Source: Haloplanus sp. CK5-1
GTDB lineage: Archaea; Halobacteriota; Halobacteria; Halobacteriales; Haloferacaceae
DNA length: 64,000 bases
Assembly: GCF_037201915.1 (NCBI RefSeq)
Contig: NZ_CP147505.1
Span: 2,046,001-2,110,000, forward strand
Direction: 5' to 3'
Each line of letters starts with the position of its first letter. Within the stretch, counting starts at the first letter, position 1. The notes under the pieces were generated by a model that saw nothing but the letters and a program-made list of their open reading frames with translations, made no database searches and had not been told where the DNA came from. Below, in pieces: positions 1 to 64,000 of the stretch. Position numbers and translations under genes: made by a program.

Positions 1-174
1 ATCTATCATGTTGACTCCGGGAACGCAAAACTCAACGTTGAGGGAGAGACCCGCGATGTCTCTGCGGGTGACGTGATCCATCTTGAACCGGGAACCGATC
101 ATCAGTTCCTTGAGTTTGAAGACAAACTTGTTATGACTGTGCTGTACGCTCCAGCTAAGGGATCGGCTGAGTAA
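1..174 (+). CDS. cupin-domain protein, C-terminal part (gene runs off the left edge)
   Basis: The frame is open from the first base and ends in TAA, giving 57 residues of a protein whose start lies outside the window. The residues form the second half of a small beta-barrel cupin: a Val-Asp-Ser-Gly-x-Ala turn, the GD-x-I-HLEPGT-x-H-x-F stretch of cupin motif 2 with its metal-ligand His, then a final strand. Small stand-alone cupins bind a metal or small ligand; the substrate cannot be told from this part. Codon use is less GC-rich than the core genes downstream. Confidence 0.8.
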   Translation: MYHVDSGNAKLNVEGETRDVSAGDVIHLEPGTDHQFLEFEDKLVMTVLYAPAKGSAE

Positions 175-959
175 GGCTCAGCCGTCTTGATATCAAGTTG
201 TATCCGAGACAGATTCCTGTCAATAGTAGTGAAATCGTCCTAACCTAAATCAGTGAGTTGAATTGCCTCACCTGATGTAGTTGCGATCTGGCCAACGAAG
301 GCCGTGGGCACTGAGCCCTGTGTGTAGCCGACGTTTTCATCTGCGAGCCACTGTGGGATAACGTCGTTGCCAAGGATGGGTCGTTCGCGAGCGGGTACCA
401 TACTGAACAGAGTGCAACGTTCACACACATTCGAGGACAGCGGCGTGACACGGTATCACTCCGAGTCACACGAGGATATGAGGGGCGTCATTGATCTGAT
501 CAAATGACCATGGAACCAATCGAAACGCAGTCTCCTCTACACACAGCGATCCCTGACACAACGTTAGTTTCAGGGGTGGTAGCCAATACCATACCTGTTG
601 TTGGGGTACTCGCGTTCGATATGTTGGCCCTGTAGTTTCGGCATACACCGGTTGATGCAGACCGATAACCTCGTAGAGTTAGCCGAGGAGTATGCAGTGC
701 AACCACGCAATTGGCTCGCTGTCTGTTCGCTGTTGCTGGGGCTGAAACGGTGGTACACAGTATATGGCCCTACACTCCAATCAACTACCTGCAGATGAGA
801 TTCAACAGGAAGCAGATAGCTGGCATAACCGCTGTGGCACTCACTGTAGTGTATAGCCTTCGCCGCTGGCGTGATGACTCCGCCACTGTAGACGACTCCG
901 AGTTCGATCCTGAATAGACGGCTCCAATTGCGGACTGATAACCGATCGAAATACCACCA
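175..959. other. 785-base stretch with no recognised gene
   Basis: Only short overlapping frames occur on both strands and none has a recognisable family. The best candidate is a 40-residue frame at 795-917 (+) that would encode a Lys/Arg-flanked hydrophobic helix with an acidic tail, ending 42 bases before the AIM24-like gene; I cannot confirm it. Base composition is lower in GC than the core chromosome, as in much of the first 6.5 kb, so this may be decayed accessory DNA. Confidence 0.4.
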
Positions 960-1658
960 ATGGACTACGAATTCTCACACCGACCGTCGTACACGCACTT
1001 GACCGTCTCACTACAACAGGGTGAATCAATCATCGCTGAACCCGGTGCGATGGTCGGTCACTCGACGACTGTTGATGTCGAGACTGAAACGAGCCGCGAT
1101 GGATTGCTCAGTTCAGCTAAATCGATGCTGGGCGGCGAATCGATGTTTACCAACACGTTCGTTGCCAGAGAGGGGTCAGGACAGGTTACCCTGGCACCGC
1201 CAACACCAGGAGACATGATGGCCCACGAACTCAGGAATGGAACACTGTATTCGACTGACGGGGCGTTTGTCGCCGGAACAGAAGGTATTGATATCGATTC
1301 GGAGGTCGGTGGTCTCAAATCGATGCTCAGCGGGGCCGGGATCACGCCGCTCGCACTGAAAGGTAGCGGCACAGTCTTTATTGACGCATACGGCGGCCTT
1401 GAGAAGTTAGAGTTGGCCGCAGGCGAATCGTACGTTCTGGATAACGAGCATCTTATCGCGTGGGATGACACGATCGAGTACTCCACTCGACGGGTTGGCG
1501 ATCTAAAATCAACGCTGTTGAGTGGTGAAGGGCTTGTCTTCGAGTTTACTGGCCCTGGGACAGCGTGGTACCAGACCCGTGATATGGACTCACTGGTGGA
1601 GGTCATCGCTCCGCGACTGCCGAATCAGGACTCAGGCAACGGCATTGAGTTGGAATAA
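960..1658 (+). CDS. AIM24 / TIGR00266-family protein
   Basis: A 232-residue protein with the repeated beta-strand pattern of the AIM24 (TIGR00266) family. Diagnostic segments are the N-terminal GESIIAEPGAMVGHS, the GLLSSAKSMLGGESMFTNTF stretch, and the C-terminal half with a tyrosine-rich LAAGESYVLDNEHLIAWD segment. Length matches the family's usual 220-260 residues. The family is widespread in bacteria and archaea and is named for a mitochondrial biogenesis factor; no catalytic role is established. No signal peptide or membrane helix is seen. It stands alone, just left of an insertion sequence. Family assignment is firm, function is unknown. Confidence 0.88.
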   Translation: MDYEFSHRPSYTHLTVSLQQGESIIAEPGAMVGHSTTVDVETETSRDGLLSSAKSMLGGESMFTNTFVAREGSGQVTLAPPTPGDMMAHELRNGTLYSTDGAFVAGTEGIDIDSEVGGLKSMLSGAGITPLALKGSGTVFIDAYGGLEKLELAAGESYVLDNEHLIAWDDTIEYSTRRVGDLKSTLLSGEGLVFEFTGPGTAWYQTRDMDSLVEVIAPRLPNQDSGNGIELE

Positions 1659-1678
1659 ATGGTTGCCTGAATGCAGTA

Positions 1679-2958
1679 CTCAGCTTTGAACGTTAGCGTC
1701 GGCTGTTGAGTGAACGAAGAGGTGATCAATATCTTCCATCAGGTCGTCGACGCTACGATCATCGTTGTCTCGAACCCACGAGAGAAGGTTGTACACGGCT
1801 TCTTTCAGGGAGTGTTCGAGGTTCGCTCGAAGCGATGACGCTTTCGAGCGAACCGTCCCCAAGGCGCTCAAGTCGGGATCAAGACGGACGAGACTGTAGG
1901 CAGCCATCAGAAGGTGCCAGTGCCGACTGGCACCTTCGTCGGTCTGCATCTCGCAGTCTCCCAAGCCGAGATCCTGCTTCGAGTCCTCGAAGAACGTCTC
2001 GATGCGCCACCGCATCCCGTAGGAGCGGATAATGTGCTCGGTCGGTGCGTCGATCTTGTTCGTGGCGAGGTACTTGACCGGGTTCTTTTCGTTTTCTTCG
2101 TCAGTTTCTTTCTCAGCGAGGACCAGCTTCACGTCTCCCAGTTGGGAGACGGGAAGCTTCTTTGTCCAGATGTGGTAGGTTTCGTCCTCAACGTTACGCT
2201 CGACCGTGTCGATGCGCTCTGCCAGCGCATCGACGCTGATCTCTTCGCCGGCGTAGGTCACCTGTCGGTTGCTCCGGAGCGGGCCGATCCAGTCTTTGTC
2301 GTAGGATTCGATGCGTTCAGGAAGGTCAGAATCGTGGGCGAACCACGAGTCGAAGAGGTAGGTGTCCGCCGGGACACCTACCTCGTCTTCGAGTTCGGTG
2401 ACGATCTCGCGGGCGAGATCGTACTTGGTGTCGTGATTTTGGTCGTCTTCGTCCTGTTTTTCGTAGAGGCGGAAGGTGAGTGGGTAGGCGGTTTTGTCGT
2501 CGGCGTAGAAGGCGTAGATGAGGTCTTGGCCCCAGACAGTGTCACCTTCAGCGTGATCGTAGAAGTGGCCGACGCCGGGGACGTCGTCCCCGGCTTTCTC
2601 GGTAATCGTGTCGTCGAGGATAATGTAGCCATCCTTTGACCAGCGTGTTTCACCGTGTTTTTGGAGTTCTTCGAGGCGTTCGTGGTTGAATTGCTGTTCG
2701 TCCCAGTTGTACTCGGTGAGGAACTTGTTGAGAGCGCGTTTGTCTCCAGCTGGAAGGACTTCGCGTGCGATGCCTGCCACGGTCTTGTTGCTGGCCGCAA
2801 CAAGACCGGTGGCGTAGGTTTTCGCGTGATGACATTGCGCAGATGACAACGACTCAAACTCGTCGAACACGTGCGTGCACGACAAGAAGTCCGTAATCGG
2901 CATCATCCGTTTTCGCTACCGCCTACGTCACGCTCCTACTTCAACGTTCAAAGCTGAG
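1679..2958 (-). mobile_element. IS701-like insertion sequence with 16-bp perfect terminal inverted repeats
   Basis: The ends are CTCAGCTTTGAACGTT at 1679-1694 and its exact reverse complement at 2943-2958, enclosing one transposase gene on the minus strand, 1280 bases in all. I see no target-site duplication: the bases just outside are AGTA on the left and TTAC on the right, which do not match as a direct repeat. The frame to the right of the element is open right up to the junction, so the insertion, or a deletion started by it, removed the 5' part of the neighbouring gene. The IS701 assignment rests on protein resemblance. Confidence 0.88.
1680..2906 (-). CDS. IS701-family-like DDE transposase
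   Basis: A 408-residue DDE transposase that fills the insertion sequence; its stop codon lies inside the left inverted repeat. Catalytic candidates are Asp98/Asp99 in IILDDT, Asp186 in LFDSWFAHD, and Glu303 in the signature Y296-x2-R299-x3-E303-x6-K310 shared by IS4-like and IS701-like enzymes. The N-terminal 90 residues are helical and probably bind the terminal repeats. The C-terminal tail is Asp/Glu-rich as in other haloarchaeal copies. The frame is full length and uninterrupted, so the copy may be active. The start is the ATG-ATG pair 52 bases inside the right end. Confidence 0.92.
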   Translation of the reverse strand: MMPITDFLSCTHVFDEFESLSSAQCHHAKTYATGLVAASNKTVAGIAREVLPAGDKRALNKFLTEYNWDEQQFNHERLEELQKHGETRWSKDGYIILDDTITEKAGDDVPGVGHFYDHAEGDTVWGQDLIYAFYADDKTAYPLTFRLYEKQDEDDQNHDTKYDLAREIVTELEDEVGVPADTYLFDSWFAHDSDLPERIESYDKDWIGPLRSNRQVTYAGEEISVDALAERIDTVERNVEDETYHIWTKKLPVSQLGDVKLVLAEKETDEENEKNPVKYLATNKIDAPTEHIIRSYGMRWRIETFFEDSKQDLGLGDCEMQTDEGASRHWHLLMAAYSLVRLDPDLSALGTVRSKASSLRANLEHSLKEAVYNLLSWVRDNDDRSVDDLMEDIDHLFVHSTADANVQS

Positions 2959-3308
2959 TTACTGGATTTAGCGATGCGGCGATGCGACTCATTGAATACG
3001 TCGACGTGATCTGGCTGAACGACGACTACATCGAGAAGATGTTCGAGGTCGAGAGCACTACGAGCATCTATAGCGGTATCCTCCGGATGACGGACTTCGT
3101 GGTCAAGGTGCCGAACTTGGCGGTCGATATGCACATCGTTGCACCCGCCGAGGATGAGGAACAGGTCCGGAGACAAATGACTCGTCCGACGTTTCAGCAC
3201 GTCATGGATCGGGCACAACACTGTTCGCTCCAGTATCTCTCCTTCCAAGAAGTTCGCAATAAGCGCAGTTTGGTAGAGCAGGCTGGTCCGTTACAAGCTG
3301 TTTTCTGA
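2959..3308 (+). pseudogene. C-terminal fragment of an endonuclease-like protein truncated by the insertion sequence
   Basis: The frame is open without a stop from the insertion-sequence junction to TGA. The first Met at 2982 is internal, since the upstream codons already read as protein. The fragment contains VDVIWLNDD followed by FEVESTTSIYSGILRM and a VPNLAVDMHIVAP strand. This D-x(n)-E-V-E-S-T-T pattern resembles the PD-(D/E)xK core of restriction-like nucleases seen at the C-terminus of larger haloarchaeal proteins; I recall that resemblance rather than having aligned it. The DNA-binding N-terminal part is missing, so the gene is presumably dead. Confidence 0.65.
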
Positions 3309-3379
3309 AACCTGTCGGGGTCTTCGCTTCAGGTCGGCCTCAGTCGGGAATTCGGACACCGGTGGTCTGATTCTATTAC

Positions 3380-3393
3380 TTGCTATGTAGCAA
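3380..3393. promoter_or_regulatory. palindrome TTGCTA-TG-TAGCAA, possible operator of the downstream wHTH gene
   Basis: Two 6-base arms are perfectly complementary around a 2-base spacer, 37 bases before the start of a small winged-helix gene. Spacing and symmetry suit a dimeric autoregulator. The AT-rich bases that follow (TTACAAATATA) could hold the TATA box. No other copy was noticed in the window. Confidence 0.45.
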
Positions 3394-3429
3394 ATAGACT
3401 TACAAATATAGAGCCACAACCGACTTATC

Positions 3430-3645
3430 GTGCAGCAAGAACTGATAGACGTGACTCGCCCCGAGTCGGCCTATCTCAACGCCGTCCGTGACCACGAGCC
3501 TGCGGCGACGAGCGAGATCGCCGACTCCGTCGGTGTGACCAGGCAGGGGGCGGACTATCGACTACGACAGCTTGAGGACGAGGGGAAGGTCCAGAGTAAG
3601 ATGGTGGGTAACTCTCTCGTATGGATGCTCGTCGACGAGGAGTGA
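3430..3645 (+). CDS. small winged-helix-turn-helix DNA-binding protein
   Basis: A 71-residue protein starting at GTG; no in-frame ATG fits. Residues 14-60 form one winged helix: helix SAYLNAVRDHEP, then the turn ATSEIADSVGVTRQGADYRLRQLEDEGKV, then a short wing ending at MVGNSLVWMLV. This is the MarR/ArsR-like layout of many tiny haloarchaeal regulators. There is no sensor domain. The palindrome 37 bases upstream is a plausible binding site. It lies between an insertion-sequence scar and a convergent hypothetical gene, so no target operon can be named. Confidence 0.75.
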   Translation: MQQELIDVTRPESAYLNAVRDHEPAATSEIADSVGVTRQGADYRLRQLEDEGKVQSKMVGNSLVWMLVDEE

Positions 3646-3683
3646 GCGTGCCAACGGTCTATCCGGCGTTGTGGGGGCTACAG

Positions 3684-4565
3684 TCAATCCTCGTCAGCAT
3701 CAGTCGACGTCGCCGAAGGCTCCCCTGTGTCTTCTACAGGCCTCGAACTATCGCGTTTGGGGAGCCAATCTGGCACCGAGTGGCCGCCACTTCGGAGGGA
3801 GTCGTAATAGTCAAACAGGTCTCCATCATCAACCTTGCCAGCGTAAATGAGCTGAGCGATCTCAAACCGGTCGAGCTCCGGATCACGTTGTTCAAATCGT
3901 TCGAGCAGTTCGTTTTCCTTTGCGTCGTCAGGCAGTACCTTCGAGACGGGGACGGAGGGTCCGTCTCTTTCTGCCTCCTGATCCGAGCCGAGTGCACCGT
4001 CCGTGCGTTCATACAACCGCTGCGCATATTTTGGGTCCAGATTGCCGTCGGTGTGCAAGAATTTGATATATGCTGTTTTCTCGATCTCGGTGAGTTCATC
4101 AAATTCGCCCGTTCGTACCTTCTCAGTGATCCGAACAAAGTCCAGGTCTTCGGGCTGAGTCTTCTCCACAAGGATGGAGTCGTTTTCAAGACGGACCGTG
4201 ACATAGGTGAAATCTGGCGACGAGCCTTCTGGATCGTACTCAGCCCGTCGGATCGCATTCTTGAGGATAGAGGCAAACCGATGACGCCCTTCTTTTTTCC
4301 CTCTATCTGCGTAGACAACTGCCCGATACAGGATCGACAACGCGGCAGTGATACCCTTTTGATCGGAAGCAGCCAATTCCTCAAAGACCAGTTCAAAATG
4401 CTTCTCAGGAAGTCTGTCTTGGAGCAGCGAGAAGTCGTGTACTGCAGCGGTAAGCCGCTTTCTGATTCGGGTATACATCGTTCGCGGTTGGGCCGGATCG
4501 CGCTCTCCGCGAAGTGCTTCTCGTTGTCCCTTCGTCAGGATCGATGTGGGTCTATCTTCTCCCAT
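3684..4565 (-). CDS. conserved haloarchaeal protein of unknown function
   Basis: A 293-residue acidic soluble protein without membrane segments. The first 25 residues (LTKGQREALRGER) resemble the start of a haloarchaeal family often found near integrases and plasmid genes, which I recall only as hypothetical. The middle has a charged helical block with repeated Arg/Glu; the C-terminal 35 residues are a low-complexity Ser/Thr/Asp tail. It is divergent from the small-gene/integrase operon starting at 4621, and the 55 bases between hold an AT-rich GTGTATATGAC element that can serve as promoter for the rightward operon. Function is not recognisable. Confidence 0.7.
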   Translation of the reverse strand: MGEDRPTSILTKGQREALRGERDPAQPRTMYTRIRKRLTAAVHDFSLLQDRLPEKHFELVFEELAASDQKGITAALSILYRAVVYADRGKKEGRHRFASILKNAIRRAEYDPEGSSPDFTYVTVRLENDSILVEKTQPEDLDFVRITEKVRTGEFDELTEIEKTAYIKFLHTDGNLDPKYAQRLYERTDGALGSDQEAERDGPSVPVSKVLPDDAKENELLERFEQRDPELDRFEIAQLIYAGKVDDGDLFDYYDSLRSGGHSVPDWLPKRDSSRPVEDTGEPSATSTDADED

Positions 4566-4620
4566 GACAAAATAATCTGTAGCGTTGCTACTAAGAACTT
4601 GTGGGTGTATATGACTGCAT

Positions 4621-4767
4621 ATGGCACAGAGTCAGGACGATCCGTTCACCTCGTTGGGCGCACGACGGTCCACCGTCGACCACCTCGAGGAGATCAAGCC
4701 CTACGAGTCGATGAGTTGGGACGAGTTCCTGGCCGAGATGGCCGAGGTCTACGAGAACAGAGAGTAA
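4621..4767 (+). CDS. 48-residue antitoxin-like acidic protein, first gene of the integrase operon
   Basis: ATG at 4621, about 10 bases after a TATA-like element; 48 residues ending in TAA. It reads as a short helical protein with SLGARRSTVDHLEEIKPYESMSWDEFLAEM. The charged helix followed by SMSWDEFL resembles haloarchaeal VapB-like small proteins, but no toxin gene is adjacent and the likeness is weak. It opens a run of tiny genes with close or overlapping ends that leads into a tyrosine integrase, so it probably belongs to the same integrated element. Confidence 0.6.
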   Translation: MAQSQDDPFTSLGARRSTVDHLEEIKPYESMSWDEFLAEMAEVYENRE

Positions 4768-4867
4768 TGACTCTCACGACCGTTGCACTGGACGCCACGA
4801 CAGGTGCGGGACCCAAACCAGCCCTGTACGTGGCGAACCATACTGCCGACGACGCCATGCAGGCATC

Positions 4868-4895
4868 GTCACGCCGTATTACGTGCCGGCGTGAC
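4868..4895. other. 9-bp inverted repeat GTCACGCCG / CGGCGTGAC with 10-base loop
   Basis: A perfect hairpin in the stretch between the first small gene (ends 4767) and the next (starts 4948). A second hairpin-prone segment rich in CGGCG and CGCCG follows at about 4900-4945. A 63-residue frame from 4767 covers the hairpin but looks like read-through of structured noncoding DNA. It could be a transcription attenuator, an excisionase or integrase arm site, or an RNA element. Confidence 0.45.
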
Positions 4896-4947
4896 ATGGC
4901 CTTTTCGGCGTCGTCCGGTTTTCGCCGGGCCGCAACCGGCGTCATCG

Positions 4948-5115
4948 ATGAATACTGAAAACGGAACTCAGACGACTGCAACGAAGTGTTCAATCGGTTG
5001 GATCGGTAAGTCCGACCGTTTCGGCTATCCGACAAGTGTCGAACCTGAAGACATCGACGGGACCGACGAAACGGATCCCTACGCCCGCAAGCACGTCGGG
5101 GAGGTGAGTTCGTAG
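4948..5115 (+). CDS. 55-residue hypothetical protein in the integrase operon
   Basis: ATG to TAG, with the next gene starting on the following base. The product is polar and acidic; its middle reads TKCSIGWIGKSDRFGYPTSV followed by a DGTDETDPYARKHVGEV tail. Aromatic residues and Gly suggest a small folded domain, but I recognise no family. Tight packing with 5116-5283 and the integrase argues for co-transcription and a role in the same mobile element. Confidence 0.55.
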   Translation: MNTENGTQTTATKCSIGWIGKSDRFGYPTSVEPEDIDGTDETDPYARKHVGEVSS

Positions 5116-5283
5116 ATGCCGCCAGCCGCTACGATTACGCCACTACCCGACGCCGACGAGTGTGGGTTTCCCGAGTGCGAGGAAACCGAACTCCTCGCCC
5201 GTGTCGACCCCGACGGCGTCGACGAGTCGCTGGTTCTCTGTCCGACTCATCGCGTCACCTTCCTCCGGGGGAGTGGTGACTGA
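5116..5283 (+). CDS. 55-residue zinc-finger-like protein just upstream of the integrase
   Basis: The stop TGA overlaps the integrase ATG (TGATG), a classic translational coupling. Cys and His are arranged CGFPEC early and LCPTHR late, separated by about 25 residues, so one zinc ion could be bound in a C-x4-C...C-x2-H site. Its position suggests an excisionase or recombination-directionality factor, but that is inference from context only. Confidence 0.6.
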   Translation: MPPAATITPLPDADECGFPECEETELLARVDPDGVDESLVLCPTHRVTFLRGSGD

Positions 5284-6407
5284 TGGCGACGTCCACAAAG
5301 AGTTACCGCGTCCGGATCGGCGGAGTCGCCGACGGTGGAAATCCTACACCCGACCTGAGTCCGCGGGCGGCCTTCGAGCGATGGCTCGGTCGGCTCCGTG
5401 CATCTAAGGCCGACTTGACTGTCTCCGGCTATCACTACCAGCTCAAACTCTTCATCGAGTTCTGCGAGCAGGAGGGTATCACTTCGATCGACGATCTCTC
5501 CGGATGGGATATTGATACCTACGAGACGCACAGACGCAAGAAAGGCGTCGAACTCAACTCGCTCAGTAAGGAGTTGGGAACGCTCAAGCGCTTCCTGGAG
5601 TACTGTGCCCGGATCGAGGTCGTCGACGAGTCGCTTCCCGAGAAGGTCGACCCACCGGATGTCCCCCGCGATGCACAGGTTGACGAGACCCGGCTGGAAC
5701 CCCACCGAGCGAGTGCGTTGCTTTCGTACTACGATGAGCATGCCTACGGGACCCGACCCCATGCGTTGCTCACGCTGGCGTGGTACGTCGGTGCACGGCT
5801 CGGCGCGCTTCGTGGGCTTGACATCGACGACTACGACAGCGACGAGGCGTATCTTGAGTTCATCCACCGGCCGCGGGAAGATACACCGCTGAAAAACGGT
5901 GCTGACGGTGAGCGCGCCGTAGGGCTCTCGCGGGAGGTCTGTGATGTCCTTGATGCCTACCTCGAAGGAGAGCGTCACGAGAATTACGACGACTACGGTC
6001 GTCGACCGCTGTTCACGTCCGAAGTCGGGCGTGGATCCCGTTCGGCAATTCGGAGTTGGACGTACCTCGCGACAGTCCCCTGCCTGCACACCGAGTGCCC
6101 GCACGGGCACGATCCCGAGACCTGCGAATACCTCGACTACTCGAAGTCAAGTCAGTGTCCGTCTTCGCGCAGTCCGCACCAGGTCCGGACCGGATCGATC
6201 ACCTGGCAGCTCAATCGTGGCGTCCCGATCGAAGCGGTCGCTGAGCGTGTGAACACGTCTGTCCGGACGCTGAAGCGCCACTACGATCAGCCGACCAAGC
6301 GCGAGGAACTCGAGGAGCGTCGTCGGGAACACGTCGACAAACTCGGATTCGATGAAGACGAGGATGATCAGGATGCCGTCGGCGAGAACGGGGGTGAGCA
6401 GGAGTGA
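5283..6407 (+). CDS. tyrosine recombinase / integrase
   Basis: A 374-residue phage-type integrase. Residues 25-120 form the SAM-like core-binding domain (AAFERWLGRLRASKADLTVSGY start). The catalytic domain carries Arg172 in ARLGALRGL, Lys204 in TPLKNG, His299 and Arg302 in SPHQVRTG, and nucleophile Tyr334 in KRHYD. Between Lys204 and His299 is a Cys/His cluster (residues 267-292) that could bind zinc, a feature I associate with haloarchaeal integrases. The C-terminal tail is Asp/Glu-rich. All catalytic residues are present. Its ATG overlaps the upstream stop, and 13 bases after its stop come tRNA-Val-like repeats, probably its attachment site. Confidence 0.93.
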   Translation: MATSTKSYRVRIGGVADGGNPTPDLSPRAAFERWLGRLRASKADLTVSGYHYQLKLFIEFCEQEGITSIDDLSGWDIDTYETHRRKKGVELNSLSKELGTLKRFLEYCARIEVVDESLPEKVDPPDVPRDAQVDETRLEPHRASALLSYYDEHAYGTRPHALLTLAWYVGARLGALRGLDIDDYDSDEAYLEFIHRPREDTPLKNGADGERAVGLSREVCDVLDAYLEGERHENYDDYGRRPLFTSEVGRGSRSAIRSWTYLATVPCLHTECPHGHDPETCEYLDYSKSSQCPSSRSPHQVRTGSITWQLNRGVPIEAVAERVNTSVRTLKRHYDQPTKREELEERRREHVDKLGFDEDEDDQDAVGENGGEQE

Positions 6408-6419
6408 CGTTGTTCCTTC

Positions 6420-6552
6420 CCGCCCCAACCCACTTCTGCCGGCGCTACGCGAGGAGCGGAGCGACGAGCCAGCGCCGGTGAAGCGGTTCCGTGGAGTGAA
6501 TCCAGAGGACGAGCGCAGCGACGTCCTCGCGGTTCGATTCCGCCCCAACCCA
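6420..6552 (+). repeat. tRNA-Val 3'-end direct repeats bracketing two hairpins: probable integrase attachment site
   Basis: CCGCCCCAACCCA occurs at 6420-6432 and again at 6540-6552. The second copy is preceded by GCGGTTCGATT (6529-6539), so 6529-6552 reads as the T-arm and acceptor 3' strand of a tRNA ending CCAACCC-A, like haloarchaeal tRNA-Val. No matching 5' half (GGGTTGG) lies upstream, so this is a fragment, not a gene. Between the copies are two inverted repeats, CCGGCGCT/AGCGCCGG (6439-6446/6471-6478) and GAGGACG/CGTCCTC (6505-6511/6522-6528). Integrases commonly target tRNA 3' ends and leave such duplications. Confidence 0.65.
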
Positions 6553-6598
6553 TTCTATCGAGGCAAGTTCGGGCAGCCCCGACTGTGTCGCAGTCCCC

Positions 6599-6847
6599 TC
6601 ACCTGTCACATCCTGTGGCGGTGGATGGCGTGTGTCCCTCCGTCGCACTCGATCCGCCCCTCATCTCGACGGCGATTCGCTCGAGCAGGTCGTGTACGGT
6701 CCTTCGACCCCGCCGTCGAGACCGACGCCGGCCATCCGGTGGGGGTTCCTCGACGGTTTCGATCGACCGGTGGTTCGGTGTGATCTCCGTCTGGTGTTCC
6801 AGCAGGACCACGTACGCGAGGTCGGTCGGGGAAGAGAAACAAGTTTC
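6599..6847 (-). pseudogene. possible remnant of a conserved protein (low confidence)
   Basis: In one minus-strand frame, the stretch DLAYVVLLEHQTEI followed about 35 residues later by VHDLLERIAVEM resembles the C-terminal region of a family I recall with a LEHQTRMHN...DLVRYMLF pattern. The segment between is Arg-rich and non-conserved and the frame has no start of its own before the CBS gene on the other strand. If real, it is a decayed fragment. It could equally be a chance reading. Confidence 0.25.
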
Positions 6848-6874
6848 AAGCCGGGGGGCAACCCACGTGTAGAT

Positions 6875-8020
6875 ATGGACATCGCCGATATCGCGACCTC
6901 GGAGTATATCGAAATCGACGTCGACGAACGACTGGGGAAGGTTCAGTCGATCTTCGAGCGCGAGAATCCCAAGGGGCTCATCGTCACGCGGGACGGCGAG
7001 TACGCCGGCGTCATCGGCGAACGGGACCTCGTCCGATCGCGCATCGAAGACGACACCAAGGCCGACGTACTGATGCGGTCCGCGCCACGGGTCGACCGCA
7101 CCGAGGACGTGCGCGAGGTGGCGCGCGTTCTCGTCGAGGGCGGGACGAAGGTCGCCCCCGTCTACGAGGGCGACGCCCTCTGGGGGATCGTCACCGCCGA
7201 CGCCATCCTCGAGGCGGTGCTCGACAGCCTCGACGCGCTGACGGTCGACCAGATCCAGACCGACGACGTGGTCACCATCGGCGAGAAGTCCCACGTCGGG
7301 CAGGCGATCAACCGTCTGCGCGAACACGGCGTCTCCCGACTGCCCGTCGTCGACGAGGACGGCCTCCTCGTCGGCATCCTCACCACCCACGACATCGTCG
7401 ACTTCGTCGTCCGGGATCCGGACCGACAGGGTCGTGGCGACCGGCGTGGCGACCTCGACCGGATGCTCGACCTCCCGGTGTACGATCTCATGACCAGTCC
7501 CGTGCTGACGACCCTCGGGACCGAAACCGTCGAGGACGCCGTCCGACAGATGCTCGACAACGACGTCTCCGGCCTGGTCGTCACGCCGAGCGGCGAGGAC
7601 GGCGACAGCGTCGCCGGTGTCCTCACCAAGACGGACGTGCTGCGGGCGCTCACGTTCACCGAGGAGGACCGGATGGACGTCCAGATCACCAACGTCAAAC
7701 TGCTCGACACCATCTCCCGCGAGGAGATCGTCGAGGGCATCACCGGCGTGGCGGACAAGTACCAGAAGATGCAGGTCCACCACGCCCACGTCCGTTTCCA
7801 CGAACACAAGGAGAAACTCCGCGGAACGCCCCTGATCCAGTGTCAGATCCGCCTGCGGACCAACCACGGGCAGGTCGGCGGCTCCGGCGAGGGGTACGGC
7901 GCCGACCACGCCTTCCACGTCGCCGCCGACACGCTCGAACGCAACGTCCTCGAACTGAAGGGACTCCGCGCCGACGAGCAGTACCGCGGGCAGTTGCTCC
8001 GGAAACTGGGCGAGCTATAG
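6875..8020 (+). CDS. CBS-domain protein with C-terminal ribosome-hibernation (HPF/RaiA-like) domain
   Basis: A 381-residue protein beginning MDIADIATSEYIEID; the frame is open upstream, but the sequence before this ATG does not look like protein. Residues 1-270 contain four CBS motifs in two Bateman pairs (for example GLIVTRDGEYAGVIGERDLV and GILTTHDIVDFV), which bind adenine nucleotides. Residues about 275-365 read as a beta-alpha-beta domain (VHHAHVRFHEHKEK, then CQIRLRTNHGQ, then AFHVAADTLERNVLEL) resembling the S30EA/HPF fold that enters the ribosomal decoding site. The inferred role is nucleotide-gated ribosome silencing. It is convergent with radB, overlapping by six bases. Confidence 0.82.
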   Translation: MDIADIATSEYIEIDVDERLGKVQSIFERENPKGLIVTRDGEYAGVIGERDLVRSRIEDDTKADVLMRSAPRVDRTEDVREVARVLVEGGTKVAPVYEGDALWGIVTADAILEAVLDSLDALTVDQIQTDDVVTIGEKSHVGQAINRLREHGVSRLPVVDEDGLLVGILTTHDIVDFVVRDPDRQGRGDRRGDLDRMLDLPVYDLMTSPVLTTLGTETVEDAVRQMLDNDVSGLVVTPSGEDGDSVAGVLTKTDVLRALTFTEEDRMDVQITNVKLLDTISREEIVEGITGVADKYQKMQVHHAHVRFHEHKEKLRGTPLIQCQIRLRTNHGQVGGSGEGYGADHAFHVAADTLERNVLELKGLRADEQYRGQLLRKLGEL

Positions 8021-8743
8021 CGTCTCCTCGCCGGCCGCCAGTCCGTCGCCGGTGATGCGGAACGTCGCCGTCTCGCCCGCCGGTTTCGATCGGTGTTTCT
8101 CCAGCGTCGCCCGTCTGTTGCCGCCTCGGAACCGATCCAGCCGGAGGACCGTCCCGGTCCAGTGGTTCAGGGTGTGGCCGCCGAGCGCCCGCGCCCGGTC
8201 GCCGTCGGGGTCGGTGAACACTTGGTTCGTGACGACCACCGCGAGGTCGTGTTTGCGCGCGAGCGACAGCAGGTGGGTGATCTGTCGCCCGACCTGCCGG
8301 AGCGTCTCCCCCTCGTCGGCGTCGTGGCGTTCGAGTCGGTAGAAGCCGGTCGCGCTGTCGAGGACGAGTAGTTCCGCCCGCGGTGCGAACTCCGCGGCGT
8401 CGCGGACCGCCTCCTCCTGTTCGGCGAACTCGTGGGCCTCGGTAACCACGAGACGGGACGCAACTGCCTCGAAGTCGTCGTCGCTCGCAGCGGTCGCGAG
8501 CTGTCTGAATCGGTCGACCGAGAGCCCCTCCGTGTCGATGTAGACGGCGGTCCCGCCGGCGACGGCGACCTGGACGGCCGCCGAGAGCGCGAGGTTCGTC
8601 TTCCCGGCCGCCGGCGGGCCGTACACCTGAGTGACGGTCCCGCGTTCGAACCCACCGCCCAGCAGGTCGTCGAGCGGGGGGCAGCCGGTCGGCACCGGGG
8701 GCGATCCCGACGCCGCGTCCGGCGCTGACTCTGGTTCGGGCAC
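8015..8743 (-). CDS. radB: DNA repair and recombination protein RadB
   Basis: A RecA-superfamily ATPase of 242 residues from the chosen GTG. It starts with PVPTGCPPLDDLLGGGFERGTV, then Walker A GPPAAGKT (residues 42-49), IDTEGLS, and Walker B LLVLDSATG; the C-terminal part has the NQVFTDPDGD loop and an LEKHRSKP segment typical of RadB. There is no helix-hairpin-helix N-domain, which separates it from RadA. An ATG 14 codons upstream (8785) is also possible, but the GGTTTATGA element at about 8760-8768 would then be inside the gene, whereas it sits about 23 bases before the GTG as a leaderless TATA box. It helps RadA-mediated recombination. Confidence 0.9.
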   Translation of the reverse strand: MPEPESAPDAASGSPPVPTGCPPLDDLLGGGFERGTVTQVYGPPAAGKTNLALSAAVQVAVAGGTAVYIDTEGLSVDRFRQLATAASDDDFEAVASRLVVTEAHEFAEQEEAVRDAAEFAPRAELLVLDSATGFYRLERHDADEGETLRQVGRQITHLLSLARKHDLAVVVTNQVFTDPDGDRARALGGHTLNHWTGTVLRLDRFRGGNRRATLEKHRSKPAGETATFRITGDGLAAGEETL

Positions 8744-8815
8744 ACGATCACTCGGTCGCAGTGACTCATAAACCTTCGACACCACGCTTTATTCCCGCGG
8801 GACCGAAGGACCGCC

Positions 8816-9553
8816 GTGATCGTCGTCGCCACCGCCGACTTCGAACTGTACCACGAGGCCGTCTCCCTCCTCCGGGACCGCGGCGTGGCGTTCACCACCG
8901 TCGATCCGGGGGCCGACCTCCCCGACGAGGCGTCGGTCGTCGTCGCCGCGCCGGACGACCCGGTCGTCGACGCCGACGCGGACGTGGAACGCGTGACTGC
9001 GGCGGCGGCGGCGGAGGCCCGCCGCGCCGTCGACGAGGCGCTCGCACACCTGCGGGCCGGCGGCGGACGGACCGTCGTCGGCGTCGATCCCGGCACGCGC
9101 CCTGGTATCGCCGTCCTCTCTGGCGAGACGGTCGTCGCCGCCTTTCACGTCCCCCTCGGCGACGCCGTCGAGACCGTTCACCGGGAGGTCGCGGACGCGG
9201 TCGACCCACTCGTTCGGATCGGCGACGGGGCTCGACTCCACGGTGCGCGACTGGTCGACGACCTCGACGACGTGACGGTGGAACTCGTCGACGAGACGGG
9301 GACGACGCCCTACCTCGGCACGGGCGCTCGGGGGATGGGTGACGTCCTCGCCGCGGTCAACATCGCCCGACTGGAGGGCGAACGCGTCGATTCCCGGGAT
9401 ATCGAGCCGACGACGGGCGAACTCCAGCGGATCAAGGACCGCTCCCGGCGCGTCTCGACCGACGACCGGACCATCGACGACGCCCTCGCCCGGCAGGTCG
9501 CAGTCGGCGACCTCACCATCGAGGAGGCACTCGACGCCCACCGCGAGGGGTGA
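8816..9553 (+). CDS. RNase H-fold (RuvC-like) predicted nuclease, COG2410-like
   Basis: A 245-residue protein starting at GTG. The centre has VVGVDPGTRPGIAVLSG (about residues 87-103), which is strand 1 of an RNase H/RuvC fold with its catalytic Asp, and later GDGARLHGARLVDDL and a C-terminal DVLAAVNIARLEG helix. Residues 1-55 form a separate alpha/beta segment with FELYHEAVSLLRDRG. It is divergent from radB with about 70 bases between the starts, so a shared control region and a DNA-repair role are plausible. Substrate is not known. It ends three bases before the stop of the convergent larC. Confidence 0.78.
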   Translation: MIVVATADFELYHEAVSLLRDRGVAFTTVDPGADLPDEASVVVAAPDDPVVDADADVERVTAAAAAEARRAVDEALAHLRAGGGRTVVGVDPGTRPGIAVLSGETVVAAFHVPLGDAVETVHREVADAVDPLVRIGDGARLHGARLVDDLDDVTVELVDETGTTPYLGTGARGMGDVLAAVNIARLEGERVDSRDIEPTTGELQRIKDRSRRVSTDDRTIDDALARQVAVGDLTIEEALDAHREG

Positions 9554-9556
9554 TCG

Positions 9557-10816
9557 CTACTCGCCCTCGGACGCCGCCTCCGCCCGTCGCCGGACCTCCC
9601 GAACCGTCAGTCCCGTCTCGCTCGCGACGGCCAGTGCATCGTCGTACTCCGCGCTCCGGTCGTACACCGCACCCTCGGCGTCGGATGCCACCTTCACCCG
9701 GACCTCGTAGGCATCGCCCTCGATGTCGATCGTCACCGTCTCCACCGAGCGGTCGGCAACCCACCGGTGGCCGGCGCTCCCCTCGCGGACGCCGAGGGTC
9801 CCCGTCTCCTCGGCGAGTCGCCGCGCCACCCGCTCGGCGTCCTCCGGGCGGGCGACGACCTTCACGAGGTGGCCCGGTCTGGACTTCTTCATTGTCGCCG
9901 GCAGGACCGACACGTCGAGTGCGCCCGCGTCGCCGAGCGTCTCCTGGAGGCTCCCGAGGGTCTCGGGCGTCGCGTCGTCGAGGTTGGTCTCCAGGACGGC
10001 GATGGACTCCCGACGGAGGCCGCCGCCGTCGCCGACGAGGACGCGGAGGGCGTTCGGGTGCCCCTGCACGTCCGCGTCACCGGCCCCGTACCCGACGGTG
10101 TCGACGTCGAGGCTCGGGAGGTGGTCGACGCCGTCCGCGACTTCCGCGAGGATCGCCGCCCCCGTCGGCGTGAGGAGTTCCCGATCGACCGGTCCACCCC
10201 GGATCGACCAGTCCGCGTCCGCGACGAGTTCGGCCACCGCCGGCGCGGGCACGGGGTAACTCCCGTGGCTCATCGACACCGTCCCGGCGCCGACCGACAC
10301 CGGGGTCGTCACGACGCGGTCGGGGTCGAGGTCGGCCAACAGGAGACACGCCCCAACCACGTCGGCGATGGCGTCGTCCGCCCCGACCTCGTGGAAGTGC
10401 GTGTCCTCGAGGTCGGTCCCGTGGACCGCCGCCTCCGCCTCGCCGAGGCGACGGAAGGTCGCGAGTGCGTCCCGCTGGACCGCGGGTGGGAGGCCCATCC
10501 CTTCGACGACCTCGACGACCTCCGAGTAGGTGCGTCGGGGACCGACCCCTTCGGCGTGCGTGTGTTCGTGGTCGTCGTGATCGTGGTCGTGGCTGTGCGT
10601 GTGATCGTGATCGTGATTGTCGTCCCCGACCTCTACGAGGACGTCGACGGTCGTCGCGGTCACGCCCGCTCTGGTCGTCGACCCGACGGCGTAGCGCACG
10701 TCGAGTGCGTCCGACACGCGGTCGAGGACGTCCGGATCGGCCCCGGCGTCGACCAGCGCCGCACAGACCATGTCGCCGCTCGCCCCCATCCGTCCGTCGA
10801 ACGCGACCGTTTGCAT
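9557..10816 (-). CDS. larC: LarC nickel-insertion protein for the nickel-pincer cofactor
   Basis: A 419-residue LarC homologue starting at MQTVAFDGRMGASGDM, the family's usual N-terminus; an in-frame Met further upstream would add 51 residues that do not look conserved. LarC inserts nickel into pyridinium-3,5-bisthiocarboxylate mononucleotide to make the cofactor of lactate racemase and relatives. Visible marks are a His/Asp-rich loop at about residues 68-90 (alternating HDHD and HTHS, likely nickel binding), HFHEVGADDAIADVVG, and the C-terminal METNLDD-like LETNLDDATPE. No larB, larE or larA is seen in the window. This protein is continuous, not split by the frameshift known in some bacteria. 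Confidence 0.9.
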   Translation of the reverse strand: MQTVAFDGRMGASGDMVCAALVDAGADPDVLDRVSDALDVRYAVGSTTRAGVTATTVDVLVEVGDDNHDHDHTHSHDHDHDDHEHTHAEGVGPRRTYSEVVEVVEGMGLPPAVQRDALATFRRLGEAEAAVHGTDLEDTHFHEVGADDAIADVVGACLLLADLDPDRVVTTPVSVGAGTVSMSHGSYPVPAPAVAELVADADWSIRGGPVDRELLTPTGAAILAEVADGVDHLPSLDVDTVGYGAGDADVQGHPNALRVLVGDGGGLRRESIAVLETNLDDATPETLGSLQETLGDAGALDVSVLPATMKKSRPGHLVKVVARPEDAERVARRLAEETGTLGVREGSAGHRWVADRSVETVTIDIEGDAYEVRVKVASDAEGAVYDRSAEYDDALAVASETGLTVREVRRRAEAASEGE

Positions 10817-11001
10817 ACCGGATCGCTCACGCTCGACGGTCAAACGGCTTGCGACCGCCACCGGATCGGTAGGGGTTTGTACACCCCGTGTGTATGCTAC
10901 TACATGACATGCCCAGCGGCCACGCGTGAACGGGTGATCGGCGGCAACAACAAACTTATGCCCCGCCACCGGCGAGACATCACCATCTTCGCGGATACAT
11001 C

Positions 11002-13233
11002 ATGAACGAAGTCCAACTCGAAGTGGCGAAGGCGTACCCGAACGACTCGGGACGCGGTATCGCCCGGCTGGACCCCGACACGCTGCTCCACCTGAAGCTG
11101 TCGCCCGGTGACATCATCGAGATCGAAGGGGCGGATCGGACGGCGGCGAAGGTGTGGCGTGCCGACCGGCAGGACTGGAACACGGACACGGTCCGGATCG
11201 ACGGGTTCACCCGGCAGAACGCCGACGTCGGCATCGGCGAACGCGTCACCATCCGGAAGGCCGAGGCGACGAAGGCGGACAAGTTGGTGCTCGCCCCGCC
11301 GGAGGAGGCGAGCGTCCAGTTCGGCTCCGACGCCGCTGGTATGGTCAAGCGGCAGATCCTCAAGCGACCGGTGGTCGAACGCGACATCGTCCCCGTGATG
11401 TCGAGTACGAACCACCCGTTCATGCGGTCGCCGGGGCAGGCCATCCCGCTGATCGCCGTCGAGACCGACCCCGACGGCGTCTGCCTGATCACCGAAGACA
11501 CCGAGGTCGAACTCCGCGAGGAGCCGATCTCCGGGTTCGAGAAGACCGGCGGCGGCATCACCTACGAGGACATCGGCGGCCTCCAAAACGAGATCCAGCG
11601 CGTTCGGGAGATGGTCGAACTCCCGATGAAACACCCGCAGATCTTCAAGAAACTCGGGATCGAACCGCCCCAGGGGGTGCTCCTGCACGGGCCGCCCGGG
11701 ACGGGCAAAACCCTACTCGCGAAGGCGGTCGCCAACGAGACGTCGGCGAGTTTCTTCTCCATCGCCGGTCCCGAGATCATCTCCAAGTACTACGGCGAGT
11801 CCGAACAGCAGTTGCGCGAGATCTTCGAGGACGCCAAAGACGAGTCGCCGTCGATCATCTTCATCGACGAACTCGACTCCATCGCGCCCAAACGCGAGGA
11901 CGTGACCGGCGAGGTCGAACGACGAGTCGTCGCCCAACTGCTGACGATGATGGACGGCCTCGAGACGCGGGGACAGGTCATCGTCATCGCGGCGACCAAC
12001 CGGGTCGACTCCGTCGACCCCGCCCTGCGGCGGCCGGGCCGGTTCGACCGTGAGATCGAGATCGGGGTCCCCGACGAGGCGGGCCGCAAGGAGATTCTCC
12101 AGATCCACACCCGCGGGATGCCCCTCTCCGACGACGTGAGCCTCGATCACCTCGCCGACGAGACCCACGGGTTCGTCGGTGCGGACATCGAGAGCCTCAC
12201 CAAGGAGGCCGCGATGAAGGCGCTCCGGCGCTACTTGCCGGAGATCGACCTCGACGAGGAGGACATCCCGCCGAGTCTCATCGACCGCATGATCGTCAAG
12301 CGCCAGGACTTCGGCGGCGCACTCAACGAGGTCGAACCCTCCGCGATGCGGGAAGTGTTGGTCGAGCTCCCGAAGATCACGTGGGACGACGTCGGGGGAC
12401 TAGAGGACCCCAAACAGAACGTCAAGGAGGCCGTCGAGTGGCCGCTCTCCTCCCCGGAGAAGTTCGACCGCATGGGGATCGACCCGCCGAAGGGCGTCCT
12501 GCTGTACGGGCCGCCGGGAACGGGGAAGACCCTGATGGCGAAGGCCGTCGCCAACGAGACCAACGCCAACTTCATCTCCGTCCGTGGTCCCCAACTCCTC
12601 TCGAAGTGGGTCGGCGAATCGGAGAAGGCGATCCGGCAGACCTTCCGCAAGGCCCGGCAGGTTGCGCCGACGGTCATCTTCTTCGACGAACTCGACTCCC
12701 TCGCACCGTCGCGGGGCAACGAGGTCGGCAACAACGTCTCCGAACGGGTCGTCAACCAACTCCTGACCGAACTTGACGGGCTCGAAGAGATGGGCAACGT
12801 GATGGTCATCGGCGCGACCAACCGGCCCGACATGATCGATCCCGCTCTCCTGCGTTCGGGACGGTTCGATCGGCTGGTGTTCATCGGCGAACCGGAGATG
12901 GAGGGCCGCGAGCAGATCCTGAAGATACACACGGGTGACTCGCCGCTCGCGCCCGACGTGAGTCTGCGCGAGGTCGCGGAGATCACCGACGGCTACGTCG
13001 GTTCCGACTTGGAGAGTATCGCCCGCGAGGCCGCGATGGTCGCCCTGCGCGAGGACGACGACGCCGAACACGTGGAGATGCGTCACTTCCGCCAGGCCAT
13101 GGAGAACGTCCGTCCCACGATCACCGACGAGATCATGGACTACTACGAGCGGATCGAAGAGCAGTTCAAGGGTGGTGGCGGCGGCGAGGGCCTCGCCGGA
13201 CGCGGTAGCGGCGGCCGGATCGGGTTCCAGTAG
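11002..13233 (+). CDS. cdc48: CDC48/VCP-type AAA+ ATPase
   Basis: A 743-residue double-AAA ATPase that unfolds and extracts proteins, often for the proteasome. The N-domain (residues 1-190) has the double-psi barrel start [21 protein letters not shown]. Domain D1 has Walker A GPPGTGKT near residue 230 and Walker [15 protein letters not shown]2 repeats them near residue 500 with [15 protein letters not shown]. Arginine-finger segments [13 protein letters not shown] and [13 protein letters not shown] follow each. The C-terminus is a Gly-rich tail ending GRIGFQ. Haloarchaea carry several paralogues. The start follows AACTTATGC at about 10956, a likely TATA box. Confidence 0.95.
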
Positions 13234-13289
13234 CGCGCTCCCACCCCCGGCCGGTGCGTATTAGTGACTCGTCGGCGTACTCTCGAGGT

Positions 13290-13432
13290 GGAAGGGTGGC
13301 TCAGTGGTAGAGCGTCCTCCGTCGTACCCTCCCTCGGCCGGCGACGCCGGTTCGAGGGTTCGGACGGGTGACGGGGTAGTCGGCCGATACGGTCGGCGAT
13401 GGCTTCGCGTGGTTCGAATCCCGCCCCTTCCA
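13290..13432 (+). tRNA. tRNA-like gene with a large insertion; anticodon not assigned
   Basis: The two ends are clearly tRNA-like: acceptor GGAAGGG (13290-13296) pairs exactly with CCCTTCC (13425-13431) before discriminator A; bases 8-9 are TG; the D arm is GCTC-AGTGGTA-GAGC (13299-13313); and the T loop is TTCGAAT (13413-13419). The T stem pairs GCG-GG with CCCGC only if a T at 13410 is bulged out. The middle is about 70 bases too long and folds strongly: CTCCGTC/GACGGGG and CGTCC/GGACG outside an inner CCGGC/GCCGG hairpin, then CGGCCGA/TCGGC(C/G). A pre-tRNA intron is the ordinary explanation, but no clean anticodon stem emerges. Confidence 0.5.
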
Positions 13433-13442
13433 CTCGGTCCAG

Positions 13443-13601
13443 TCAGGTGTTTCGGGGGGACCGGGCGTCCCGAACGGTCGCCCCGTCCCGTACGACGTCT
13501 TCACAGCGGGGACAGACCCGTGGGTCCTCGACGCTGTTGGGCGTAAACACCCTGGCGTAATCGCGCGTGACGAACGCCCCACAGTTCTGACACTCTGGCA
13601 T
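13443..13601 (-). CDS. 52-residue zinc-ribbon protein (DUF7563-like)
   Basis: ATG to TGA, 52 residues, with two CxxC pairs: MPECQNCGAFVT at the N-terminus and RVCPRCEDVVRDGA in the middle. Spacing fits one zinc ribbon. The sequence matches the pattern I know from haloarchaeal DUF7563 proteins (PECQNCG-F-VT...PRVCP-CED-VRDGA). It may be a small RNA- or protein-binding module; no function is established. It lies tail-to-tail with the tRNA-like gene and back-to-back with the XRE-CBS regulator. Confidence 0.85.
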   Translation of the reverse strand: MPECQNCGAFVTRDYARVFTPNSVEDPRVCPRCEDVVRDGATVRDARSPRNT

Positions 13602-13669
13602 ACACCGAGGAATTTCACGTCAGATTTTATAAGATTTGGGGCCGGTGACGATCCCGTCGAAAGTGATTT

Positions 13670-13688
13670 TAATAACCTTTAGTTATTA
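13670..13688. promoter_or_regulatory. inverted repeat TAATAAC / GTTATTA before the XRE-CBS gene
   Basis: Two perfect 7-base arms surround CTTTA and end 5 bases before the ATG at 13694. The AT-rich arms overlap where the transcription start and early transcript should lie, so binding there would block expression. Autoregulation by the XRE-type product is a reasonable guess. Confidence 0.5.
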
Positions 13689-13693
13689 CACCT

Positions 13694-14233
13694 ATGGAAC
13701 TACCGACGCCGCAGGATCTCCGGGAGCGGCGAACGTCGCTGGAGTTGACACAGAGTGCTCTCGCGGAGATGGCCGGAGTCTCTCAGCCGCTGATCGCACG
13801 GATCGAGGGTGGCGACGTCGACCCCCGGCTGTCGACGCTGCGTCGCATCGTCGCCGCCCTCGACGAGGCCGAGGGAGGTGTCGTGCGTGCGGAGGACCTG
13901 ATGAACGAGGTGTTGGCGAGTGTCGAACCCGACGACTCTGTCTCCGACGCCGAGCGACGGATGGAGGAGGCGGCCTTCTCGCAGTTGCCGGTGTTGCAGG
14001 GCGGGCTTCCGGTCGGCTCCATCAGTTACAGCGACATCCGTCACGAGGGCGAGAACGTGGGGCAGAAGGCGGTCGCCGAGATCATGAGCGAGCAGTTCCC
14101 GACCGTCTCGCGAGAGGACTCGGTGGATAAGATCAGCAACCTGCTGGACTACTACAAGGCCGTCATCGTCACCGAGAGCGGCGAGGCGGTCGGCATCATC
14201 ACCGAGGCCGACATCGCGGCCGAACTCTCCTGA
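13694..14233 (+). CDS. XRE-family helix-turn-helix regulator with CBS domain pair
   Basis: A 179-residue protein. Residues 5-60 are a Cro/XRE DNA-binding domain (LRERRTSLELTQSALAEMAGVSQPLIARIEGG). Residues 65-178 hold two CBS motifs (LMNEVLASVEPDDSVSDAERRM and VAEIMSEQFPTVSREDSVDKI, ending AVGIITEADIAAEL) that form one adenine-nucleotide-binding Bateman module. Such HTH-CBS proteins are common in archaea and are thought to couple energy or nucleotide status to transcription. Targets cannot be read here. The palindrome overlapping its start region suggests it represses itself. Confidence 0.88.
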   Translation: MELPTPQDLRERRTSLELTQSALAEMAGVSQPLIARIEGGDVDPRLSTLRRIVAALDEAEGGVVRAEDLMNEVLASVEPDDSVSDAERRMEEAAFSQLPVLQGGLPVGSISYSDIRHEGENVGQKAVAEIMSEQFPTVSREDSVDKISNLLDYYKAVIVTESGEAVGIITEADIAAELS

Positions 14234-14344
14234 GGTTTTTGTCGGAGGGAGCGGCCACCGCCTCGCGTGCGCTGACCGTTCGTCCGGGGTCGGTCCGCGG
14301 TCGTGCGTCCACCCGATCCCGGTTCGATGCAGGACGCCTGTTCG

Positions 14345-15313
14345 CTACAGTTCCAGGCCGCGGATCGCGACGCCCTCGCCGGCTTCGACCCGACCGATCA
14401 CTCGACCGTCGACCGTCTCCGCCAGCGAGTCCGCCTCCGCCGGGTCGACCGCCGCGACGAACCCGGTCCCCATGTTGAACGTGCGGTGCATCTCCTCGTC
14501 GGAGACGTTGCCCAGCGACTGGACGAACTCGAACACCGGTTGCGGGGCGAACGCGTCGTCGATCACGTACCGGGCGTCGCCGAGTCGCTCCAGGTTGGTC
14601 CAGCCCCCGCCCGTGACGTGTGCGGCGGCGCGGACGCCGTGGTCGCGCATCGGGTCGAGGAGATCGGTGTAGATCCGCGTCGGTTCGAGGAGCGCCTCGC
14701 CGATCGTGTCGTAGTCGCCGAACGGGCAGGGGTCGGTGTACGATCCCTCCCGTGTGACGGCCGTCCGGGCGAGTGTCAGCCCGTTCGAGTGGATACCGGA
14801 AGAGCGGACGCCGACGAGGGCGTCGCCCACCTCGGCGCTCCCGGGAAAGACGGCGTCCTTGGCCGCGAGGCCGGCACACGTCCCCGCGAGGTCCAACCCC
14901 GAGATCACCTCCGGCATCACCGCCGTCTCGCCGCCCACGAGTTCGATCCCGGCGCGGTCGGCTCCCTCGGCGAGCCCCTCACCCACCTGCTCGGCGAACC
15001 GTTCGTCGGGTTCGTCGACCGCGAGGTAGTCGACGAAGGCCACCGGTCGGACGCCCGCCGCGACGAGGTCGTTCGCGTTCATCGCGATGCAGTCGATGCC
15101 GACGGTCGAGTAATCGTTGAGGGCGTCGGCGACGAGGAGTTTCGTTCCAACGCCGTCGGTGGCCAACCCCAGATACCGGTCTCCGATGTCGAGGAGGCCG
15201 GCGTAGTCACCCGCGCTCTCGCCGACCGCTCCGACGAGGGCGGCGGTAGCCGCCTCGCTCTCCGCGATATCGACACCGGCCGCCGAGTACGTGAGTTCGT
15301 CGTCCTCGCTCAT
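14345..15313 (-). CDS. purM: phosphoribosylformylglycinamidine cyclo-ligase (AIR synthetase)
   Basis: PurM closes the imidazole ring using ATP in purine synthesis. The protein is 322 residues from the MSEDDELTYSAAGVDI start; an ATG 11 codons earlier gives a hydrophobic leader not typical of the family. Recognisable segments are LATDGVGTKLL, GIDCIAMNANDLVAAG (ATP-binding), VGGETAVMPEV, the GIHSNGLTLAR loop and GWTNLERLG. Start and end match the family length of about 330. purD lies 44 kb away in the same window, so the pathway is not clustered. Confidence 0.95.
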   Translation of the reverse strand: MSEDDELTYSAAGVDIAESEAATAALVGAVGESAGDYAGLLDIGDRYLGLATDGVGTKLLVADALNDYSTVGIDCIAMNANDLVAAGVRPVAFVDYLAVDEPDERFAEQVGEGLAEGADRAGIELVGGETAVMPEVISGLDLAGTCAGLAAKDAVFPGSAEVGDALVGVRSSGIHSNGLTLARTAVTREGSYTDPCPFGDYDTIGEALLEPTRIYTDLLDPMRDHGVRAAAHVTGGGWTNLERLGDARYVIDDAFAPQPVFEFVQSLGNVSDEEMHRTFNMGTGFVAAVDPAEADSLAETVDGRVIGRVEAGEGVAIRGLEL

Positions 15314-15405
15314 GACCCACACCGCGGCGGCCGGACGCAAAAACACACCGTTTGGTCGCCCGACGGCCGACGGTGTATTTGGTGATGGCGTGCGAGTCCC
15401 CCCCC

Positions 15406-15570
15406 ATGGACCGAAGGTTCCTGGTCGGTGTCGGTCTCACCGCCGCCGGCGTCTGTGGCTACGTCGTCGGGACGGTCGTCCCCTACCCCGGGCGCGCGTT
15501 CTCGCTCACCGCCGTCATGCTCGGAATCACGCTCGCGGCCATCGGCGACCGACGGGGGACGACTGCGTGA
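15406..15570 (+). CDS. 54-residue two-helix membrane protein upstream of corA
   Basis: ATG to TGA. It has a short charged start (MDRRF), then two hydrophobic helices (about residues 6-25 and 32-48) split by a VVPYPGR turn, and a basic end. Its TGA overlaps the GTG start of the magnesium transporter gene (GTGA), so the two are probably translated together. A frame extends upstream but begins in noncoding sequence. No family is recognised; a helper subunit for CorA is only a guess from coupling. Confidence 0.7.
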   Translation: MDRRFLVGVGLTAAGVCGYVVGTVVPYPGRAFSLTAVMLGITLAAIGDRRGTTA

Positions 15571-16562
15571 CGGTTCGAACCCTCGTCTACGACGGCGACC
15601 ACGTCGAGACGCGCGACGCCGACGACGCCGAATCTCTCCGCGTGGCCCGCGAGGCGACCGGAACAACCTGGGTCCGCACCTCCGATCCCACCGACACCGA
15701 GTACGACCGACTGAGCGCCGCGTTCGACCTCCATCCCCTCGAAATCGAGGACATGCGGAGCAACGCCTCCCCGAAGGTCGAGGTGTTCTCGGGACACACG
15801 TTTCTGCTCGTCAAGACCGCCAGTCTCCGCGGCGGCGAGACGACCTTCGAAGAGGAGATACGCGACCGTCCGGTCGGTCTGTTCTTCGGTCCCGACTGGA
15901 TCGTCACGATCGCGACCGAGGAGACCGGAGCCGTCGAGACGGTGTGGGACCGGGTCCGGCGTGAGGATCCCCGGCTCCTCCAGCACGACGCCGACTTCAC
16001 CGCCTACCGCGTCGTCGACGCAGTCGTCGACGAGTACTTCGTCGTTCTCGACGAGATCGGTCGCGACATCGAGGCCGTCGAGGACCGCATCATCGACGAT
16101 CCCGACACGGAGACACTGGAGATCCTCAACAGTCTCCGCCGAGAACTGCTGTCGATCCGGCGGATCGTCTGGCCGACCCGTGACGCGGTGAGTATCCTCT
16201 CGAAGGGCGACGCCGACCACGTCCGGGAGTCGACCGAGAAGTACTACCGCGACGTGTACGACCACCTCGTCCAGCACGTCGAACTCGTCGAGACGTACCG
16301 TGACCTCGCCAGTGGGGCCCGCGACATCTACCTCAACACGCTCTCGCAGTCGACCAACGAGGTGATGAAGCGCCTCACCGTCGTCGCGACGATCATCCTC
16401 CCGCTGACTTTCGTCGTCGGCGTCTACGGCATGAACTTCGCTGGGGGCCCGTTCAGCATGCCCGAACTCGGCTGGCGATACAGCTATCCTGCGGTCCTGC
16501 TCGGGATGGTCCTCACTGCCGCCGTCATGCTCCAGTACTTCCGGTCGGAAGGGTGGCTGTGA
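15567..16562 (+). CDS. corA: CorA-type magnesium/cobalt channel
   Basis: A 331-residue protein from GTG, coupled to the preceding small gene by a GTGA overlap. Residues 1-260 form the acidic cytoplasmic funnel with long helices (DIEAVEDRIIDDPDTETLEIL, SLRRELLSIRRIVWPTRDAV). Two C-terminal membrane helices follow, with the signature YGMNF at about residues 287-291 ending helix 1. This is a pentameric Mg2+ channel gated by intracellular Mg2+ at Asp residues in the funnel. The last residues EGWL after the second helix are cytoplasmic. Confidence 0.95.
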   Translation: MTVRTLVYDGDHVETRDADDAESLRVAREATGTTWVRTSDPTDTEYDRLSAAFDLHPLEIEDMRSNASPKVEVFSGHTFLLVKTASLRGGETTFEEEIRDRPVGLFFGPDWIVTIATEETGAVETVWDRVRREDPRLLQHDADFTAYRVVDAVVDEYFVVLDEIGRDIEAVEDRIIDDPDTETLEILNSLRRELLSIRRIVWPTRDAVSILSKGDADHVRESTEKYYRDVYDHLVQHVELVETYRDLASGARDIYLNTLSQSTNEVMKRLTVVATIILPLTFVVGVYGMNFAGGPFSMPELGWRYSYPAVLLGMVLTAAVMLQYFRSEGWL

Positions 16563-16565
16563 TAC

Positions 16566-16925
16566 ATGTACATCCGGTCCTCGGGGATCGTCCCGTGCCG
16601 CCGCGAGGCGGTCGGTGAGATACCCGTAGTACTCCTCGCCCGTCGCGGCGAACGGCTCCAGCGGTCCGGGATCGACACCGGGGTCGTACACGCGATCGAA
16701 CATCGACCAGACGGATCGCTCCGGGGACGTCCGGAACCCGCTCGTGGACGGGCGTGATCGACGGGAGGGCGTCGCCGGTCACGTGTCCCGTCTCGGTCAG
16801 GTCGAGCTGGTCGAGGAGGTAGTCGGCGGCGAGTCCCGCGGATCCGAACGCCGAGAACCCGGCGACGACGGATCGCTTCGATCCGAGATGTGACAGGGCG
16901 GGTCGAGATCGGTGTCGGGTGGCAT
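16566..16925 (-). pseudogene. decayed PAC2-family (proteasome-assembly-chaperone-like) gene
   Basis: Pieces of one protein appear in different minus-strand frames. From ATG at 16925 a few residues read in one frame, then VVAGFSAFGSAGLAADYLL with LDLTETGHVTGDALPSITP reads in a second. Then PLEPFAATGEEYYGYLTDRLAAAR reads in a third, and the usual PEDRMYM end in another. These are the N-terminal and C-terminal signatures of haloarchaeal PAC2-like proteins, and about 100 residues between them are missing. An internal deletion plus frameshifts explains it. An intact paralogue probably exists elsewhere. Confidence 0.72.
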
Positions 16926-16983
16926 GCGCCGAGGTACGCCGGTCGGTCACTTGTGGGGCCCGCCGATCACGCGGACCGCCGGG

Positions 16984-18402
16984 TCAGTCGTCCGCCGGGT
17001 CGTCGACGACGTCCGCGACGCGCGGGTCGGGTGTCTCGCTCGACCGCCACGTCCCCCGGCGATACCAGAGGTACGCGATCACCGCGCCGAGGACGTTCGA
17101 GATCAGGAAGGAGATCCAGACCCCCGCCGGTCCCATGGGTCCGGAGGCGACCCACGCGATTGGGAGGCGGATCCCGCCCAGCATCGTCACGGCGATGGCG
17201 GCGGCGGTGAGCGTCTTGCCGGCCCCACGGAACCCGCCGTTGTACGAGCGCATGATCCCGATGAAGCCGAAGGAGGGAGCCACGTACCGGAGGAACGTCG
17301 CTCCCACCTCGATGACCTCGGCGTCGTCGGTGAACAGGCCGACGATGGGATCGGCGAACAGGTAGGTCACCACGCCGGCGGCCGCGAGGACGACGAACGT
17401 GGTCCGCGCGGCGACGCCGGCAGTCAGGGCCGCCCGGTCGTAGTTCCCCGCGCCGATGTTCTGTCCGGCCATCGTCTCGACACCGCGTGCGACGGCGATG
17501 GCGGGGAGGAAGATCACGGAGAACACCCGGACTCCGATGCCGAACGCGGCCACTACGGGCGTCGAGAACGTCCCGACGATGAACATCAGGAGGTTGATGG
17601 CGACGGCCTGGCCGGTCCCCTCGACCGAGGCAGGGACGCCGATGCGGAGGAGTCGCCGCCCGTAGGCGGGGTCGGGCACCACGTCCCGGGGACGGATGCG
17701 GACACCACGCCGCCCGGAGACCATGATCCAGAGACCGACGACGAGTGCCAACCCGCGGGTGAAGATGGTTGCGATGGCCGCACCTTCGATCCCCCACTGG
17801 GGGAAGGGTCCCCACCCGAAGATGAGGATCGGATCGAGGATGATGTTGAGGACGACCGATCCGAGCATGACGAGCATCGGCGTGATCGTGTCGCCGTACC
17901 CTCGCATGAGCGAGATGAACACGAGGAAGCCGAACATGAAGAAGATGCCCAGCGAGATGATCTCCATGTACGCGGTCGCCAGGGGCAACACGTCCGGTTC
18001 CGGGCCGAGGAGCGCGAGGACGTCGCCGACGGAGAAGTAGGCCACCGCGCCGACGACGACGGAGACGAGGGCGGCGAACCCGACGGTCTGGGAGGCGGCG
18101 TACTCGGCTTCCGCGCCCTCGTCGGCCCCCGTATACTGGGCGACGAGGATACTCCCCGCCACCGCGAGCCCCATGCCCAGCGAGATGATGAGAAACACCA
18201 TCGGGAAGGCGAAACTGATCGCGGCGAGGGCCTCGGTGCTGTACTGGCCGATCCAGAACGTGTCGGCGAGGTTGTACGCGGTCTGGAGCAGGTTGGTGAC
18301 CACGATGGGCAGGGAGAGATACAACAGCGGCGGCCCCACGTCGCCGCTCGTCAGGTCGAACTCGTCGCGGGATTTGAACAGATCCCGCGGGTCGGGAGCC
18401 AT
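16984..18402 (-). CDS. MATE-family multidrug exporter
   Basis: A 472-residue integral membrane protein with about 12 helices. It begins MAPDPRDLFKSRDEFDLTSGDVGPPLL then LPIVVTNLLQTAYNLADTF, the MATE N-terminal signature; the second half repeats it (LLRIGVPASVEGTGQAVAINLL). MATE proteins expel drugs or cations using Na+ or H+; Na+ is likely in a halophile. Its ATG overlaps the stop of the upstream TetR gene (ATGA), so regulator and pump form one operon. The frame is open further upstream in this phase, but that stretch lies inside the regulator gene. Confidence 0.93.
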   Translation of the reverse strand: MAPDPRDLFKSRDEFDLTSGDVGPPLLYLSLPIVVTNLLQTAYNLADTFWIGQYSTEALAAISFAFPMVFLIISLGMGLAVAGSILVAQYTGADEGAEAEYAASQTVGFAALVSVVVGAVAYFSVGDVLALLGPEPDVLPLATAYMEIISLGIFFMFGFLVFISLMRGYGDTITPMLVMLGSVVLNIILDPILIFGWGPFPQWGIEGAAIATIFTRGLALVVGLWIMVSGRRGVRIRPRDVVPDPAYGRRLLRIGVPASVEGTGQAVAINLLMFIVGTFSTPVVAAFGIGVRVFSVIFLPAIAVARGVETMAGQNIGAGNYDRAALTAGVAARTTFVVLAAAGVVTYLFADPIVGLFTDDAEVIEVGATFLRYVAPSFGFIGIMRSYNGGFRGAGKTLTAAAIAVTMLGGIRLPIAWVASGPMGPAGVWISFLISNVLGAVIAYLWYRRGTWRSSETPDPRVADVVDDPADD

Positions 18403-19001
18403 CAGGCCGCCCCCCCGGCCAGACGGTCGTCGATCGCCGCCCGGACCGCCGCGCGGACGCCCTCGTCGTCGCCGAGGACGACCCGTCGGGAGTGGCCGCC
18501 GTCGACGAGCGTCACCAGGAGTGTCGCGGTCGTCTCCGGGTCGACGTCGGCACGAAAGACGCCGGCGTCGACGCACTCGGCCACGACGCGCCTGACCTCG
18601 CCGTGGAGATAGCGGTCGAACCGCTCCAGTCGGTCGCGGAAGTCCTCGTCGTGGGGGGCACGGGCCTTGATCTCGAACAGGGCGGTCCGGAGTTCCTCGT
18701 TCGCCGCCGTCCGCGGTGGGTCGAGTGCGTCGTCGATCAGCGTGCGGAGGCGGTCGGCGGCGTCCCCCGGGACCTCGTCGGGGGCCGCGACGCCGTCCGT
18801 GTAGGCGTCGAAGAGGTGATCGAGGAAGGCGAGCAACAGGCCACGCTTGGTGTCGTAGTGGTAGTGGAGGGCGGCTTTGCTCTTTTGCCACTCGTCGGCG
18901 ATGTCCTGCATCGTCAGGTCGGCGTAGCCGTGGCGACAGAGGGCGCGGTAGGTCGCACACATGATGTCGTCGGTTCGGTCGGGAACCGGGTCGTCGGACA
19001 C
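18402..19001 (-). CDS. TetR-family transcriptional regulator of the MATE pump
   Basis: A 199-residue protein starting at GTG; Met14 is a less likely alternative. The N-terminal helix-turn-helix is at residues 28-50 (LTMQDIADEWQKSKAALHYHYDTKRGLL), the classic TetR recognition pattern ending in YHY. The remaining 140 residues are an all-helical ligand-binding and dimer domain that ends with AAIDDRLAGG. It is cotranscribed with the exporter and a perfect 14-base palindrome sits 7 bases before its start, so it should repress its own operon until an exported compound binds. Confidence 0.92.
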   Translation of the reverse strand: MSDDPVPDRTDDIMCATYRALCRHGYADLTMQDIADEWQKSKAALHYHYDTKRGLLLAFLDHLFDAYTDGVAAPDEVPGDAADRLRTLIDDALDPPRTAANEELRTALFEIKARAPHDEDFRDRLERFDRYLHGEVRRVVAECVDAGVFRADVDPETTATLLVTLVDGGHSRRVVLGDDEGVRAAVRAAIDDRLAGGAA

Positions 19002-19007
19002 ACGCTA

Positions 19008-19021
19008 ACTGACCGGTCAGT
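19008..19021. promoter_or_regulatory. TetR operator ACTGACCGGTCAGT
   Basis: A perfect 14-base palindrome placed seven bases before the TetR start codon, with a further half-site-like CAGTCAG on its right. ACTGACCGGTCAGT closely matches operators of many TetR regulators, which often contain TGAC...GTCA. It covers the expected transcription start of the regulator-exporter operon. Confidence 0.7.
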
Positions 19022-19058
19022 CAGCAAAAGGCTTCGGAACTCGATCCCACTCCGCCGC

Positions 19059-19688
19059 TCAGAACCCGATGCCCAAGACGAACACCACGACGACGGCGAG
19101 GACGGCGGTGGGGACGAACGCGAGGACGAAGACGCCCTTGCTCCAGTCGAGGACGGTCCGGCCGTCGAGCGCGCCGAACGGGATGAGGTTGAACGCCGCC
19201 AGGAAGAGGTTGATGGCGACGCCGCGCCCGCCGACGAGCGAGAGCAGCGGCGATCCGGCGGCCAGCCCGACGACGTAGACGGGTGCGAAGACGGCTGCGA
19301 GGAGGCCGTTGGTGACGGGGCCGGCCAGCGCGATCAGTCCGTGCTCACGGGGCGTGAGACGGCCGCGGTGGTGGACTGCCCCCGGTGCGGCGAAGAGGAA
19401 GCCGACGAGGGCGCTCACGAGCGCCAAAAATAACATCCCGTAGTCGGCCCGGAACTTCGCGACCTGTCCGAACCGGACCGCGATCACCTTGTGGGCGAGT
19501 TCGTGCAACAGGAAGCCGAAGCCGGCGGTGACGAGGCTGACGACGAGGGGGACGACGACGCCCTCCGAGAGCAGGCTGTCGATGGCCCGGTTCCCGCCGC
19601 CGGCGAAGAAGATGGCAAAGGCGGCGCCGAGGACGACCCACGCGACGGCCAGATCACGGAGTTCGCGCGTGCTGAACCGGATGGTCAC
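19059..19688 (-). CDS. site-2-protease-like M50 membrane metallopeptidase
   Basis: A 209-residue membrane protein with about six helices. The zinc-binding HELAH motif is at residues 62-66 in a helix (GFLLHELAHKVIA), and the third ligand comes from NLIPFGALDGRTVLDW near residue 170, the family's N-P-D-G-like motif. M50 enzymes cut substrates within the membrane. The start is GTG whose last bases overlap the TGA of the TraB gene upstream (GTGA), so the two membrane proteins are translationally coupled. Confidence 0.87.
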   Translation of the reverse strand: MTIRFSTRELRDLAVAWVVLGAAFAIFFAGGGNRAIDSLLSEGVVVPLVVSLVTAGFGFLLHELAHKVIAVRFGQVAKFRADYGMLFLALVSALVGFLFAAPGAVHHRGRLTPREHGLIALAGPVTNGLLAAVFAPVYVVGLAAGSPLLSLVGGRGVAINLFLAAFNLIPFGALDGRTVLDWSKGVFVLAFVPTAVLAVVVVFVLGIGF

Positions 19689-21364
19689 GCGACGGTCCTC
19701 CAGATGAGTTCGGCGCTGTTTCGCGCACCCTCGATCATCAACCGCCCGACCCCCTCGACGCCGCCGATCTCGGTCGCGAAGAGGGGGAGCACGTACACCG
19801 CGAACAGGACGCTCGCGATCATGCTCCCGATGTTCGTCATCGCGACGATCATGATGAGTCGGAAGAGGGGGACGCCGAACATCTCGGAGACGAGACGGCG
19901 GATCGGCTTCTCCTCGTCGCTCAGCAGGTCGTTGAGCCGCCCGATGTCGGCGACGTTGACCGGGGTGTTCCGGAGTTCGACGTAGCCGGTGAACCACCCC
20001 GGTGCGAGCAGCGGGTTGACCGACGTCATCCACGCGACGAGGCCGCCGACCAGCGTCGCGGACCAGCGCGCCCCGGCGAGTTTGGCGAGGCCGGCCGCGA
20101 AGACGCCGTTGATGAGAAACCACGCGGCGAACAGTCGGAGGAGGAAGCCGTCCCGGACGCCGGCCATCGCCAGCAGGACGAAGAAGGCGACGAAGCCGAC
20201 CGAGACGAGGACGCCTGCGGCCTTCAGCCACGGGAATCCATCCCCCGAGTCGGTGCCGACGAGCGACTCACGAGGCGGGAGCGTTTCCGGGGCCGCGAGG
20301 TAGCCCTCGATCCCCTCGCGGTGGCCCGCACCCACGACCGCCACCACGTCCCGTCCGGTCTCGCGCAGGGCGACGAGTTCGTGGGCGATGTACGCGTCGC
20401 GTTCGTCGATGAGGGCACGGGCCCCGCCGGGGCTGAACGTACGGAACTCCTCCATCATGACGCTCACCACGTCGGCGTCCGTGAGGTCTGCCAGGTCGAG
20501 TTCCTCCAACTCCTCCTCGTCGGTCCCGCCGTAGCCGAGCAGGTGGGCGACCGTCCCGCCGAGCAAGCCGACGGTCGCGCCGCCGGTGATCCCGACGGCG
20601 AGGCTCCCGACGGCGCGGGCGACGAAGGTGCCGAGCGACGCGACGACGCCGTCGGCGAGGCCGAGGCCGACGCCACCCACGAGTCCCGTGGCGATACCGA
20701 CGCCGACGGCCGCGAGGAGCGCCTCGTCGGGGTCGAGGACCGCGTCCACCAGGGTGTGCGCCACCAACCCCACGCCGAGCGCGATCAGGACGCCACCGGT
20801 GATCCGCGAGAGGACGGACAGCGTGAGTCCCAGTTCCGGTCCGAACAGGCCGACGATCGGCCCGGCGATCAGTCCGGCGGCGAGGCCGACGACCAGTCCG
20901 ACTCCGCGGGCGTCGGTGACGCCGAAGGCGAGGCCGCCGACGAGGCGGAACTTCGCTATGGGCCCGAGCCGCGCCCAGAATCGCTGGATCGTCGTCTGGA
21001 TGTCGCGGTCGACCAGCGCCACGTCGATGCCGAGGTCCTCCGCCGTCTCGACAGCCGCCATCATATCCGCGCCGGGTTCGATGTCGAACTGCTCGCCGAG
21101 GCGAGCCTGGACGTACGAGAGCATCCAGTAGGCGAGAAACTGGAAGACGGTGTTGCCCCGCAACAGGTCGCCGGGTTCGATGTCGTCCGGCGTCTCGCCC
21201 TGTAGCTGTCGGTACCGGCCCTCGTCGAGTTCCACCGCGACCACGTCCGGTCGCTCCGCCTCGATGACGTCCTCGACCTCCCGAACGCTGTCGGCCGAGA
21301 CGTGTGCCGTACCCACGACCCGAACCCGCCCCTCCCGGTCGGCCGACGCCGTGGGATCGCTCAT
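19685..21364 (-). CDS. TraB-family membrane protein
   Basis: A 559-residue protein. The N-terminal half has the TraB signature: VRVVGTAHVS (residues 14-23), VAVELDEGRYRQL, and later VVAVVGAGHREGIEGYL with its Gly-x-x-His. An inserted Gly/Ala-rich membrane segment (residues about 130-270) and four more helices at the C-terminus make it a polytopic protein. TraB proteins are related by fold to Tiki/ChaN/EreA hydrolases; bacterial TraB shuts down pheromone signalling. The substrate in archaea is unknown. A coupled M50 protease follows, and a divergent glycerate kinase starts 53 bases away. Confidence 0.9.
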   Translation of the reverse strand: MSDPTASADREGRVRVVGTAHVSADSVREVEDVIEAERPDVVAVELDEGRYRQLQGETPDDIEPGDLLRGNTVFQFLAYWMLSYVQARLGEQFDIEPGADMMAAVETAEDLGIDVALVDRDIQTTIQRFWARLGPIAKFRLVGGLAFGVTDARGVGLVVGLAAGLIAGPIVGLFGPELGLTLSVLSRITGGVLIALGVGLVAHTLVDAVLDPDEALLAAVGVGIATGLVGGVGLGLADGVVASLGTFVARAVGSLAVGITGGATVGLLGGTVAHLLGYGGTDEEELEELDLADLTDADVVSVMMEEFRTFSPGGARALIDERDAYIAHELVALRETGRDVVAVVGAGHREGIEGYLAAPETLPPRESLVGTDSGDGFPWLKAAGVLVSVGFVAFFVLLAMAGVRDGFLLRLFAAWFLINGVFAAGLAKLAGARWSATLVGGLVAWMTSVNPLLAPGWFTGYVELRNTPVNVADIGRLNDLLSDEEKPIRRLVSEMFGVPLFRLIMIVAMTNIGSMIASVLFAVYVLPLFATEIGGVEGVGRLMIEGARNSAELIWRTVA

Positions 21365-21416
21365 TACCCCGCGGTACTGTCGCACGCTTTTTACCCTTGT
21401 CGGAGAGAGGCGGCGT

Positions 21417-22742
21417 ATGGTCTCCATCGACAACGAAGCGGCGCTGGCATCGACGCCCGCGCGGGAGACGGCGCTCGCCTGTCTGCGAGCGGGTATCGAC
21501 GCGGCCAGACCCGACCGCGTCGTCGCCGACTCGGTCCGTCTCGACGGCGACGTGCTCCACGTCGGCGACGCGACGTACGACCTCGCGGGCGTCGACCGAA
21601 TCGTCGTCGTCGGCGGCGGGAAAGCCGCCGACGGCGTCGCGACGGCCCTGGAAGGCGTCCTCGGCGACCGGATCGACGCCGGCGTCGTCGTCACGCCCGA
21701 TCCCGGAGACGGCGACCGGATCGACCGCGTCCGGGGCCACCACCCGGTCCCAAGCGCCGAGGGCGTCGCCGGAACCGACCGGATCCGCGATATCGTCTCC
21801 GACGCCGGCGAGCGGACGCTGGTGCTCGCGGTCATCACTGGCGGCGGGAGCGCGCTGTTGCCCGCGCCGGCCGAGGGAATCTCGCTCGACGATCTTCGCC
21901 GAACGACCGACGCGCTCCTCGACGCCGGCGCCGAGATCGGCGACCTCAACGCGGTGCGCAAACACCTCTCGACGCTCAAGGGCGGCGGTCTCGCACAGTT
22001 GGCCGCCCCCGCGACCGTCGCGAGCCTCGTGTTCAGCGACGTGGTCGGCAACGACCTGAGCGTCATCGCCAGCGGCCCCGCCGCACCGGACGACTCCACC
22101 TACGAGGAGGCGTTCTCGGTGCTGGATCGGTACGGCGTCGACCCGCCGGCCGCGGTCAGGGATCGGCTGGATCGGGGTGCTGCGGGCGACCTCCCGGAGA
22201 CGCCCGGACCGGACGACCCCGTCTTCGAGCGTGTGGCGAACCACGTCCTCGCGGATGCGTTCACCGCCATCGACGCGGCGCGATCAGTCGCCCGCGACCG
22301 GGGGTACGGCACCTGCGTCCTCTCCTCGTCGGTGCGGGGCGAGGCCCGGGAGGCGGCGCTGACACACGTCGCCGTCGCCGAGGAGGTGACCGCGACGGGC
22401 AACCCCGTCGACCCGCCAGCGGTCGTCCTCTCCGGCGGCGAGACGACGGCGACCGTTCGCGGCGACGGCGTCGGCGGTCCGAACGGCGAGTTCGCGCTCT
22501 CGGCGGCGGTCGAACTCCCCGACTCGGCGACGCTCGCCTGCGTCGACACCGACGGCCGCGACGGCAGCAGCGACTTCGCCGGTGCGGTGGTCGACGGGGA
22601 CACCGTGTCCGATACCGACGCCGCGCGGCGCGCCCTCGCCGATAGCGACGCCTTCGGCCACCTCGGCGACCGCGACGCCGCCGTCACCACCGGTCCGACG
22701 GGGACGAACGTCAACGACCTCCGGGTGCTCGTCGTGGAGTGA
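21417..22742 (+). CDS. gckA: glycerate 2-kinase, MOFRL family
   Basis: A 441-residue glycerate kinase of the MOFRL type, which makes 2-phosphoglycerate from glycerate. Key stretches are VDRIVVVGGGKAADGVA (nucleotide-binding-like N-domain), ITGGGSALLPAPAEGISLDDL, the KHLSTLKGGGLA segment, SGGETTATVRGDGVGGPNGEFAL and the C-terminal VDTDGRDGSSDFAGA with TGPTGTNVNDL. All are intact. The ATG at 21417 was chosen because it follows an AT-rich TTTTTACCC element by about 25 bases. Confidence 0.92.
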   Translation: MVSIDNEAALASTPARETALACLRAGIDAARPDRVVADSVRLDGDVLHVGDATYDLAGVDRIVVVGGGKAADGVATALEGVLGDRIDAGVVVTPDPGDGDRIDRVRGHHPVPSAEGVAGTDRIRDIVSDAGERTLVLAVITGGGSALLPAPAEGISLDDLRRTTDALLDAGAEIGDLNAVRKHLSTLKGGGLAQLAAPATVASLVFSDVVGNDLSVIASGPAAPDDSTYEEAFSVLDRYGVDPPAAVRDRLDRGAAGDLPETPGPDDPVFERVANHVLADAFTAIDAARSVARDRGYGTCVLSSSVRGEAREAALTHVAVAEEVTATGNPVDPPAVVLSGGETTATVRGDGVGGPNGEFALSAAVELPDSATLACVDTDGRDGSSDFAGAVVDGDTVSDTDAARRALADSDAFGHLGDRDAAVTTGPTGTNVNDLRVLVVE

Positions 22743-22839
22743 GGCCGCTCTGCGAACCGCGTCCGCTGGGTTGCGACGCCGCAAAAGAGCGGTCGAACAC
22801 CGTCACCGGTCGTCCGCCAGCAGAACGGGAGGGGAGGCG

Positions 22840-23388
22840 TTACTTCGTCGCCGATTCGAGGACAAGCGTGTCGCCCTCGAGGTAGTGTTCGAGGTGGTGG
22901 GCGTGCTCCTCGAGCGTGATCAACTGCTCGCGGAGCATCTCGGCGGTCGCGTGGTCGCCGAGGCCCTCGGCCAGTTCGACGTGGTCGCGCACCGTCTCGA
23001 TGATCTCGCCGTACATCTCCATGTCGTTGTGGAGCGAGGTCCGGATGTCGTACACGTCGTCGTCTTCGGGCTCTACGGGAGCGTGCGCCTCGAGGCGCTT
23101 GCCGCCCGCGAGTGGGACGCCGCCCAGCGCCTGTGCGCGCTCCGCGAGTTCGTCGGCCGCGGCCTCGGCGTCGCCGGCCGCCTCGCCGAGATACTCGTGG
23201 ATCTCGAGGAACTCCGCGCCCTCGACGTTCCAGTGGTGTTTCTTCAGCTGGTGGTAGAGGACGTACGTCGCGGCGAGGTCCGTGTTGAGCGCCTCGACGA
23301 GCTGTTCGGTCTTGTCCTGGTCGATGCGGAGCGCCTCGGACGCCTCGATCGAATCGGCCTGCTGTCGGACGGATTCCTGTTTGCTCAT
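22840..23388 (-). CDS. dpsA: DpsA ferritin-like DNA-protection protein
   Basis: A 182-residue Dps protein that stores iron and protects DNA under oxidative or iron stress. The ferroxidase ligands are visible in the pattern YHQLKKHHWNVEG, FLEIHEYLGEAAGDAEAAADELAE, together with the Met/His-rich LHNDMEMYGEIIETVRDH helix. Length and start (MSKQESVRQQAD) match haloarchaeal DpsA, which forms a 12-subunit shell. Single gene with its own upstream region; an ATG eight codons earlier is possible. Confidence 0.95.
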   Translation of the reverse strand: MSKQESVRQQADSIEASEALRIDQDKTEQLVEALNTDLAATYVLYHQLKKHHWNVEGAEFLEIHEYLGEAAGDAEAAADELAERAQALGGVPLAGGKRLEAHAPVEPEDDDVYDIRTSLHNDMEMYGEIIETVRDHVELAEGLGDHATAEMLREQLITLEEHAHHLEHYLEGDTLVLESATK

Positions 23389-23567
23389 TGCAGTTACCCG
23401 TAGGGCCTCCACCCACTTACCCTTTTTCGCTGTGAGTGGTTGTCACGGCTTCAAACCCTCGAAATTGGGGTTCTGAGGTGGTTGTGCGACCCGGCTCGTG
23501 ACGTCCCTGCGGTCGGTTATAGCGGAGAGAGGAAGTTTTGTACCGCCCCCCACCGTAGGGCACCGGT

Positions 23568-24206
23568 ATGGCAGATTTGCTGCCCTCGCGTCCCGACACC
23601 TCCGCGGCCGAGGAGACCGACCCCCGGGTGGTCGGCCTCGACAGCGAGGACGCCGACGACCTGTTGTCGGCGCTCTCCTCGGACACCGCCCGCGAGGTGC
23701 TCGCGACCCTCCACGACGAACCGGACACGCCCTCCGGCGTGGCCGACCGCGTCGACACGACCCTCCAGAACGCACAGTACCACCTCGGCAACCTCGACGA
23801 CGCGAACCTCATCGAGGAGATAGACACCATCTACTCCGAGAAGGGCCGGGAGATGAGCGTCTACGCCCCCGCCGATCGACCCCTCGTCGTGTTCGCCGGT
23901 AGCGAAGCGGAGAGCGGCGGCCTCGAGAGTGCGCTCAAGAGCCTCCTCGGGGCCGTCGGATTGCTGGGCGTCGCGAGCCTCGTCGTCCAGTGGCGGTTCG
24001 GCGACTTCCCCGGTCTCGGCGCGATGGGTGGGGCAGACGCTGGCGGCGACGGCGGTGGCGGCGTCTCGACGATGAGCACCGAATCCGCACGAACCGCCGC
24101 CGACGCCGGTGGCTCGCTCCCGCCGGGCCTCCTCTTCTTCCTCGGTGGCCTCCTCGTCCTCGCGGCCGTCGGGACCGCCCTGTTCCTCCGTCGGCGTCGA
24201 CGCTGA
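23568..24206 (+). CDS. membrane-anchored winged-helix regulator (ArsR-like)
   Basis: A 212-residue protein. Residues 30-95 form an ArsR-like winged helix (LLSALSSDTAREVLATLHDEPDTPSGVADRV, then a QYHLGNLDDANLI recognition helix and a wing ending VYAPADRPLVVFAG). Two hydrophobic segments follow: about residues 120-138, and a C-terminal helix of about 25 residues ending in an Arg-rich tail. Between them is a Gly/Ser-rich linker. This suggests a DNA-binding domain held at the membrane, a layout repeated in haloarchaea. Target genes are unknown. Confidence 0.78.
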   Translation: MADLLPSRPDTSAAEETDPRVVGLDSEDADDLLSALSSDTAREVLATLHDEPDTPSGVADRVDTTLQNAQYHLGNLDDANLIEEIDTIYSEKGREMSVYAPADRPLVVFAGSEAESGGLESALKSLLGAVGLLGVASLVVQWRFGDFPGLGAMGGADAGGDGGGGVSTMSTESARTAADAGGSLPPGLLFFLGGLLVLAAVGTALFLRRRRR

Positions 24207-24254
24207 CCGCCGCCCGCCCGTAGCTATTCATACTCCCCGTTCGAACGGCTGGCC

Positions 24255-24716
24255 ATGGAGCACACCGCCGAGGTGACCGGTATCGGGGTTGGAACCGGCG
24301 AGGACGGGTCGAACGTCCCCGCGGTCCTCCTCGCCGCCAGGGAGGAGTACCTACCCGTCGTTATCACGGCCGATCAGGCGCGGGCGATCCAACTCGGATT
24401 GTCGGGTGAACCGTTCGAGCGACCGCTCACGCACGACCTCCTCGTCGAGATGCTCACCGAGTTCGGTGGTGCGATCGACGGTATCCGCATAGACGACCTC
24501 GCCGACGGTACCTTCTACGCCAAGGTCGACGTCGAGCGGTACGAGGAGGGCCAGTCCCGGTCGTTCGTCTTCGACGCCCGTCCCAGCGACGCCATCGCCC
24601 TCGCGGTCCGGGTCGACTGCCCGATCACGGTCACCGACGGCGTCCTCGACAGCGCCGGCCGACCGGAAGACGAGTTCGAACCCGAACGGATCGACGACCT
24701 CGACGACGACCGCTGA
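24255..24716 (+). CDS. bifunctional-nuclease-family protein (DUF151)
   Basis: A 153-residue BFN-domain protein. Signature parts are VPAVLLAAREEYLPVVITADQARAI near the start, then RPLTHDLLVEMLTEFG, and FVFDARPSDAIALAVRVDCPI (the DARPSDAIALA motif). Some plant members have nuclease activity; bacterial and archaeal members are mostly uncharacterised. The C-terminal tail is highly acidic. The start ATG follows the preceding gene by 48 bases, with a CTATTCATA-like element in the gap. Confidence 0.92.
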   Translation: MEHTAEVTGIGVGTGEDGSNVPAVLLAAREEYLPVVITADQARAIQLGLSGEPFERPLTHDLLVEMLTEFGGAIDGIRIDDLADGTFYAKVDVERYEEGQSRSFVFDARPSDAIALAVRVDCPITVTDGVLDSAGRPEDEFEPERIDDLDDDR

Positions 24717-24788
24717 CCCGATCGATCCGATCCGGTCTCGCCCCGCCGACCGGGTGGACTTTTCACCACACCCCCCGACGCTCCCCGT

Positions 24789-25277
24789 ATGACCGACGGC
24801 GAGACGGCGACACTCGCGGAGTCACACACCGAGATGACCGAGTTGGTGCTTCCCAACGACACCAACACCCACGGCCGAGCGCTCGGGGGCGCCGTCCTCC
24901 ACTGGATGGACGTCTGTGGCGCCATCGCCGCGATGCGCTTCGCGACGAGTGGCGTCGTCACTGCGGCGATGGACCACGTCGATTTCAAGAGCCCGATCGA
25001 TCTGGGCGAGGTGGTCGTCGTCGAGGCGTACATCTACGACACCGGCCGGACCAGCATCGACGTGAACGTCGAGGTGCGCGCGGAGGACCCACGCACGGGG
25101 GACGAACGCGACGCGACCTCCTCGTTTTTCACGTTCGTCGCCGTCGACGACGACGGCGAGCCGACGACCGTCCCCGATCTGGCGTGTCCGACCGAGGGCG
25201 AGCGTCGCCTCCGCGACGCCGCCGTCGACGACCGGGCCGCCCAACTGGAACGGTTGGTCGAGCGGATGGAGGGCTGA
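24789..25277 (+). CDS. acyl-CoA thioesterase, hotdog fold
   Basis: A 162-residue single-hotdog thioesterase related to YciA and cytosolic BACH-type enzymes. The active segment is LVLPNDTNTHGRALGGAVLHWMD, where the Asn and the Gly-Gly helix cap form the thioester site; AAMDHVDFKSPIDLGEVV and TSFFTFVAVDDDG-like strands complete the fold. Such enzymes hydrolyse acyl-CoA to free acid and CoA. Substrate chain length cannot be predicted. Confidence 0.9.
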   Translation: MTDGETATLAESHTEMTELVLPNDTNTHGRALGGAVLHWMDVCGAIAAMRFATSGVVTAAMDHVDFKSPIDLGEVVVVEAYIYDTGRTSIDVNVEVRAEDPRTGDERDATSSFFTFVAVDDDGEPTTVPDLACPTEGERRLRDAAVDDRAAQLERLVERMEG

Positions 25278-25380
25278 GATGGGACGCTGGTCCGGTCGAA
25301 ACCCTCGGTAAAGCTGGGGTTCCGAACGGATCCACTCGGCGCGGCGAACGCTTTACGAGGCCGCGTGCCGTGTTCCGGGT

Positions 25381-25527
25381 ATGGTCGTCCCGGAACTCGA
25401 GGAATGTCCGAACTGCGGGAACGAAGACATCTACTGCTACTCCACCGGCCTGAAGGTACACGATATCGAGAAATACTGTACCGAATGTGAAACGGAGTTC
25501 AACCTCGGGGAGGCCATCTATGGGTGA
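25381..25527 (+). CDS. 48-residue zinc-ribbon protein
   Basis: ATG to TGA with two CxxC pairs: LEECPNCGNEDIYCY and KYCTECETEFNLGE. This is a compact zinc ribbon with no other domain. It resembles small haloarchaeal zinc-ribbon proteins of unknown role, some of which bind RNA or partner proteins. An AACCC...GGGGTT hairpin lies 60 bases upstream. Confidence 0.7.
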   Translation: MVVPELEECPNCGNEDIYCYSTGLKVHDIEKYCTECETEFNLGEAIYG

Positions 25528-25632
25528 GCGTGTCTCACCGGAGTTGGACGGCGGGGCGGACATCGATTTCGGCGTGGGATAACCGTCGCCATCGCGCCGA
25601 CTGGACACTCCTCTCCGAGGACAGCGACCCGC

Positions 25633-26091
25633 TCACTCGAAGTCCGGCAGGTCGTCCGGAGCCTCGTACTCCGTCTCCCAGTCGACGTACTGCTCTTTCA
25701 GCACCTCACAGACGAGTTGCCCGAGTTCCGTCAGCCCGGCGTTGATCGCCGAGACGGTGCCCCACGAGTCTAGGTCGGGGTGGTACTCCCGTTCTTTCCA
25801 GTCCTCGGGGATGCCCGGCGCGTGGTAGCCCACCCGCTCTGCGAAGGCGTCCCAGAAGAAGTCGAACTGCCTGAGCATCCCGAGGTCGGTGACGATGTCG
25901 AACTCCGTCTCGTCGACGCCGGTGTCGGCAGCCCACTCCTCGAACGCGTCCTCCCAGGCGCCGTCCCGGAGCAGTTCCTCCAGTTCGTCGCGCTTGTAGT
26001 CCGTGTCGCCGACCACCTCGGCGTCGTCGTACTCGTTCGGATCGACCCCCTCGAGTTCCGGCGGCGGCGGTACCTCGACGTTCAGGCTCAT
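25633..26091 (-). CDS. conserved haloarchaeal acidic protein of unknown function
   Basis: A 152-residue soluble protein rich in Asp and Glu. It reads as an acidic N-terminal third with a helical ELEELLRDGAWEDAFEEWAADTG block, then aromatic-rich VTDLGMLRQFDFFWDAFAERVGYHAPGI and a helical SAINAGLTELGQLVCEVLKEQYVDWE end. No catalytic motif or known family is apparent. It is divergent from ileS about 210 bases away, which contains no further gene. Confidence 0.7.
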   Translation of the reverse strand: MSLNVEVPPPPELEGVDPNEYDDAEVVGDTDYKRDELEELLRDGAWEDAFEEWAADTGVDETEFDIVTDLGMLRQFDFFWDAFAERVGYHAPGIPEDWKEREYHPDLDSWGTVSAINAGLTELGQLVCEVLKEQYVDWETEYEAPDDLPDFE

Positions 26092-26301
26092 ACGCCGGGT
26101 ACGTCGTCCGCGGCGATAAATCCCGCCGGTCGCTCCGATCGGCCGCTTCGGACGCCTTTTCGGGTCCGGGTGACTACCTCGCCGTCACCCAGCCTCGACA
26201 CGTCGGCGTCGACGAACTGCTGATCCGACCGAACCGGTGCTGTAGGAGACGGTCCGCGCCACGACCACCGTTTTGATATACGCGCGGGGTTTGGGTCGAG
26301 T

Positions 26302-29300
26302 ATGGACGACGCCGACGACGTCAGCGACCAGTACACTCCCGAGGACGTCGAGTCCTCGGTGAACGCGTACTGGGAGGAAAACGACGCCTACGAGGCAGCT
26401 AAGGAGGCCCACGCGGACGACCCGACCTTCTTCTTCGTCGACGGGCCGCCGTACACGAGCGGCCAGATGCATCTCGGGACGGCCTGGAACAAGACGCTGA
26501 AGGACGCGATCATCCGCTACAAGCGGATGTCGGGCTACGACGTGACCGACCGCCCGGGCTACGACATGCACGGCCTCCCCATCGAGGTGAAAGTCGAGGA
26601 GGAACTCGGCTTCGACTCCAAGAAGGACATCGAGGAGTACGGGATGGAGGCGTTCATCGAGGAGTGCAAATCCTTCGCGGAGCGCAATCGCGAGAAGATG
26701 GACGAGGACTTTCGCTCCATCGGCGCGTGGATGGACTGGGACGACCCGTACCGCACCGTCTCCCCGGAGTACATGGAGGCGACGTGGTGGGCGTTCAAGC
26801 GCGTCCACGAGAACGGCCTCGTCGAACGGGGCAAGCGCGCGATCAACCAGTGTCCCCGGTGTGAGACCGCCATCGCCGACAACGAGGTGGAGTACCACGA
26901 GATCGAGTCGCCGTCGATCTACGTGCGGTTTCCTCTGCGCGAGCGCGAGGGGTCGCTCGTCATCTGGACGACGACGCCGTGGACCATCCCCGCCAACGAG
27001 TTCGTCGCAGTCGACGCCGAGATGACCTACCAGGCCGTCGACGCCGAACGCGACGGCGAGACCGACCGCCTCTATATCGCCGAACCCTGCGTCGAGGACG
27101 TGCTCCGCCGTGGCCGGTACGAGGAGTACGAGGTCGTCGAGGAACTCGACGGCTCGGACCTCGTCGGATGGACCTACGACCACCCGCTCGCCGAGGAAGT
27201 CCCCGACCACGCAAACGGCGAGGGGACAGGGCAGGTGTACGCCGCCGACTACGTCGAGGCCGACCGCACGGGGTTGGTCCACTCCGCGCCCGGCCACGGC
27301 GAGGTGGACTTCGAACGCGGCCAGGAACTCGGGCTCGAGATATTCTCGCCCGTCGCCGGCGACGGTACCTTCACCGACGAGGCCGGGCGGTACGCGGGGC
27401 AGTTCGTCCGCGACGCCAACGACGACATCGTCGAGGACCTCGACGCCAAGGGACTGTTGCTCGCCGCCGACAGCCATACCCACCGGTACGGGCAGTGCTG
27501 GCGGTGCGACACCGACATCGTCTACCTCGCGACCGACCAGTGGTTCATCACCGTCACCGACGTGAAAGACGAACTGCTTTCGAACATCGACGACAGCGAC
27601 TGGCACCCCGAGTGGGCCCGGGACAGTAGATTCAGAAACTTCGTCGAGGACGCCCCGGACTGGAACGTCTCCCGCCAGCGCTACTGGGGCATTCCCCTCC
27701 CGGTCTGGGTGCCCGAGGACGACCCGGATCCGAGTGCCGACGACATCCTCGTGATCGGGACGCGGGAGGAACTCGCCGAGCGTGCGGACGGCGAGGTCGA
27801 CCCCGAGACGATCGACCTCCACCGCCCGAGCGTCGACCCCATCACGATCACCGAGGACGGGACCACCTACGAGCGCGTCCCCGACGTCTTCGACGTCTGG
27901 ATCGACTCCTCGGTGGCGACGTGGGGCACCCTCGACTACCCGAGCGACGAGTCGCGGTTCGAGGACCTCTGGCCCGCCGATCTCATCGTCGAGGCCCACG
28001 ACCAAACCCGCGGCTGGTTCTGGTCGCAGTTGGGAATGGGCACCGCCGCCCTCGACGAGATACCCTACGAGGAGGTCGTCATGCACGGCTTCGCCAACGA
28101 CAGCGACGGCCGGAAGATGTCGAAGTCGCTGGGCAACATCGTCACGCCGGAGGAGGCCATCGACCGCTACGGGCGCGACCCGCTCCGGGCCTATCTCCTC
28201 AGTCACGATCAACACGGGACCGATCTCTCCTTCGAGTGGGAGGGGTTGGAGGAGACCCAGTCGACGCTCAACATCTTCTGGAACGTCTTCCGGTTCCCGC
28301 TGCAGTACATGGCACTCGACGACTACGACCCGGCCGAGGCCGACCTCTCGGACGGCGAACTGACCGTCGTCGACGAGTGGGTGCTCGCCCGGCTTCAGAC
28401 CGTCGAGGCCGAGGTGGCCGACGCGTGGGACGACTACGCCGTCCACGACGCCCTGAACGCCGTCCTTGACTTCCTGACCGAGGACGTCTCCCGATTCTAC
28501 GTCAAGGCGATCCGCGAACGGATGTGGGAGGAGCGCGATTCGGCGTCGAAACGCGGCGCCTACGCGACGCTTGCGACCGTCTTAGACGAGACGATCCGTC
28601 TGCTCGCGCCCGTCACGCCCTACCTCGCCGAGGAGATGTACCAGACCCTCGACGGCGACGCGACGACCGTCCACCAACTGTCCTCCCCGACCGCCGACGA
28701 CGCGTGGCACGACCCCGGCTTGGAGCGCGACGTGGCCGTCCTGCGAGCGGTCGAGGAGGCGGCGGCCAACGCCCGCCAACAGGGCGGGCGCAAACTCCGG
28801 TGGCCGGTCACGCGCGTGACCGTCGAGACGGACGACGAGGGCGTCGCGGACGCCGTCCGATCGCTCCGCGACCTGCTCGGCGAACGGGTCAACGCCCGGT
28901 CGGTCGAGGTGACCGACGCCTTCGACGAACTGATCGAGCGTGCCGAGCCACGGATGAGCGTCATCGGCCCGGAGTTCGGCGGCGACGCCCAAGAGGTGAT
29001 GGCGGCCGTCGAGGGCGAACGCCGGAGCGAACTGGCGGCCGACGAGGGTGAGCATCCCTACACCACGACCGTCGACGGTGACCGGGTCGGCCTCACCGAG
29101 GAGATGGTCGACTTCCGCGCCGAACCGCCCGAGGGCGTTTCGAGCGCCGACTTCGACGTCGAACTCGACGGCGACCGGACCGGCGGGAGCGTCTACGTCG
29201 ACACGTCGCTGACCGACGACATCGAGGCCGAGGGGTACGCCCGGGACGTGGTCCGGCGGATCCAGGAGATGCGCAAGCGCCTCGACCTCGACGTCGAGGA

Positions 29301-29499
29301 GTCGATCCGCACCCGGATCGATGTCGACGACGACCGGGTCGCCGGCTTCGTCGACGACCGGCGCGACCTGATCGCGGAAGAGACCCGGACCGCGGAGTTC
29401 GACGCCGACGCCGACGACCTGATCGAGGAGTGGGACGTCGAGGGCGTCGCCGTCACCATCGGCATCGAACGGTTAGAGGCCGAACAGCGGGCGGCCTGA
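26302..29499 (+). CDS. ileS: isoleucyl-tRNA synthetase
   Basis: A 1065-residue class I synthetase that charges tRNA-Ile. The HIGH motif appears as HLGT in PPYTSGQMHLGTAWN (about residue 56) and the KMSKS motif is exact in GRKMSKSLGN (about 605). The editing (CP1) domain lies between, with TTPWTIPANEF and the GTGQVYAADYVEADRTGLVH segment, and the anticodon-binding domain follows at residue 700. Haloarchaeal features are acidic inserts and the missing C-terminal zinc domain. A TTGATATA box 21-28 bases before ATG suggests a leaderless mRNA. Stop is followed 9 bases later by the convergent aglM. Confidence 0.97.
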   Translation: MDDADDVSDQYTPEDVESSVNAYWEENDAYEAAKEAHADDPTFFFVDGPPYTSGQMHLGTAWNKTLKDAIIRYKRMSGYDVTDRPGYDMHGLPIEVKVEEELGFDSKKDIEEYGMEAFIEECKSFAERNREKMDEDFRSIGAWMDWDDPYRTVSPEYMEATWWAFKRVHENGLVERGKRAINQCPRCETAIADNEVEYHEIESPSIYVRFPLREREGSLVIWTTTPWTIPANEFVAVDAEMTYQAVDAERDGETDRLYIAEPCVEDVLRRGRYEEYEVVEELDGSDLVGWTYDHPLAEEVPDHANGEGTGQVYAADYVEADRTGLVHSAPGHGEVDFERGQELGLEIFSPVAGDGTFTDEAGRYAGQFVRDANDDIVEDLDAKGLLLAADSHTHRYGQCWRCDTDIVYLATDQWFITVTDVKDELLSNIDDSDWHPEWARDSRFRNFVEDAPDWNVSRQRYWGIPLPVWVPEDDPDPSADDILVIGTREELAERADGEVDPETIDLHRPSVDPITITEDGTTYERVPDVFDVWIDSSVATWGTLDYPSDESRFEDLWPADLIVEAHDQTRGWFWSQLGMGTAALDEIPYEEVVMHGFANDSDGRKMSKSLGNIVTPEEAIDRYGRDPLRAYLLSHDQHGTDLSFEWEGLEETQSTLNIFWNVFRFPLQYMALDDYDPAEADLSDGELTVVDEWVLARLQTVEAEVADAWDDYAVHDALNAVLDFLTEDVSRFYVKAIRERMWEERDSASKRGAYATLATVLDETIRLLAPVTPYLAEEMYQTLDGDATTVHQLSSPTADDAWHDPGLERDVAVLRAVEEAAANARQQGGRKLRWPVTRVTVETDDEGVADAVRSLRDLLGERVNARSVEVTDAFDELIERAEPRMSVIGPEFGGDAQEVMAAVEGERRSELAADEGEHPYTTTVDGDRVGLTEEMVDFRAEPPEGVSSADFDVELDGDRTGGSVYVDTSLTDDIEAEGYARDVVRRIQEMRKRLDLDVEESIRTRIDVDDDRVAGFVDDRRDLIAEETRTAEFDADADDLIEEWDVEGVAVTIGIERLEAEQRAA

Positions 29500-29508
29500 T
29501 CGTTCCCC

Positions 29509-30813
29509 TCACCACGTCAACCCTTCGTACGTGATCCCGTCGCGTCGCTCGACGATCCGCCGGCCGTCGATCACGACGTCGCCGGACATCAGATCGAACT
29601 CCAGATCGAGGTCGGCAAAGGCCGGCCAGTCCGTGACGACGAGCGTCGCGACGGCTCCCGAGAGGGTCGGCGACGGCGAGGCGAGCACCTCCACGTCCGG
29701 GAACCGCTCGCGGATGGCCGCGGCCGCGCCCTCGTTCGGGTCGTAGGCGACGACCGACGCGCCCCGCTCTTGGAGGCCCTCGATGATCGGGATCGCCCGC
29801 GAGTTGCGCACGTCGTCGGTCCCGGGTTTGAACGCGAGGCCGAGGACGGCGACGCGTTCGCCGGAGACGTCGACGTGGCTATCGAGGAGGTCCAACATCC
29901 GCTGGGGTTGGCGGTCGTTCACGTCGATTGCCGCCTGCAGGAGCGCAGGGTCGTACCCCTCCTCTCGGGCGGCGGCGACGATGGCGTTGACGTCTTTCGG
30001 GAAGCAACTCCCACCAAATCCCACGCCGCTCCGGAGGAACTGCTCGCCGATCCGGTCGTCGAGGCCGATGGCCTCCGCCACCTCGTAGGCGTCGACGCCG
30101 TACTCCTTGCAGATGTTCCCGATGTCGTTGACGAGGCTGACCTTCGCGGCGAGGAAGGCGTTGTTGGCGTATTTGATCATCTCCGCCTCGCGGAGCCCGG
30201 TCCGGACGACCGAGACGTCGGACTTCTCGAGGAGCGGTGCGTACACCGACTCCAGTGCGTCGAGCGCTCGGTCGTCGTCGGCCCCGAAGACGACCTTATC
30301 GGGACTCGTGAAGTCGTCGACGGCGCTCCCCTCGCGCAGGAACTCGGGGTTGGTCGCGAGGCCGAAGTCGACGCCGATCCGCCCGCCGGATTCGAGTTCG
30401 AGCGTCGGCCCGATCACGTCCTCGGTCGTCCCCGGGACGACCGTACTCTTGACGACGACGGTCGGGTAGTCCTCGATGTCGCCGAGGACCCCCCCGAGCG
30501 ATTCGGCGCCGGCCTCGACGACCGCGGTGTCGATGCTCCCGTCGTCGTTCGACGGGGTCGGGAGCGCGAGAAAGATCACGTCGGGACCGAAGTCGACGAG
30601 GTCCCCGTAGTCGGTCGTCGCGAAGAGCGACGACCCGGCGTACTGCGAGAGCAAGTCGCCGAGCCCCGGTTCGGAGATCGGCGCGTCCCCCTCGTTCAGC
30701 CGTCGGACGATCGACTCGTCCACGTCGACGTTCATGACCTCGTGGCCGAGGTCGGCGAAACAGGCCGCGACCGTCGTCCCGACGTAGCCGCTACCGACGA
30801 TACCCAGTTTCAT
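29509..30813 (-). CDS. aglM: UDP-glucose 6-dehydrogenase (AglM)
   Basis: A 434-residue NAD-dependent enzyme that oxidises UDP-glucose to UDP-glucuronate, which supplies glucuronate to the N-glycan in Haloferax. Rossmann motif [13 protein letters not shown] at residues 4-16; catalytic Cys in [10 protein letters not shown] near residue 265; NAD-domain [17 protein letters not shown]. The start MKLGIVG is the conserved family start; an upstream ATG adds nine residues. aglB is 5 kb away, with other genes between, in keeping with the loose agl cluster of haloarchaea. Confidence 0.93.
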
Positions 30814-30867
30814 CACCTCTCCCGTGTTGCGGCGTGGCAAAGAGGATTCGGATACGCGGGCGGCCGA

Positions 30868-32091
30868 TTACCGACCGTCCGCACCGTCCGCCGGGCCGTC
30901 TGCGGGTGCGTCCACCCCGAACTCGTCGACGAGGGCGTCGAGTCGCTCCGGATCGTCCGTTCCGGGGAGCGGCCGCTCCGCCGTTCGGCACGGGGCAGAG
31001 ACGCCGAGGCGGTCACAGACCAGATCCGCCGTCGCCTCGGCCATCTTCCGGTAGGTGGTGAGTTTGCCGCCGACGGCGGTGACGAACCCCTCGACGCCGT
31101 CCGCAGCGTGGTCGAGGACGGCGAAGCCACGCGAGATGCTCCGCCCGTCGCCCCGCTTTTCGGGCGCGTACAGGGGTCGGACGCCCCAGTAGGTCCGCCA
31201 CACCGCCGCCTCGGCGCCCCCCGGCCACATCGCCGCACACTCGGCGACGACCCGGTCGACCTCCGCGGCCGACGCCTCGACGTCGTCGGGGTCGTCGACG
31301 GCGACGCTCGTGGTGCCGAGCACCGCCTCACCGGCCCGCGGGACGACGATGTCGCCGTCCGCGGGCGGCCGACACCGGTTCAGTACGGCGTCCGGGCCGT
31401 CCCCGCCGTCGACGGCGACCATCACCCCACTGGTGGGCGCCATCGGCACGTCGACGCCGGCGAGGGCGGCACACGCCCCCGCCCACGCTCCCGTCGCGTT
31501 CACCACTAGGTCGGCCTCGACGGTGGCGTCGAGGCGGCCGCCGACGGCGACGCGGCCGACTCCGCCGTCCTCGACCGCTATCGACTCGACCGGCGCGTGG
31601 GTGTGGACCGTCGCCCCGGCCGCACGGGCGGCGGCGGCGTTCGCCACGACCAAGCGCGCCGGCGACACCACCCCGTCGGGGACCGCGAGGGCGCGCTCGA
31701 CGGCCGGGTTCGCCTCGGGAACCCGGTCCCGGAGTTCGTCGCCGTCGAGCGTCTCGACCGCCATGCCGAGGTCTTCACACGCCGCCCGCTTTCGATCGAA
31801 GTACGCGGGGTCGTCGCCGTCGAGGCCGAGGAAGTAGCCGCCCGTCTCCTCGATACACCCGGACGCTATCTCGCGTAGAATCCGGTTCTCGGCCAGACAC
31901 TCGGCGGCGTCGTCGGGGTCGGACTCGGCGTACCGCGCGCCGCTGTGGAGGACGCCGTGTGAGCGCCCGGTCGTCCCGGCGGCGAGCGCCCCCCGCTCGA
32001 CGAGCGTGGTGTCGACGCCCCGGAGCGCCAGGTCGCGGGCGACGCCGACGCCGGTCGCACCACCGCCGACGACGAGGACCGTCGTATCCAT
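30868..32091 (-). CDS. GlpA-like FAD-dependent oxidoreductase, short form
   Basis: A 407-residue DAO-type flavoprotein resembling glycerol-3-phosphate dehydrogenase subunit GlpA but about 170 residues shorter: it ends after the FAD-domain (GGKLTTYRKMAEATADLVC) plus a short tail and lacks the C-terminal Cys-rich domain. FAD-binding motif VVGGGATGVGVARDLALRG is at residues 6-24, followed by GRSHGVLHSGARYAESDP. No glpB or glpC is adjacent, so it may act on another 2-hydroxy or 3-phospho substrate. The Ala/Asp-rich C-terminal repeat (DAPADGPADGADG) is low complexity. Confidence 0.8.
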   Translation of the reverse strand: MDTTVLVVGGGATGVGVARDLALRGVDTTLVERGALAAGTTGRSHGVLHSGARYAESDPDDAAECLAENRILREIASGCIEETGGYFLGLDGDDPAYFDRKRAACEDLGMAVETLDGDELRDRVPEANPAVERALAVPDGVVSPARLVVANAAAARAAGATVHTHAPVESIAVEDGGVGRVAVGGRLDATVEADLVVNATGAWAGACAALAGVDVPMAPTSGVMVAVDGGDGPDAVLNRCRPPADGDIVVPRAGEAVLGTTSVAVDDPDDVEASAAEVDRVVAECAAMWPGGAEAAVWRTYWGVRPLYAPEKRGDGRSISRGFAVLDHAADGVEGFVTAVGGKLTTYRKMAEATADLVCDRLGVSAPCRTAERPLPGTDDPERLDALVDEFGVDAPADGPADGADGR

Positions 32092-32221
32092 GCCTCCGCG
32101 TGTGTGACCCCGCCACTTCACGGCGTCGGTGCCCCCGTCGTTCGCGGGCGACGCTCGCGCCTCGCCCCACCCCGGCGTGCCGTGGCGCGTCGTTTATCAC
32201 CGCCCCGATGCTGAATCGGGT

Positions 32222-32887
32222 ATGGTTCCACCGCTCGTCCTCGACATCGACGGGACGCTCACGACGCCGACCGGCGGGATCGACCCGCGCGCCTTCGAGG
32301 CCGTGCCGGCGTGGGACGCGCCGGTCGTCTTAGCGACGGGCAAGGCCTTCCCCTACCCGGTCGCGCTCTGTCACTTCCTCGCGATTCCGGAACGCGTGGT
32401 CGCGGAGAACGGCGGCGTCGTCTACGCCGACGACGAGGTGACGGTGACGGCGGACGGCGACCGGGTCCGCGAGGCCGCGCGGGCCTTCGTCGACCGCGGC
32501 GGCGACTTGGGGTGGGGCGCGGCCGATACGGTCAACCGCTGGCGCGAGACGGAGGTGGCGATCAGCCTCGACGCCGACGAAGCGCTCCTCCGTGACGTCG
32601 CAGCCGACTTCGACCTCGAGGTGGTCGATACGGGCTACGCCTACCACCTCAAGACCCCCGCCGTCGAGAAGGGAGCGGGCCTCCGGTCGGTCGCCGAGAC
32701 GCTCGGCCTCGACCCCGAGGCGTTCGTCGCCGTCGGCGACAGCGAGAACGACGTGTCGACGTTCGAGGCCGCGGGGCGTTCCTTCGCCGTCGCGAACGCC
32801 GACGACCGGGCGCGCGCCGCCGCCGACCACGTCACCCAGGGAACACACATGGACGGGACGCTGGAGGCCCTCGCGGCGTGTCGGTAG
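32222..32887 (+). CDS. phosphoglycolate phosphatase, HAD superfamily
   Basis: A 221-residue HAD hydrolase of the archaeal TA0175 type. Nucleophile motif LVLDIDGTLT at residues 6-15, motif II VVLATGKAF, Lys motif KTPAVEKGAGL, and motif III/IV VAVGDSENDVSTF. It dephosphorylates phosphoglycolate formed in DNA repair or carbon metabolism. The ATG sits one base after GGGT, with a CGTTTATCA element about 25 bases before it, so a leaderless start is likely. Confidence 0.9.
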   Translation: MVPPLVLDIDGTLTTPTGGIDPRAFEAVPAWDAPVVLATGKAFPYPVALCHFLAIPERVVAENGGVVYADDEVTVTADGDRVREAARAFVDRGGDLGWGAADTVNRWRETEVAISLDADEALLRDVAADFDLEVVDTGYAYHLKTPAVEKGAGLRSVAETLGLDPEAFVAVGDSENDVSTFEAAGRSFAVANADDRARAAADHVTQGTHMDGTLEALAACR

Positions 32888-32902
32888 GTCGCCACACGAG
32901 CG

Positions 32903-33247
32903 TCACGTGCTCCCGGTTTCGGCGTCGCCACCCGCCTCGACCGCCGACACGCACCACGCCGCGAACGGGTCGTGAGCGTCCGCCGCGTCGAACCGCTCGA
33001 TACAGGGCACGTCGTGTGGGTGCCACTCGACGACCGCCGCCCGCAGGTCGTCGTACCGCTTCTCTACCGTCTTGGCCAGCAGGATCGACTCCTCGTCCTC
33101 GTGGACCGCGTCGTCCCAGCGGTAGACGGACTCGCAGGGCACGACGTTGACGCAGGCCGCCAGTCGCTCGTCGACCAGTCGCCGGGCGAGGGTCGCAGCG
33201 TCCTCCTGTGGTGCGGTGACGTAGGCGGTTACCGGGTCGGTGGCCAT
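32903..33247 (-). CDS. cutA: CutA1 divalent-ion tolerance protein
   Basis: A 114-residue CutA1. Conserved stretches are AYVTAPQEDAATLARRLVDERLAACVNVVP, the ESVYRWDD strand, EESILLAKT and WHPHDVPCIERFDA. It forms stable trimers and is linked to copper tolerance in bacteria, though its exact job is unclear. A Glu/Gly-rich tail follows the fold. Convergent with the phosphatase, ends 15 bases from its stop. Confidence 0.93.
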   Translation of the reverse strand: MATDPVTAYVTAPQEDAATLARRLVDERLAACVNVVPCESVYRWDDAVHEDEESILLAKTVEKRYDDLRAAVVEWHPHDVPCIERFDAADAHDPFAAWCVSAVEAGGDAETGST

Positions 33248-33379
33248 GGTCGCCGTCGGCGGCGCGTTCTGATAACGGTTGTCGGTGTGTCTCTCGCGCC
33301 CGTCGACCTCCGGTACCGACTCGGATTCGTCGTTACCCGACAGATTAAGTAATATCGTATTTTATAATTTTTACAAGGA

Positions 33380-33676
33380 ATGGTTAGTAGCACCTACGAT
33401 CCCAAAGTAGTACGCGTTTCCCGGAAGGGTCAGGCCACGATCCCGAAGCGGTTACGGGAGAAGTTCGGTATCGAGACGCCGGGCGAGGTGTTCGTCTACG
33501 AGGAGCGGGGGCGAATCCTCATCGAACCGGTGCCGTCCCCCGACGAACTGCACGGAATCCACGCCGCCGAACACGAACGCGGCGACGTGTTGGAGCGGGT
33601 TCGCGATCTGAAAGAGGCCGAAAAACGACGGGAAGCGGAGCGTGTCGACCGGTTCCGTCCGTCCGAGGACGAATGA
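33380..33676 (+). CDS. AbrB/SpoVT-type antitoxin of a VapBC-like pair
   Basis: A 98-residue protein. Residues 10-50 form the swapped-hairpin DNA-binding domain (VVRVSRKGQATIPKRLREKFG...GEVFVYEERGRILIEPVP). The rest is a charged helix (EHERGDVLERVRDLKEAEKRREAE) that should wrap and neutralise the toxin. Its stop overlaps the start of the PIN toxin gene (ATGA at 33673-33676), the standard toxin-antitoxin layout. The 80 bases upstream are strikingly AT-rich and hold the promoter. Confidence 0.88.
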   Translation: MVSSTYDPKVVRVSRKGQATIPKRLREKFGIETPGEVFVYEERGRILIEPVPSPDELHGIHAAEHERGDVLERVRDLKEAEKRREAERVDRFRPSEDE

Positions 33677-34110
33677 GCGGGGGGTACGTCTTCGACACGG
33701 AGGCGATCATCGCATTTCTCTACAACGAACCGGGGCATGAAACCGTGGCCTCCCTCCTCGATGACGTCTTCGTCGGTGCGTGTGAGGGGGTTCTCACCGA
33801 AACGAATGCGAGCGAGGTGTTCTATCTCGTCGCCCGGTTCGAGGGAGTAGACGATACGCCGACGGACACTTCGTTTCGGGAAGCCGACCGAGATATCCGG
33901 GCACTCGAACGGCAGGGGTTGCGTATCGAATCGGCCGATTGGCGACTAGCGGCCGAGGTCAAGAGCGACGGCAGCATCTCTCTCGCCGATGCGTACGCTG
34001 TGGCGCTCGCTCACGAGCGTGAGGCGACCCTCGTCGCCGGCGCGGACGACGACTTCGACGAACTACCGCTCGATGTCGACCTGCGGCGGTTTCGGGCGGA
34101 CGGCGCGTGA
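33673..34110 (+). CDS. PIN-domain toxin (VapC-like)
   Basis: A 145-residue PIN ribonuclease. Acidic active-site candidates are Asp8 in VFDTEAIIAFLY, Glu in LTETNASEVFYLVARF, Asp in SLADAYAVALAHERE and the Asp cluster in VAGADDDFDEL. Translationally coupled to the AbrB-type antitoxin. PIN toxins cut tRNA or rRNA when the antitoxin is degraded. All expected acidic residues are present. Confidence 0.88.
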   Translation: MSGGYVFDTEAIIAFLYNEPGHETVASLLDDVFVGACEGVLTETNASEVFYLVARFEGVDDTPTDTSFREADRDIRALERQGLRIESADWRLAAEVKSDGSISLADAYAVALAHEREATLVAGADDDFDELPLDVDLRRFRADGA

Positions 34111-34146
34111 CCGCGCCCGAAACTGCCGCGTCATCACGCACGGCCG

Positions 34147-34350
34147 TCACGCGTCGGCGTCGACGCCGTCGGACTCGATGGGGACGAACGTGCCGTTGAT
34201 ATCCCACTCGTGGATGCAGTACACGTTCCCGACGCGCCGGTCGTCGTTTGCGACGGCGACGCGCCACGTCCCAGTCGCGTCGTTCCACACCTCCCGTCGG
34301 CCACACGCCTCGCACTCCCGCTCGGTCGGTTTCCGGATGGTGATGTCCAT
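34147..34350 (-). CDS. HEWD-family small zinc-binding protein
   Basis: A 67-residue haloarchaeal protein named after its conserved His-Glu-Trp-Asp: the sequence has a CxxC-like ERECEACGRREVW near the start and YCIHEWDINGTF near the end. The paired Cys and the later Cys/His could bind one zinc. Function is unknown. It is divergent from a methyltransferase gene 80 bases away. Confidence 0.9.
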   Translation of the reverse strand: MDITIRKPTERECEACGRREVWNDATGTWRVAVANDDRRVGNVYCIHEWDINGTFVPIESDGVDADA

Positions 34351-34431
34351 ATCCGTGCTACCGCACGACGGGGATTTAATCCTAACTCACCCGGCGCGCG
34401 GTCTTTACATCGCCCGCCCGATAGCTCCTGC

Positions 34432-34992
34432 ATGGGCTTTCACACGTTCGAAACCGACCGGGCCGACGAACTCGAGGACGCGGCCGAGCGGTATCGCTTC
34501 TGCTCGCGCGAGGAACTCCACGCCCTCGTCGGCCCCCACGACGGCATGACGCTCGCGGACGTCGGGAGCGGGACCGGCTTCTACACCGACGCCCTCGCCC
34601 CCCACGCCGGGGCGGTGTACGCCGTCGACGTCCAGTCGGCGATGCACGACCGCTACCGCGAGAAGGGCGTCCCCGACTCGGTCGAACTCGTCGAGGCCGG
34701 GGCCGGCGACCTCCCGTTCGACGCCGGCGCCCTCGACGCCGTCGTCTCCACGATGACGTTCCACGAGTTCGCCGACCCCGACGCGCTGACCGAGGTGGCG
34801 CGGGTTCTCCGCCCCGGCGGCCGCCTCGTCACGGTCGACTGGGACCGCGACGGCGCGGGCGCCGCCGGACCGCCGCGGGCGGAGACCTACTCTCTCGGCG
34901 ACGCCGTCTCGCTCCAGACCGACGCCGGCTTCGCGGTCGAACGCGCCGAGACGCGCCCCGAGACGTACGTCACGGTCGCCCGCCTCGACTAG
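34432..34992 (+). CDS. class I SAM-dependent methyltransferase
   Basis: A 186-residue methyltransferase of the UbiE/COQ5-like type. Motif I is ADVGSGTGFYTDALAPHAG (residues about 42-60); motif II YAVDVQSAMHD; motif IV DAVVSTMTFHEFADPDALTEVARVLRPGGRL. The ATG chosen gives MGFHTFETDRADELED, the usual start; the open frame upstream lies across the promoter. Substrate is unknown. It overlaps the end of the convergent DUF368 gene by four bases. Confidence 0.88.
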   Translation: MGFHTFETDRADELEDAAERYRFCSREELHALVGPHDGMTLADVGSGTGFYTDALAPHAGAVYAVDVQSAMHDRYREKGVPDSVELVEAGAGDLPFDAGALDAVVSTMTFHEFADPDALTEVARVLRPGGRLVTVDWDRDGAGAAGPPRAETYSLGDAVSLQTDAGFAVERAETRPETYVTVARLD

Positions 34993-35945
34993 GCGTCCGT
35001 GTCGGTGTCCGTTGCCAACCCGCCGGTGTACCGCTCCAATCCGAGGACGGCGACGGCCCCGACGACAGCCGCGAGCGCGAAGGCGAGCGCCGCGTCGGCG
35101 GTCCACCCGACCGACAGGTCCCGCCCGGCCTCGACGACCGGCGCGCGCAACCCGCCGACGACGAGGCTCACGAGGAAGGAGAGCGTCGCGGCGCGGTACC
35201 GCTCCAGCGCCCAGCGGACGGCGTGGGCGACGGTGAACAGGCCGACGACCGCCCCGGCGACGAACGCGACGACGGTCCGACCGGGGTCGACCACCGCCGT
35301 CACGCTCCCGCCCACCGCGAGACCGAGAAGCGCGTCGACGAAGGCCGTCAGTCGGTCGACGAGGAACTCGTACTGCCCGAGGATGACGAGGATGAGCGAC
35401 CCCGAGATGCCGGGCAGGACCATGGCGCTGATGGCGACGGCACCGACGGCGACGACGACGGGCGTCGTCGAGGGGAGCGCCGCGGCGGCCTGTCCGCCGG
35501 CGACGAAGGCGAGGAGGAACCCGCCGACCGCCGCACCAACCCGGCCCGGCGTATCGAGGCTGACCTCCGAGGAGAGGACGACCGCAGACGCGGCGATCAA
35601 TCCGAAAAAGAAGCCGAAGGTTGCGACAGGGTCGGACCCGAGGGCGATGTGGAGGACCCGCGTCGCCACGACGACGGCGGTGACGATGCCGCCGCCGAGT
35701 GCGCCGAGAAAGAGGCCGTCGACCTCGCGGAACGCCTCGCGGGCGTCGGCCCACCGGCCCGGTAGGGGCGCGGCGAGGACGCGTCGGATCCGCCCCGGCG
35801 TGACCGCGGTGATCGCACCGATCAGTCGCTCGTAGACGCCGACGACGAGCGCGATGGTGCCGCCCGAGACGCCCGGCACCGCGTCGGCTGCCCCCATGCA
35901 GATCCCCTTCAGGTAGACGACGACGATGGGGTGGAGGCGTCGCAT
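34989..35945 (-). CDS. DUF368 polytopic membrane protein, candidate polyprenyl-phosphate translocase
   Basis: A 318-residue membrane protein with about eight to ten helices. The N-terminal signature LKGICMGAADAVPGVSGGTIALVVGVYERLI and the internal echo AISAMVLPGISGSLILVILGQYEFLV are the inverted-repeat motifs of DUF368. Bacterial DUF368 proteins (PopT) were shown to recycle undecaprenyl phosphate across the membrane. Here the gene is six bases downstream of aglB on the same strand, so the archaeal carrier would be dolichyl phosphate released by N-glycosylation. Family is certain, archaeal substrate is inference. Confidence 0.88.
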   Translation of the reverse strand: MRRLHPIVVVYLKGICMGAADAVPGVSGGTIALVVGVYERLIGAITAVTPGRIRRVLAAPLPGRWADAREAFREVDGLFLGALGGGIVTAVVVATRVLHIALGSDPVATFGFFFGLIAASAVVLSSEVSLDTPGRVGAAVGGFLLAFVAGGQAAAALPSTTPVVVAVGAVAISAMVLPGISGSLILVILGQYEFLVDRLTAFVDALLGLAVGGSVTAVVDPGRTVVAFVAGAVVGLFTVAHAVRWALERYRAATLSFLVSLVVGGLRAPVVEAGRDLSVGWTADAALAFALAAVVGAVAVLGLERYTGGLATDTDTDA

Positions 35946-35951
35946 CCGGCG

Positions 35952-38900
35952 TCAGTTCTCCGATCGGGCGACGGCCGCCGCGGTCGGGGCATCGTGCGAC
36001 GACGCGGTCGGGCCGGCCGTGGTGTCGTCGCCGGTGTCACCCGAAGCGCCCGTCGCTCCGGTGGGTCGCGTCTCGGTCGGTTCGATCGGTTCGATCGACT
36101 CCGACGACTCGTTCCCGCCGCCGAGGGAGATGTTCTGGAGCGGGTTGGTCTCTTCGAGCGTCACCTCACGCTCGCCGGAGACGTCGCCGTTGACCCGCCC
36201 CTCCTCGATCTGGATCTCGGACTGGTACTGGACGATCGACCCGTTGTCGTTGGCGAGCGACGACTGGATCATGTACGGCCCGGCGGCCCGGACGCTCACG
36301 TTGGTGTAGCCGTTCTCGGGCCCGTACTCGTCGTAGCCGGTCGTGGCGTACGGGAGCGTCATCGAGAGCTCCCCGTCCTCGTTCGTCCTCGTCTCTTGGG
36401 TGTAGCTGAACGTCTCGTTCGTCGCCGGAACGCGCATCGGCACCGTCGCCCGGACCGAGATGTTCGCGGGGAGTCCGTCGGCCGTGACCGTCGCACCGGG
36501 CACCTTCTCGAAGGTCTTCACCCACGACGGCTCGTAGAGCGTCTGGCTGGACGGCGGGACACCCGTCACCGCGAACTCTTGGCGTTGGAGACGCTGGTAC
36601 CGTCCGGACTGGTTGACGGCCGAGGACTCGCTCACTTTCACCAGCCGGTAGTGCTCCAGTGCGGGCACGCGCTCCGACGGATAGTGGCCGACGCCGCCCA
36701 CTTGGGCGGTTCCGTCCTCCTCGACGTAGGTTCGTGCGGCCGACAGGTTACCGAACTGCCGAACCATCGACTGATCCTCGCCTTGCGGTCCGGTTCGGAC
36801 GGTGAGTTCCTCACCGCTCTGTGTCTGGACCCGTCGCTCCTCCCAGTCGACGACGATAGGTTCGGGATCCATGCTACTCCCGTGGTAGGCGTATAGCCGA
36901 ACCATCTGACTCTCGTAGTAGCGCTGGGTGCGCAACTGGAACGCCCCACGGAGGTTGCTGGTGTACACCGGTCCGTAGAAGTCCGACGACGAGACGTCCG
37001 ACTCGTCGTAGAACGTCACCGGCGCGCCGAACTTGGACTGGGGGTGGACCATCTGCCAGTCGACCATCACGTATCGCGTCCCGGCGGCCTCCTCGTCGCG
37101 TTCACCGAGGGCGTCCTGTGCGGCCGACTCGTTGGGGGCGAGCAGGTAGTTCGCCGCGTCGGTCGCGCCCTGCTGGAACGGGTTGGCGTTCGGAATGCGC
37201 TCGCTCTGTAGGGTGATCCAGTGCCCGTAGTCCCACCACGACTGCACGCCGTAGGCCCCGGCCGGGTAGTCGTAGTCGTCGGTTCGGTCGTAGGTGCCGT
37301 AGTACTCCATCCCGTTGCTCGCTCCGCCGAACGTCCCGGGGGCAGGGGTGTTCGACTCCATCCACTCGAGCGAGCCCTCCCACTCCGTGACCGCGCCGAT
37401 GCCGGCCTGTTGGCCCGCCTGCCACGCGGTGTCGCTCCGGTCTATCTGCGGGTTGCCGGTGCCGCGAACGCTCATCGGGACGAGCAACACCGGCGTGATG
37501 ATCAGCATCGCGGCCGCGAGCACCGCGATGACTTGGTATCCCTTCAAGTCGCGGACCGTATCGAGCGTGCCGGAGCGCAAGTCGAGATACGAGAGGATCT
37601 GGCCGATCAGGTAGGCGTTCGCGACGGCGACGATGGGCGCGAGGTAGTAGTTGAACCGCACCTGCGTGAACGCCGCCGACGTGATGAAGGCCGCCCAGAT
37701 CACGAACAGGAGTTTCTCCGCGTCGTAGTTCGTCTGGAGGGTCGCCCCGAACAGGATCAGCGCCACCAGCGCGACGCCGATGAGTTCGGAGACGATACCC
37801 AGGCTGTCGGCCAGCGCCCGGAAGGGGCCGGGGACGAGGAAGAGTAAGCCCAGAACGAAGAGGCTCCCGACCGCGTAGCCGACCCGTTCGGTCTCGCCGT
37901 CGCGCACCAGCGGTTTCGCGATCAGCCAGATGATGGCTACGACGCCGGTGAAGAGGGCAAAGCCGTAGTCTGCCATGATGCGCCCGGTGGCGGTCATGCG
38001 GTTCCGTTCGAGGATGTCCGGGGCGAGGTAGGGTTGGGCCTCGGAGATGGTCCGGAGTCCCGCGGTGGCGCTGAAGCCAATGAATCGGAGGGCATTGTTC
38101 TGGATCGTCCCGAACAGCGACGGGAGGACGACGGCCACGACGGCGGCGGCGGCGGCGAGGATTCCCACGACGGCCGCGGGGTAGTACGAGCGGTCGATAT
38201 CGCGGTCGTCGAACACCCGCGCCAACCCGGCCATGAACGCCGCGCCGCCGGCGACGCCGGTCGCGACGGCGGGCTGGAGGAGGCCGAAGTCCGTCGGACT
38301 GAAGCTCATCTCCTCGAACTTGAGAAGCATCAGGATCGCCGCGACCACCATCGAGACGACGCCGACGAACGCGACCGGTTCGGGGGTCCCGCCGGTGGTG
38401 TAGTCGCTGACGAGTTGGTAGATGAGATACGTCCCGAAGATGCCGACCAGCAGGACGCCCGGCGGCCACACCCACATGTAGAGGGCGACGGCGACGCCCG
38501 CGAGCGCGCTCCACAGGAAGGGTTCGCGGAGCGCCTCCACGTCGCGGTCGAGGACGAGTTCCCAGATGGGTTTCTCCCGGACTGCGACCCCGACCGCGAC
38601 CATCAGCGCCAGCACCGCGATCGTCTGGAAGAGCGGTTCGGCGATGTTGTGGTCGGCGAAGCCGACGAGGCTCCGCTGGAGGAACTGTCCCGGGAGGAGG
38701 AGGAGGACGACGGCCCCGAAGAGGCCGGCGACCCGTCCCGCGAGGCGCTTCCCGACGGCGTACGTCGGGAGTGCGACCAGCGCCCCGAACACCGCAGGGG
38801 CGACCAGCAGCGTCTTGGCGATCAGCTCTCCCGAGGGACTCCCGAGGCCGACGACCAGCGCCGCGGTGGCGATCAACTGGTCGTACAGCGTCCCGAACTG

Positions 38901-39167
38901 TGCCGCGTGGGTCCCGTACGGGAAGTTCGTCCACGGGTCGAACGGCATCGTGAACGGCCAGTTCTGCACCGCGTACTCGACCTGACGGAGGTGGTACCAG
39001 GCGTCGTTGCCGGAGAAGTACACCTCGCCGTCCCGGACGAACGTGTCGTACTCTTGGAGGCGAATGGCGAGCATCCCCGCGACGACGGCGACGAGCGCGG
39101 GGACGTGATACCAGTCGAAAAAGAGGTCTGCGACGGAGGAGGACCCCTGACTCTGATCGTCGCTCAT
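35952..39167 (-). CDS. aglB: oligosaccharyltransferase AglB (STT3-like)
   Basis: A 1071-residue enzyme that transfers glycans from dolichyl phosphate to Asn in Asn-x-Ser/Thr. About 13 membrane helices occupy the first half, with the acidic metal ligand in YFSGNDAWYHLRQ (about residue 52) and the ADHNIAEP loop (about 170). The catalytic WWDYG motif is in GVQSWWDYGHWITL near residue 642. A long extracellular domain follows, with many Asn-x-Ser/Thr sites and a Thr/Ser-rich C-terminal tail. aglG is divergent, DUF368 follows on the same strand. Length matches haloarchaeal AglB. Confidence 0.96.
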   Translation of the reverse strand: MSDDQSQGSSSVADLFFDWYHVPALVAVVAGMLAIRLQEYDTFVRDGEVYFSGNDAWYHLRQVEYAVQNWPFTMPFDPWTNFPYGTHAAQFGTLYDQLIATAALVVGLGSPSGELIAKTLLVAPAVFGALVALPTYAVGKRLAGRVAGLFGAVVLLLLPGQFLQRSLVGFADHNIAEPLFQTIAVLALMVAVGVAVREKPIWELVLDRDVEALREPFLWSALAGVAVALYMWVWPPGVLLVGIFGTYLIYQLVSDYTTGGTPEPVAFVGVVSMVVAAILMLLKFEEMSFSPTDFGLLQPAVATGVAGGAAFMAGLARVFDDRDIDRSYYPAAVVGILAAAAAVVAVVLPSLFGTIQNNALRFIGFSATAGLRTISEAQPYLAPDILERNRMTATGRIMADYGFALFTGVVAIIWLIAKPLVRDGETERVGYAVGSLFVLGLLFLVPGPFRALADSLGIVSELIGVALVALILFGATLQTNYDAEKLLFVIWAAFITSAAFTQVRFNYYLAPIVAVANAYLIGQILSYLDLRSGTLDTVRDLKGYQVIAVLAAAMLIITPVLLVPMSVRGTGNPQIDRSDTAWQAGQQAGIGAVTEWEGSLEWMESNTPAPGTFGGASNGMEYYGTYDRTDDYDYPAGAYGVQSWWDYGHWITLQSERIPNANPFQQGATDAANYLLAPNESAAQDALGERDEEAAGTRYVMVDWQMVHPQSKFGAPVTFYDESDVSSSDFYGPVYTSNLRGAFQLRTQRYYESQMVRLYAYHGSSMDPEPIVVDWEERRVQTQSGEELTVRTGPQGEDQSMVRQFGNLSAARTYVEEDGTAQVGGVGHYPSERVPALEHYRLVKVSESSAVNQSGRYQRLQRQEFAVTGVPPSSQTLYEPSWVKTFEKVPGATVTADGLPANISVRATVPMRVPATNETFSYTQETRTNEDGELSMTLPYATTGYDEYGPENGYTNVSVRAAGPYMIQSSLANDNGSIVQYQSEIQIEEGRVNGDVSGEREVTLEETNPLQNISLGGGNESSESIEPIEPTETRPTGATGASGDTGDDTTAGPTASSHDAPTAAAVARSEN

Positions 39168-39308
39168 TGGCCGAACGGACTGGGATTACGGGCATAAACC
39201 TTGTTATCTGTCGGTGGTCGGAACGGATTTGCGTCCCGAACTGCCGCCGTCTCACGGCGTCGGAGTCAACGAAAACGCTTATTCGCGGCTCGGCGGTACG
39301 TCGGGTCG

Positions 39309-40247
39309 ATGCAGGTGTCGGTCGTCGTCTGTACGTACGCGATGGATCGGTACGACGCGTTCACCGAGGCCGTCGAGAGCGTCCTCGCACAGACGTACGA
39401 CCCCATCGAGGTCGTCCTCGTCGTCGACGGGAACCCCGAAGTCTACGAGCGCGTACGCGAAGACTTCTGTGAACGCGAGCATGTCGTCTGCCACAACAAC
39501 GACGAGAACCGGGGAATCTCCTACTCGCGGACGAAGGGGGCTGAGCTTGCGAGCGGCGACATCGTTGCGTTCATCGACGACGACGCGGCGGCGGAGCCGG
39601 ACTGGGTGTCGAATCTGGTCGACATCTACGAGAACACCGACGCGATTGCAGTTGGCGGGGACGTGAAGCCGGACTGGCAGACTGAGAAACCGGACTTCTT
39701 CCCGGAGGAGTTCTACTGGCTGGTTGGCTGCGTGGAGCCCGGATTCGCTGAGGATGGCGAGGAAGTCCGGAACACGTATGGGTCGAACATCTCCTACCGG
39801 CGGGAGCAGTTTCTGGAAGTCGGTGGCTACGACCCGAATACCGGGCGAAAGGGCGACAAGCACCTACAGGCGCATGAGGCGCCCGTTGGGATTCGGCTAT
39901 TGAAGGAGTACGGGAAAGGGATGGTGTTCACCGAGGACGCCGTGGTTCATCACAAGCTCTTCGACTACCGCGGGGAGTTCGGGTGGTTGGTATCGCGGTC
40001 GTTCTGGCAGGGGTACTCCAAGCGCGTGATGGACTTGTTGTATCCAGATGCGCCCGACGACAAGAGCGCGTATCTTAAGCAGCTGTTGACGCACTTCGTC
40101 CCGAAACGCGTGAAGGAGCTAGTTCGGTCGCCATCGAGAGCTGAAGTGAAGCAGCTGCTCTCGATTTTCGTGTTCACGGGGGCTGTCGGGCTCGGGTACC
40201 TGTACGCGATTCTGACCCCGAACGTCGTGGAGAAGGCTAACGCTTAG
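39309..40247 (+). CDS. aglG: family 2 glycosyltransferase AglG
   Basis: A 312-residue GT-A transferase, the same size as Haloferax AglG, which adds a hexuronic acid to the lipid-linked glycan. The start MQVSVVVCTYAMDRYD matches the family; DGNPEVYERV and the metal-binding FIDDDAAAEPDW are the nucleotide-sugar motifs, followed by NISYRREQFLEVGGYD. A C-terminal helix (VFTGAVGLGYLYAIL) should anchor it to the membrane. It is divergent from aglB as in other haloarchaea. A CTTATTC element about 25 bases before ATG suggests a leaderless start. It overlaps the convergent aglF by four bases. Confidence 0.9.
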   Translation: MQVSVVVCTYAMDRYDAFTEAVESVLAQTYDPIEVVLVVDGNPEVYERVREDFCEREHVVCHNNDENRGISYSRTKGAELASGDIVAFIDDDAAAEPDWVSNLVDIYENTDAIAVGGDVKPDWQTEKPDFFPEEFYWLVGCVEPGFAEDGEEVRNTYGSNISYRREQFLEVGGYDPNTGRKGDKHLQAHEAPVGIRLLKEYGKGMVFTEDAVVHHKLFDYRGEFGWLVSRSFWQGYSKRVMDLLYPDAPDDKSAYLKQLLTHFVPKRVKELVRSPSRAEVKQLLSIFVFTGAVGLGYLYAILTPNVVEKANA

Positions 40248-40990
40248 GATTCCGCTTCAAGCGAATCTTCAGTGTCCCGTTTCTCTTGAAGGCGTTTCTC
40301 AGCTTCGTCACGGTCCTCCGGGTAACCAATATCAATACGCCATCCCTCCAAACCAATAGCGTCGATCGTCCGGCCCGAATGAATGAGTAGATCGATAGCG
40401 TCGCTAATCTCGTACTCATCCCGACCGGATGGTTGTACGAGCTTGCAAGCGTGGAAAATTGCTGGTGTAAACGTATAGAATCCGGTCATCACGAGATTCG
40501 AGGGTGGGTCGTCCGGTTTTTCGATGACTTCTTCGATTTCACCATACTTGTTCGTGTCACAGACACCGTATCGTGATGCCTCCTCGTAGGGAACCTCCTC
40601 AACTAGGAACGCTGCGTCTGCACGGTCTTCCTTCTGGCGCCGGACGACATCGTCAAGATTCGCGGAGAAGACGTTGTCCCCGAGCATTAGCATGAAGTCG
40701 TGGTCAATATGTTCCTCCGCACAGAGAAGGGCGTGAGCGAGCCCCTTCTGTTCGCGCTGATGTGTATACGTAATTGGGATTCCTTCGAACTCATCGCCGT
40801 AGTGGCTGATAATATCCTGTTTTCGATAGCCGACGACGACGACGAGTTTTTCGGCGCCGAGCTCGACGAGCTGTTCAAAACAGTGTGTAAGAATCGGTTT
40901 CCCCGCGACTTCGACCATCCCTTTCGGTTTATTTTCCGTGAGTGGACGAAGTCGTGTGCCCTCTCCAGCGGCAAGAACTACTGCTTGCAT
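40244..40990 (-). CDS. aglF: sugar-1-phosphate nucleotidyltransferase AglF
   Basis: A 248-residue nucleotidyltransferase that makes UDP- or dTDP-glucose from glucose-1-phosphate; in Haloferax, AglF feeds the glucuronate branch. The signature VVLAAGEGTRLRPLTENKPK is at residues 4-23, with LMLGDNVFSANL and the C-terminal WRIDIGYPEDRDEAEKRL. The true start is MQAVVLAAGEG; the open frame upstream adds 23 unlikely residues. A decayed second copy lies at 51.2 kb. Confidence 0.9.
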   Translation of the reverse strand: MQAVVLAAGEGTRLRPLTENKPKGMVEVAGKPILTHCFEQLVELGAEKLVVVVGYRKQDIISHYGDEFEGIPITYTHQREQKGLAHALLCAEEHIDHDFMLMLGDNVFSANLDDVVRRQKEDRADAAFLVEEVPYEEASRYGVCDTNKYGEIEEVIEKPDDPPSNLVMTGFYTFTPAIFHACKLVQPSGRDEYEISDAIDLLIHSGRTIDAIGLEGWRIDIGYPEDRDEAEKRLQEKRDTEDSLEAES

Positions 40991-41059
40991 ACTCTCGGAT
41001 AGAGAAGCCGGAGGTAAATAGGTTTCAGTAGAATCCAACTGATATCCTATATAAGTCAA

Positions 41060-41707
41060 TTATCTTGTTTCATCGTCTGTAACTGCAGTCAACACCTCCA
41101 CACCGGTTTCTTCATCCTCAAATTCGGAATTAATAATATTATATCCTCGTTCAGTCAACAATCCACTAACTCGATCACGCGTCGCGTTAAATTGTGGATG
41201 GACTTCAACGATAATAGCTCTCGGTTGGTAGGATAGTTCTTCGAGTATCTCTATCTCTGCGCCTTCACAATCCAATTCAAGAACATCAGATTCAGGAAGG
41301 TCAGATGGACTTATTGTGGCCGCATCCTTTGCCCCGTCTCGGTAGACATGCTTTGCTGGGCCAACAAGAGCGTGATGAATGTCAGTGATACTGCTTACCT
41401 TTGAAAGGGAAAGAGTAAACTCGATCTCGGCGACCTGAGCTGCATTCGCCTCATAGACATCAACAGATGTTCCCCTTCGAGCGGCGTGAACAGCCGTTAC
41501 GCCCCAACCACCGCCAACCACAGTAACGTCATCTGTTGGTTTAACTATGTTAGTCACCGCATTAACTAGTGAATCCTCATAGTTGGGAAAATTCACTTGT
41601 TGATCAAATAGACGAGGGGCTCTACGTGGGACAGAATTATAAACACCTAATTTTCTCGGAAGTATATCTCGAATTGTGTTGTCGTAAATCTGTGATATCA
41701 CGCTCAT
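41060..41707 (-). CDS. FkbM-family methyltransferase
   Basis: A 215-residue SAM methyltransferase. SAM motif VTVVGGGWGVTAVHAARRG near residue 65, then DVYEANAAQVAEIE, and the FkbM hallmark DVLELDCEGAEIEILEEL near 155. FkbM enzymes methylate sugars or lipid-linked glycans, which fits the agl neighbourhood: methyl groups on the terminal sugar are known in haloarchaeal N-glycans. The DNA is clearly AT-richer than aglB, as in the next four genes, which suggests acquisition by transfer. Confidence 0.8.
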   Translation of the reverse strand: MSVISQIYDNTIRDILPRKLGVYNSVPRRAPRLFDQQVNFPNYEDSLVNAVTNIVKPTDDVTVVGGGWGVTAVHAARRGTSVDVYEANAAQVAEIEFTLSLSKVSSITDIHHALVGPAKHVYRDGAKDAATISPSDLPESDVLELDCEGAEIEILEELSYQPRAIIVEVHPQFNATRDRVSGLLTERGYNIINSEFEDEETGVEVLTAVTDDETR

Positions 41708-41789
41708 ATAGGAGTTAAGAGGGGTGAGGTATAAAAAACATCTAAGTGATAGTCTGAGAGGTATTTGACTGGGCAAATACCACTCAGAC

Positions 41790-42842
41790 CTATTCCTTTT
41801 TTATTTCCTCATTTATAATGTTGATGAGGCCTTTAGCTGTATCTTCTGTCCAAAACCGCCAGCTTGAGACAGTCTTAATAGCTTCCTGAGACATCTGGTA
41901 AATCTCACTTGGATTTTCCGCAATATTCGAAAGGATTATTCCCCATTCATTTGGTGACCCCGCTAAAAACCCATTATCCCGGTTCCGAATAAGATATTTG
42001 ACTAAACTGACAGGAGTGGCGACTACAGGTACCCCAAGCGCGAGACATTCGACAATAGATGTAAATCCGCCCTTAGACCGAGTCCACTCATCGTCTCGAA
42101 GCGGTCTCAAACCGATATCAACCTCTGCAAGGTCTGCTAATGCCGAGTCAAGAGTCCACTCAACATATTCTACGTCTTCGCCTTCTCTGTCTTTGAACGG
42201 ACGAATCGGAAGCGTACCTGCGGTAATAATCCGAAGAGACAAGTTATCGTGACGTTCTAATACCTCGGATATTTCCCTCTCAACATCAGATAGGTAGTGA
42301 AGATTTTCCGGATTCCCGACCCACCCTAGTAATATCGAGTCTTCGTCTAAATCGCTGATATTTTGATGCTGCTCGTACTTCTTGCGCGGGATTCCAGTAT
42401 GCAGGCACTTCACTTCGTCAGTATACTGCCGAGCATACTCTACCAGTTCCCGGCTTCCGGCGATGGTCAAGTCGCTTTTCTCAATCAGAGTGTTGTGCTG
42501 GCGAATATCATCCTGGCCTACGTCTTTACCAGGTGGTGCGAGATGAATCGCATCATCAAAGTCATAAATTAGAGTCGAAGATATTTTAGACAAAATCTGA
42601 GTAAACCATGTTGGAAACCTAATCTTTTGTACGAATACAATATCGTTCCGCAGCACCTTCCACAAGATGTTTGACGCAAAGGTAGACCGCATCCATAAGC
42701 CATCTAATCCACTCTTGAACTGTGGAACTGCTATTGATTCAGTCGAAATCCCGGCCTCCTCGAGATGGGGGAGAAGTTCGTAGACGCGTAAACGAGAACT
42801 GGCTTGCGTTCGATCCCCAGCTGTAATAAATAGAGCGTCCAT
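41790..42842 (-). CDS. GT4-like glycosyltransferase
   Basis: A 350-residue GT-B protein. The N-half has LFITAGDRTQASSRLRVYELLPHLEEAG, an unusual start shared with some archaeal GT families. The C-half has the nucleotide-sugar site: LLGWVGNPENLHYL, then VDIGLRPLRDDEWTRSKGGFTSIVECLALGVPVVATPVS with the E-x7-E-like acceptor motif replaced by KGGFTSIVECLA. It probably adds one hexose to the lipid-linked glycan. AT-rich codon use, same strand as the FkbM gene. Confidence 0.82.
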   Translation of the reverse strand: MDALFITAGDRTQASSRLRVYELLPHLEEAGISTESIAVPQFKSGLDGLWMRSTFASNILWKVLRNDIVFVQKIRFPTWFTQILSKISSTLIYDFDDAIHLAPPGKDVGQDDIRQHNTLIEKSDLTIAGSRELVEYARQYTDEVKCLHTGIPRKKYEQHQNISDLDEDSILLGWVGNPENLHYLSDVEREISEVLERHDNLSLRIITAGTLPIRPFKDREGEDVEYVEWTLDSALADLAEVDIGLRPLRDDEWTRSKGGFTSIVECLALGVPVVATPVSLVKYLIRNRDNGFLAGSPNEWGIILSNIAENPSEIYQMSQEAIKTVSSWRFWTEDTAKGLINIINEEIKKE

Positions 42843-42932
42843 ATTACATGAGAAGTGGCTCCTTTATATAAACGCTATGTGGATTCCGCATTTATTTAAT
42901 CGAGCACCTGCTGAGTAGAGTATAACAATCCG

Positions 42933-43781
42933 ATGGGTTCCGAAATCCAGAAAGAAAAGTTGGTAGTCTATACTGCTATCTTCGGCGATTATGATATTCT
43001 CATGGAACCAAAAGGAGTGCCTGATGAAGTCGATCTAGTCTGTTTCACGGATAACCCAAACCTTCAGACCAACAAGTGGGAAATCCGCGTCGTCAGCGAG
43101 GAACTGACACCCGCGATGAGCAATCGTAAAATCAAGATTCTCCCGCATCGGTATCTCTCAGACTACGACTACAGCATCTACATTGATGGAAACGTTCATA
43201 TTGTCGACGACGTGAGCGAGCTTGCGTCAAAATACCTATCAAAATACCCGCTCGTTGTACCACCCCATCCCAAACGAGACTGTGTATACGACGAAGCGGA
43301 GGTATGTATTCAATCGGGGAAAGCTGACGAGAAGCCGATGCGAGAGATGATGAATCGGTACTCCGCGGACGGATTCCCTCAAAATTTCGGCCTGTCCGAA
43401 AACAACGTTATTCTGCGTGAACACCACGATGATGACGTACAGAGCTTGATGAATGAATGGTGGGAGGAAGTTCGCAACGGACCAGGTCGTGACCAGCTTT
43501 CACTTCCCTACGTGCTCTGGAGGAATGAGCACAAACTCCACAAATTGGACTTCATCCCTCGAACCCATGGCCAATATTTTATATTCTACCCACACAGAGA
43601 GTCAGGAACCAAACTATTCTGGATTCCGTATATTCGGATAACAACTAGGTTTAGCAAGCCTGTTGAGCGACGAGTTGCGGGACTCATCGGCGACGCCGTA
43701 CATGCTCAACGAAGTGGTGGAATTAGCGAACTGGCAAACAAAACTGTTAGGATTCTTTTGGAGAAGGTCTCTCCGCAATAG
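42933..43781 (+). CDS. DUF616-like glycosyltransferase-domain protein
   Basis: A 282-residue protein. The start KLVVYTAIFGDYDILMEPKG and YSIYIDGNVHIVDDV match the DUF616/TOD1-like glycosyltransferase group, where the Asp pair binds the nucleotide sugar. FPQNFGLSENNVILREH and DQLSLPYVLWR follow, typical of the family. The last 60 residues have no known domain. It runs against the genes on both sides and overlaps the next convergent gene by 35 bases. Acceptor unknown; likely a surface glycan. Confidence 0.78.
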   Translation: MGSEIQKEKLVVYTAIFGDYDILMEPKGVPDEVDLVCFTDNPNLQTNKWEIRVVSEELTPAMSNRKIKILPHRYLSDYDYSIYIDGNVHIVDDVSELASKYLSKYPLVVPPHPKRDCVYDEAEVCIQSGKADEKPMREMMNRYSADGFPQNFGLSENNVILREHHDDDVQSLMNEWWEEVRNGPGRDQLSLPYVLWRNEHKLHKLDFIPRTHGQYFIFYPHRESGTKLFWIPYIRITTRFSKPVERRVAGLIGDAVHAQRSGGISELANKTVRILLEKVSPQ

Positions 43782-44745
43782 AAATTCCGTGCTGTGACAG
43801 AACATCCTTGTAAATATTCATAATTCTGGCACCGATATTCTCCCAGCTAATTTCTCGGACCGTCTCACGGCCATTTGAGCGACCGCCATCCCGAATTACC
43901 TCAATCAGGCCTTCCACAAGCTCTTCTTCATTTGAACCTACTGCAGAAGGAAAAACGTCAACGAGGCGTTCTTCAACGTCACCAACATTCGTAGACACAA
44001 CCGGGATATTGCATGCTAGCGCTTCCTTGACGGTGTTGGGTGACCCTTCGTGCCGAGAGGTTAGTAGCAAGGCATCTGCAGCATTCATGTAGTAAACCAT
44101 CTTCTCATGAGGAACTCCTGATAAAGAGTGTAGTGTGATTTCTTGGCCTAACCTCTCACTTGCGGCCTCGACGATGGATTCTGCGAGGGGAAACCGTTTA
44201 CGCTCGTACTCTGGTGAATACGGAAATAGAACGTGGTAACCTTCTTGATCCCAGCCTGCTTCTTCTCGCGCTTCATCTCTATCAATCGGATAGAATTTAT
44301 CCATATCTATCCCACTGGGGAGAATATAGGCGTCCGAATGCCCGAGCAGCCCTTTCATCTCTTCACTGCGAACTGTAACTGCGTCACATCTCCAGGCGAA
44401 TAATTTCGTGATAGCTCCATCTAGCCCAACGACGTCCGATCCCCAGAGAGTCAAAACAACCGGAATATCGGACAACATCACCGCGTGTGGTGCTGTCAGG
44501 CCATAGTTTGCGTGTACAATATCGTAGTCTCCCTGTTTGAGTTCTGAGCGCACCTGAAATAGGAAGCGGATATATTCACTTGGCCCACGCTGGTTTCCCA
44601 TATTTCCATCAATTTGTTCCTGACCGGGAACAACAAGAACTGTACAATTGACGCCACGTTCTCTCAGAGACTCGATCTGCTGATCGAAGAAAACTTCCTC
44701 AGATGTCGTCAGATGAAGAACGCTGAGCTCGTCTCGTACACTCAT
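43747..44745 (-). CDS. GT4 family glycosyltransferase
   Basis: A 332-residue GT-B transferase. The N-terminal acceptor domain includes DYDIVHANYGLTAPHAVMLSDIPVVLTLWGSDV; the C-terminal domain shows YHVLFPYSPEYERKRFPLAESIVEAA, YMNAADALLLTSRHEGSPNTVKEALACNIPVVSTNVGDVEERL (the E-x7-E motif spans ADALLLTSRHEGSPNTVKEAL). Retaining hexosyltransferases of this type build archaeal and bacterial surface glycans. AT-rich codon use as in the neighbours. Confidence 0.87.
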   Translation of the reverse strand: MSVRDELSVLHLTTSEEVFFDQQIESLRERGVNCTVLVVPGQEQIDGNMGNQRGPSEYIRFLFQVRSELKQGDYDIVHANYGLTAPHAVMLSDIPVVLTLWGSDVVGLDGAITKLFAWRCDAVTVRSEEMKGLLGHSDAYILPSGIDMDKFYPIDRDEAREEAGWDQEGYHVLFPYSPEYERKRFPLAESIVEAASERLGQEITLHSLSGVPHEKMVYYMNAADALLLTSRHEGSPNTVKEALACNIPVVSTNVGDVEERLVDVFPSAVGSNEEELVEGLIEVIRDGGRSNGRETVREISWENIGARIMNIYKDVLSQHGISIAERPSPKES

Positions 44746-44924
44746 TCTCTGTTGTCGATTTCGACGCTGGTTGAGGTATGTTCTTCGATTTGAAAACCCG
44801 TGGTCGGATGATAGAGGAATTCACACCGGCTGGTGAGGGAAATATATACCGTACGGAGAGGGTCTAAACCATTCTGTCCAGCTAATCGAAATATAGAAGT
44901 TTTACTACTACGTTAGTCTTTTTT

Positions 44925-45908
44925 ATGGATGTTCTAGTAACTGGAGGTGCCGGCTTCATCGGCTCCCATCTCGCAGCTCGCCTTCTTCAAGAGAACCATC
45001 ATGTAGTTATTTTAGATAATCTTGACCCATATTATGACTTGGATTTGAAAAAAAGAAACCTGGGCCGATGCCGCCAAATATCGGAAAAGAATTTGGATTT
45101 CGTTGAGGGTTCTATCACTGACTCGACGCTTGTTTCAGATGTGCTCTCCGAACATAATATTGATGTTATATACCATGAGGCCGCGAAGGCTGGCGTCCGG
45201 TCAAGCGTAGAGAACCCGATCGCCTATGAAACGAATAATGTTGAAGGGACACTGAAGATCCTTCAGGCCGCTGAGAAACACGACGTAAACCGTCTAATCC
45301 ACGCATCCTCGTCCTCTGTATATGGGGTCCCGGACTACCTTCCATACGACGAAGAACACCCAAACCGACCTAAAAGCCCCTACGCAGTTACTAAACTTTC
45401 AAGCGAGCACTATTGCAACGTATTTAATGATTTGCATAATATATCAACAATAAATCTCCGCCACTTTACTGTTTATGGCCCGCGTATGCGGCCCAATATG
45501 GCCATTTCGAATTTTGTGTCCCGCTGTCTCAACGGCCAACCCCCAATTATCTATGGCGACGGCAAACAAACACGTGATTTCACATACATTAGTGATATCG
45601 TCGATGCTAATCTATCCCTTCTTAATTCGGATACTGCCGATGGAGAGACGATGAATATTGGCTCAAATGACAACATCTCGATTTGGGAACTTGCTGAGTA
45701 CGTTGTAGAAGAAACAGGAGCGGACGTAGAGATTGTCCACAAACCAGCGAAGGAAGCGGATTCTCGCCATACACACGCAGATATTTCAAAAGCACAAGAT
45801 AACATCGGATACGAACCAAGTTACGATATCAGGGAAGGCGTTCGGCAGTTCATTAACTGGTACGAATCAAATCGTGAGTGGTACGAACCCCTCGTGATGA
45901 AATCCTGA
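44925..45908 (+). CDS. NAD-dependent nucleotide-sugar epimerase/dehydratase
   Basis: A 327-residue extended SDR enzyme of the UDP-glucose/glucuronate 4-epimerase type. Motif VTGGAGFIGSHLAARLL at residues 5-21, active-site Ser in HASSSSVYG, and YAVTK near residues 153-157; sugar-binding RHFTVYGPRMRPNMAISNFV and substrate loop YISDIVDANL follow. It probably supplies galactose or galacturonate to the glycan. It is in the AT-rich block with its own upstream region; the 140 bases to rfbC hold no gene. Confidence 0.88.
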   Translation: MDVLVTGGAGFIGSHLAARLLQENHHVVILDNLDPYYDLDLKKRNLGRCRQISEKNLDFVEGSITDSTLVSDVLSEHNIDVIYHEAAKAGVRSSVENPIAYETNNVEGTLKILQAAEKHDVNRLIHASSSSVYGVPDYLPYDEEHPNRPKSPYAVTKLSSEHYCNVFNDLHNISTINLRHFTVYGPRMRPNMAISNFVSRCLNGQPPIIYGDGKQTRDFTYISDIVDANLSLLNSDTADGETMNIGSNDNISIWELAEYVVEETGADVEIVHKPAKEADSRHTHADISKAQDNIGYEPSYDIREGVRQFINWYESNREWYEPLVMKS

Positions 45909-46048
45909 CGAACCCCCATTATGCTCGTTAATTTCTCCTCTAAAATACCCTTTTGTACATCGTATTCAGATATAGTTTCTCACGCTATCAAAATCCAATC
46001 TCAACACCCGTAACCATATGAGATCTGAGTACGTGATTCCGAATTGTA

Positions 46049-46519
46049 ATGGCTCAAATTAACGGTGTGAGAGTTCGCGATCTACAAGTGAACGCTGACG
46101 AACGCGGTCATCTTGTCGAAGTATTTCGTGAGGACTGGGACGAGTACGATCCCGAGCCCGCGATGTCCTACTATTCAATGACGTATCCGGGTATAACGCG
46201 CGCCTGGCACCGCCATCACCGTGGCCAAATTGATCACTTTGTCTGTCCAAAGGGACGCATCAAGGTCGGCGTCTACGACGACCGTGAAGATTCACAAACT
46301 CAGGGCGAACTAAATACCTTCGTTATTGGTGAGCACAATCAGAAAGTGATTCGCATTCCGGGAGAGTGCTGGCATGGATTCAAAGCAATTGGTGAGGACC
46401 CTGCGTTCCTTATTAACTTCCCGTCGAACCTCTACGACTACGAGGACCCCGATGAGGAACGCCTCCCATACGATACAGACAAAATACCTTTGGACTGGGA
46501 CAAGGAACCGAGCGGGTAG
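46049..46519 (+). CDS. rfbC: dTDP-4-dehydrorhamnose 3,5-epimerase-like protein
   Basis: A 156-residue RmlC-type cupin, shorter than the bacterial 180. It starts VRVRDLQVNADERGHLVEVFREDWDE; the catalytic His and neighbours appear in PGITRAWHRHHRGQIDHFVCPKG, and GECWHGFKAIGEDPAFLINFPSNLYDY closes the barrel. It inverts carbons 3 and 5 of the dTDP-keto sugar, step 3 in dTDP-rhamnose synthesis. The next gene (rfbA) starts 4 bases after its stop, so they are cotranscribed. Haloferax counterparts are called Agl13 and Agl11. Confidence 0.88.
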   Translation: MAQINGVRVRDLQVNADERGHLVEVFREDWDEYDPEPAMSYYSMTYPGITRAWHRHHRGQIDHFVCPKGRIKVGVYDDREDSQTQGELNTFVIGEHNQKVIRIPGECWHGFKAIGEDPAFLINFPSNLYDYEDPDEERLPYDTDKIPLDWDKEPSG

Positions 46520-46522
46520 GTA

Positions 46523-47596
46523 ATGAAAGGAGTACTTCTCTCGGGGGGAACCGGCTCGCGGCTTCGCCCAATCACGCACACTGGCCCGAAGCAGCTCGTA
46601 CCGGTCGCGAACAAACCCGTCCTCGAGTACGCTATTGAGGACCTCAAGGCAGCCGGCATCACCGAGATTGGCGTCATTCTCGGGAACAAGGGCCGCGAGG
46701 AAATCCAAGAGCTTCTGGGTGACGGCTCGCAGTACGGCGTCGATATCACGTACATCGTCCAGGGGAACCCGCTCGGGCTCGCGCACGCAGCGGGCTGTGC
46801 GCGGGACTTCGTCGGTGACGATGACTTCGTAATGTACCTCGGTGATAACATCCTCAAGTCCGGCGTTACCGAACTCGTCGAGAGCTTCGAAGCCGGTGAC
46901 TATGGTGCGGGCATCGCGCTCCAGGAAGTCGAGAATCCGCAGGCGTTCGGAATCGCGGACATCGACGATGAGGGCAACGTCACCCAGCTCATCGAGAAGC
47001 CGGACCACCCACCAACGAATCTCGCGCTCATTGGCATGTACGTGTTCTCGCCGGCGGTCTTCGATGCGATTGACGACCTCGAACCGTCCTGGCGGGGCGA
47101 ACTCGAGATTACGGATGCGATTCAGGACTTGCTCGAGGACGGCTACGAGATCGACTCGCACGTCGTGACGGGCTGGTGGAAGGATACCGGGAAACCCGAG
47201 GACATCCTCGAAGCCAACCGCCTAGTCCTTGAGGACAAGGAGCTGACAACCGCGGGCGTTATCGAGGATGGCGCGACGACCGACGGCCGCATTGAGCTCG
47301 CCGAGTCCGCAGTTATTGAGGATGGCGCGGTTGTCCGTGGGCCGGTTTCGATTGCGGAGAACACGACTATCAAAAGCGGGACGTACATCGGGCCATACAC
47401 GTCAGTTGGCGCGAACTCTACGCTGGAGAACATTCACCTTGAGAATAGCGTGGTTATCGGCGATTCGACGATTACTGCTTCCGGCCGCATCGTTGACAGT
47501 CTCCTCGGCCGGAATGCGGACGTCGAGAGTGCCGACAACCTCCTTCCTGAAGGCCGGCGACTCGTCGTCGGTGAGAACTCCCAACTCAAACTCTAA
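46523..47596 (+). CDS. rfbA: glucose-1-phosphate thymidylyltransferase, long form
   Basis: A 357-residue enzyme making dTDP-glucose, the first step to rhamnose. Residues 1-235 are the transferase: LLSGGTGSRLRPITHTGPKQLVPVANKPV, MYLGDNILKSG, EKPDHPPTNLALIGMYVF, and WWKDTGKPEDILEANR. Residues 240-355 form a left-handed beta-helix with hexad repeats (AVIEDGAVVRGPVSIAENTTI), the hallmark of the long archaeal/Streptomyces form. GC-rich and codon-adapted compared with the AT-rich block before it. A tiny zinc protein starts two bases after its stop. Confidence 0.93.
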   Translation: MKGVLLSGGTGSRLRPITHTGPKQLVPVANKPVLEYAIEDLKAAGITEIGVILGNKGREEIQELLGDGSQYGVDITYIVQGNPLGLAHAAGCARDFVGDDDFVMYLGDNILKSGVTELVESFEAGDYGAGIALQEVENPQAFGIADIDDEGNVTQLIEKPDHPPTNLALIGMYVFSPAVFDAIDDLEPSWRGELEITDAIQDLLEDGYEIDSHVVTGWWKDTGKPEDILEANRLVLEDKELTTAGVIEDGATTDGRIELAESAVIEDGAVVRGPVSIAENTTIKSGTYIGPYTSVGANSTLENIHLENSVVIGDSTITASGRIVDSLLGRNADVESADNLLPEGRRLVVGENSQLKL

Positions 47597-47598
47597 GA

Positions 47599-47778
47599 AT
47601 GCGTATCATCACTCACACCTGTCCGGCCTGTGGGACCGTCGTCGCGGCGAACGAACTTGAGGACAACCGCGTCATGAAGTGTCCAGGACTGGGCTGCCAG
47701 GAAGTTCTGGAGTTCGCGGACCTCCCCGAGGATGCCCGCAAGCACTTTCTCGAACACCGCGAGCGCTACCAGCTCTAA
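47599..47778 (+). CDS. 59-residue zinc-binding protein inside the rhamnose gene cluster
   Basis: ATG to TAA, two bases after rfbA and overlapping the convergent rfbD by four. It has two CxxC-like pairs: HTCPACGTVVA and MKCPGLGCQEV, then a charged helical tail (LPEDARKHFLEHRERYQL). No family name is known to me. The overlap and spacing suggest it is made with rfbC and rfbA; a regulatory or assembly role is possible. Confidence 0.75.
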   Translation: MRIITHTCPACGTVVAANELEDNRVMKCPGLGCQEVLEFADLPEDARKHFLEHRERYQL

Positions 47779-48665
47779 CCCAGAGCGTTCCAGACAGCGT
47801 CGACGTCCTCGCGCAACGTCGGCTGCTCGCGTCCAAGTTCCTCCGCTACCTTCCCGACGTCCAGACAGCTGTACGTCGGGCGTGCCGCAGCCCGATCGAT
47901 GTCCTCAGTCGAGCCGGCTTGCAGCAAGTTCGAATTGGCACCGACGTGTGCAGACAGCACTTCGCCGAACTCGTAGGGTGTGACACACGAACTGCACGCG
48001 ACGTGGTACAACCCACTCGACGCCTGTTCAACGAGGGTGAGAACCGTCTGTGCGGCCTGTCCGGCGCGTGTTGGTGTCACCAACTGATCCGTAAACAAGG
48101 GAACGGCTTCGCTCGCCTGCAATTGCTCACGCACCCACGCGGGAAAGCCACTGAGAGTGCCAGTGCTGCGGTGAATCCCCCAGACGAACGACAGTCGCGG
48201 TAGCAGCGCCGTCTCCATCGCGTCCTGTACTGCTCGTTCGCCCGCGAGCTTCGATTCGCCGTACACCTGTACTGGATTCGGGTCCGCCGTCTCGCTATAC
48301 GGGTCTCGTGCTGTCCCGTCGAAGACGTAGTCCGTTGAAACGTGGACAAAGTCAATCCCGGCCTGCTCACAGCGAGCAGCCATTCCGGCCGGCGCCTCAC
48401 TGTTGATGACGTGAGCCGCCTCGGGATTCCGCTCGCAGCCGTCCACGTCCGTCATGGCCGCACAGTTGACGACAACGTCCGGACCGTGCTCGTTGATGAC
48501 GTCGTCGAACGTGCTGTATTCTTGGAGGTTAAATTGTGTCAGTGGGACGTCGAAGTTGGGGCGTGTCGAGTGGTAGGTACCGCTGACCGCCCAGCCGCGT
48601 TGCTGGCCCGCGCGAACCACGTTACTGCCAAGGAGACCGTTTGCGCCGACGACGAGCAGCCGCAT
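47775..48665 (-). CDS. rfbD: dTDP-4-dehydrorhamnose reductase
   Basis: A 296-residue short-chain reductase that makes dTDP-L-rhamnose with NAD(P)H. Rossmann motif LLVVGANGLLGSNVVRAG at residues 3-20, DVVVNCAAMTDVDGCERNPEAAHVIN, the HVSTDYVFDG motif, catalytic YGESK and the EVLSAHVG C-terminal part are present. The start MRLLVVG is the conserved one; the open frame upstream is rejected. It faces rfbA/zinc protein head-on and is divergent from rfbB 52 bases away, so rhamnose genes share control regions. Confidence 0.92.
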   Translation of the reverse strand: MRLLVVGANGLLGSNVVRAGQQRGWAVSGTYHSTRPNFDVPLTQFNLQEYSTFDDVINEHGPDVVVNCAAMTDVDGCERNPEAAHVINSEAPAGMAARCEQAGIDFVHVSTDYVFDGTARDPYSETADPNPVQVYGESKLAGERAVQDAMETALLPRLSFVWGIHRSTGTLSGFPAWVREQLQASEAVPLFTDQLVTPTRAGQAAQTVLTLVEQASSGLYHVACSSCVTPYEFGEVLSAHVGANSNLLQAGSTEDIDRAAARPTYSCLDVGKVAEELGREQPTLREDVDAVWNALG

Positions 48666-48717
48666 ACCATAAACTTCCATCAGTAAGGTAAATAGGTGCC
48701 GCCACCGAGACCGTAGT

Positions 48718-49644
48718 ATGCAAATTCTCGTCACTGGCGGCGCCGGATTTATCGGCTCAAATTTCGTGCACTATCTTCTCGACGAGCACAAAGACGATGA
48801 CATCGTCACGCTCGACGCCCTAACGTACGCAGGCTCTCGAGACAACTTGGATGGCGTGCTCGATCATCCGCGCCACGAGTTTATTGAGGGCGACATTCGA
48901 GACCGTGATCTCGTTACCGAACTCGTCGCTGATGCCGATGCCGTTGTCAACTTCGCTGCCGAGTCCCACGTCGACCGTTCCATCGAAGGGGCGGAACCGT
49001 TCGTTTCGACGAACGTTCAAGGGACACAGACGCTGCTTGATGCAGCCAACGACGAAGGCGTCGAACGGTTCCTCCAGATTTCGACCGACGAAGTATACGG
49101 CCAAGTGCTCGATGGCAAATTCTCCGAAGAGGACCCGCTCAACCCGCGGAATCCCTATGCGGCAACGAAAGCTGGCGCGGATTTACTCGCGCAAAGTTAT
49201 GAGACGACTCACGATCTCCCTGTGGTTATTACGCGGACCTGCAACAACTTCGGCCCTCGCCAGCACCCGGAGAAGCTCATCCCGAAGTTCATTCAGAATG
49301 CCGCCAACGGTGACCCTCTTCCTGTCTACGGTGACGGCTCGAACGTCCGCGAATGGATCTACGTCGAGGACAACTGCCGCGCACTTGACCTCGTACTCCG
49401 CGAGGGCGACGTTGGCGAAGTCTACAATATCGGTAGCCACGCCGAGAAAACGAATCTCGAAGTCACCGAAGCCATCCTCGATGCAGTCGGCGCGTCCGAA
49501 GACCTCATCGAATTCGTTGAAGACCGCGCTGGCCACGACCAACGGTATGCACTTGACACCAGCAAGATCGAAGCACTCGGCTGGGAACCCACCTACACCT
49601 TCCAGGAAGCACTTGACCGTACCGTCGATTACTACCGTGAATAA
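48718..49644 (+). CDS. rfbB: dTDP-glucose 4,6-dehydratase
   Basis: A 308-residue dehydratase, step 2 of dTDP-rhamnose synthesis. Motifs: ILVTGGAGFIGSNFVHYLL at residues 3-21, ADAVVNFAAESHVDRSI, QISTDEVYG (Ser/Asp active-site strand), YAATK, TRTCNNFGPRQHPEKLIP and the EWIYVEDNCRALDLVL loop. Complete and typical. Slightly shorter than bacterial homologues (350). Divergent from rfbD. The flippase gene follows on the opposite strand 35 bases later. Confidence 0.94.
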   Translation: MQILVTGGAGFIGSNFVHYLLDEHKDDDIVTLDALTYAGSRDNLDGVLDHPRHEFIEGDIRDRDLVTELVADADAVVNFAAESHVDRSIEGAEPFVSTNVQGTQTLLDAANDEGVERFLQISTDEVYGQVLDGKFSEEDPLNPRNPYAATKAGADLLAQSYETTHDLPVVITRTCNNFGPRQHPEKLIPKFIQNAANGDPLPVYGDGSNVREWIYVEDNCRALDLVLREGDVGEVYNIGSHAEKTNLEVTEAILDAVGASEDLIEFVEDRAGHDQRYALDTSKIEALGWEPTYTFQEALDRTVDYYRE

Positions 49645-49679
49645 ATATTCAGCAGAATATAGGAGTGTCAAACATATGT

Positions 49680-51083
49680 TTAGAGAGGGATGTTATGCTT
49701 AACTGTCGTTCGGAATTCTTTCGATATGGACAGTAAAGACCCGAAATAGATTGCCGCGCCGATACCAACGAGGAATATTATAACAGAGAGAGAGGACCCA
49801 AAGAGAGCACGCCCAACAAATACGGCGACAGCCATAATCATCGCTGATAGACACTGCTTAGAAATTTCTTTGATAGGTATATCTATACTGATTACTTTAT
49901 TAGCGTAATAATATGAGAGTAGAAGCCCTAAACCCGCGGAGACCGTCGTTGCTACTGCTGCACCGTACCAACCGAACTGCCACGTAAGGACGACATTTAA
50001 TCCAATATTTACTGCGGCGAATGCGGCATTAATGTGGAACGTCAGGTTGGGGTAATCAAGAGCGTTAATTGTATTCAGAAATTGACCCATATATCCGTAC
50101 AGCAGACGCGCAAAGGTAAGGACGAGCAAGATATAGTAACCAGCGTCAAAGCCAGAACCGTAGATAGTTAATACGACATCACCAACAAGCGCTGCTCCGA
50201 CCATCCCAGGAATGATAAATAGCCCCGAATATGCGAGACTTACTTCCAGAAGGTCCGATATCTCGTTCTCTGAACCTCCTGCTGAAGATATCTTACTCAT
50301 CTCAGGGAATAGGGTTCGAGAAATAGACGCGCCAAATGTAGCGAATAAAGATGCAAGATTCCACGCAATTTCATAGACTGCGACGAGGCTATGAGAGACG
50401 AAGACAGCTAGAATTAGCGTATCCATCGACAAAAACGTCCGCCCTTTGATTGACCCGAGCCAAGAAAACTGGGCGTATTCTTTCAACCGAGAGAATTCCT
50501 GACGCGATGGGCGCGTCCGTGGAATTGTGATGAAATACGCGCCAATAATAGTTGCTACTATTGTACCAACAACGTAACCAGCGAATGCGCCAGCAAGTCC
50601 GAACCCAGAAAGGACAAGCGTGACCTGAACGATGCTTCGGCTCGTCCACTGAACGGGGGACAAAATACTAGATACATGTACAAGATGTTGACCATCTAGA
50701 ACGGTCCGAACGAATCCGTATGCAAGTCGACCGGCTAGCATTATAATAATGACCCACGTCGCCATGACCTCCATAAAGTCGTTGAGGTATGGTTGGGCCA
50801 CCAAAAGGCAAACAGCAACAAAACTGTACATCCCAAACTGTACAATTGCTCCAGAAAGTACGTAATTCCCCTCTCCGGACTCACTAACGCGTTTCTTGAC
50901 TGCTTGTGGCAACCCAAACTCTCCTGCTAAGGACACCCATGAGAGTACTGATAACACGACAACGTACGTCCCGTACCTGCTCTGGCCGAGCGTCCGTGTT
51001 AGGACGATTGTCGCAATAAAACCCGCGAGAGAAACCGCTAGTTGCGACAAAAAATTCACCATCGAAGTACGGCCGTATTTCAT
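49680..51083 (-). CDS. lipid-linked-oligosaccharide flippase (AglR/Wzx-like)
   Basis: A 467-residue membrane protein with 12-14 helices of the MOP superfamily (polysaccharide transporter). Start MKYGRTSMVNFLSQLAVSLAGFIATIVLTRTLG; DTLILAVFVSHSLVAVYEIA and the paired GLFIIPGMVGAALVG helices are typical. Such proteins flip the dolichol-bound glycan outward; Haloferax AglR is the known counterpart, but sequence diverges enough that I give no symbol. AT-richer than the rhamnose genes. Confidence 0.86.
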   Translation of the reverse strand: MKYGRTSMVNFLSQLAVSLAGFIATIVLTRTLGQSRYGTYVVVLSVLSWVSLAGEFGLPQAVKKRVSESGEGNYVLSGAIVQFGMYSFVAVCLLVAQPYLNDFMEVMATWVIIIMLAGRLAYGFVRTVLDGQHLVHVSSILSPVQWTSRSIVQVTLVLSGFGLAGAFAGYVVGTIVATIIGAYFITIPRTRPSRQEFSRLKEYAQFSWLGSIKGRTFLSMDTLILAVFVSHSLVAVYEIAWNLASLFATFGASISRTLFPEMSKISSAGGSENEISDLLEVSLAYSGLFIIPGMVGAALVGDVVLTIYGSGFDAGYYILLVLTFARLLYGYMGQFLNTINALDYPNLTFHINAAFAAVNIGLNVVLTWQFGWYGAAVATTVSAGLGLLLSYYYANKVISIDIPIKEISKQCLSAMIMAVAVFVGRALFGSSLSVIIFLVGIGAAIYFGSLLSISKEFRTTVKHNIPL

Positions 51084-51174
51084 GAGAGGTCACGCGGGGA
51101 TACGCGGATACAGGGGGTTTCAACTGCCACCGTATCAATACCGCGCTTCTCAACGATGGAGTGCTTAGAGACGG

Positions 51175-51711
51175 GTCCTTACGCCCACCAGCGCGAACAG
51201 TTGGGCCTCGCTCACACCCTAGACGGCCGAGCCCCATTCGAGATGACTTTATACTCATGCTCGGAGACAACGTCTTTCAGGCGAACCTTGGCGACGTCAC
51301 CAACCGGCAAGCCGAGGACCGAGCCGACGCCGCGTTCCTCGTCGAGGAGGTGCCATGGGAGGAGGCGAGCCGGTACGGCGTCTGTGACACCAACGAGTAC
51401 GGCGATATCATACGCGTCGTCGAGAAGCCCGACGACCGCGCTTGAACCTGGTGATGACCGGCTTCTACACGTTCACGCCGGCCATCTTCCATACCTGTCA
51501 CCTGGTCCAGCCGTCGGATCGCGGCGAGTACGAACTTCCTGATGCCATCGACCTGTTGATCCAGAGTGGGCGGACCATCGACGCGATCCGGATGGATGGC
51601 TGGCGGATCGACGTGGGGTATCCGGAGGACCGTGATGAAGCCGAGCGGCGACTCACCGAGACTGCGAAATCCTCTGGGAAGACGGATGACACGACCGCTG
51701 AAATCGACTAA
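51175..51711 (+). pseudogene. decayed second aglF-like nucleotidyltransferase
   Basis: Pieces in three frames match AglF from its residue ~75 onward: YAHQREQLGLAH in one frame, DDFILMLGDNVFQANLGDV through FLVEEVPWEEASRYGVC in the next, and after a further shift near 51438 NLVMTGFYTFTPAIFHTC to the normal C-terminus WRIDVGYPEDRDEAERRL. The N-terminal nucleotide site is missing, so this cannot be active. It resembles the intact aglF at 40.2 kb and most likely records an older aglF or a duplication. Confidence 0.85.
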
Positions 51712-52023
51712 CTAATTTATAAAAGAGTGGGAGTCTGCGCTGTGACCCGGCGGGCTACGCACCGCTGTGGTATCTGGTCCGTGAACGCGGCATTTGTCGT
51801 TAGTTTGAAATTATTCTGTCGGTGTAACCTGAAGTGACTTCACCCTCTCCAGCATTTCCCAGCCGGTAGTTACTGGAAATCTGGTTCCGACGAGTTCCAA
51901 GTGCTGCCTGTCGAATTCCGGTCTGATAAGTCCAACACCAGAAGTTATTGGATGTATTAACTCGTTTAACCTGGTGTAATTGCAACGAAAAGAATCGTTA
52001 TAGACTAAACCACCTTACGGACA

Positions 52024-52046
52024 GACACACCCCTCATACCGAGTGA
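52024..52046 (-). repeat. ORB-like repeat 1 (inverted)
   Basis: On the minus strand it reads TCACTCGGTATGAGG followed by GGTGTGTC, sharing the CACTCGGTA core and the G-rich GGTGTGTC end with the downstream copies. Inner spacer is two bases longer than in copies 4 and 5. Confidence 0.75.
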
Positions 52047-52317
52047 CATTCACGACAGGTACCGTCTCTATCAAAGGGATTCGGCGAGTAATGTAATCCC
52101 GAGCAGCCCGCTGTCTTTTTATAAATAGAGAAGCTCGCCGTTCACCGTGGGAACGACGTCATCTTGGGGGTAAACTTGTGGTATTATGAGATATGTGGTT
52201 GCTAGCGTGTGGGGATCTTCCCACCACACATCGTGTCGAGTGTTCTCCACAGAGAGTTATCCTGTTTGACCAGCTTTCTTCGGTGCTCTGAATGTTGACC
52301 AGAGAATTAGGGTCCAA

Positions 52318-52342
52318 GCACACCCCGCGTACCGAGTGAAAT
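52318..52342 (-). repeat. ORB-like repeat 2 (inverted)
   Basis: On the minus strand it reads ATTTCACTCGGTACG followed by CGGGGTGTGC. It has the same TTTCACTCGGTA start as copy 5 and the same G-string and TGTG end. It faces repeat 3 across an AT tract. Confidence 0.78.
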
Positions 52343-52446
52343 CGAAGGTGTGGCATACGCAGGTCAATGAGAGCCTCGACTATCGTTCAATATTATTGAT
52401 GAAGTCTTCAACACTGATCGAACCGGTTTATTCGGGACGCGGAGAC

Positions 52447-52467
52447 TCACTCGGTTTGCCCCGTGTC
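52447..52467 (+). repeat. ORB-like repeat 3 (direct)
   Basis: Reads TCACTCGGTTTGCCC then CGTGTC on the plus strand. The CACTCGGT half is exact, while the G-string is replaced by CCCC. This is the most diverged copy; it may be a weaker site. Confidence 0.6.
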
Positions 52468-52592
52468 TAAGACTCTCAATTTATATTTAAAACAAGTCTA
52501 TTCGGCGCTTTGATTGTCTCTAACTCCATTATTAACACTCTCACTTGGTACTTAGTCGGTACATTTTTGTTGTTCCTCGCAGATGCATGTGT

Positions 52593-53789
52593 ATGACAAG
52601 ACGCGACGATATCTTCGAGACAGGAGAGATATTCCAAGACCGGAAGCTCGTCCGCGTCGGCCACGTTCCGAATCTTGACCGTGTTGTCGGCCGGGATAGT
52701 GAGATCGAGTTGATGGGGAGTGCCCTTGCCCCAGCGATACGTGGAGGCCCACCCGAAACGACGATTATCTATGGCAAAACCGGAACCGGAAAATCACTCG
52801 TTACGAGGTGTGTGACTCGCGAAGCGAGGGACCGAGCAGCGGAGAACGGTCAACGGTTCACGTACGCCTATGTTGATTGCTCTGATTATGGGACCGAAGC
52901 ACAAGCAAGCCGCCAGATGGCTCGAGAGTTGCAGGCCAATCTTGGTGACGCTGTTGGCAATCAGTCGATTCCACGGCGTGGAATCGGCGCTGCAGACTAT
53001 CGTGACGTCACGTGGGAACTACTTTCGGAGGGCGATGTCGATGCCTTCGTAGTTATTCTTGATGAAATAGATAAACTTGACGGGGATGCACTGTTGCGCA
53101 GCCTATCTCGGGCCCGCGAAAGTGGCAAAGCAGAGGCCTTCGTTAGTGCAGTGTGCATCAGTAATAAGATCGAATATCGAGAGCAGCTTAGTGAGCGGGT
53201 TGACTCTTCGCTTCAGGATAATGAGGTTGTTTTCGATCCGTACGACGCCACTCAACTGGAAGCGATCTTGACTCGACGGAAGGATGCCTTTTCTGAGGGT
53301 GTTTTGGAAGAGGGAGTCATTTCGAAGACTGCAGCGTTAGCTGCCCGTGAGCACGGTGATGCACGGAAAGCAATCGATATGTTGTATGAGGCAGGCCGGA
53401 TCGCTGAAAAAAATCAAGCCACCCAAGTTACTGTGGATCACGTTGATGCTGCGCTGAAACGGGCCGAAATCAATCGATTCCAAAAACTCGTTAGCGGCCA
53501 GACTCCGCATGTCAAGCATATTCTCCGAGCATTAGCACTACTTACTGAAAAGGCCGATTGTCAGCGCTTCCGCACAGCAGAGGTGTATGACACCTATCAA
53601 CAGGTCGCAGAGCATGCCGGTGCAAGTCCCCTAAGCTATGATCGAGTTCAGCGACTGCTCAAAGAACAGGCCTTTCTTGGCGTCACAGAAAGTGAGCACA
53701 CCGGAGGTGGACACGGGGAAGGGAGCTATCGGGTCCATCGCCTACTCCGTTCACCGGAGATTGTCTCTGAAGGGCTAAATGGTGCATAG
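52593..53789 (+). CDS. orc1: Orc1/Cdc6 replication initiator
   Basis: A 398-residue initiator ATPase. Start MTRRDDIFETGEIFQDRKLVRVGHVPNLDRVVGRD; Walker A IIYGKTGTGKSLV near residue 60; Walker B VVILDEIDKLDGDALLRSLSRA; sensor 2 region AREHGDARKAIDMLYEAGRIAE; and a C-terminal winged helix (RFRTAEVYDTYQQVAEHAGASPLSYDRVQRLLKEQAFLG) that binds the origin repeats. Haloarchaea have many paralogues, each tied to its own origin. Repeats on both sides make this one likely to drive the local origin. Its codon use is AT-richer than the core, as in the surrounding region. Confidence 0.95.
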   Translation: MTRRDDIFETGEIFQDRKLVRVGHVPNLDRVVGRDSEIELMGSALAPAIRGGPPETTIIYGKTGTGKSLVTRCVTREARDRAAENGQRFTYAYVDCSDYGTEAQASRQMARELQANLGDAVGNQSIPRRGIGAADYRDVTWELLSEGDVDAFVVILDEIDKLDGDALLRSLSRARESGKAEAFVSAVCISNKIEYREQLSERVDSSLQDNEVVFDPYDATQLEAILTRRKDAFSEGVLEEGVISKTAALAAREHGDARKAIDMLYEAGRIAEKNQATQVTVDHVDAALKRAEINRFQKLVSGQTPHVKHILRALALLTEKADCQRFRTAEVYDTYQQVAEHAGASPLSYDRVQRLLKEQAFLGVTESEHTGGGHGEGSYRVHRLLRSPEIVSEGLNGA

Positions 53790-53814
53790 TTTTCCGTGTC
53801 TGTATCGTCTATTC

Positions 53815-53836
53815 TTCACTCGGTATCGGGTGTGTC
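53815..53836 (+). repeat. ORB-like repeat 4 (direct)
   Basis: Reads TTCACTCGGTATCGGG then TGTGTC, 25 bases after the orc1 stop. The 22-base core is identical to repeat 5, 68 bases further right. Confidence 0.82.
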
Positions 53837-53882
53837 CATACTCGTACCGGTTGAGGGTCACGAGGCTGGTCTAAGATCTTGG

Positions 53883-53906
53883 ATTTCACTCGGTATCGGG
53901 TGTGTC
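53883..53906 (+). repeat. ORB-like repeat 5 (direct)
   Basis: Reads ATTTCACTCGGTATCG then GGTGTGTC. It shares its 22-base core with repeat 4 and lies 13 bases from the truncated end of the archaellin pseudogene. Confidence 0.82.
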
Positions 53907-53919
53907 TCTGAGACTCAGG

Positions 53920-54357
53920 TTATAATACTCTTTTCGGCGAGTTATTGATGACTGTCTGGTTAGTGAACGGGAACCGGTCGGTGCCGTTTGGCCCCACCAC
54001 TTCGAAGGTGGTCGCGCTCATGTTGATGTCGCTGGCGCCCGGTGTCTTCTGAACAACCATCGATACTTCGTTCACAGCCATGTACGTGTCACTCTAAAAT
54101 AGGTCTTGTTGAGAATCGTCCAGTATCACGTCATCGCTCTCGTTGCACACCGAGACGTTCCCTGTCTTCGAAACGGGTTCGAGTCGATCCGAAACCTGTG
54201 TGCTGCTCTGTTATCCGGTCTGTTCTGATTGGGTCTGGAGGAAGCCAGCCGTGTTGATCAGGACACCGGCCGCAATCGCTGCAACCAAGACCAGCGCGAT
54301 GAACATGATGAGCGTCCCGATACCGACTTGGCCTCGGTCAGTTCGTTCTTTGAGCAT
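53920..54357 (-). pseudogene. archaellin (flagellin) gene killed by stop codons and 3' truncation
   Basis: From ATG at 54357 the frame reads [19 protein letters not shown] and a hydrophobic helix to [13 protein letters not shown], the class-III signal and start of archaellin. A TAA then interrupts, but the same frame goes on: VSDRLEPVSKTGNV, then a TAG, then AVNEVSMVVQKTPGASDIN and MSATTFEVVGPNGTDRFPF. So one frame with two point nonsense changes, then a loss of the C-terminal third at 53920, next to an origin repeat. The helix and later part match haloarchaeal ArlA/FlgA archaellins. It cannot give a full product. Confidence 0.88.
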
Positions 54358-54479
54358 TGTTGTCTCGTATGCAGGCGTCTGGGAAATCGTCTTAACTCTC
54401 TGGAGCAAATGACCACATCGAAAAATCGGGTGTACGACCAGAAGCACAGAATTACGGAACTGAGGACAACGTGTAACGG

Positions 54480-54797
54480 TCACGTCCAGTTGTGGTTCTC
54501 CCAGCCCTCATAGTGTTTCAGCCGGCTCTTGATCTCGAATGGTTCCCACTCACATTCGTAGTAGAGGACATCGGCCAGCTGGCCGAACTCCCCGTTGTTG
54601 AGTTCGATTCCCTTGTTCCCTCGATTCGTGATGTAGGGCGCGGAACGCAGATCGTCGAAGATGTCGATGGCGGTGGGGTAGTCGCTCGTATCGATAGCCG
54701 AGATAGAAAGAAGATTTTCCTCAACGATAGGTGACCCCCAGCGATGTTCGGCTATCATCGCTGCGAGGAGCGCACATTTTACTGACGGCTTTCGCAT
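54480..54797 (-). CDS. 105-residue haloarchaeal protein of unknown function
   Basis: Starts [30 protein letters not shown] and ends [26 protein letters not shown]. The N-terminal helix and a middle part ([23 protein letters not shown]) suggest a small winged-helix-like or alpha/beta fold. I have seen similar proteins next to a divergent winged-helix gene in haloarchaea, as here, but know no function. Intact and without membrane segments. Confidence 0.65.
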
Positions 54798-54871
54798 ACC
54801 CCTCTGTTTTTCATCTGTCTCTAATAAGAATATGTTAATACGTGTTTACGCTCAGGCGAACAGTTATGTAT

Positions 54872-54889
54872 GTCAGCGGGTAAACTGAC
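54872..54889. promoter_or_regulatory. inverted repeat GTCAG...CTGAC before the 54893 gene
   Basis: Five-base perfect arms around 8 AT-rich bases, ending three bases before ATG. Between this and the divergent 54797 start, AT-rich promoters (AATATGTTAATA) can serve both genes, so the winged-helix product may control both from here. Confidence 0.35.
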
Positions 54890-54892
54890 CGT

Positions 54893-55252
54893 ATGAGCGA
54901 GCCACCGCAGACCCACTCGGCGGCGGAGAAAGACACCAAGGAGGCCCGTCTAGAGAATCCGAGCGGCGTCCTCTACCTCTTCCAGCACGAGAGCGTCCCG
55001 ATTCTCATCGACGCTATCCTCACGCTTCCACCTGGACGGGAGTTCAACAAGACCGAATTCGCCGATCACGCCGGCGTCACCCGGCAAACCGTGAGCAACT
55101 ACATCAACGTTCTCTTGCAGACCGATGTGGTTGAGGAGGTTCCGAACACGTCCCCGCGCCGGTATCGTGTCGCGAAGAGCGACGTCGTCCAGGAGCTTTT
55201 CGAACTGAACAGTGCCCTGAACGCCGCCGGCGAGTCAGCTACCAACGGCTGA
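54893..55252 (+). CDS. winged-helix-turn-helix DNA-binding protein
   Basis: A 119-residue protein. After a polar 25-residue start, residues 28-95 form a winged helix: VLYLFQHESVPILIDAILTLPPGREFNKTEFADHAGVTRQTVSNYINVLLQTDVVEEV, then a TSPRRYRVAKSD wing. The C-terminal helix (VVQELFELNSALNAAG) may dimerise. It is divergent from the 105-residue gene to the left, with 95 bases shared. This looks like a small regulator pair found on haloarchaeal accessory elements. No ligand domain. Confidence 0.8.
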   Translation: MSEPPQTHSAAEKDTKEARLENPSGVLYLFQHESVPILIDAILTLPPGREFNKTEFADHAGVTRQTVSNYINVLLQTDVVEEVPNTSPRRYRVAKSDVVQELFELNSALNAAGESATNG

Positions 55253-55292
55253 AACTGTGGGCTTCCGCCTTGCTACCGCTGTGATTGACATC

Positions 55293-55331
55293 TTCCCGCG
55301 CCTAAAGACGCGGGAATCCCAAGCGTTGGGA
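55293..55331 (-). ncRNA. structured end of an IS200/IS605-type TnpB element (guide-RNA-like)
   Basis: Two hairpins just outside the tnpB stop: TTCCCGCG/CGCGGGAA (55293-55300/55309-55316) and TCCC/GGGA (55317-55320/55328-55331). In intact haloarchaeal TnpB elements the transcript overlapping the tnpB 3' end ends in such hairpins and yields the guide (omega or reRNA), with the guide taken from flanking DNA. Here the element is a remnant, so activity is doubtful, but the RNA end is preserved. Confidence 0.5.
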
Positions 55332-55333
55332 TA

Positions 55334-55576
55334 TTAGGGTTTGCAGTCTCCCTGTTCTCTCGGTGTAAACCGTCCGCTCTCGCGGTCGAACAGGAAGACT
55401 CCGAGCTGTGCCAACCAGCCGTTACTCATATCGCCCATCGGGGGACTCTGAGTTATCCGTCTACGAATGTTCACCGCGCCGTTCACGTCTGCGTTCATCG
55501 TCGCCGCGCACGACGAACAGACGTATAGACCGCGCTCCACACGGTTGCTATCCCGAATCTGCCTACAACACGAACA
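55334..55576 (-). pseudogene. C-terminal remnant of a TnpB-type RNA-guided nuclease gene
   Basis: About 80 codons remain, ending in TAA: CSCCRQIRDSNRVERGLYVC with SSC (zinc finger of four Cys), then MNADVNGAVNIRRR, the RuvC-III Asp region, and the tail GVFLFDRESGRFTPREQGDCKP, which I recognise from haloarchaeal TnpB. The first ~330 residues (RuvC-I and -II) are gone. The remnant abuts a plus-strand S-layer fragment at about 55577. Confidence 0.88.
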
Positions 55577-55578
55577 CG

Positions 55579-56214
55579 AGCACGCAGCAGTCGTTCCGCG
55601 TGGTCGACACGAGCCTCGAAGCGAACGTTGGCACGATCGGCGGCCAGGTCGCGATCGAGGACTCGGAGGCCAACGTGACGGGGACCGCACTCGGTGCCCA
55701 GTCGGTCACGGTGATCTTCGTGGGTGAGCGTGGCAACACGGTCTACCAGACGATCTCCGTCGACGACACGATGGTCGTCGCCGGCACGACGAACCTCCAG
55801 CCCGACGACAACTCGATCACCGTCGAGCTGCTGACCGAGGAGGGCGACTCGGTCGCCCTGTCGACGACCCAAGAGTGGTCGACTGACGGTTCCTGCATGG
55901 TCAGCCTCGAGCTCGAGGACGTCGAGACGGGGACCTACGACGTTGAAGCTGACGACAGCTACAACGAGGACCTCGCGTCGGTAGAGATCGTCCAGAACCG
56001 ACAGACTGCGACGCCGGAACCGACGGACACGCCGGAGCCGACGGACACGCCGGAGCCGACCGACACGGTGACGGACACGCCGGAACCGACGGACATGCCG
56101 ACGGACACGGCGACTGCGACGCCGACGTTGGAAGGCGGACCGGGCTTCGGTGCGATCATCGCGGTCATCGCGCTCTTGGCGGCTGCGCTGCTGGCCACCC
56201 GGCGCGACACCTAA
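55579..56214 (+). pseudogene. C-terminal fragment of an S-layer-type surface glycoprotein with PGF-CTERM signal
   Basis: About 211 codons in one frame, with no start of their own; upstream codons are antisense to the TnpB remnant. It begins FRVVDTSLEANVGTIGG and VNVTGTALGAQSVTV-like Ig repeats, contains N-V-T glycosylation sites, then a TPEPTD-type Thr/Pro linker repeated about five times, and ends with GPGFGAIIAVIALLAAALLAT then RRDT, a PGF-CTERM archaeosortase signal plus helix. These match haloarchaeal S-layer glycoproteins. The 5' part is absent, so it is a fragment. Confidence 0.85.
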
Positions 56215-56437
56215 CGACGACTGATCGCCGGTAGCGATCACGCGACGCCGTTCGCGGTTTTTTGATGTAACATACGTCAGTACCCTGTACTTGGTCAGCT
56301 ACGGCTGTTGGTGATCGAACTGCCAGTCACACAGATGATGAAAATATCCACGGCTCTAGCCAGAGCGGTGTCGATTTGAACGGTAATTCGAGGGCGATTT
56401 CGGAACGATTTTTATTGATCCGAGTTAAGTCTAAGTG

Positions 56438-57346
56438 ATGGATTCCCGGCCCGGTGATGTCTGTATCCTCATTCCAACCTTGGATGAGGCCGAGACCATC
56501 GGCGACGTCGTCGAGGACTTCCGCGAGGCGGGATTCTCCGACGTCCTCGTCGTCGACGGCGGGTCGACCGACGGCACCCGCGACGTCGCCCGCGAGGCGG
56601 GCGCGCGCGTCGTCCAGCAGTCGGGGACGGGAAAGGGACAGGCGGTTCGCGAAGCCATCTCGAACCACGTCGACGCCGACTACGTCCTCATGCTCGACGG
56701 CGACGGCACGTACCGCGCCGCCGACGCGAACGAGATGCTCGCCCCCCTCCGCTCGGGCGAGGCCGCCCACGTCATCGGGAACCGCTTCGCAGACATGCGT
56801 TCGGGCGCGATGACGTTCCTCAACCGGGTCGGCAACCGCCTCATCAACGCCGCCTTCCGGACGATCCACCGCGACGACTTCGGCGACATCCTCTCGGGCT
56901 ACCGCGCCTTTACTCGCGAGTCCTTCGAGGCGATGCACCTCACCGCCGACGGCTTCGGCATCGAGACGGAGATGGCCGTCGAGTGTGCCAAACACGGGAT
57001 CCCGACGACGGTGGTCCCGATAACCTACCGCCCTCGCCCTTCGGGGTCGAACACGAACCTCCACCCGGTCCGGGACGGCGGGATCATCTTCCTCGAACTG
57101 TACCGCCGGGCGAAGACCAACAATCCCCTCTTCTACTTCGGAAGCATCGGCACGGTGTCGACACTGTTCGGGGGTCTCGTCGCCGCCTACGTCGGCGTCG
57201 AGTGGGTCACCCAGCGCGTCTCCCACGAGGTGCTCGCGATCGTCGCCGCCTTCGCCATCCTCGTCGGCGTCCAACTGCTGATGTTCGGGGTGCTCGCGGA
57301 TCTGATCCTCTCGTTGCACCGCGAGCAACTCCGCGAACAGGAGTGA
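56438..57346 (+). CDS. aglJ: dolichyl-phosphate hexosyltransferase AglJ
   Basis: A 302-residue GT2 enzyme that puts the first sugar on dolichyl phosphate for N-glycosylation. Motifs: CILIPTLDEAETIGDVVEDF, VVDGGSTDGTRDVA, YVLMLDGDGTYRAADANEML (metal-binding DGD), HRDDFGDILSGYRAFTRESF. Two C-terminal membrane helices (about residues 230-285) hold it at the membrane. An overlapping GTG one codon earlier is possible; ATG is preferred. A TTTTTATT box lies about 25 bases upstream, so the mRNA is probably leaderless. Confidence 0.93.
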   Translation: MDSRPGDVCILIPTLDEAETIGDVVEDFREAGFSDVLVVDGGSTDGTRDVAREAGARVVQQSGTGKGQAVREAISNHVDADYVLMLDGDGTYRAADANEMLAPLRSGEAAHVIGNRFADMRSGAMTFLNRVGNRLINAAFRTIHRDDFGDILSGYRAFTRESFEAMHLTADGFGIETEMAVECAKHGIPTTVVPITYRPRPSGSNTNLHPVRDGGIIFLELYRRAKTNNPLFYFGSIGTVSTLFGGLVAAYVGVEWVTQRVSHEVLAIVAAFAILVGVQLLMFGVLADLILSLHREQLREQE

Positions 57347-57353
57347 GCGACGG

Positions 57354-57866
57354 TCAGGGCTCTTCGAGCACCGAACGAACTCGCTCCACGTAACTGTTCC
57401 CGCCCCAACTGCGGGCGTCACTGATCTCGTCGAGGAGTGATCGAGCATCAGTAGCTGACAGTTGCCCGGTTCGAACGAGAACCGAGAGCAGCGTCGGCGT
57501 CGTGACGAGCCGGGTATCGGCGAGTGAGGCGTGGATCAACCCGAGTTGGGTGAACTCGTCACAGAGAAAGAGCGCAGCATCGAGCTCGTTCGCGAGGGTG
57601 ACGGCCGCGTTTTCACCGTCGTCGAGCGGAAACTCGGCGTCGAGGGCGACTGGCCGTATGGTAAACGAGTCCGCTCGGTCGAGTACTGCCGATGCGGCTT
57701 GCCTGTGGACGTCATCGTACGAAGCGATCTCTCGGAGTTCCTCGACGACCGCCGTCGGGACGACGACCTCGTACCGGGTGAGACAGAGCGCGAGTGGATC
57801 GGGGTCGTCGGGGGTAACGATCCCGAGGCTCACGAGGGCGGAGGCGTCCGCGACGAGTCGCGACAT
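57354..57866 (-). CDS. PIN-like domain protein (DUF3368-like), probable toxin partner
   Basis: A 170-residue protein. Asp8 is in LVADASALVSLG, followed by VVPTAVVEELREIAS, FPLDDGENAAVTLANELDAALFLCDE and TTPTLLSVLVRTGQLS, the order of the PIN/DUF3368 fold. The acidic residues Asp8, Glu and DDGE are in place. It starts directly after the stop of the ribbon-helix-helix gene on the same strand, with no gap, so it is likely the toxin of the pair. Confidence 0.8.
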   Translation of the reverse strand: MSRLVADASALVSLGIVTPDDPDPLALCLTRYEVVVPTAVVEELREIASYDDVHRQAASAVLDRADSFTIRPVALDAEFPLDDGENAAVTLANELDAALFLCDEFTQLGLIHASLADTRLVTTPTLLSVLVRTGQLSATDARSLLDEISDARSWGGNSYVERVRSVLEEP

Positions 57867-58169
57867 CTATGCGTCGGCGACTTCGTCGACGAAATCCTCG
57901 TCCAGTTGCTGTTTCAGCACCCGGAGGTTCGCCGCTTCTTCGGCACCGACGAGTGCGTTGAGTTGCTCGAAGGTGATCTCGCCGTCGTAGTAGGCGGCTG
58001 CGATCTCCTGGATCAGCGCATCGTCGTGAGTGGCCTCCTGGAGATACTCCCGCAGCGCAGTCACGAGGATATCCGTCCGATCTTCCCCGAGGACGTCGGC
58101 GAGCGCGTCGGTCCGGTCGATGAGCCGGTGTGGTGCCCGGAACTGGACACGCTTCTTATCGCTCCCCAT
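57867..58169 (-). CDS. ribbon-helix-helix antitoxin-like protein
   Basis: A 100-residue protein. The start MGSDKKRVQFRAPHRLIDRTDALADVLGEDRTDILVTALREYL is a ribbon-helix-helix DNA-binding domain; a longer open frame upstream overlaps the direct repeats and is rejected. The second half (ITFEQLNALVGAEEAANLRVLKQQLDEDFVDEV) is a helical binding arm for the PIN partner. Stop and next start touch. Two 21-base repeats, its likely operator, lie at and just before the start. Confidence 0.8.
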   Translation of the reverse strand: MGSDKKRVQFRAPHRLIDRTDALADVLGEDRTDILVTALREYLQEATHDDALIQEIAAAYYDGEITFEQLNALVGAEEAANLRVLKQQLDEDFVDEVADA

Positions 58170-58225
58170 CGTGTGCACGTTGTGAGCCAGCCCATTAGCT
58201 CTTTTCGTGTGTACAATGTGAGCCA
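58169..58225. promoter_or_regulatory. two 21-base direct repeats, likely operator of the antitoxin pair
   Basis: Copies at 58169-58189 and 58205-58225 match in 18 of 21 positions. On the plus strand both begin TCGTGTG and end TGTGAGCCA, with the middle varying. The first covers the antitoxin start codon. The 36-base repeat spacing, about three and a half helical turns, puts the sites on roughly opposite faces. RHH antitoxins bind tandem sites of this kind to repress their operon. Confidence 0.6.
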
Positions 58226-58362
58226 ACTTCGGCCGAGTGCACTCGGACACGAGTTGCGAAACGGTCGGTCAGCCGAAATACGACGGGCTTGTCGGGGCAC
58301 CTACTCGAACGCACGTACCCCGCAGCCGAAGGTACATCTACGTTCCGTCCGTTCACAGGGGC

Positions 58363-58989
58363 ATGCGCGACCTCGACGAGACGGACCTCGAGATCTTGGG
58401 GCTACTGATGGAGGACGCCCGCCGCCCGTGGGCCGACATCGCGGACGCGGTCGACCTCTCGCCGCCCGCGGTGTCCGACCGGGTCGACCGCCTCCGGGAG
58501 ACGGGTGTCATCCGCGGGTTCACCCTCGACGTCGACCGCTCGAAACTCCGTGACGGCGTGCCGGTTCTCGTCCGTGTCGACCCCACGTCCGGGGTGTTCG
58601 ACGACGTCCGCGGGGCTTTCCGCGACGCCGACGCGGTCGAACACGTCTTCTCGACGGCCGAGCGCGACCTGGTCTGTCACGCCCGCGTCGTCGACGGCGA
58701 CGTGCCGGCGTGGCTCCCGACCGTCGTCGACGAACCCGGGGCGGCGATAGACGACTACACCGTGACGCTCCTGACCGGCGGCGAGTGGACGCCGACGGTC
58801 GACGGCGTCGGCTTCGCGCTGACCTGCGCACAGTGTGGCAACACGGTGACCAGCGAGGGGACGAGCGCCGACATCGGCGGCGACGTCTACCAGTTCTGCT
58901 GTCCCTCCTGCGAGCGTGAGTTTCGGTCCCGGTACGACCGCTTCGATGCCGAGGCCGAGTCCGGCACCGGGACCGGGCCGTCGGACTAA
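58363..58989 (+). CDS. Lrp/AsnC-type regulator with TRASH metal-binding domain
   Basis: A 208-residue regulator. Residues 1-60 are the AsnC helix-turn-helix (LDETDLEILGLLMEDARRPWADIADAVDLSPPAVSDRVDRLRETGVI). Residues 65-145 are a divergent ligand domain. Residues 150-192 are a TRASH motif: CAQCGNTV, then about 20 residues, then FCCPSCEREF, which can bind Cu, Zn or other metals. Haloarchaeal members control copper exporters. No exporter gene is adjacent here, so the target lies elsewhere. Confidence 0.88.
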   Translation: MRDLDETDLEILGLLMEDARRPWADIADAVDLSPPAVSDRVDRLRETGVIRGFTLDVDRSKLRDGVPVLVRVDPTSGVFDDVRGAFRDADAVEHVFSTAERDLVCHARVVDGDVPAWLPTVVDEPGAAIDDYTVTLLTGGEWTPTVDGVGFALTCAQCGNTVTSEGTSADIGGDVYQFCCPSCEREFRSRYDRFDAEAESGTGTGPSD

Positions 58990-59040
58990 CCTCGCCACGC
59001 GAACGGTAACGTTTAGGCCGCTCCCCGGGCATCGACGCGT

Positions 59041-60348
59041 ATGCCCGAGAGAGTGCTCCTCGTCGGCGGTGGCGGGCGCGAACACGCCATCGCCCGCGCC
59101 GTCGCGCCGGACTGTTCGCTGTACGCCTGTGCGAGCAACCGCAACCCCGGCATCGCCGATCTGGCGGCCGAAACCCGGTCGATCGACGAAACCGACGCGG
59201 ATGAAATCGTCGCGTTCGCCGAGGACGTCGACGCCACGCTCGCGGTGATCGGCCCCGAGTCGGCGCTGGCCGCGGGCGTCGCCGACGCCCTCGAGGATGC
59301 GGGCGTCTACGCCTTCGGTCCCGGAGCCGATGCCGCACGCATCGAGACGGACAAGGCCTACCAGCGGCGGTTCATGCGCGAGGAGGGTATTCCGGGCTGT
59401 CCGGACTTCGAGACGTTCGACGACATGGACGCCGCCTGTGCCTACATCGACGACTACGACGGTGACCTGGCGGTGAAGCCGGCGGGACTGACCGGCGGCA
59501 AGGGCGTCCGCGTCATCGGCGACCAGGTGACCGAGGCGGAGGCCAAGGCGTACCTCCGGGACTCCGACTACGACCGCGTCGTCCTGGAGGAACGCCTCGT
59601 GGGCGAGGAGTTCACCGTACAGGCGTTCGTCTCGGACGGCGAGGTTCGGGTCACGCCGGCCGTCCAAGACCACAAGCGCGCCTACGAGGGCGACGAGGGG
59701 CCGAACACCGGCGGGATGGGGAGTTACAGCGACGCCGGCCCCGCACTCCCGTTCATGGACGAGGTCGACTACGACGCGGCCGTCGAGGTTCTGGAGGCGA
59801 CGGTCGACGCCCTCCCCGACTACGAGGGCGTCCTCTACGGTCAGTTCATGCTCACCGCCGACGGCGTCCGCGTCGTCGAGTTCAACGCCCGCTTCGGCGA
59901 CCCCGAGGCGATGAACACCCTGCCGGTCATGGAGACGCCGTTCCTCGACGTACTGACTGCGGCCCGGGACGGCGACACACTCCCGGATCTCTCCTTTGCG
60001 CCGCGGGCGACCGTCTGCAAGTACGCCGTGCCCGCGGGCTACCCCACCGACCCCGAGGCCGGATCGCGCATCGAGGTGGACGAGGAGAGCGTCGCGCGGG
60101 CCGCCGAAGGGAGCGGGGGCGACGCCCTCCTCTTCTACGCGAGCGTCGACGCCCGCGACGACGGTCTCTACACCACCACCTCGCGGGCCTTCGCCGTCGT
60201 CGGTATCGCGGACACCATCGCCGCCGCCGAGGACATCGCCGAAGACGCGCTGTCGGCCGCGGGGGACGGCCTGCGGGTCAGACACGACGTCGGGACGCAG
60301 TCGCTCGTACAGCGACGGATCGACCACGTCGAGGACCTGCGCGACTGA
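59041..60348 (+). CDS. purD: phosphoribosylamine-glycine ligase
   Basis: A 435-residue ATP-grasp enzyme joining glycine to phosphoribosylamine in purine synthesis. Signature pieces: VLLVGGGGREHAIARAVAPD, ALAAGVADALEDAGVYAFGP, the ATP-grasp strand LAVKPAGLTGGKGVRV, HKRAYEGDEGPNTGGMGSYSDAG and FNARFGDPEAMNTLPVME. Complete and slightly acidic. A GTTTAGG element about 30 bases before the ATG could be its TATA box. Confidence 0.96.
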   Translation: MPERVLLVGGGGREHAIARAVAPDCSLYACASNRNPGIADLAAETRSIDETDADEIVAFAEDVDATLAVIGPESALAAGVADALEDAGVYAFGPGADAARIETDKAYQRRFMREEGIPGCPDFETFDDMDAACAYIDDYDGDLAVKPAGLTGGKGVRVIGDQVTEAEAKAYLRDSDYDRVVLEERLVGEEFTVQAFVSDGEVRVTPAVQDHKRAYEGDEGPNTGGMGSYSDAGPALPFMDEVDYDAAVEVLEATVDALPDYEGVLYGQFMLTADGVRVVEFNARFGDPEAMNTLPVMETPFLDVLTAARDGDTLPDLSFAPRATVCKYAVPAGYPTDPEAGSRIEVDEESVARAAEGSGGDALLFYASVDARDDGLYTTTSRAFAVVGIADTIAAAEDIAEDALSAAGDGLRVRHDVGTQSLVQRRIDHVEDLRD

Positions 60349-60424
60349 GACGGTCACCCGCCGCGCATGACGGACGTGCGACGCGCCACAAACCTTTATT
60401 TCGGCGCATCTCGTCGTTCTGTCA

Positions 60425-61234
60425 ATGGCAACGATACGGGAATCTCTCGGCGATCTCGTCGACGACGTCGACCGTCTGTTCCTGTTCTCCCCGCCGGCGT
60501 CGTTCTACGAGCGGTTCGCGGACGGCGACGTCGGACTGGTGGTCGTCGCCGCCGAGAACGCGGTCGGCGCGGACGCCTTCGTCGAACTCCCTCTGGGGTT
60601 CGACAACGTCCGCGACCGGGTCAAGTTCGGTATCGAAGGGGCGATGGACCAGGGCTTCGTCGCCGAGGGCGACACCGTCGCCTGCTCGGTCTCGGTGTTC
60701 GGCGACGACCCCGACAGCCTGCTTCGCGTCCGAGTCGACGAGTCCGTTCGGTCGGGAGTCTACGACCTGTTCACCGACTCCAGAGCCGACTCCGGAGTGA
60801 TTCGTGACGTGTTCGAGGTGGCGATCGACCTCGGGAAGAAAGGACAGAAGGGCAAACCCGTCGGTGCGCTGTTCGTCGTCGGCGACGCGGGCAAGGTGAT
60901 GAGCAAGTCCCGGCCGCTCTCGTACAACCCCTTCGAGAAGTCCCACGTCCACGTGGGCGACCCCATCGTGAACGTGATGCTCAAGGAGTTCTCGCGGCTG
61001 GACGGCGCGTTCGTCGTCTCCGACTCGGGGAAGATCGTCTCGGCGTACCGCTACCTCGAACCGTCCGCCGAGGGCGTCGACATCCCGAAAGGACTGGGCG
61101 CACGCCACATGGCCGGGGGCGCGATCACCCGCGACACCAACGCCATCGCCATCGTCCTCTCGGAGTCCGACGGGATGGTCCGGGCGTTCAAGCGCGGGGA
61201 CCTCGTTCTGGAGATCGATCCGGAGGAGTACTGA
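60425..61234 (+). CDS. dacZ: diadenylate cyclase DacZ (makes c-di-AMP)
   Basis: A 269-residue archaeal DAC-domain enzyme that makes cyclic di-AMP from two ATP. Catalytic LDGAFVVSDSGKI (DGA motif) near residue 193 and GLGARHMAGGAITRDT (RH motif of the ATP site) near 220 are present; the N-terminal 110 residues are a separate alpha/beta domain. DacZ was shown in Haloferax to be essential and dose-sensitive. A CTTTATT box about 28 bases before ATG suggests a leaderless start. Gene 61236 (mechanosensitive-channel-like) starts one base after its stop. Confidence 0.93.
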   Translation: MATIRESLGDLVDDVDRLFLFSPPASFYERFADGDVGLVVVAAENAVGADAFVELPLGFDNVRDRVKFGIEGAMDQGFVAEGDTVACSVSVFGDDPDSLLRVRVDESVRSGVYDLFTDSRADSGVIRDVFEVAIDLGKKGQKGKPVGALFVVGDAGKVMSKSRPLSYNPFEKSHVHVGDPIVNVMLKEFSRLDGAFVVSDSGKIVSAYRYLEPSAEGVDIPKGLGARHMAGGAITRDTNAIAIVLSESDGMVRAFKRGDLVLEIDPEEY

Positions 61235-61235
61235 G

Positions 61236-62018
61236 ATGCAGGGCGGTTCGATAGAGCGCGTCGTCGCGGCCGTGCCGCTCCGTCTCTGGCTCGCGTTCGC
61301 GACGGCCCTCGCCGGCCTCGTCTTGGGGTGGCTGGTCCGCGTGCTCACCGGCCGGCTGCTCCGGCGGGCGGGCGTCCCGGGCGTCATCGAGGGCACCACG
61401 TTCGAGCGGACGGCCCGCGAGTTCGGCACGTCGACCGTCGCCATCCTCGGGGCCATCGCCGGCTACTTCGTCTTCGGCATCGCGCTGTTCGCCGCCGTCG
61501 CAGTCGCCGAGATCCAGTACGTCGCCCAGTTCTGGAACGCCGTCGCCGGCTTCCTCCCGCAGCTCTTTTTCGCCGTGATAGTCCTCATCGTCGGGGTGGT
61601 CCTCGGCGACAAGGTGGAACTGCTCGTGTCCGAGCGGTTCCGCGGGGTGAAACTCCCACAGATCGGCGTCCTCCCACTGATGGCCAAGTACAGCATCTTC
61701 TATCTGGCCGCGCTGATCGCCCTCGGACAGGTGGGCGTCGCCACCGCCGCGCTCATCGTCCTGCTCGGGGCCTACGTCTTCGCGCTGGTCTTCCTCGGCG
61801 GTCTCGCCTTCCGACACCTGCTCTCGGCCGGCGCCGTCGGCACCTACCTCCTCCTCCACCAACCCTACACCATCGGCGACGAGATTCGGATCGGCGACGT
61901 TCGCGGTGTCGTCCAGGAGATGGACCTGTTCGTCACACACGTCGAGACCGACGGCGAGGAGCACGTCCTTCCGAACAGCAAGGTGTTCGCCGACGGCTTC
62001 GTCCGAATTCACTCCTGA
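61236..62018 (+). CDS. MscS-like mechanosensitive ion channel domain protein
   Basis: A 260-residue membrane protein starting one base after the dacZ stop, with five or so helices, then a small beta domain. RLWLAFATALAGLVLGWLV, FFAVIVLIVGVVLGDKVELLV and the LLLHQPYTIGDEIRIGDVRGVVQEMDLFVTHVETDG stretch are the MscS pore-beta region pattern. The C-terminal large vestibule is missing, so this is a short form. Coupling to a c-di-AMP synthase suggests osmotic control. Confidence 0.87.
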   Translation: MQGGSIERVVAAVPLRLWLAFATALAGLVLGWLVRVLTGRLLRRAGVPGVIEGTTFERTAREFGTSTVAILGAIAGYFVFGIALFAAVAVAEIQYVAQFWNAVAGFLPQLFFAVIVLIVGVVLGDKVELLVSERFRGVKLPQIGVLPLMAKYSIFYLAALIALGQVGVATAALIVLLGAYVFALVFLGGLAFRHLLSAGAVGTYLLLHQPYTIGDEIRIGDVRGVVQEMDLFVTHVETDGEEHVLPNSKVFADGFVRIHS

Positions 62019-62551
62019 CCGCGACGCTCGCCGACGCCACCGTCGACCGGTCGTGCCGGCACGCCCGCGACGGTGGTCTCCGGGGGGACATCGTCCGCGA
62101 CCAGCGAGTTGGCCGCCACCGTCGCGTCCGCACCCACTTCGACGCCCGGGAGGACCACCGCACCCGCACCGACCATCGCCCGTTCGCCGATCACCACCTC
62201 GCCGGTGCGGTACTCGTCCTGCAGGAACTCGTGACAGAGGAGCGTCGCGTCGTACCCGACGATGGCGTCGGTTTCGAGCGTCACGAGGTCCGGCCAGAAC
62301 ACGTCCGGCGTCGCCTCCAGTCCGATCGCCACCCCCGACTCGACGGTCGCACCGAGCCGCCGGAGGAGCCAGTTTTTGACCCGGAGACTCGGCGAGACGC
62401 GGATCAGCCAGACGGCGAGGTAGTTAATCGCCACCCTGAGTGGGTGGCGTGCCCGCGTCCATCCCCACAGCGAGTTGTGTGGTCCGCCGGTCGGGGTTCG
62501 GTCCAAGCGGTCGTGTCGCCGGTCGGCCGCCGAGTCGTCCGGATCGGTCAC
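62009..62551 (-). CDS. hexapeptide-repeat acyltransferase
   Basis: A 180-residue left-handed beta-helix acyltransferase from GTG. An N-terminal helix (ARHPLRVAINYLAVWLIRVSPSLRVKNWLLRR) may sit on the membrane. Hexad repeats include IGLEATPDVFWPDLVTLE, IGERAMVGAGAVVLPGVE and VGADATVAANSLVADD. Acetyl transfer to sugars or similar acceptors is the usual role. Upstream Arg-rich codons up to the elp3 stop are not coding. It overlaps the end of the convergent MscS-like gene by 10 bases. Confidence 0.82.
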   Translation of the reverse strand: MTDPDDSAADRRHDRLDRTPTGGPHNSLWGWTRARHPLRVAINYLAVWLIRVSPSLRVKNWLLRRLGATVESGVAIGLEATPDVFWPDLVTLETDAIVGYDATLLCHEFLQDEYRTGEVVIGERAMVGAGAVVLPGVEVGADATVAANSLVADDVPPETTVAGVPARPVDGGVGERRGQE

Positions 62552-62582
62552 GGTCCCCGTTCGCGGCCCGCCGTCTTCAACC

Positions 62583-64000
62583 TCACTCCGACCGCGTCGG
62601 CGACCGGCGCCCGAGGTGTTTCGAGACGTACGGGCCGTCCTGGTGGTAGCCCAACTTCTCGCGGTAGTAGCGCCGGACACCGATCCCGCTGATGACGCTC
62701 ACCTTGTCGTAACCGGCCTCGACGGTCAGTTCCTCGGCGCGTTCGAGGAGGCGGCGGCCGTACCCGCGGTGTTGCCAGTCGCCCCCGCTTTCGCCGTCGC
62801 CCTCCTCCCGGATACCCGCCTCGCTCCCGTAGACGTGGAGTTCGCGAACCAGCGCTGCGTCGTCGAGTTCGCGCCGGACGGGGTCGTTCGGGAACCGCAG
62901 CCGACAGAAGCCGATCAGCAGGTCCGCTTCGGGGTCCTCGAAACTGAGGAAGTGTTCGGTGCCGCCGCCGGCCTCGTAGGTCGTGACGTCGAGTTCCACC
63001 CGGTCGGGGTCCGGGTCGGCGTCGTTGTGCCCCACCTCGCGGGCGCGGATGTCGCGGGGGGTGATCCCCTTCTCTTCGGCCCGCTGGGTCGCCAACTGCC
63101 GGAGGTTCGACTTCCAGACGCCGGCGTCGATGTGGTCTGCGGGGATGTCCCGCTGGACCCGCTGCAAGCGGGTGTACTCCGGGATGAGGTCCATCACCTC
63201 GGCGACGAGGTCGGTCGCCTGCTCGTTGTCCAGCGGGTCGAACTCCTCGCGCCGCCACCGGTCGTAGATGCGCGTTCCCCGGACGACGAGGGTGGGGTAG
63301 ATCTTCAGGTAGTCCGGCCGCCACCGGGGGTCCTCGAACAGCTGCCGGAAGTCCTCCAGACACATCGCCTCGGTCATCCCCGGTTGCCCGGGCATCATGT
63401 GGAAGCCGACCTTGAACGCGGCGTCGCGCAGGCGGCGGTTGGCGTCGATCGACGCCTGGACGCCGTGCCCGCGGTGCATCTCGCGGTTGATCCGCTCGTA
63501 GGTCGTCTGGACGCCCACCTCCACCTTCGTCCCGCCGAGCCGGAGCATCCGGTCGATCTGTTCGGGGCCACACCAGTCGGGCTTGGTCTCGAACGTCGTG
63601 CCGACGTTCCTGACGTCCGCCGTCTCGTTGTCGGCGATCACGTCCTCCAGATACCGAAACTCGGGATCCGACTCGGCGAAGCTCCGCCCCTCAGCCGGAT
63701 CGGGCGTCGAGTCGGTGTCGTACTCGTTGAGCGCCTGGAGCGCCCGCTTGACGAACCACTCCTGGTAGTCGTGGCTCCGGGCGGTCATCGTCCCGCCCAT
63801 GAGGATGAGTTCGACCTTGTCGATTGGGTGGCCGATGTGTCTGAGCTGTTCGAGCCGCAGGGTCACCTGCCCGTAGGGGTCGTAGTCGTTCTGTTCGCCC
63901 CGCGCCGCGGCGGGTTCGTGGCCCGTGTAACTCTGGGCGCTGTCGAACTCCGAGGCCGGGCCGCCGGGACAGTAGAGGCACTTCCCGTGGGGGCACATGT
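62583..64000 (-). CDS. elp3: Elp3 tRNA uridine(34) acetyltransferase, 5' end outside the window
   Basis: 471 residues from the last visible Met, and the frame continues past the right edge. The radical-SAM cluster motif CPHGKCLYCPGGP lies at the edge. EVGVQTTYERINREMHRGH and VGFHMMPGQPGMTEAMCLEDF are Elp3 core motifs. The C-terminal GNAT domain includes LHVYGSEAGIREEG, GYGRRLLERAEELTVEAGYDKVSVISGIGVRRYYREKLGY. Elp3 modifies wobble uridine using acetyl-CoA; the archaeal form works as a single protein. The N-terminal ~80 residues lie beyond the window. Confidence 0.95.
   Translation of the reverse strand, partial: MCPHGKCLYCPGGPASEFDSAQSYTGHEPAAARGEQNDYDPYGQVTLRLEQLRHIGHPIDKVELILMGGTMTARSHDYQEWFVKRALQALNEYDTDSTPDPAEGRSFAESDPEFRYLEDVIADNETADVRNVGTTFETKPDWCGPEQIDRMLRLGGTKVEVGVQTTYERINREMHRGHGVQASIDANRRLRDAAFKVGFHMMPGQPGMTEAMCLEDFRQLFEDPRWRPDYLKIYPTLVVRGTRIYDRWRREEFDPLDNEQATDLVAEVMDLIPEYTRLQRVQRDIPADHIDAGVWKSNLRQLATQRAEEKGITPRDIRAREVGHNDADPDPDRVELDVTTYEAGGGTEHFLSFEDPEADLLIGFCRLRFPNDPVRRELDDAALVRELHVYGSEAGIREEGDGESGGDWQHRGYGRRLLERAEELTVEAGYDKVSVISGIGVRRYYREKLGYHQDGPYVSKHLGRRSPTRSE

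Follow-up and report, generated by a model that had tools for sequence, protein, structure and literature searches.

Linkage of aglB with a PopT-family gene across Halobacteria points to a candidate dolichyl phosphate translocase

The gene for the archaeal oligosaccharyltransferase AglB and a gene for a polytopic membrane protein of the DUF368 (PopT-like) family lie side by side in a large share of haloarchaeal genomes, and this adjacency is far beyond chance. We describe the pair in a 64,000-nucleotide stretch of the Haloplanus sp. CK5-1 genome (contig NZ_CP147505.1, positions 2,046,001 to 2,110,000), referred to below as the window, and in other archaea. Our best reading is that the DUF368 protein of the window is likely to be a PopT-family translocase, expressed with AglB, that returns from the outer face the dolichyl phosphate (Dol-P) that AglB releases. 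To our knowledge, the return of spent dolichyl phosphate to the cytoplasmic side is unsettled in archaea, and the same holds for eukaryotes. As far as the literature that we searched extends, the new element is the class-wide bond of an archaeal oligosaccharyltransferase with a PopT-family protein; both protein families were already known.

The aglB-DUF368 pair in the window

The aglB gene of the window (35952..39167, minus strand) encodes a protein of 1071 aa that scores 918.7 bits against TIGR04154 (cut-off 450) and also carries the STT3, AglB_core and AglB_L1 domains. Judged by these profile matches, the product is a full-length archaeosortase-associated oligosaccharyltransferase of the haloarchaeal type, and the WWDYG motif can be read in its translation. 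The DUF368 gene (34989..35945, minus strand, 318 aa), a candidate for a dolichyl phosphate recycling translocase, follows on the same strand, with its ATG separated from the aglB stop by 6 nt (35946..35951), just as the initial annotation of this DNA had reported. The two genes form a unit bounded on both sides. Below, a convergent methyltransferase-like gene (34210..34992, plus strand) overlaps DUF368 by 4 nt and closes the unit; it probably has no share in the DUF368/AglB function. Above, a gene for an aglG-type glucosyl-dolichyl phosphate glucuronosyltransferase (about 39201..40247, plus strand; NF041394, 526.7 bits, cut-off 440) is divergent from aglB; because its family match begins at residue 37, its true start is probably near 39309.

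The surrounding agl cluster is of the Haloferax kind, with aglG, an aglF-type UTP--glucose-1-phosphate uridylyltransferase gene (40244..41059, minus strand; NF041313, 435.5 bits, cut-off 400) and an aglM-type UDP-glucose 6-dehydrogenase gene (29509..30840, minus strand; NF041297, 710.1 bits, cut-off 670) all exceeding curated cut-offs. The cluster also encodes additional glycosyltransferases and sugar-nucleotide enzymes, as well as a Wzx-like flippase (49680-51083). Genes of a Dol-P-type pathway are present in the window genome, as the name of the AglG model itself conveys. One other gene of the cluster (42933-43781) matches TOD1/MUCI70 (PF04765), a glycosyltransferase-like domain known mainly from plants.

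Family assignment and published function

The DUF368 protein of the window matches PF04018 (DUF368 / VCA0040-like) with 200.7 bits against a gathering cut-off of 26, over residues 17-268, and this is the only Pfam family that it matches at E <= 0.001; PF09335 (DedA / UptA) was not among its matches. Against the NCBIfam PopT equivalogs NF052563 and NF052564 it scores 68 and 169 bits, under the 400-bit cut-offs, so that by profile score it is related to these polyprenyl-phosphate transporter models, though below their curated thresholds. In an alignment of 37 haloarchaeal, Thermoplasmata and bacterial rows (A2), 28 columns are invariant and a further 18 nearly so, those of PGVSGG and LPGISG included. 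Residues P24, G25, S27 and G28, together with L177, P178, G179, S181 and G182 of the window protein, belong to the invariant set, and both PGxSG motifs are kept in it and are invariant or nearly so over the 37 rows. The bacterial PopT proteins VCA0040 (Vibrio cholerae) and SAOUHSC_00846 (Staphylococcus aureus) share the Pfam family and the invariant columns with the window protein. As far as profiles and alignment can tell, the family assignment holds at the Pfam level and in the conserved motifs.

The AlphaFold2 model of the protein is confident and all-helical (pLDDT 92.6, pTM 0.86), and two of its helices break at residues 23-27 and 177-181, which are the two PGxSG motifs, in keeping with a PopT-family protein. 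In this model the motifs would correspond to a pair of re-entrant hairpins within a two-fold repeat. A sequence search of solved structures returned no relative, and Foldseek with the model gave no match at E <= 0.001. The top VIA-align match was a ZIP transporter (Z 8.8, rmsd 4.1, 161 aligned), a level that is common for helical models.

Bacterial DUF368 proteins were described by Sit et al. (2022) as recycling undecaprenyl phosphate, with polyprenyl-phosphate recycling phenotypes in bacterial DUF368 mutants, and a Vibrio cholerae DUF368 mutant was at least partially complemented by the homologue from Haloferax volcanii; the H. volcanii protein modelled in that study is HVO_RS12060 (PMC9876793). 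In the portion of the article available to us, dolichol phosphate is mentioned once, in general terms, and salt adaptation is discussed as a role for DUF368. That discussion, the scores below the PopT equivalog cut-offs and the want of an informative match among solved structures would all suit a haloarchaeal protein that moves a different phospholipid or an ion and does not share the polyprenyl-phosphate role of its bacterial relatives. We consider this improbable, since the H. volcanii protein partially complements the Vibrio mutant (PMC9876793) and since the 28 columns that include both PGxSG cores are invariant between the haloarchaeal and the bacterial rows of the alignment.

Proposed role in N-glycosylation

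According to the part of PMC4476749 that we draw on, dolichol monophosphate is the carrier from which the archaeal glycans so far characterised are derived. In the reading that we favor, AglB would move the glycan from dolichyl monophosphate to the S-layer and other proteins at the outer face and would release Dol-P itself on that face, so that no pyrophosphatase would be needed before the carrier returns. The DUF368 protein would bring Dol-P back inward, and enzymes on the cytoplasmic side would recharge it with sugar. The initial annotation spoke of dolichyl (pyro)phosphate left outside by AglB; the monophosphate is the form expected in haloarchaea, and the pyrophosphate is best dropped from that statement. 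It had also named the DUF368 protein a candidate Dol-P recycling translocase. The family, the motifs, the operon link and the partial complementation by the H. volcanii homologue (PMC9876793) make the protein a strong candidate for this role; that its substrate is Dol-P, that it works inward, that AglB supplies most of this substrate and what powers the transport are inferred. A second correction to the initial annotation is that one archaeal DUF368, the only one for which we found a test, had previously been put through complementation (PMC9876793).

The candidate differs from bacterial PopT in being archaeal, in acting presumably on dolichyl rather than undecaprenyl phosphate, in being linked to an oligosaccharyltransferase and in scoring below the equivalog cut-offs. 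Two other kinds of membrane protein bear on the same lipid carriers. The AglR, Agl15 and Wzx-type flippases belong to the same haloarchaeal N-glycosylation pathway, but they are described as moving sugar-charged Dol-P outwards, which is opposite to the step proposed here. The DedA / UptA undecaprenyl-phosphate translocases have been proposed for the same job as DUF368, but they form a different family (PF09335). The window genome encodes three DedA-domain proteins, one of them weakly UptA-like, all from genes far from aglB, so recycling may be redundant and a single deletion may look mild.

Distribution of the linkage in Halobacteria

We searched 145 Halobacteria genomes of at least 90% completeness with PF04018 and TIGR04154 and compared the positions of the matches, counting a DUF368 gene as linked when it lies on the same strand as aglB, downstream of it and within 3 kb between the matched domains. 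Of the 145 genomes, G021 alone lacks DUF368, and in a larger sample of the class the gene was found in 386 of 391. The five genomes in which it was missed (G021, G422, G441, G541 and G616) are each assembled in 90 to 180 contigs. A linked copy occurs in 99 of the 145 genomes, which represent 41 of 58 genera and 9 of 10 families, and this disposes of the possibility, raised by the initial annotation as a reason to abandon its proposal, that the adjacency would not be found outside this genome. Among 19 publicly named haloarchaeal loci scanned by contig, 11 are linked, including those of Halolamina salifodinae, Halorubrum coriense, Haladaptatus salinisoli, Haloglomus irregulare and Halorhabdus amylolytica.

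About one third of haloarchaea have lost the adjacency and carry unlinked copies. In 45 of the 145 genomes DUF368 lies away from aglB, in one of them (G043) by just 3.2 kb; the non-linked copies other than that of G043 are at least 122 kb from aglB or on a different contig. Neither a divergent DUF368 nor one nearby upstream of aglB was seen in any of the 145 genomes.

Some individual genomes deserve mention. G118 (group f4 g22; 4.3 Mb in 8 contigs) has no aglB above the TIGR04154 cut-off (best E 1.3e-22) and keeps an unlinked DUF368. Two genomes of one genus carry a C-terminal DUF368 fragment covering 43-50 profile positions (G074:C1:2722822-2722971 and G090:C25:154401-154529), located 1.0-1.5 kb past a full aglB-linked copy, and these fragments look like a decayed duplication. 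In G021, which lacks DUF368, there is a DedA protein, P0003, for which just 2 of the 144 other genomes hold a strong relative (E < 1e-30); a swap of DUF368 for DedA in this genome was considered and dropped, as a DedA protein of the window genome fits the UptA model better than P0003 does (51.8 vs 33 bits).

Gene spacing and conservation of the neighborhood

For a closer comparison we took 114 DUF368 loci. Every one of the 54 non-adjacent rows was included, and 60 were drawn from the 99 adjacent rows, with a maximum of two from any genus. Together with G043, this gives 61 loci that have aglB upstream. The distance from the aglB stop to the DUF368 start is -4 to 157 nt in 58 of the 61 (median 16.5), and the two genes abut or overlap in 18 of them. 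The remainder of the neighborhood is far less constant. Within about 8 kb in the 60 linked loci, homologues were found of the aglG-like gene in 28, of a DAO gene in 25, of the Wzx-like gene in 18 and of aglM in 4, and no other gene of the window has a nearby homologue in more than 28 of the 60. The corresponding 60 out of 60 for the pair itself holds by construction, because the loci were picked as linked, and the fair figure is 99 of 145. Neighbors other than the pair decay much faster and are mostly scrambled. That the pair persists over 9 families while the flanking genes are lost suggests selection for the pairing itself. Both the operon position by which the initial annotation connected the two genes and the class-wide adjacency are strongly supported.

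In the five examined g3, g7 and g16 loci in which aglB is set apart from DUF368 (L068, L109, L225, L226 and L227), the space between holds one or two genes, and an aglM homologue is among them in all five; those of L068 and L109, the two that were scored, exceed the curated aglM cut-off. In L109, L225, L226 and L227 the aglM homologue is on the opposite strand, and therefore aglB and DUF368 are not one transcript there.

H. volcanii itself may be arranged in a similar way. Its aglB is HVO_RS12050, with aglF, aglI and aglG carrying the tags 12035, 12040 and 12045 (PMC5131992, PMC7749143), so that HVO_RS12060 is two locus tags from aglB, with the order read from the tags. Because the tags there step by five, the cited portions of these sources leave room for at most one gene between the two, compared with the 6-nt gap of the window, and by analogy with the g3, g7 and g16 loci this gene is probably aglM. 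The agl cluster of H. volcanii is described as running from aglJ to aglM in the part of PMC5867893 that we draw on, which would put DUF368 just beyond the drawn edge. The complementation by HVO_RS12060 and its closeness to aglB are thus two printed facts that apparently had not been joined. A text search of the available PMC9876793 returned no occurrence of aglB, text searches of PMC5898192 and PMC4973528 returned no match to DUF368, and our literature search found no paper with both; Roney and Rudner (2022), which the search did not cover, may say more.

History of DUF368 in Halobacteria and beyond

We built a quick maximum-likelihood tree from 98 DUF368 proteins, with SH-aLRT supports only and with one bacterial outgroup row on the wrong side of the root. 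It places all haloarchaeal copies in a single clade (SH-aLRT 100). The aglB-linked state is spread over the deep branches of this clade, with nine changes of state in all, and because of this spread it is most simply taken as ancestral; from the tree, the linked state looks ancestral in haloarchaeal DUF368. As haloarchaeal DUF368 is monophyletic, the pair need have arisen only once, and the nine changes show that the pair can be broken, which would fit an adjacency that is a neutral remnant of ancestral gene order with no functional meaning. We would be surprised if this were so, given that other neighbors decay much faster, that the distances between aglB and DUF368 stay short or overlapping, and that an agl gene is among the intervening genes in the g3, g7 and g16 loci.

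One apparently mobile subclade, nested within the linked copies (SH-aLRT 96), takes in most of the unlinked ones, with members in families f3, f4 and f8 and on a Haladaptatus plasmid. The plasmid-borne copy (L143, Haladaptatus pallidirubidus plasmid unnamed6, 8001-8907), whose match is split in two pieces, is in line with the subclade spreading between families. Six genomes (G005, G025, G044, G091, G107 and G143) have both a linked and an unlinked copy, and in most f4 genera and several f3 genera unlinked copies alone remain. Since unlinked copies remain where the linked gene is gone, the function is nearly always kept. No conserved neighbor was found in more than 17 of the 45 unlinked-group loci.

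These patterns can also be read as those of a general housekeeper, a DUF368 protein that brings back Dol-P, or some other polyprenyl phosphate, whichever outer-face pathway has left it there (among them exopolysaccharide, AglS-type mannosyl transfer and low-salt glycans), with the position next to aglB merely inherited or convenient for co-expression. The near universality of DUF368 in the class (386 of 391), the service of about one third of genomes by unlinked copies with no widely shared neighbor, and the four loci in which an opposite-strand aglM homologue splits the pair, so that co-transcription is not needed, all favor this alternative, which differs from our best explanation in the source of the substrate while the reaction is the same. 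The persistence of the pair across 9 families as its flanks are lost suggests selection for the pairing and tells against it, and we rate the housekeeper as a real contender, somewhat short of an even chance. At the other extreme, AglB and the linked DUF368 could form a coupled pair, perhaps touching, in which spent Dol-P is handed straight to a dedicated inward translocase. This we think unlikely; if true, an oligosaccharyltransferase would have its own lipid-carrier return pump, and the unlinked mobile subclade would be a second type without coupling.

Outside Halobacteria, none of 42 carriers from the same phylum has DUF368 adjacent to STT3, and the three STT3-bearing controls M. jannaschii, S. 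acidocaldarius and M. acetivorans have no match to PF04018; DUF368 is therefore not required for archaeal N-glycosylation in general. In 5 of the 42 carriers, which are 5 of the 7 members of family f28, DUF368 lies 12-16 kb from STT3. We dropped this distance as support for linkage, as in L201, the one f28 locus whose neighbors were searched, DUF368 is next to a uracil phosphoribosyltransferase gene, followed by a permease gene. A single case, which we did not count as linkage either, is a locus of Thermoplasmata archaeon AUK133 (L181, 1515-8172), where an STT3-like gene and a DUF368 gene of the same strand are separated by 1.9 kb and by two genes that by eye are AMMECR1-like and dihydroorotase-like, and where DUF368 overlaps its upstream neighbor by 4 nt. 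Separately, tandem pairs of DUF368 matches were seen on eleven bacterial contigs with mostly Bacteroidota-type titles (L142, L149, L150, L151, L153, L172, L177, L182, L184, L189 and L191).

Conclusions

With a candidate that is nearly universal, mostly linked to aglB and found in archaea amenable to genetics, the return of spent Dol-P becomes open to a simple experiment of deletion and lipid labelling. H. volcanii, unlike the organism of the window, offers both genetic tools and a published agl pathway. If the reading that we favor is correct, archaeal DUF368 would gain a role in physiology that is not assigned to it in the portion of the 2022 Nature paper available to us (PMC9876793).

Follow-up and report, generated by a model that had tools for sequence, protein, structure and literature searches.

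Origins of haloarchaea that are paired with their own orc1/cdc6 initiator gene have been described in some detail. It is already known that ORB repeats can flank the orc gene on both sides, that ORBs and initiators are specifically paired, and that such pairs can lie in polysaccharide gene islands (PMC3528665, PMC3936714, PMC4441112). On an ORB, Orc uses its winged helix for binding, and its AAA+ domain contacts the G-string (PMC3936714, PMC9738581). The oriC2 of Haloarcula hispanica needs its own cdc6, and is restrained by the ORBs downstream of cdc6E, probably via titration (PMC3936714). For oriC3-cdc6D of H. hispanica, autonomous replication was not obtained and the origin was termed deficient (PMC3528665); a transposase interrupts it (PMC4441112). 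Haloarchaeal origins have been assigned to one family at 80% identity (PMC3528665). Orc1-2, a paralogue of Orc1 in archaea, regulates transcription, binds to its own promoter and recognises a different motif (PMC9738581).

We analysed a stretch of 64,000 nucleotides of the Haloplanus sp. CK5-1 genome (contig NZ_CP147505.1, positions 2,046,001 to 2,110,000; hereafter, the window), for which a preliminary description had proposed a replication origin with ORB-like repeats on both sides of orc1/cdc6. As seen from Table 1, the gene next to the repeats is indeed an orc1/cdc6. Its intact, full-length reading frame encodes a protein matching TIGR02928 at 365 bits, plus the Cdc6 lid and Cdc6 winged-helix domains; the closest solved relative by sequence is Aeropyrum Orc1 (2v1u). 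All five repeats that had been listed are present in the orientations given and at most a few bases from the positions given, and the core said to be shared by copies 4 and 5 is the same at 22 of 22 nt. Copy 3 is a repeat in its left half only, as GCCCC replaces the G-string. At least two inverted ORBs with a G-string lie in the intergenic region flanking the orc gene, with the G-string of the right arm (copy 3) degenerate. The count of five was right for pattern matches but missed a sixth copy inside the orc reading frame: a matrix built from the five copies found one extra strong site in the window (22.8 bits; runner-up, 11.3 bits). The pattern TCACTCGGTN7GTGT had five perfect matches in the single-contig genome of 3,243,851 bp, all within window positions 52027–53905, and its backwards-read control had zero in the whole genome; a genome search pattern that allowed three mismatches drowned in chance matches and was discarded. 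The family consensus TCACTCGKTRYNNGGKGTG likewise had five exact matches genome-wide, which are the four intergenic copies scoring 30–32 bits and the in-gene copy; no further site had one mismatch, and four had two. Exact ORB copies in the 3.24-Mb genome are therefore confined to 1.9 kb around one orc1/cdc6 gene, rather than spread evenly, the outcome that the preliminary description had said would speak against an origin. Its sequence thus predicts a haloarchaeal replication origin of the orc/cdc6-adjacent kind, which has already been described.

Table 1. Features of the predicted origin and its surroundings (window positions).
Feature	Position	Strand	Remark
Low-GC glycosylation island carrying the origin	39201..57346		between aglB and purD
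ORB copy 1, GTCACTCGGTATGAGGGGTGTG	52026..52047	-	G-string directed away from orc gene
ORB copy 2, TTCACTCGGTACGCGGGGTGTG	52319..52340	-	left arm of outward-facing inverted pair
ORB copy 3, CTCACTCGGTTTGCCCCGTGTC	52446..52467	+	right arm of inverted pair; G-string degenerate
AT-rich block	52468..52539		69% AT (family mean 66%); between ORB 3 and half-ORB
Degenerate promoter-proximal half-ORB, CTCACTTGGTACTTAGTCGGTA	52540..52561	+	93-94 bp from ORB 3, as in homologues measured
TATA-like stretch	52562..52570	+	about 28 nt before ATG; putative leaderless-type promoter, from sequence and family alignment
orc1/cdc6 initiator gene, 398 aa	52593..53789	+	AAA+, Cdc6 lid, winged helix
Walker A (P-loop) codons GKTGTGKS	52773..52796	+	
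Sixth, in-gene ORB, ATCACTCGTTACGAGGTGTGTG	52793..52814	+	codons K-S-L-V-T-R-C-V; codon-level conservation across family
ORB copy 4	53815..53836	+	downstream of orc gene
ORB copy 5	53885..53906	+	downstream of orc gene; same as copy 4
105-aa protein	54480..54797	-	homologues adjoin same-family ORBs in other genomes (L224, L225)
119-aa MarR-like helix-turn-helix protein	54893..55252	+	homologues near same orc or its ORBs elsewhere

Whole-genome searches (a scan of genome contigs had yielded two relatives only) found close homologues of the window orc in 50 of 391 genomes of the class, in 22 haloarchaeal genera. At least one exact consensus ORB was present in 44 of these 50 genomes versus 46 of the 341 without the orc (p = 2e-26), a co-occurrence that makes the pairing of ORB and initiator strong. 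The specific initiator-origin pairing suggested earlier is supported, though not as a novelty, since the phenomenon is known (PMC3528665, PMC3936714, PMC4441112). The same ORBs occur at the homologous loci examined, mostly flanking the orc gene on both sides, and loci at 62–84% identity mostly have the same arrangement, with minus-strand copies upstream, one plus-strand copy at about −146, and plus-strand copies downstream. The window orc shares the ORB matrix and about 67% protein identity with locus L042 (genome G094), which we infer, from evidence including gene order and ORB counts, to be cdc6D of H. hispanica; the alternative that L042 is oriC2-cdc6E was rejected, because cdc6E corresponds to L086, which has 14 ORBs of a different type. 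As its identity is below the 80% rule of PMC3528665, the window orc is a close relative of oriC3-cdc6D and not a strict member of that family by that rule. ORBs of this family also occur apart from the gene. One locus (L227, G384) has a six-ORB cluster and no matching orc, and in two others (L228, G165; L230, G170) family ORBs persist without an intact close orc. Copies spread over 18–31 kb, with the close orc absent, were seen in G086 (L220) and G363 (L221/L222). At 11274–11540 of L222, 89 aa remain of an orc of this family (76% identity), from its winged-helix end. They adjoin an orc of a different type, which is intact and has ORB-like repeats of its own, so that one origin appears to have replaced another.

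ORB 3 keeps its position, at about −146 relative to the ATG, across the orc family. In 28 homologous loci measured, the distance from this plus-strand ORB to the half-ORB is 93–94 bp (92 in one), and the stretch between them has a mean of 66% AT versus 42–47% far upstream, in the coding sequence and downstream. The AT tract of the origin is not where the preliminary description had put it: the interval between the inverted copies 2 and 3 is just 53% AT, and it is the stretch from copy 3 to the half-copy that is AT-rich. The family alignment places the half-ORB directly next to the TATA-like element, where a leaderless promoter is expected; both ORB 3 and the half-ORB are degenerate in Haloplanus sp. 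CK5-1. The block is a candidate unwinding element as well as a candidate upstream promoter region. By homology, Orc1/Cdc6 would bind the family ORBs by its winged helix, with the initiator-specific motif of the AAA+ domain on the G-string. With the help of the outward-facing ORBs upstream, the initiator would then gather around the AT-rich block ahead of the gene, where the DNA would be opened and the MCM helicase loaded. The half-ORB, the Walker A copy and the downstream pair would be extra ORBs that opening does not require.

The same anatomy could be read as mainly transcriptional, with Orc regulating its own gene, and perhaps its island neighbours, rather than activating an origin. A half-ORB adjoining the promoter at a fixed position, an ORB inside the gene, and the two genomes with dispersed ORBs and no close orc would all suit such a regulator, for which Orc1-2 on its own promoter is a precedent (PMC9738581). 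We nevertheless think this unlikely, given that the locus matches haloarchaeal origins in its inverted outward-facing ORBs with G-strings, in its AT-rich block and in encoding a full initiator-type protein, and that the motif of Orc1-2 is a different one (PMC9738581).

The in-gene ORB lies at the end of Walker A, its codons directly following the Walker A lysine, and its score is on a level with those of intergenic ORBs. With a family matrix of 185 intergenic ORBs (median score, 30.0 bits), a site of 19–33 bits was found at this place in 21 of 32 homologues (>60% identity), and no site above 5.3 bits in the rest of their coding sequence; synonymous positions outside the site are scrambled among these homologues. 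As 11 of the 32 do not have it, the in-gene ORB is not essential to the orc family, and its distribution requires at least six changes on a tree of 42 protein rows from which the P-loop columns had been removed. Synonymous-codon resampling of each gene gave mean scores below zero, with p of about 0.004 or less for the 21 observed sites and less than 0.001 for most. In a synonymous-conservation test (within-gene permutation, 25 non-redundant genes, 200 null runs), the strongest window of the gene coincided with the in-gene ORB (z 17.6; null maximum, 5.5). Individual codons of the site departed from the background in these 25 genes: TCA in 21 versus 23% within TCN (p 2e-10), CTC in 23 (p 2e-7), GTT in 19 versus 24% (p 6e-8), AGG or CGG in 21 versus 27% (p 5e-9; AGG, p 9e-9) and TGT in 22 (p 0.01), all of them binomial values that take no account of relatedness; the remaining windows of these genes, to which the same relatedness applies, had a mean z of 2.05 (SD 2.21). 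A second synonymous peak, at codons 371–379, was ruled out as a site; it is due to serine AGY codons, which cannot reach TCN via single synonymous steps, and to one tyrosine.

Could the match simply follow from the encoded SLV(T/A)RCV and the usual choice of codons, without being a binding site? P-loop residues are highly conserved anyway, SLV also occurs in Orc paralogues, CTC is a preferred codon, and serine codon blocks raise some scores (for example, at codon 376). We find this reading quite unlikely. The use of TCA, GTT and AGG deviates strongly from expectation even given the protein, and the codon constraint is absent from paralogues that are 54–58% identical and have a nearly identical P-loop. 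No convincing in-gene copy of the cognate ORB was found in about 40 other orc loci; two of these, the near-identical duplicates L080 and L083, reached p about 0.03. In addition, serine occupies codon 69 in 10 of the 11 homologues that lack the site, and threonine or alanine in all 21 that have it. The codon pattern is most simply read as selection that keeps an Orc-binding site in the DNA, and preservation of the repeat across many genera suggests that a feedback site is part of the gene itself. We lean towards the view that the Walker A codons are dual-use DNA, which would encode the P-loop while also forming a full-strength site for the encoded protein. Synonymous-codon selection would have kept this site in several haloarchaeal families, and through it the initiator may limit its own gene, and hence its origin, from within the coding sequence. 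This conserved in-gene ORB appears to be undescribed: neither it nor the fixed 93–94-bp module was found in the literature searched, the coverage of which was incomplete and in which earlier surveys were intergenic-only.

Besides the window orc, the genome has four substantial orc genes and one fragment. The one at 300.5–301.8 kb has the canonical oriC1 ORB, with a 97% inverted pair, and the one at 1.7525 Mb (L005) is flanked on either side by ORBs of a type of its own, TTCATATCGCACACGGGGTGTG. The window ORB is unlike either, which agrees with the earlier remark that its core is not of the oriC1 type; the window locus as oriC1 was ruled out, because oriC1 is at 302 kb with another orc and another ORB. 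GC skew, which the preliminary description had proposed as a check around 52 kb, was calculated from samples that together make up about a quarter of the genome. Its sharpest turn was at oriC1 (0.26–0.32 Mb) and a weaker one was near 1.78 Mb, close to the 1.753-Mb orc; L005 is probably the main secondary origin of the genome. At the window origin (2.098 Mb) the sampled skew did not turn, being −0.003 on one side and −0.001 on the other, though for recently acquired origins a skew turn is a supporting and not a defining criterion. Equal skew on both sides suggests that the window origin is young, weak or dormant.

Dormancy or decay is possible, though less likely than not: the cassette would have arrived with its island, would fire no more, and its ORBs and orc would be heading for loss as in related genomes. 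It is consistent with the flat skew next to the strong turn at oriC1, with the lost G-string of ORB 3 and the degenerate half-ORB, with the genomes that have ORBs and no close orc or only the 89-aa remnant, and with the non-functional oriC3-cdc6D of H. hispanica (PMC3528665, PMC4441112). Decay, however, has not reached the orc frame, which is complete, nor the four high-scoring intergenic ORBs, nor the in-gene ORB.

The origin lies in an island of rmlABCD-type genes, glycosyltransferases and a flippase. The anchors of this island, aglB and purD, were both found in 11 of 11 congeners, where they are 1.3 to 30 kb apart in nine, 67 kb apart in one, and on separate contigs in one fragmented assembly. 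The interval (window 35952–60348) is thus variable genus-wide, with a species at 1.3 kb and a different one at 67 kb as its extremes. An orthologue of the window orc was found in none of the 11 congeners. The island is, as judged from these comparisons, species-specific, and the origin appears to have been acquired along with it. Sugar-nucleotide or related genes are near 11 of 20 loci of the orc family versus 1 of 20 other orc loci (p = 0.001), which agrees with the published gain and loss of haloarchaeal origins with polysaccharide-rich variable regions (PMC3528665, PMC4441112). Searches for a viral source of the cassette gave no match among phage records or viral contigs. Several neighbours deserve mention. 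Homologues of the 105-aa protein, which had no Pfam match, and of the MarR-like protein (54480–55252) lie beside family ORBs without a close orc (L224, L225), as if co-travelling with the cassette. Just upstream of the ORBs (51256–51710) is what looks like a frame-broken nucleotidyltransferase-like remnant, and at 55334–55690, on the minus strand, the end of an open reading frame resembles, in translation, the C-terminus of an IS200/IS605-type TnpB and may be a transposon remnant.

The locus is most likely a recently acquired origin, the initiator of which would be autoregulated or titrated via the promoter-proximal, in-gene and downstream ORBs. By blocking transcription and by titration, these extra ORBs would lower free or newly made Orc, and such negative feedback could limit the firing of a secondary origin and so avoid a clash with oriC1. 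As a whole, the locus is probably best explained as a cassette of the oriC3-cdc6D type that combines initiator and origin in a self-contained unit, arrived together with a variable glycosylation island, and has extra ORBs that restrain the initiator. A tested case of how over-firing of secondary origins is controlled in multi-origin archaea is oriC2D, where the initiator is titrated outside the gene. If our reading is true, a feedback element is built into catalytic codons and moves with the gene whenever the cassette changes genome, and searches for ORBs restricted to intergenic DNA, as in earlier surveys, miss a conserved element.

The closest described relative is oriC3-cdc6D of H. hispanica and other Haloarcula, which shares with the window origin the ORB type, ORBs before and after orc, and a location in a variable region rich in polysaccharide genes that is gained or lost between species (PMC3528665, PMC4441112). 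The putative H. hispanica cdc6D has an in-gene ORB as well (31.5 bits). The upstream region of oriC3-cdc6D is broken by the transposase insertion (PMC4441112), whereas four intergenic ORBs with G-strings remain in the window. With oriC2-cdc6E of H. hispanica the window has in common that ORBs flank the cognate orc on both sides (PMC3936714); that system differs in having another orc and another ORB, AAACACTTGCAGGGTGGT, in 14 copies but with none in the gene, and the window has two downstream ORBs only. Haloarchaeal oriC1 likewise has outward-facing inverted ORBs with G-strings beside orc, but with a different orc and a different ORB, CCGTTCCACCTGAAACGAAGGGGTGGGGGG (302 kb in Haloplanus sp. CK5-1). 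In phage lambda, ori is inside gene O, and the iterons bound by the initiator, within the initiator coding sequence, are the origin itself. The window orc, in contrast, has one site, placed in the codons of the catalytic P-loop, and its AT-rich block is outside the gene.
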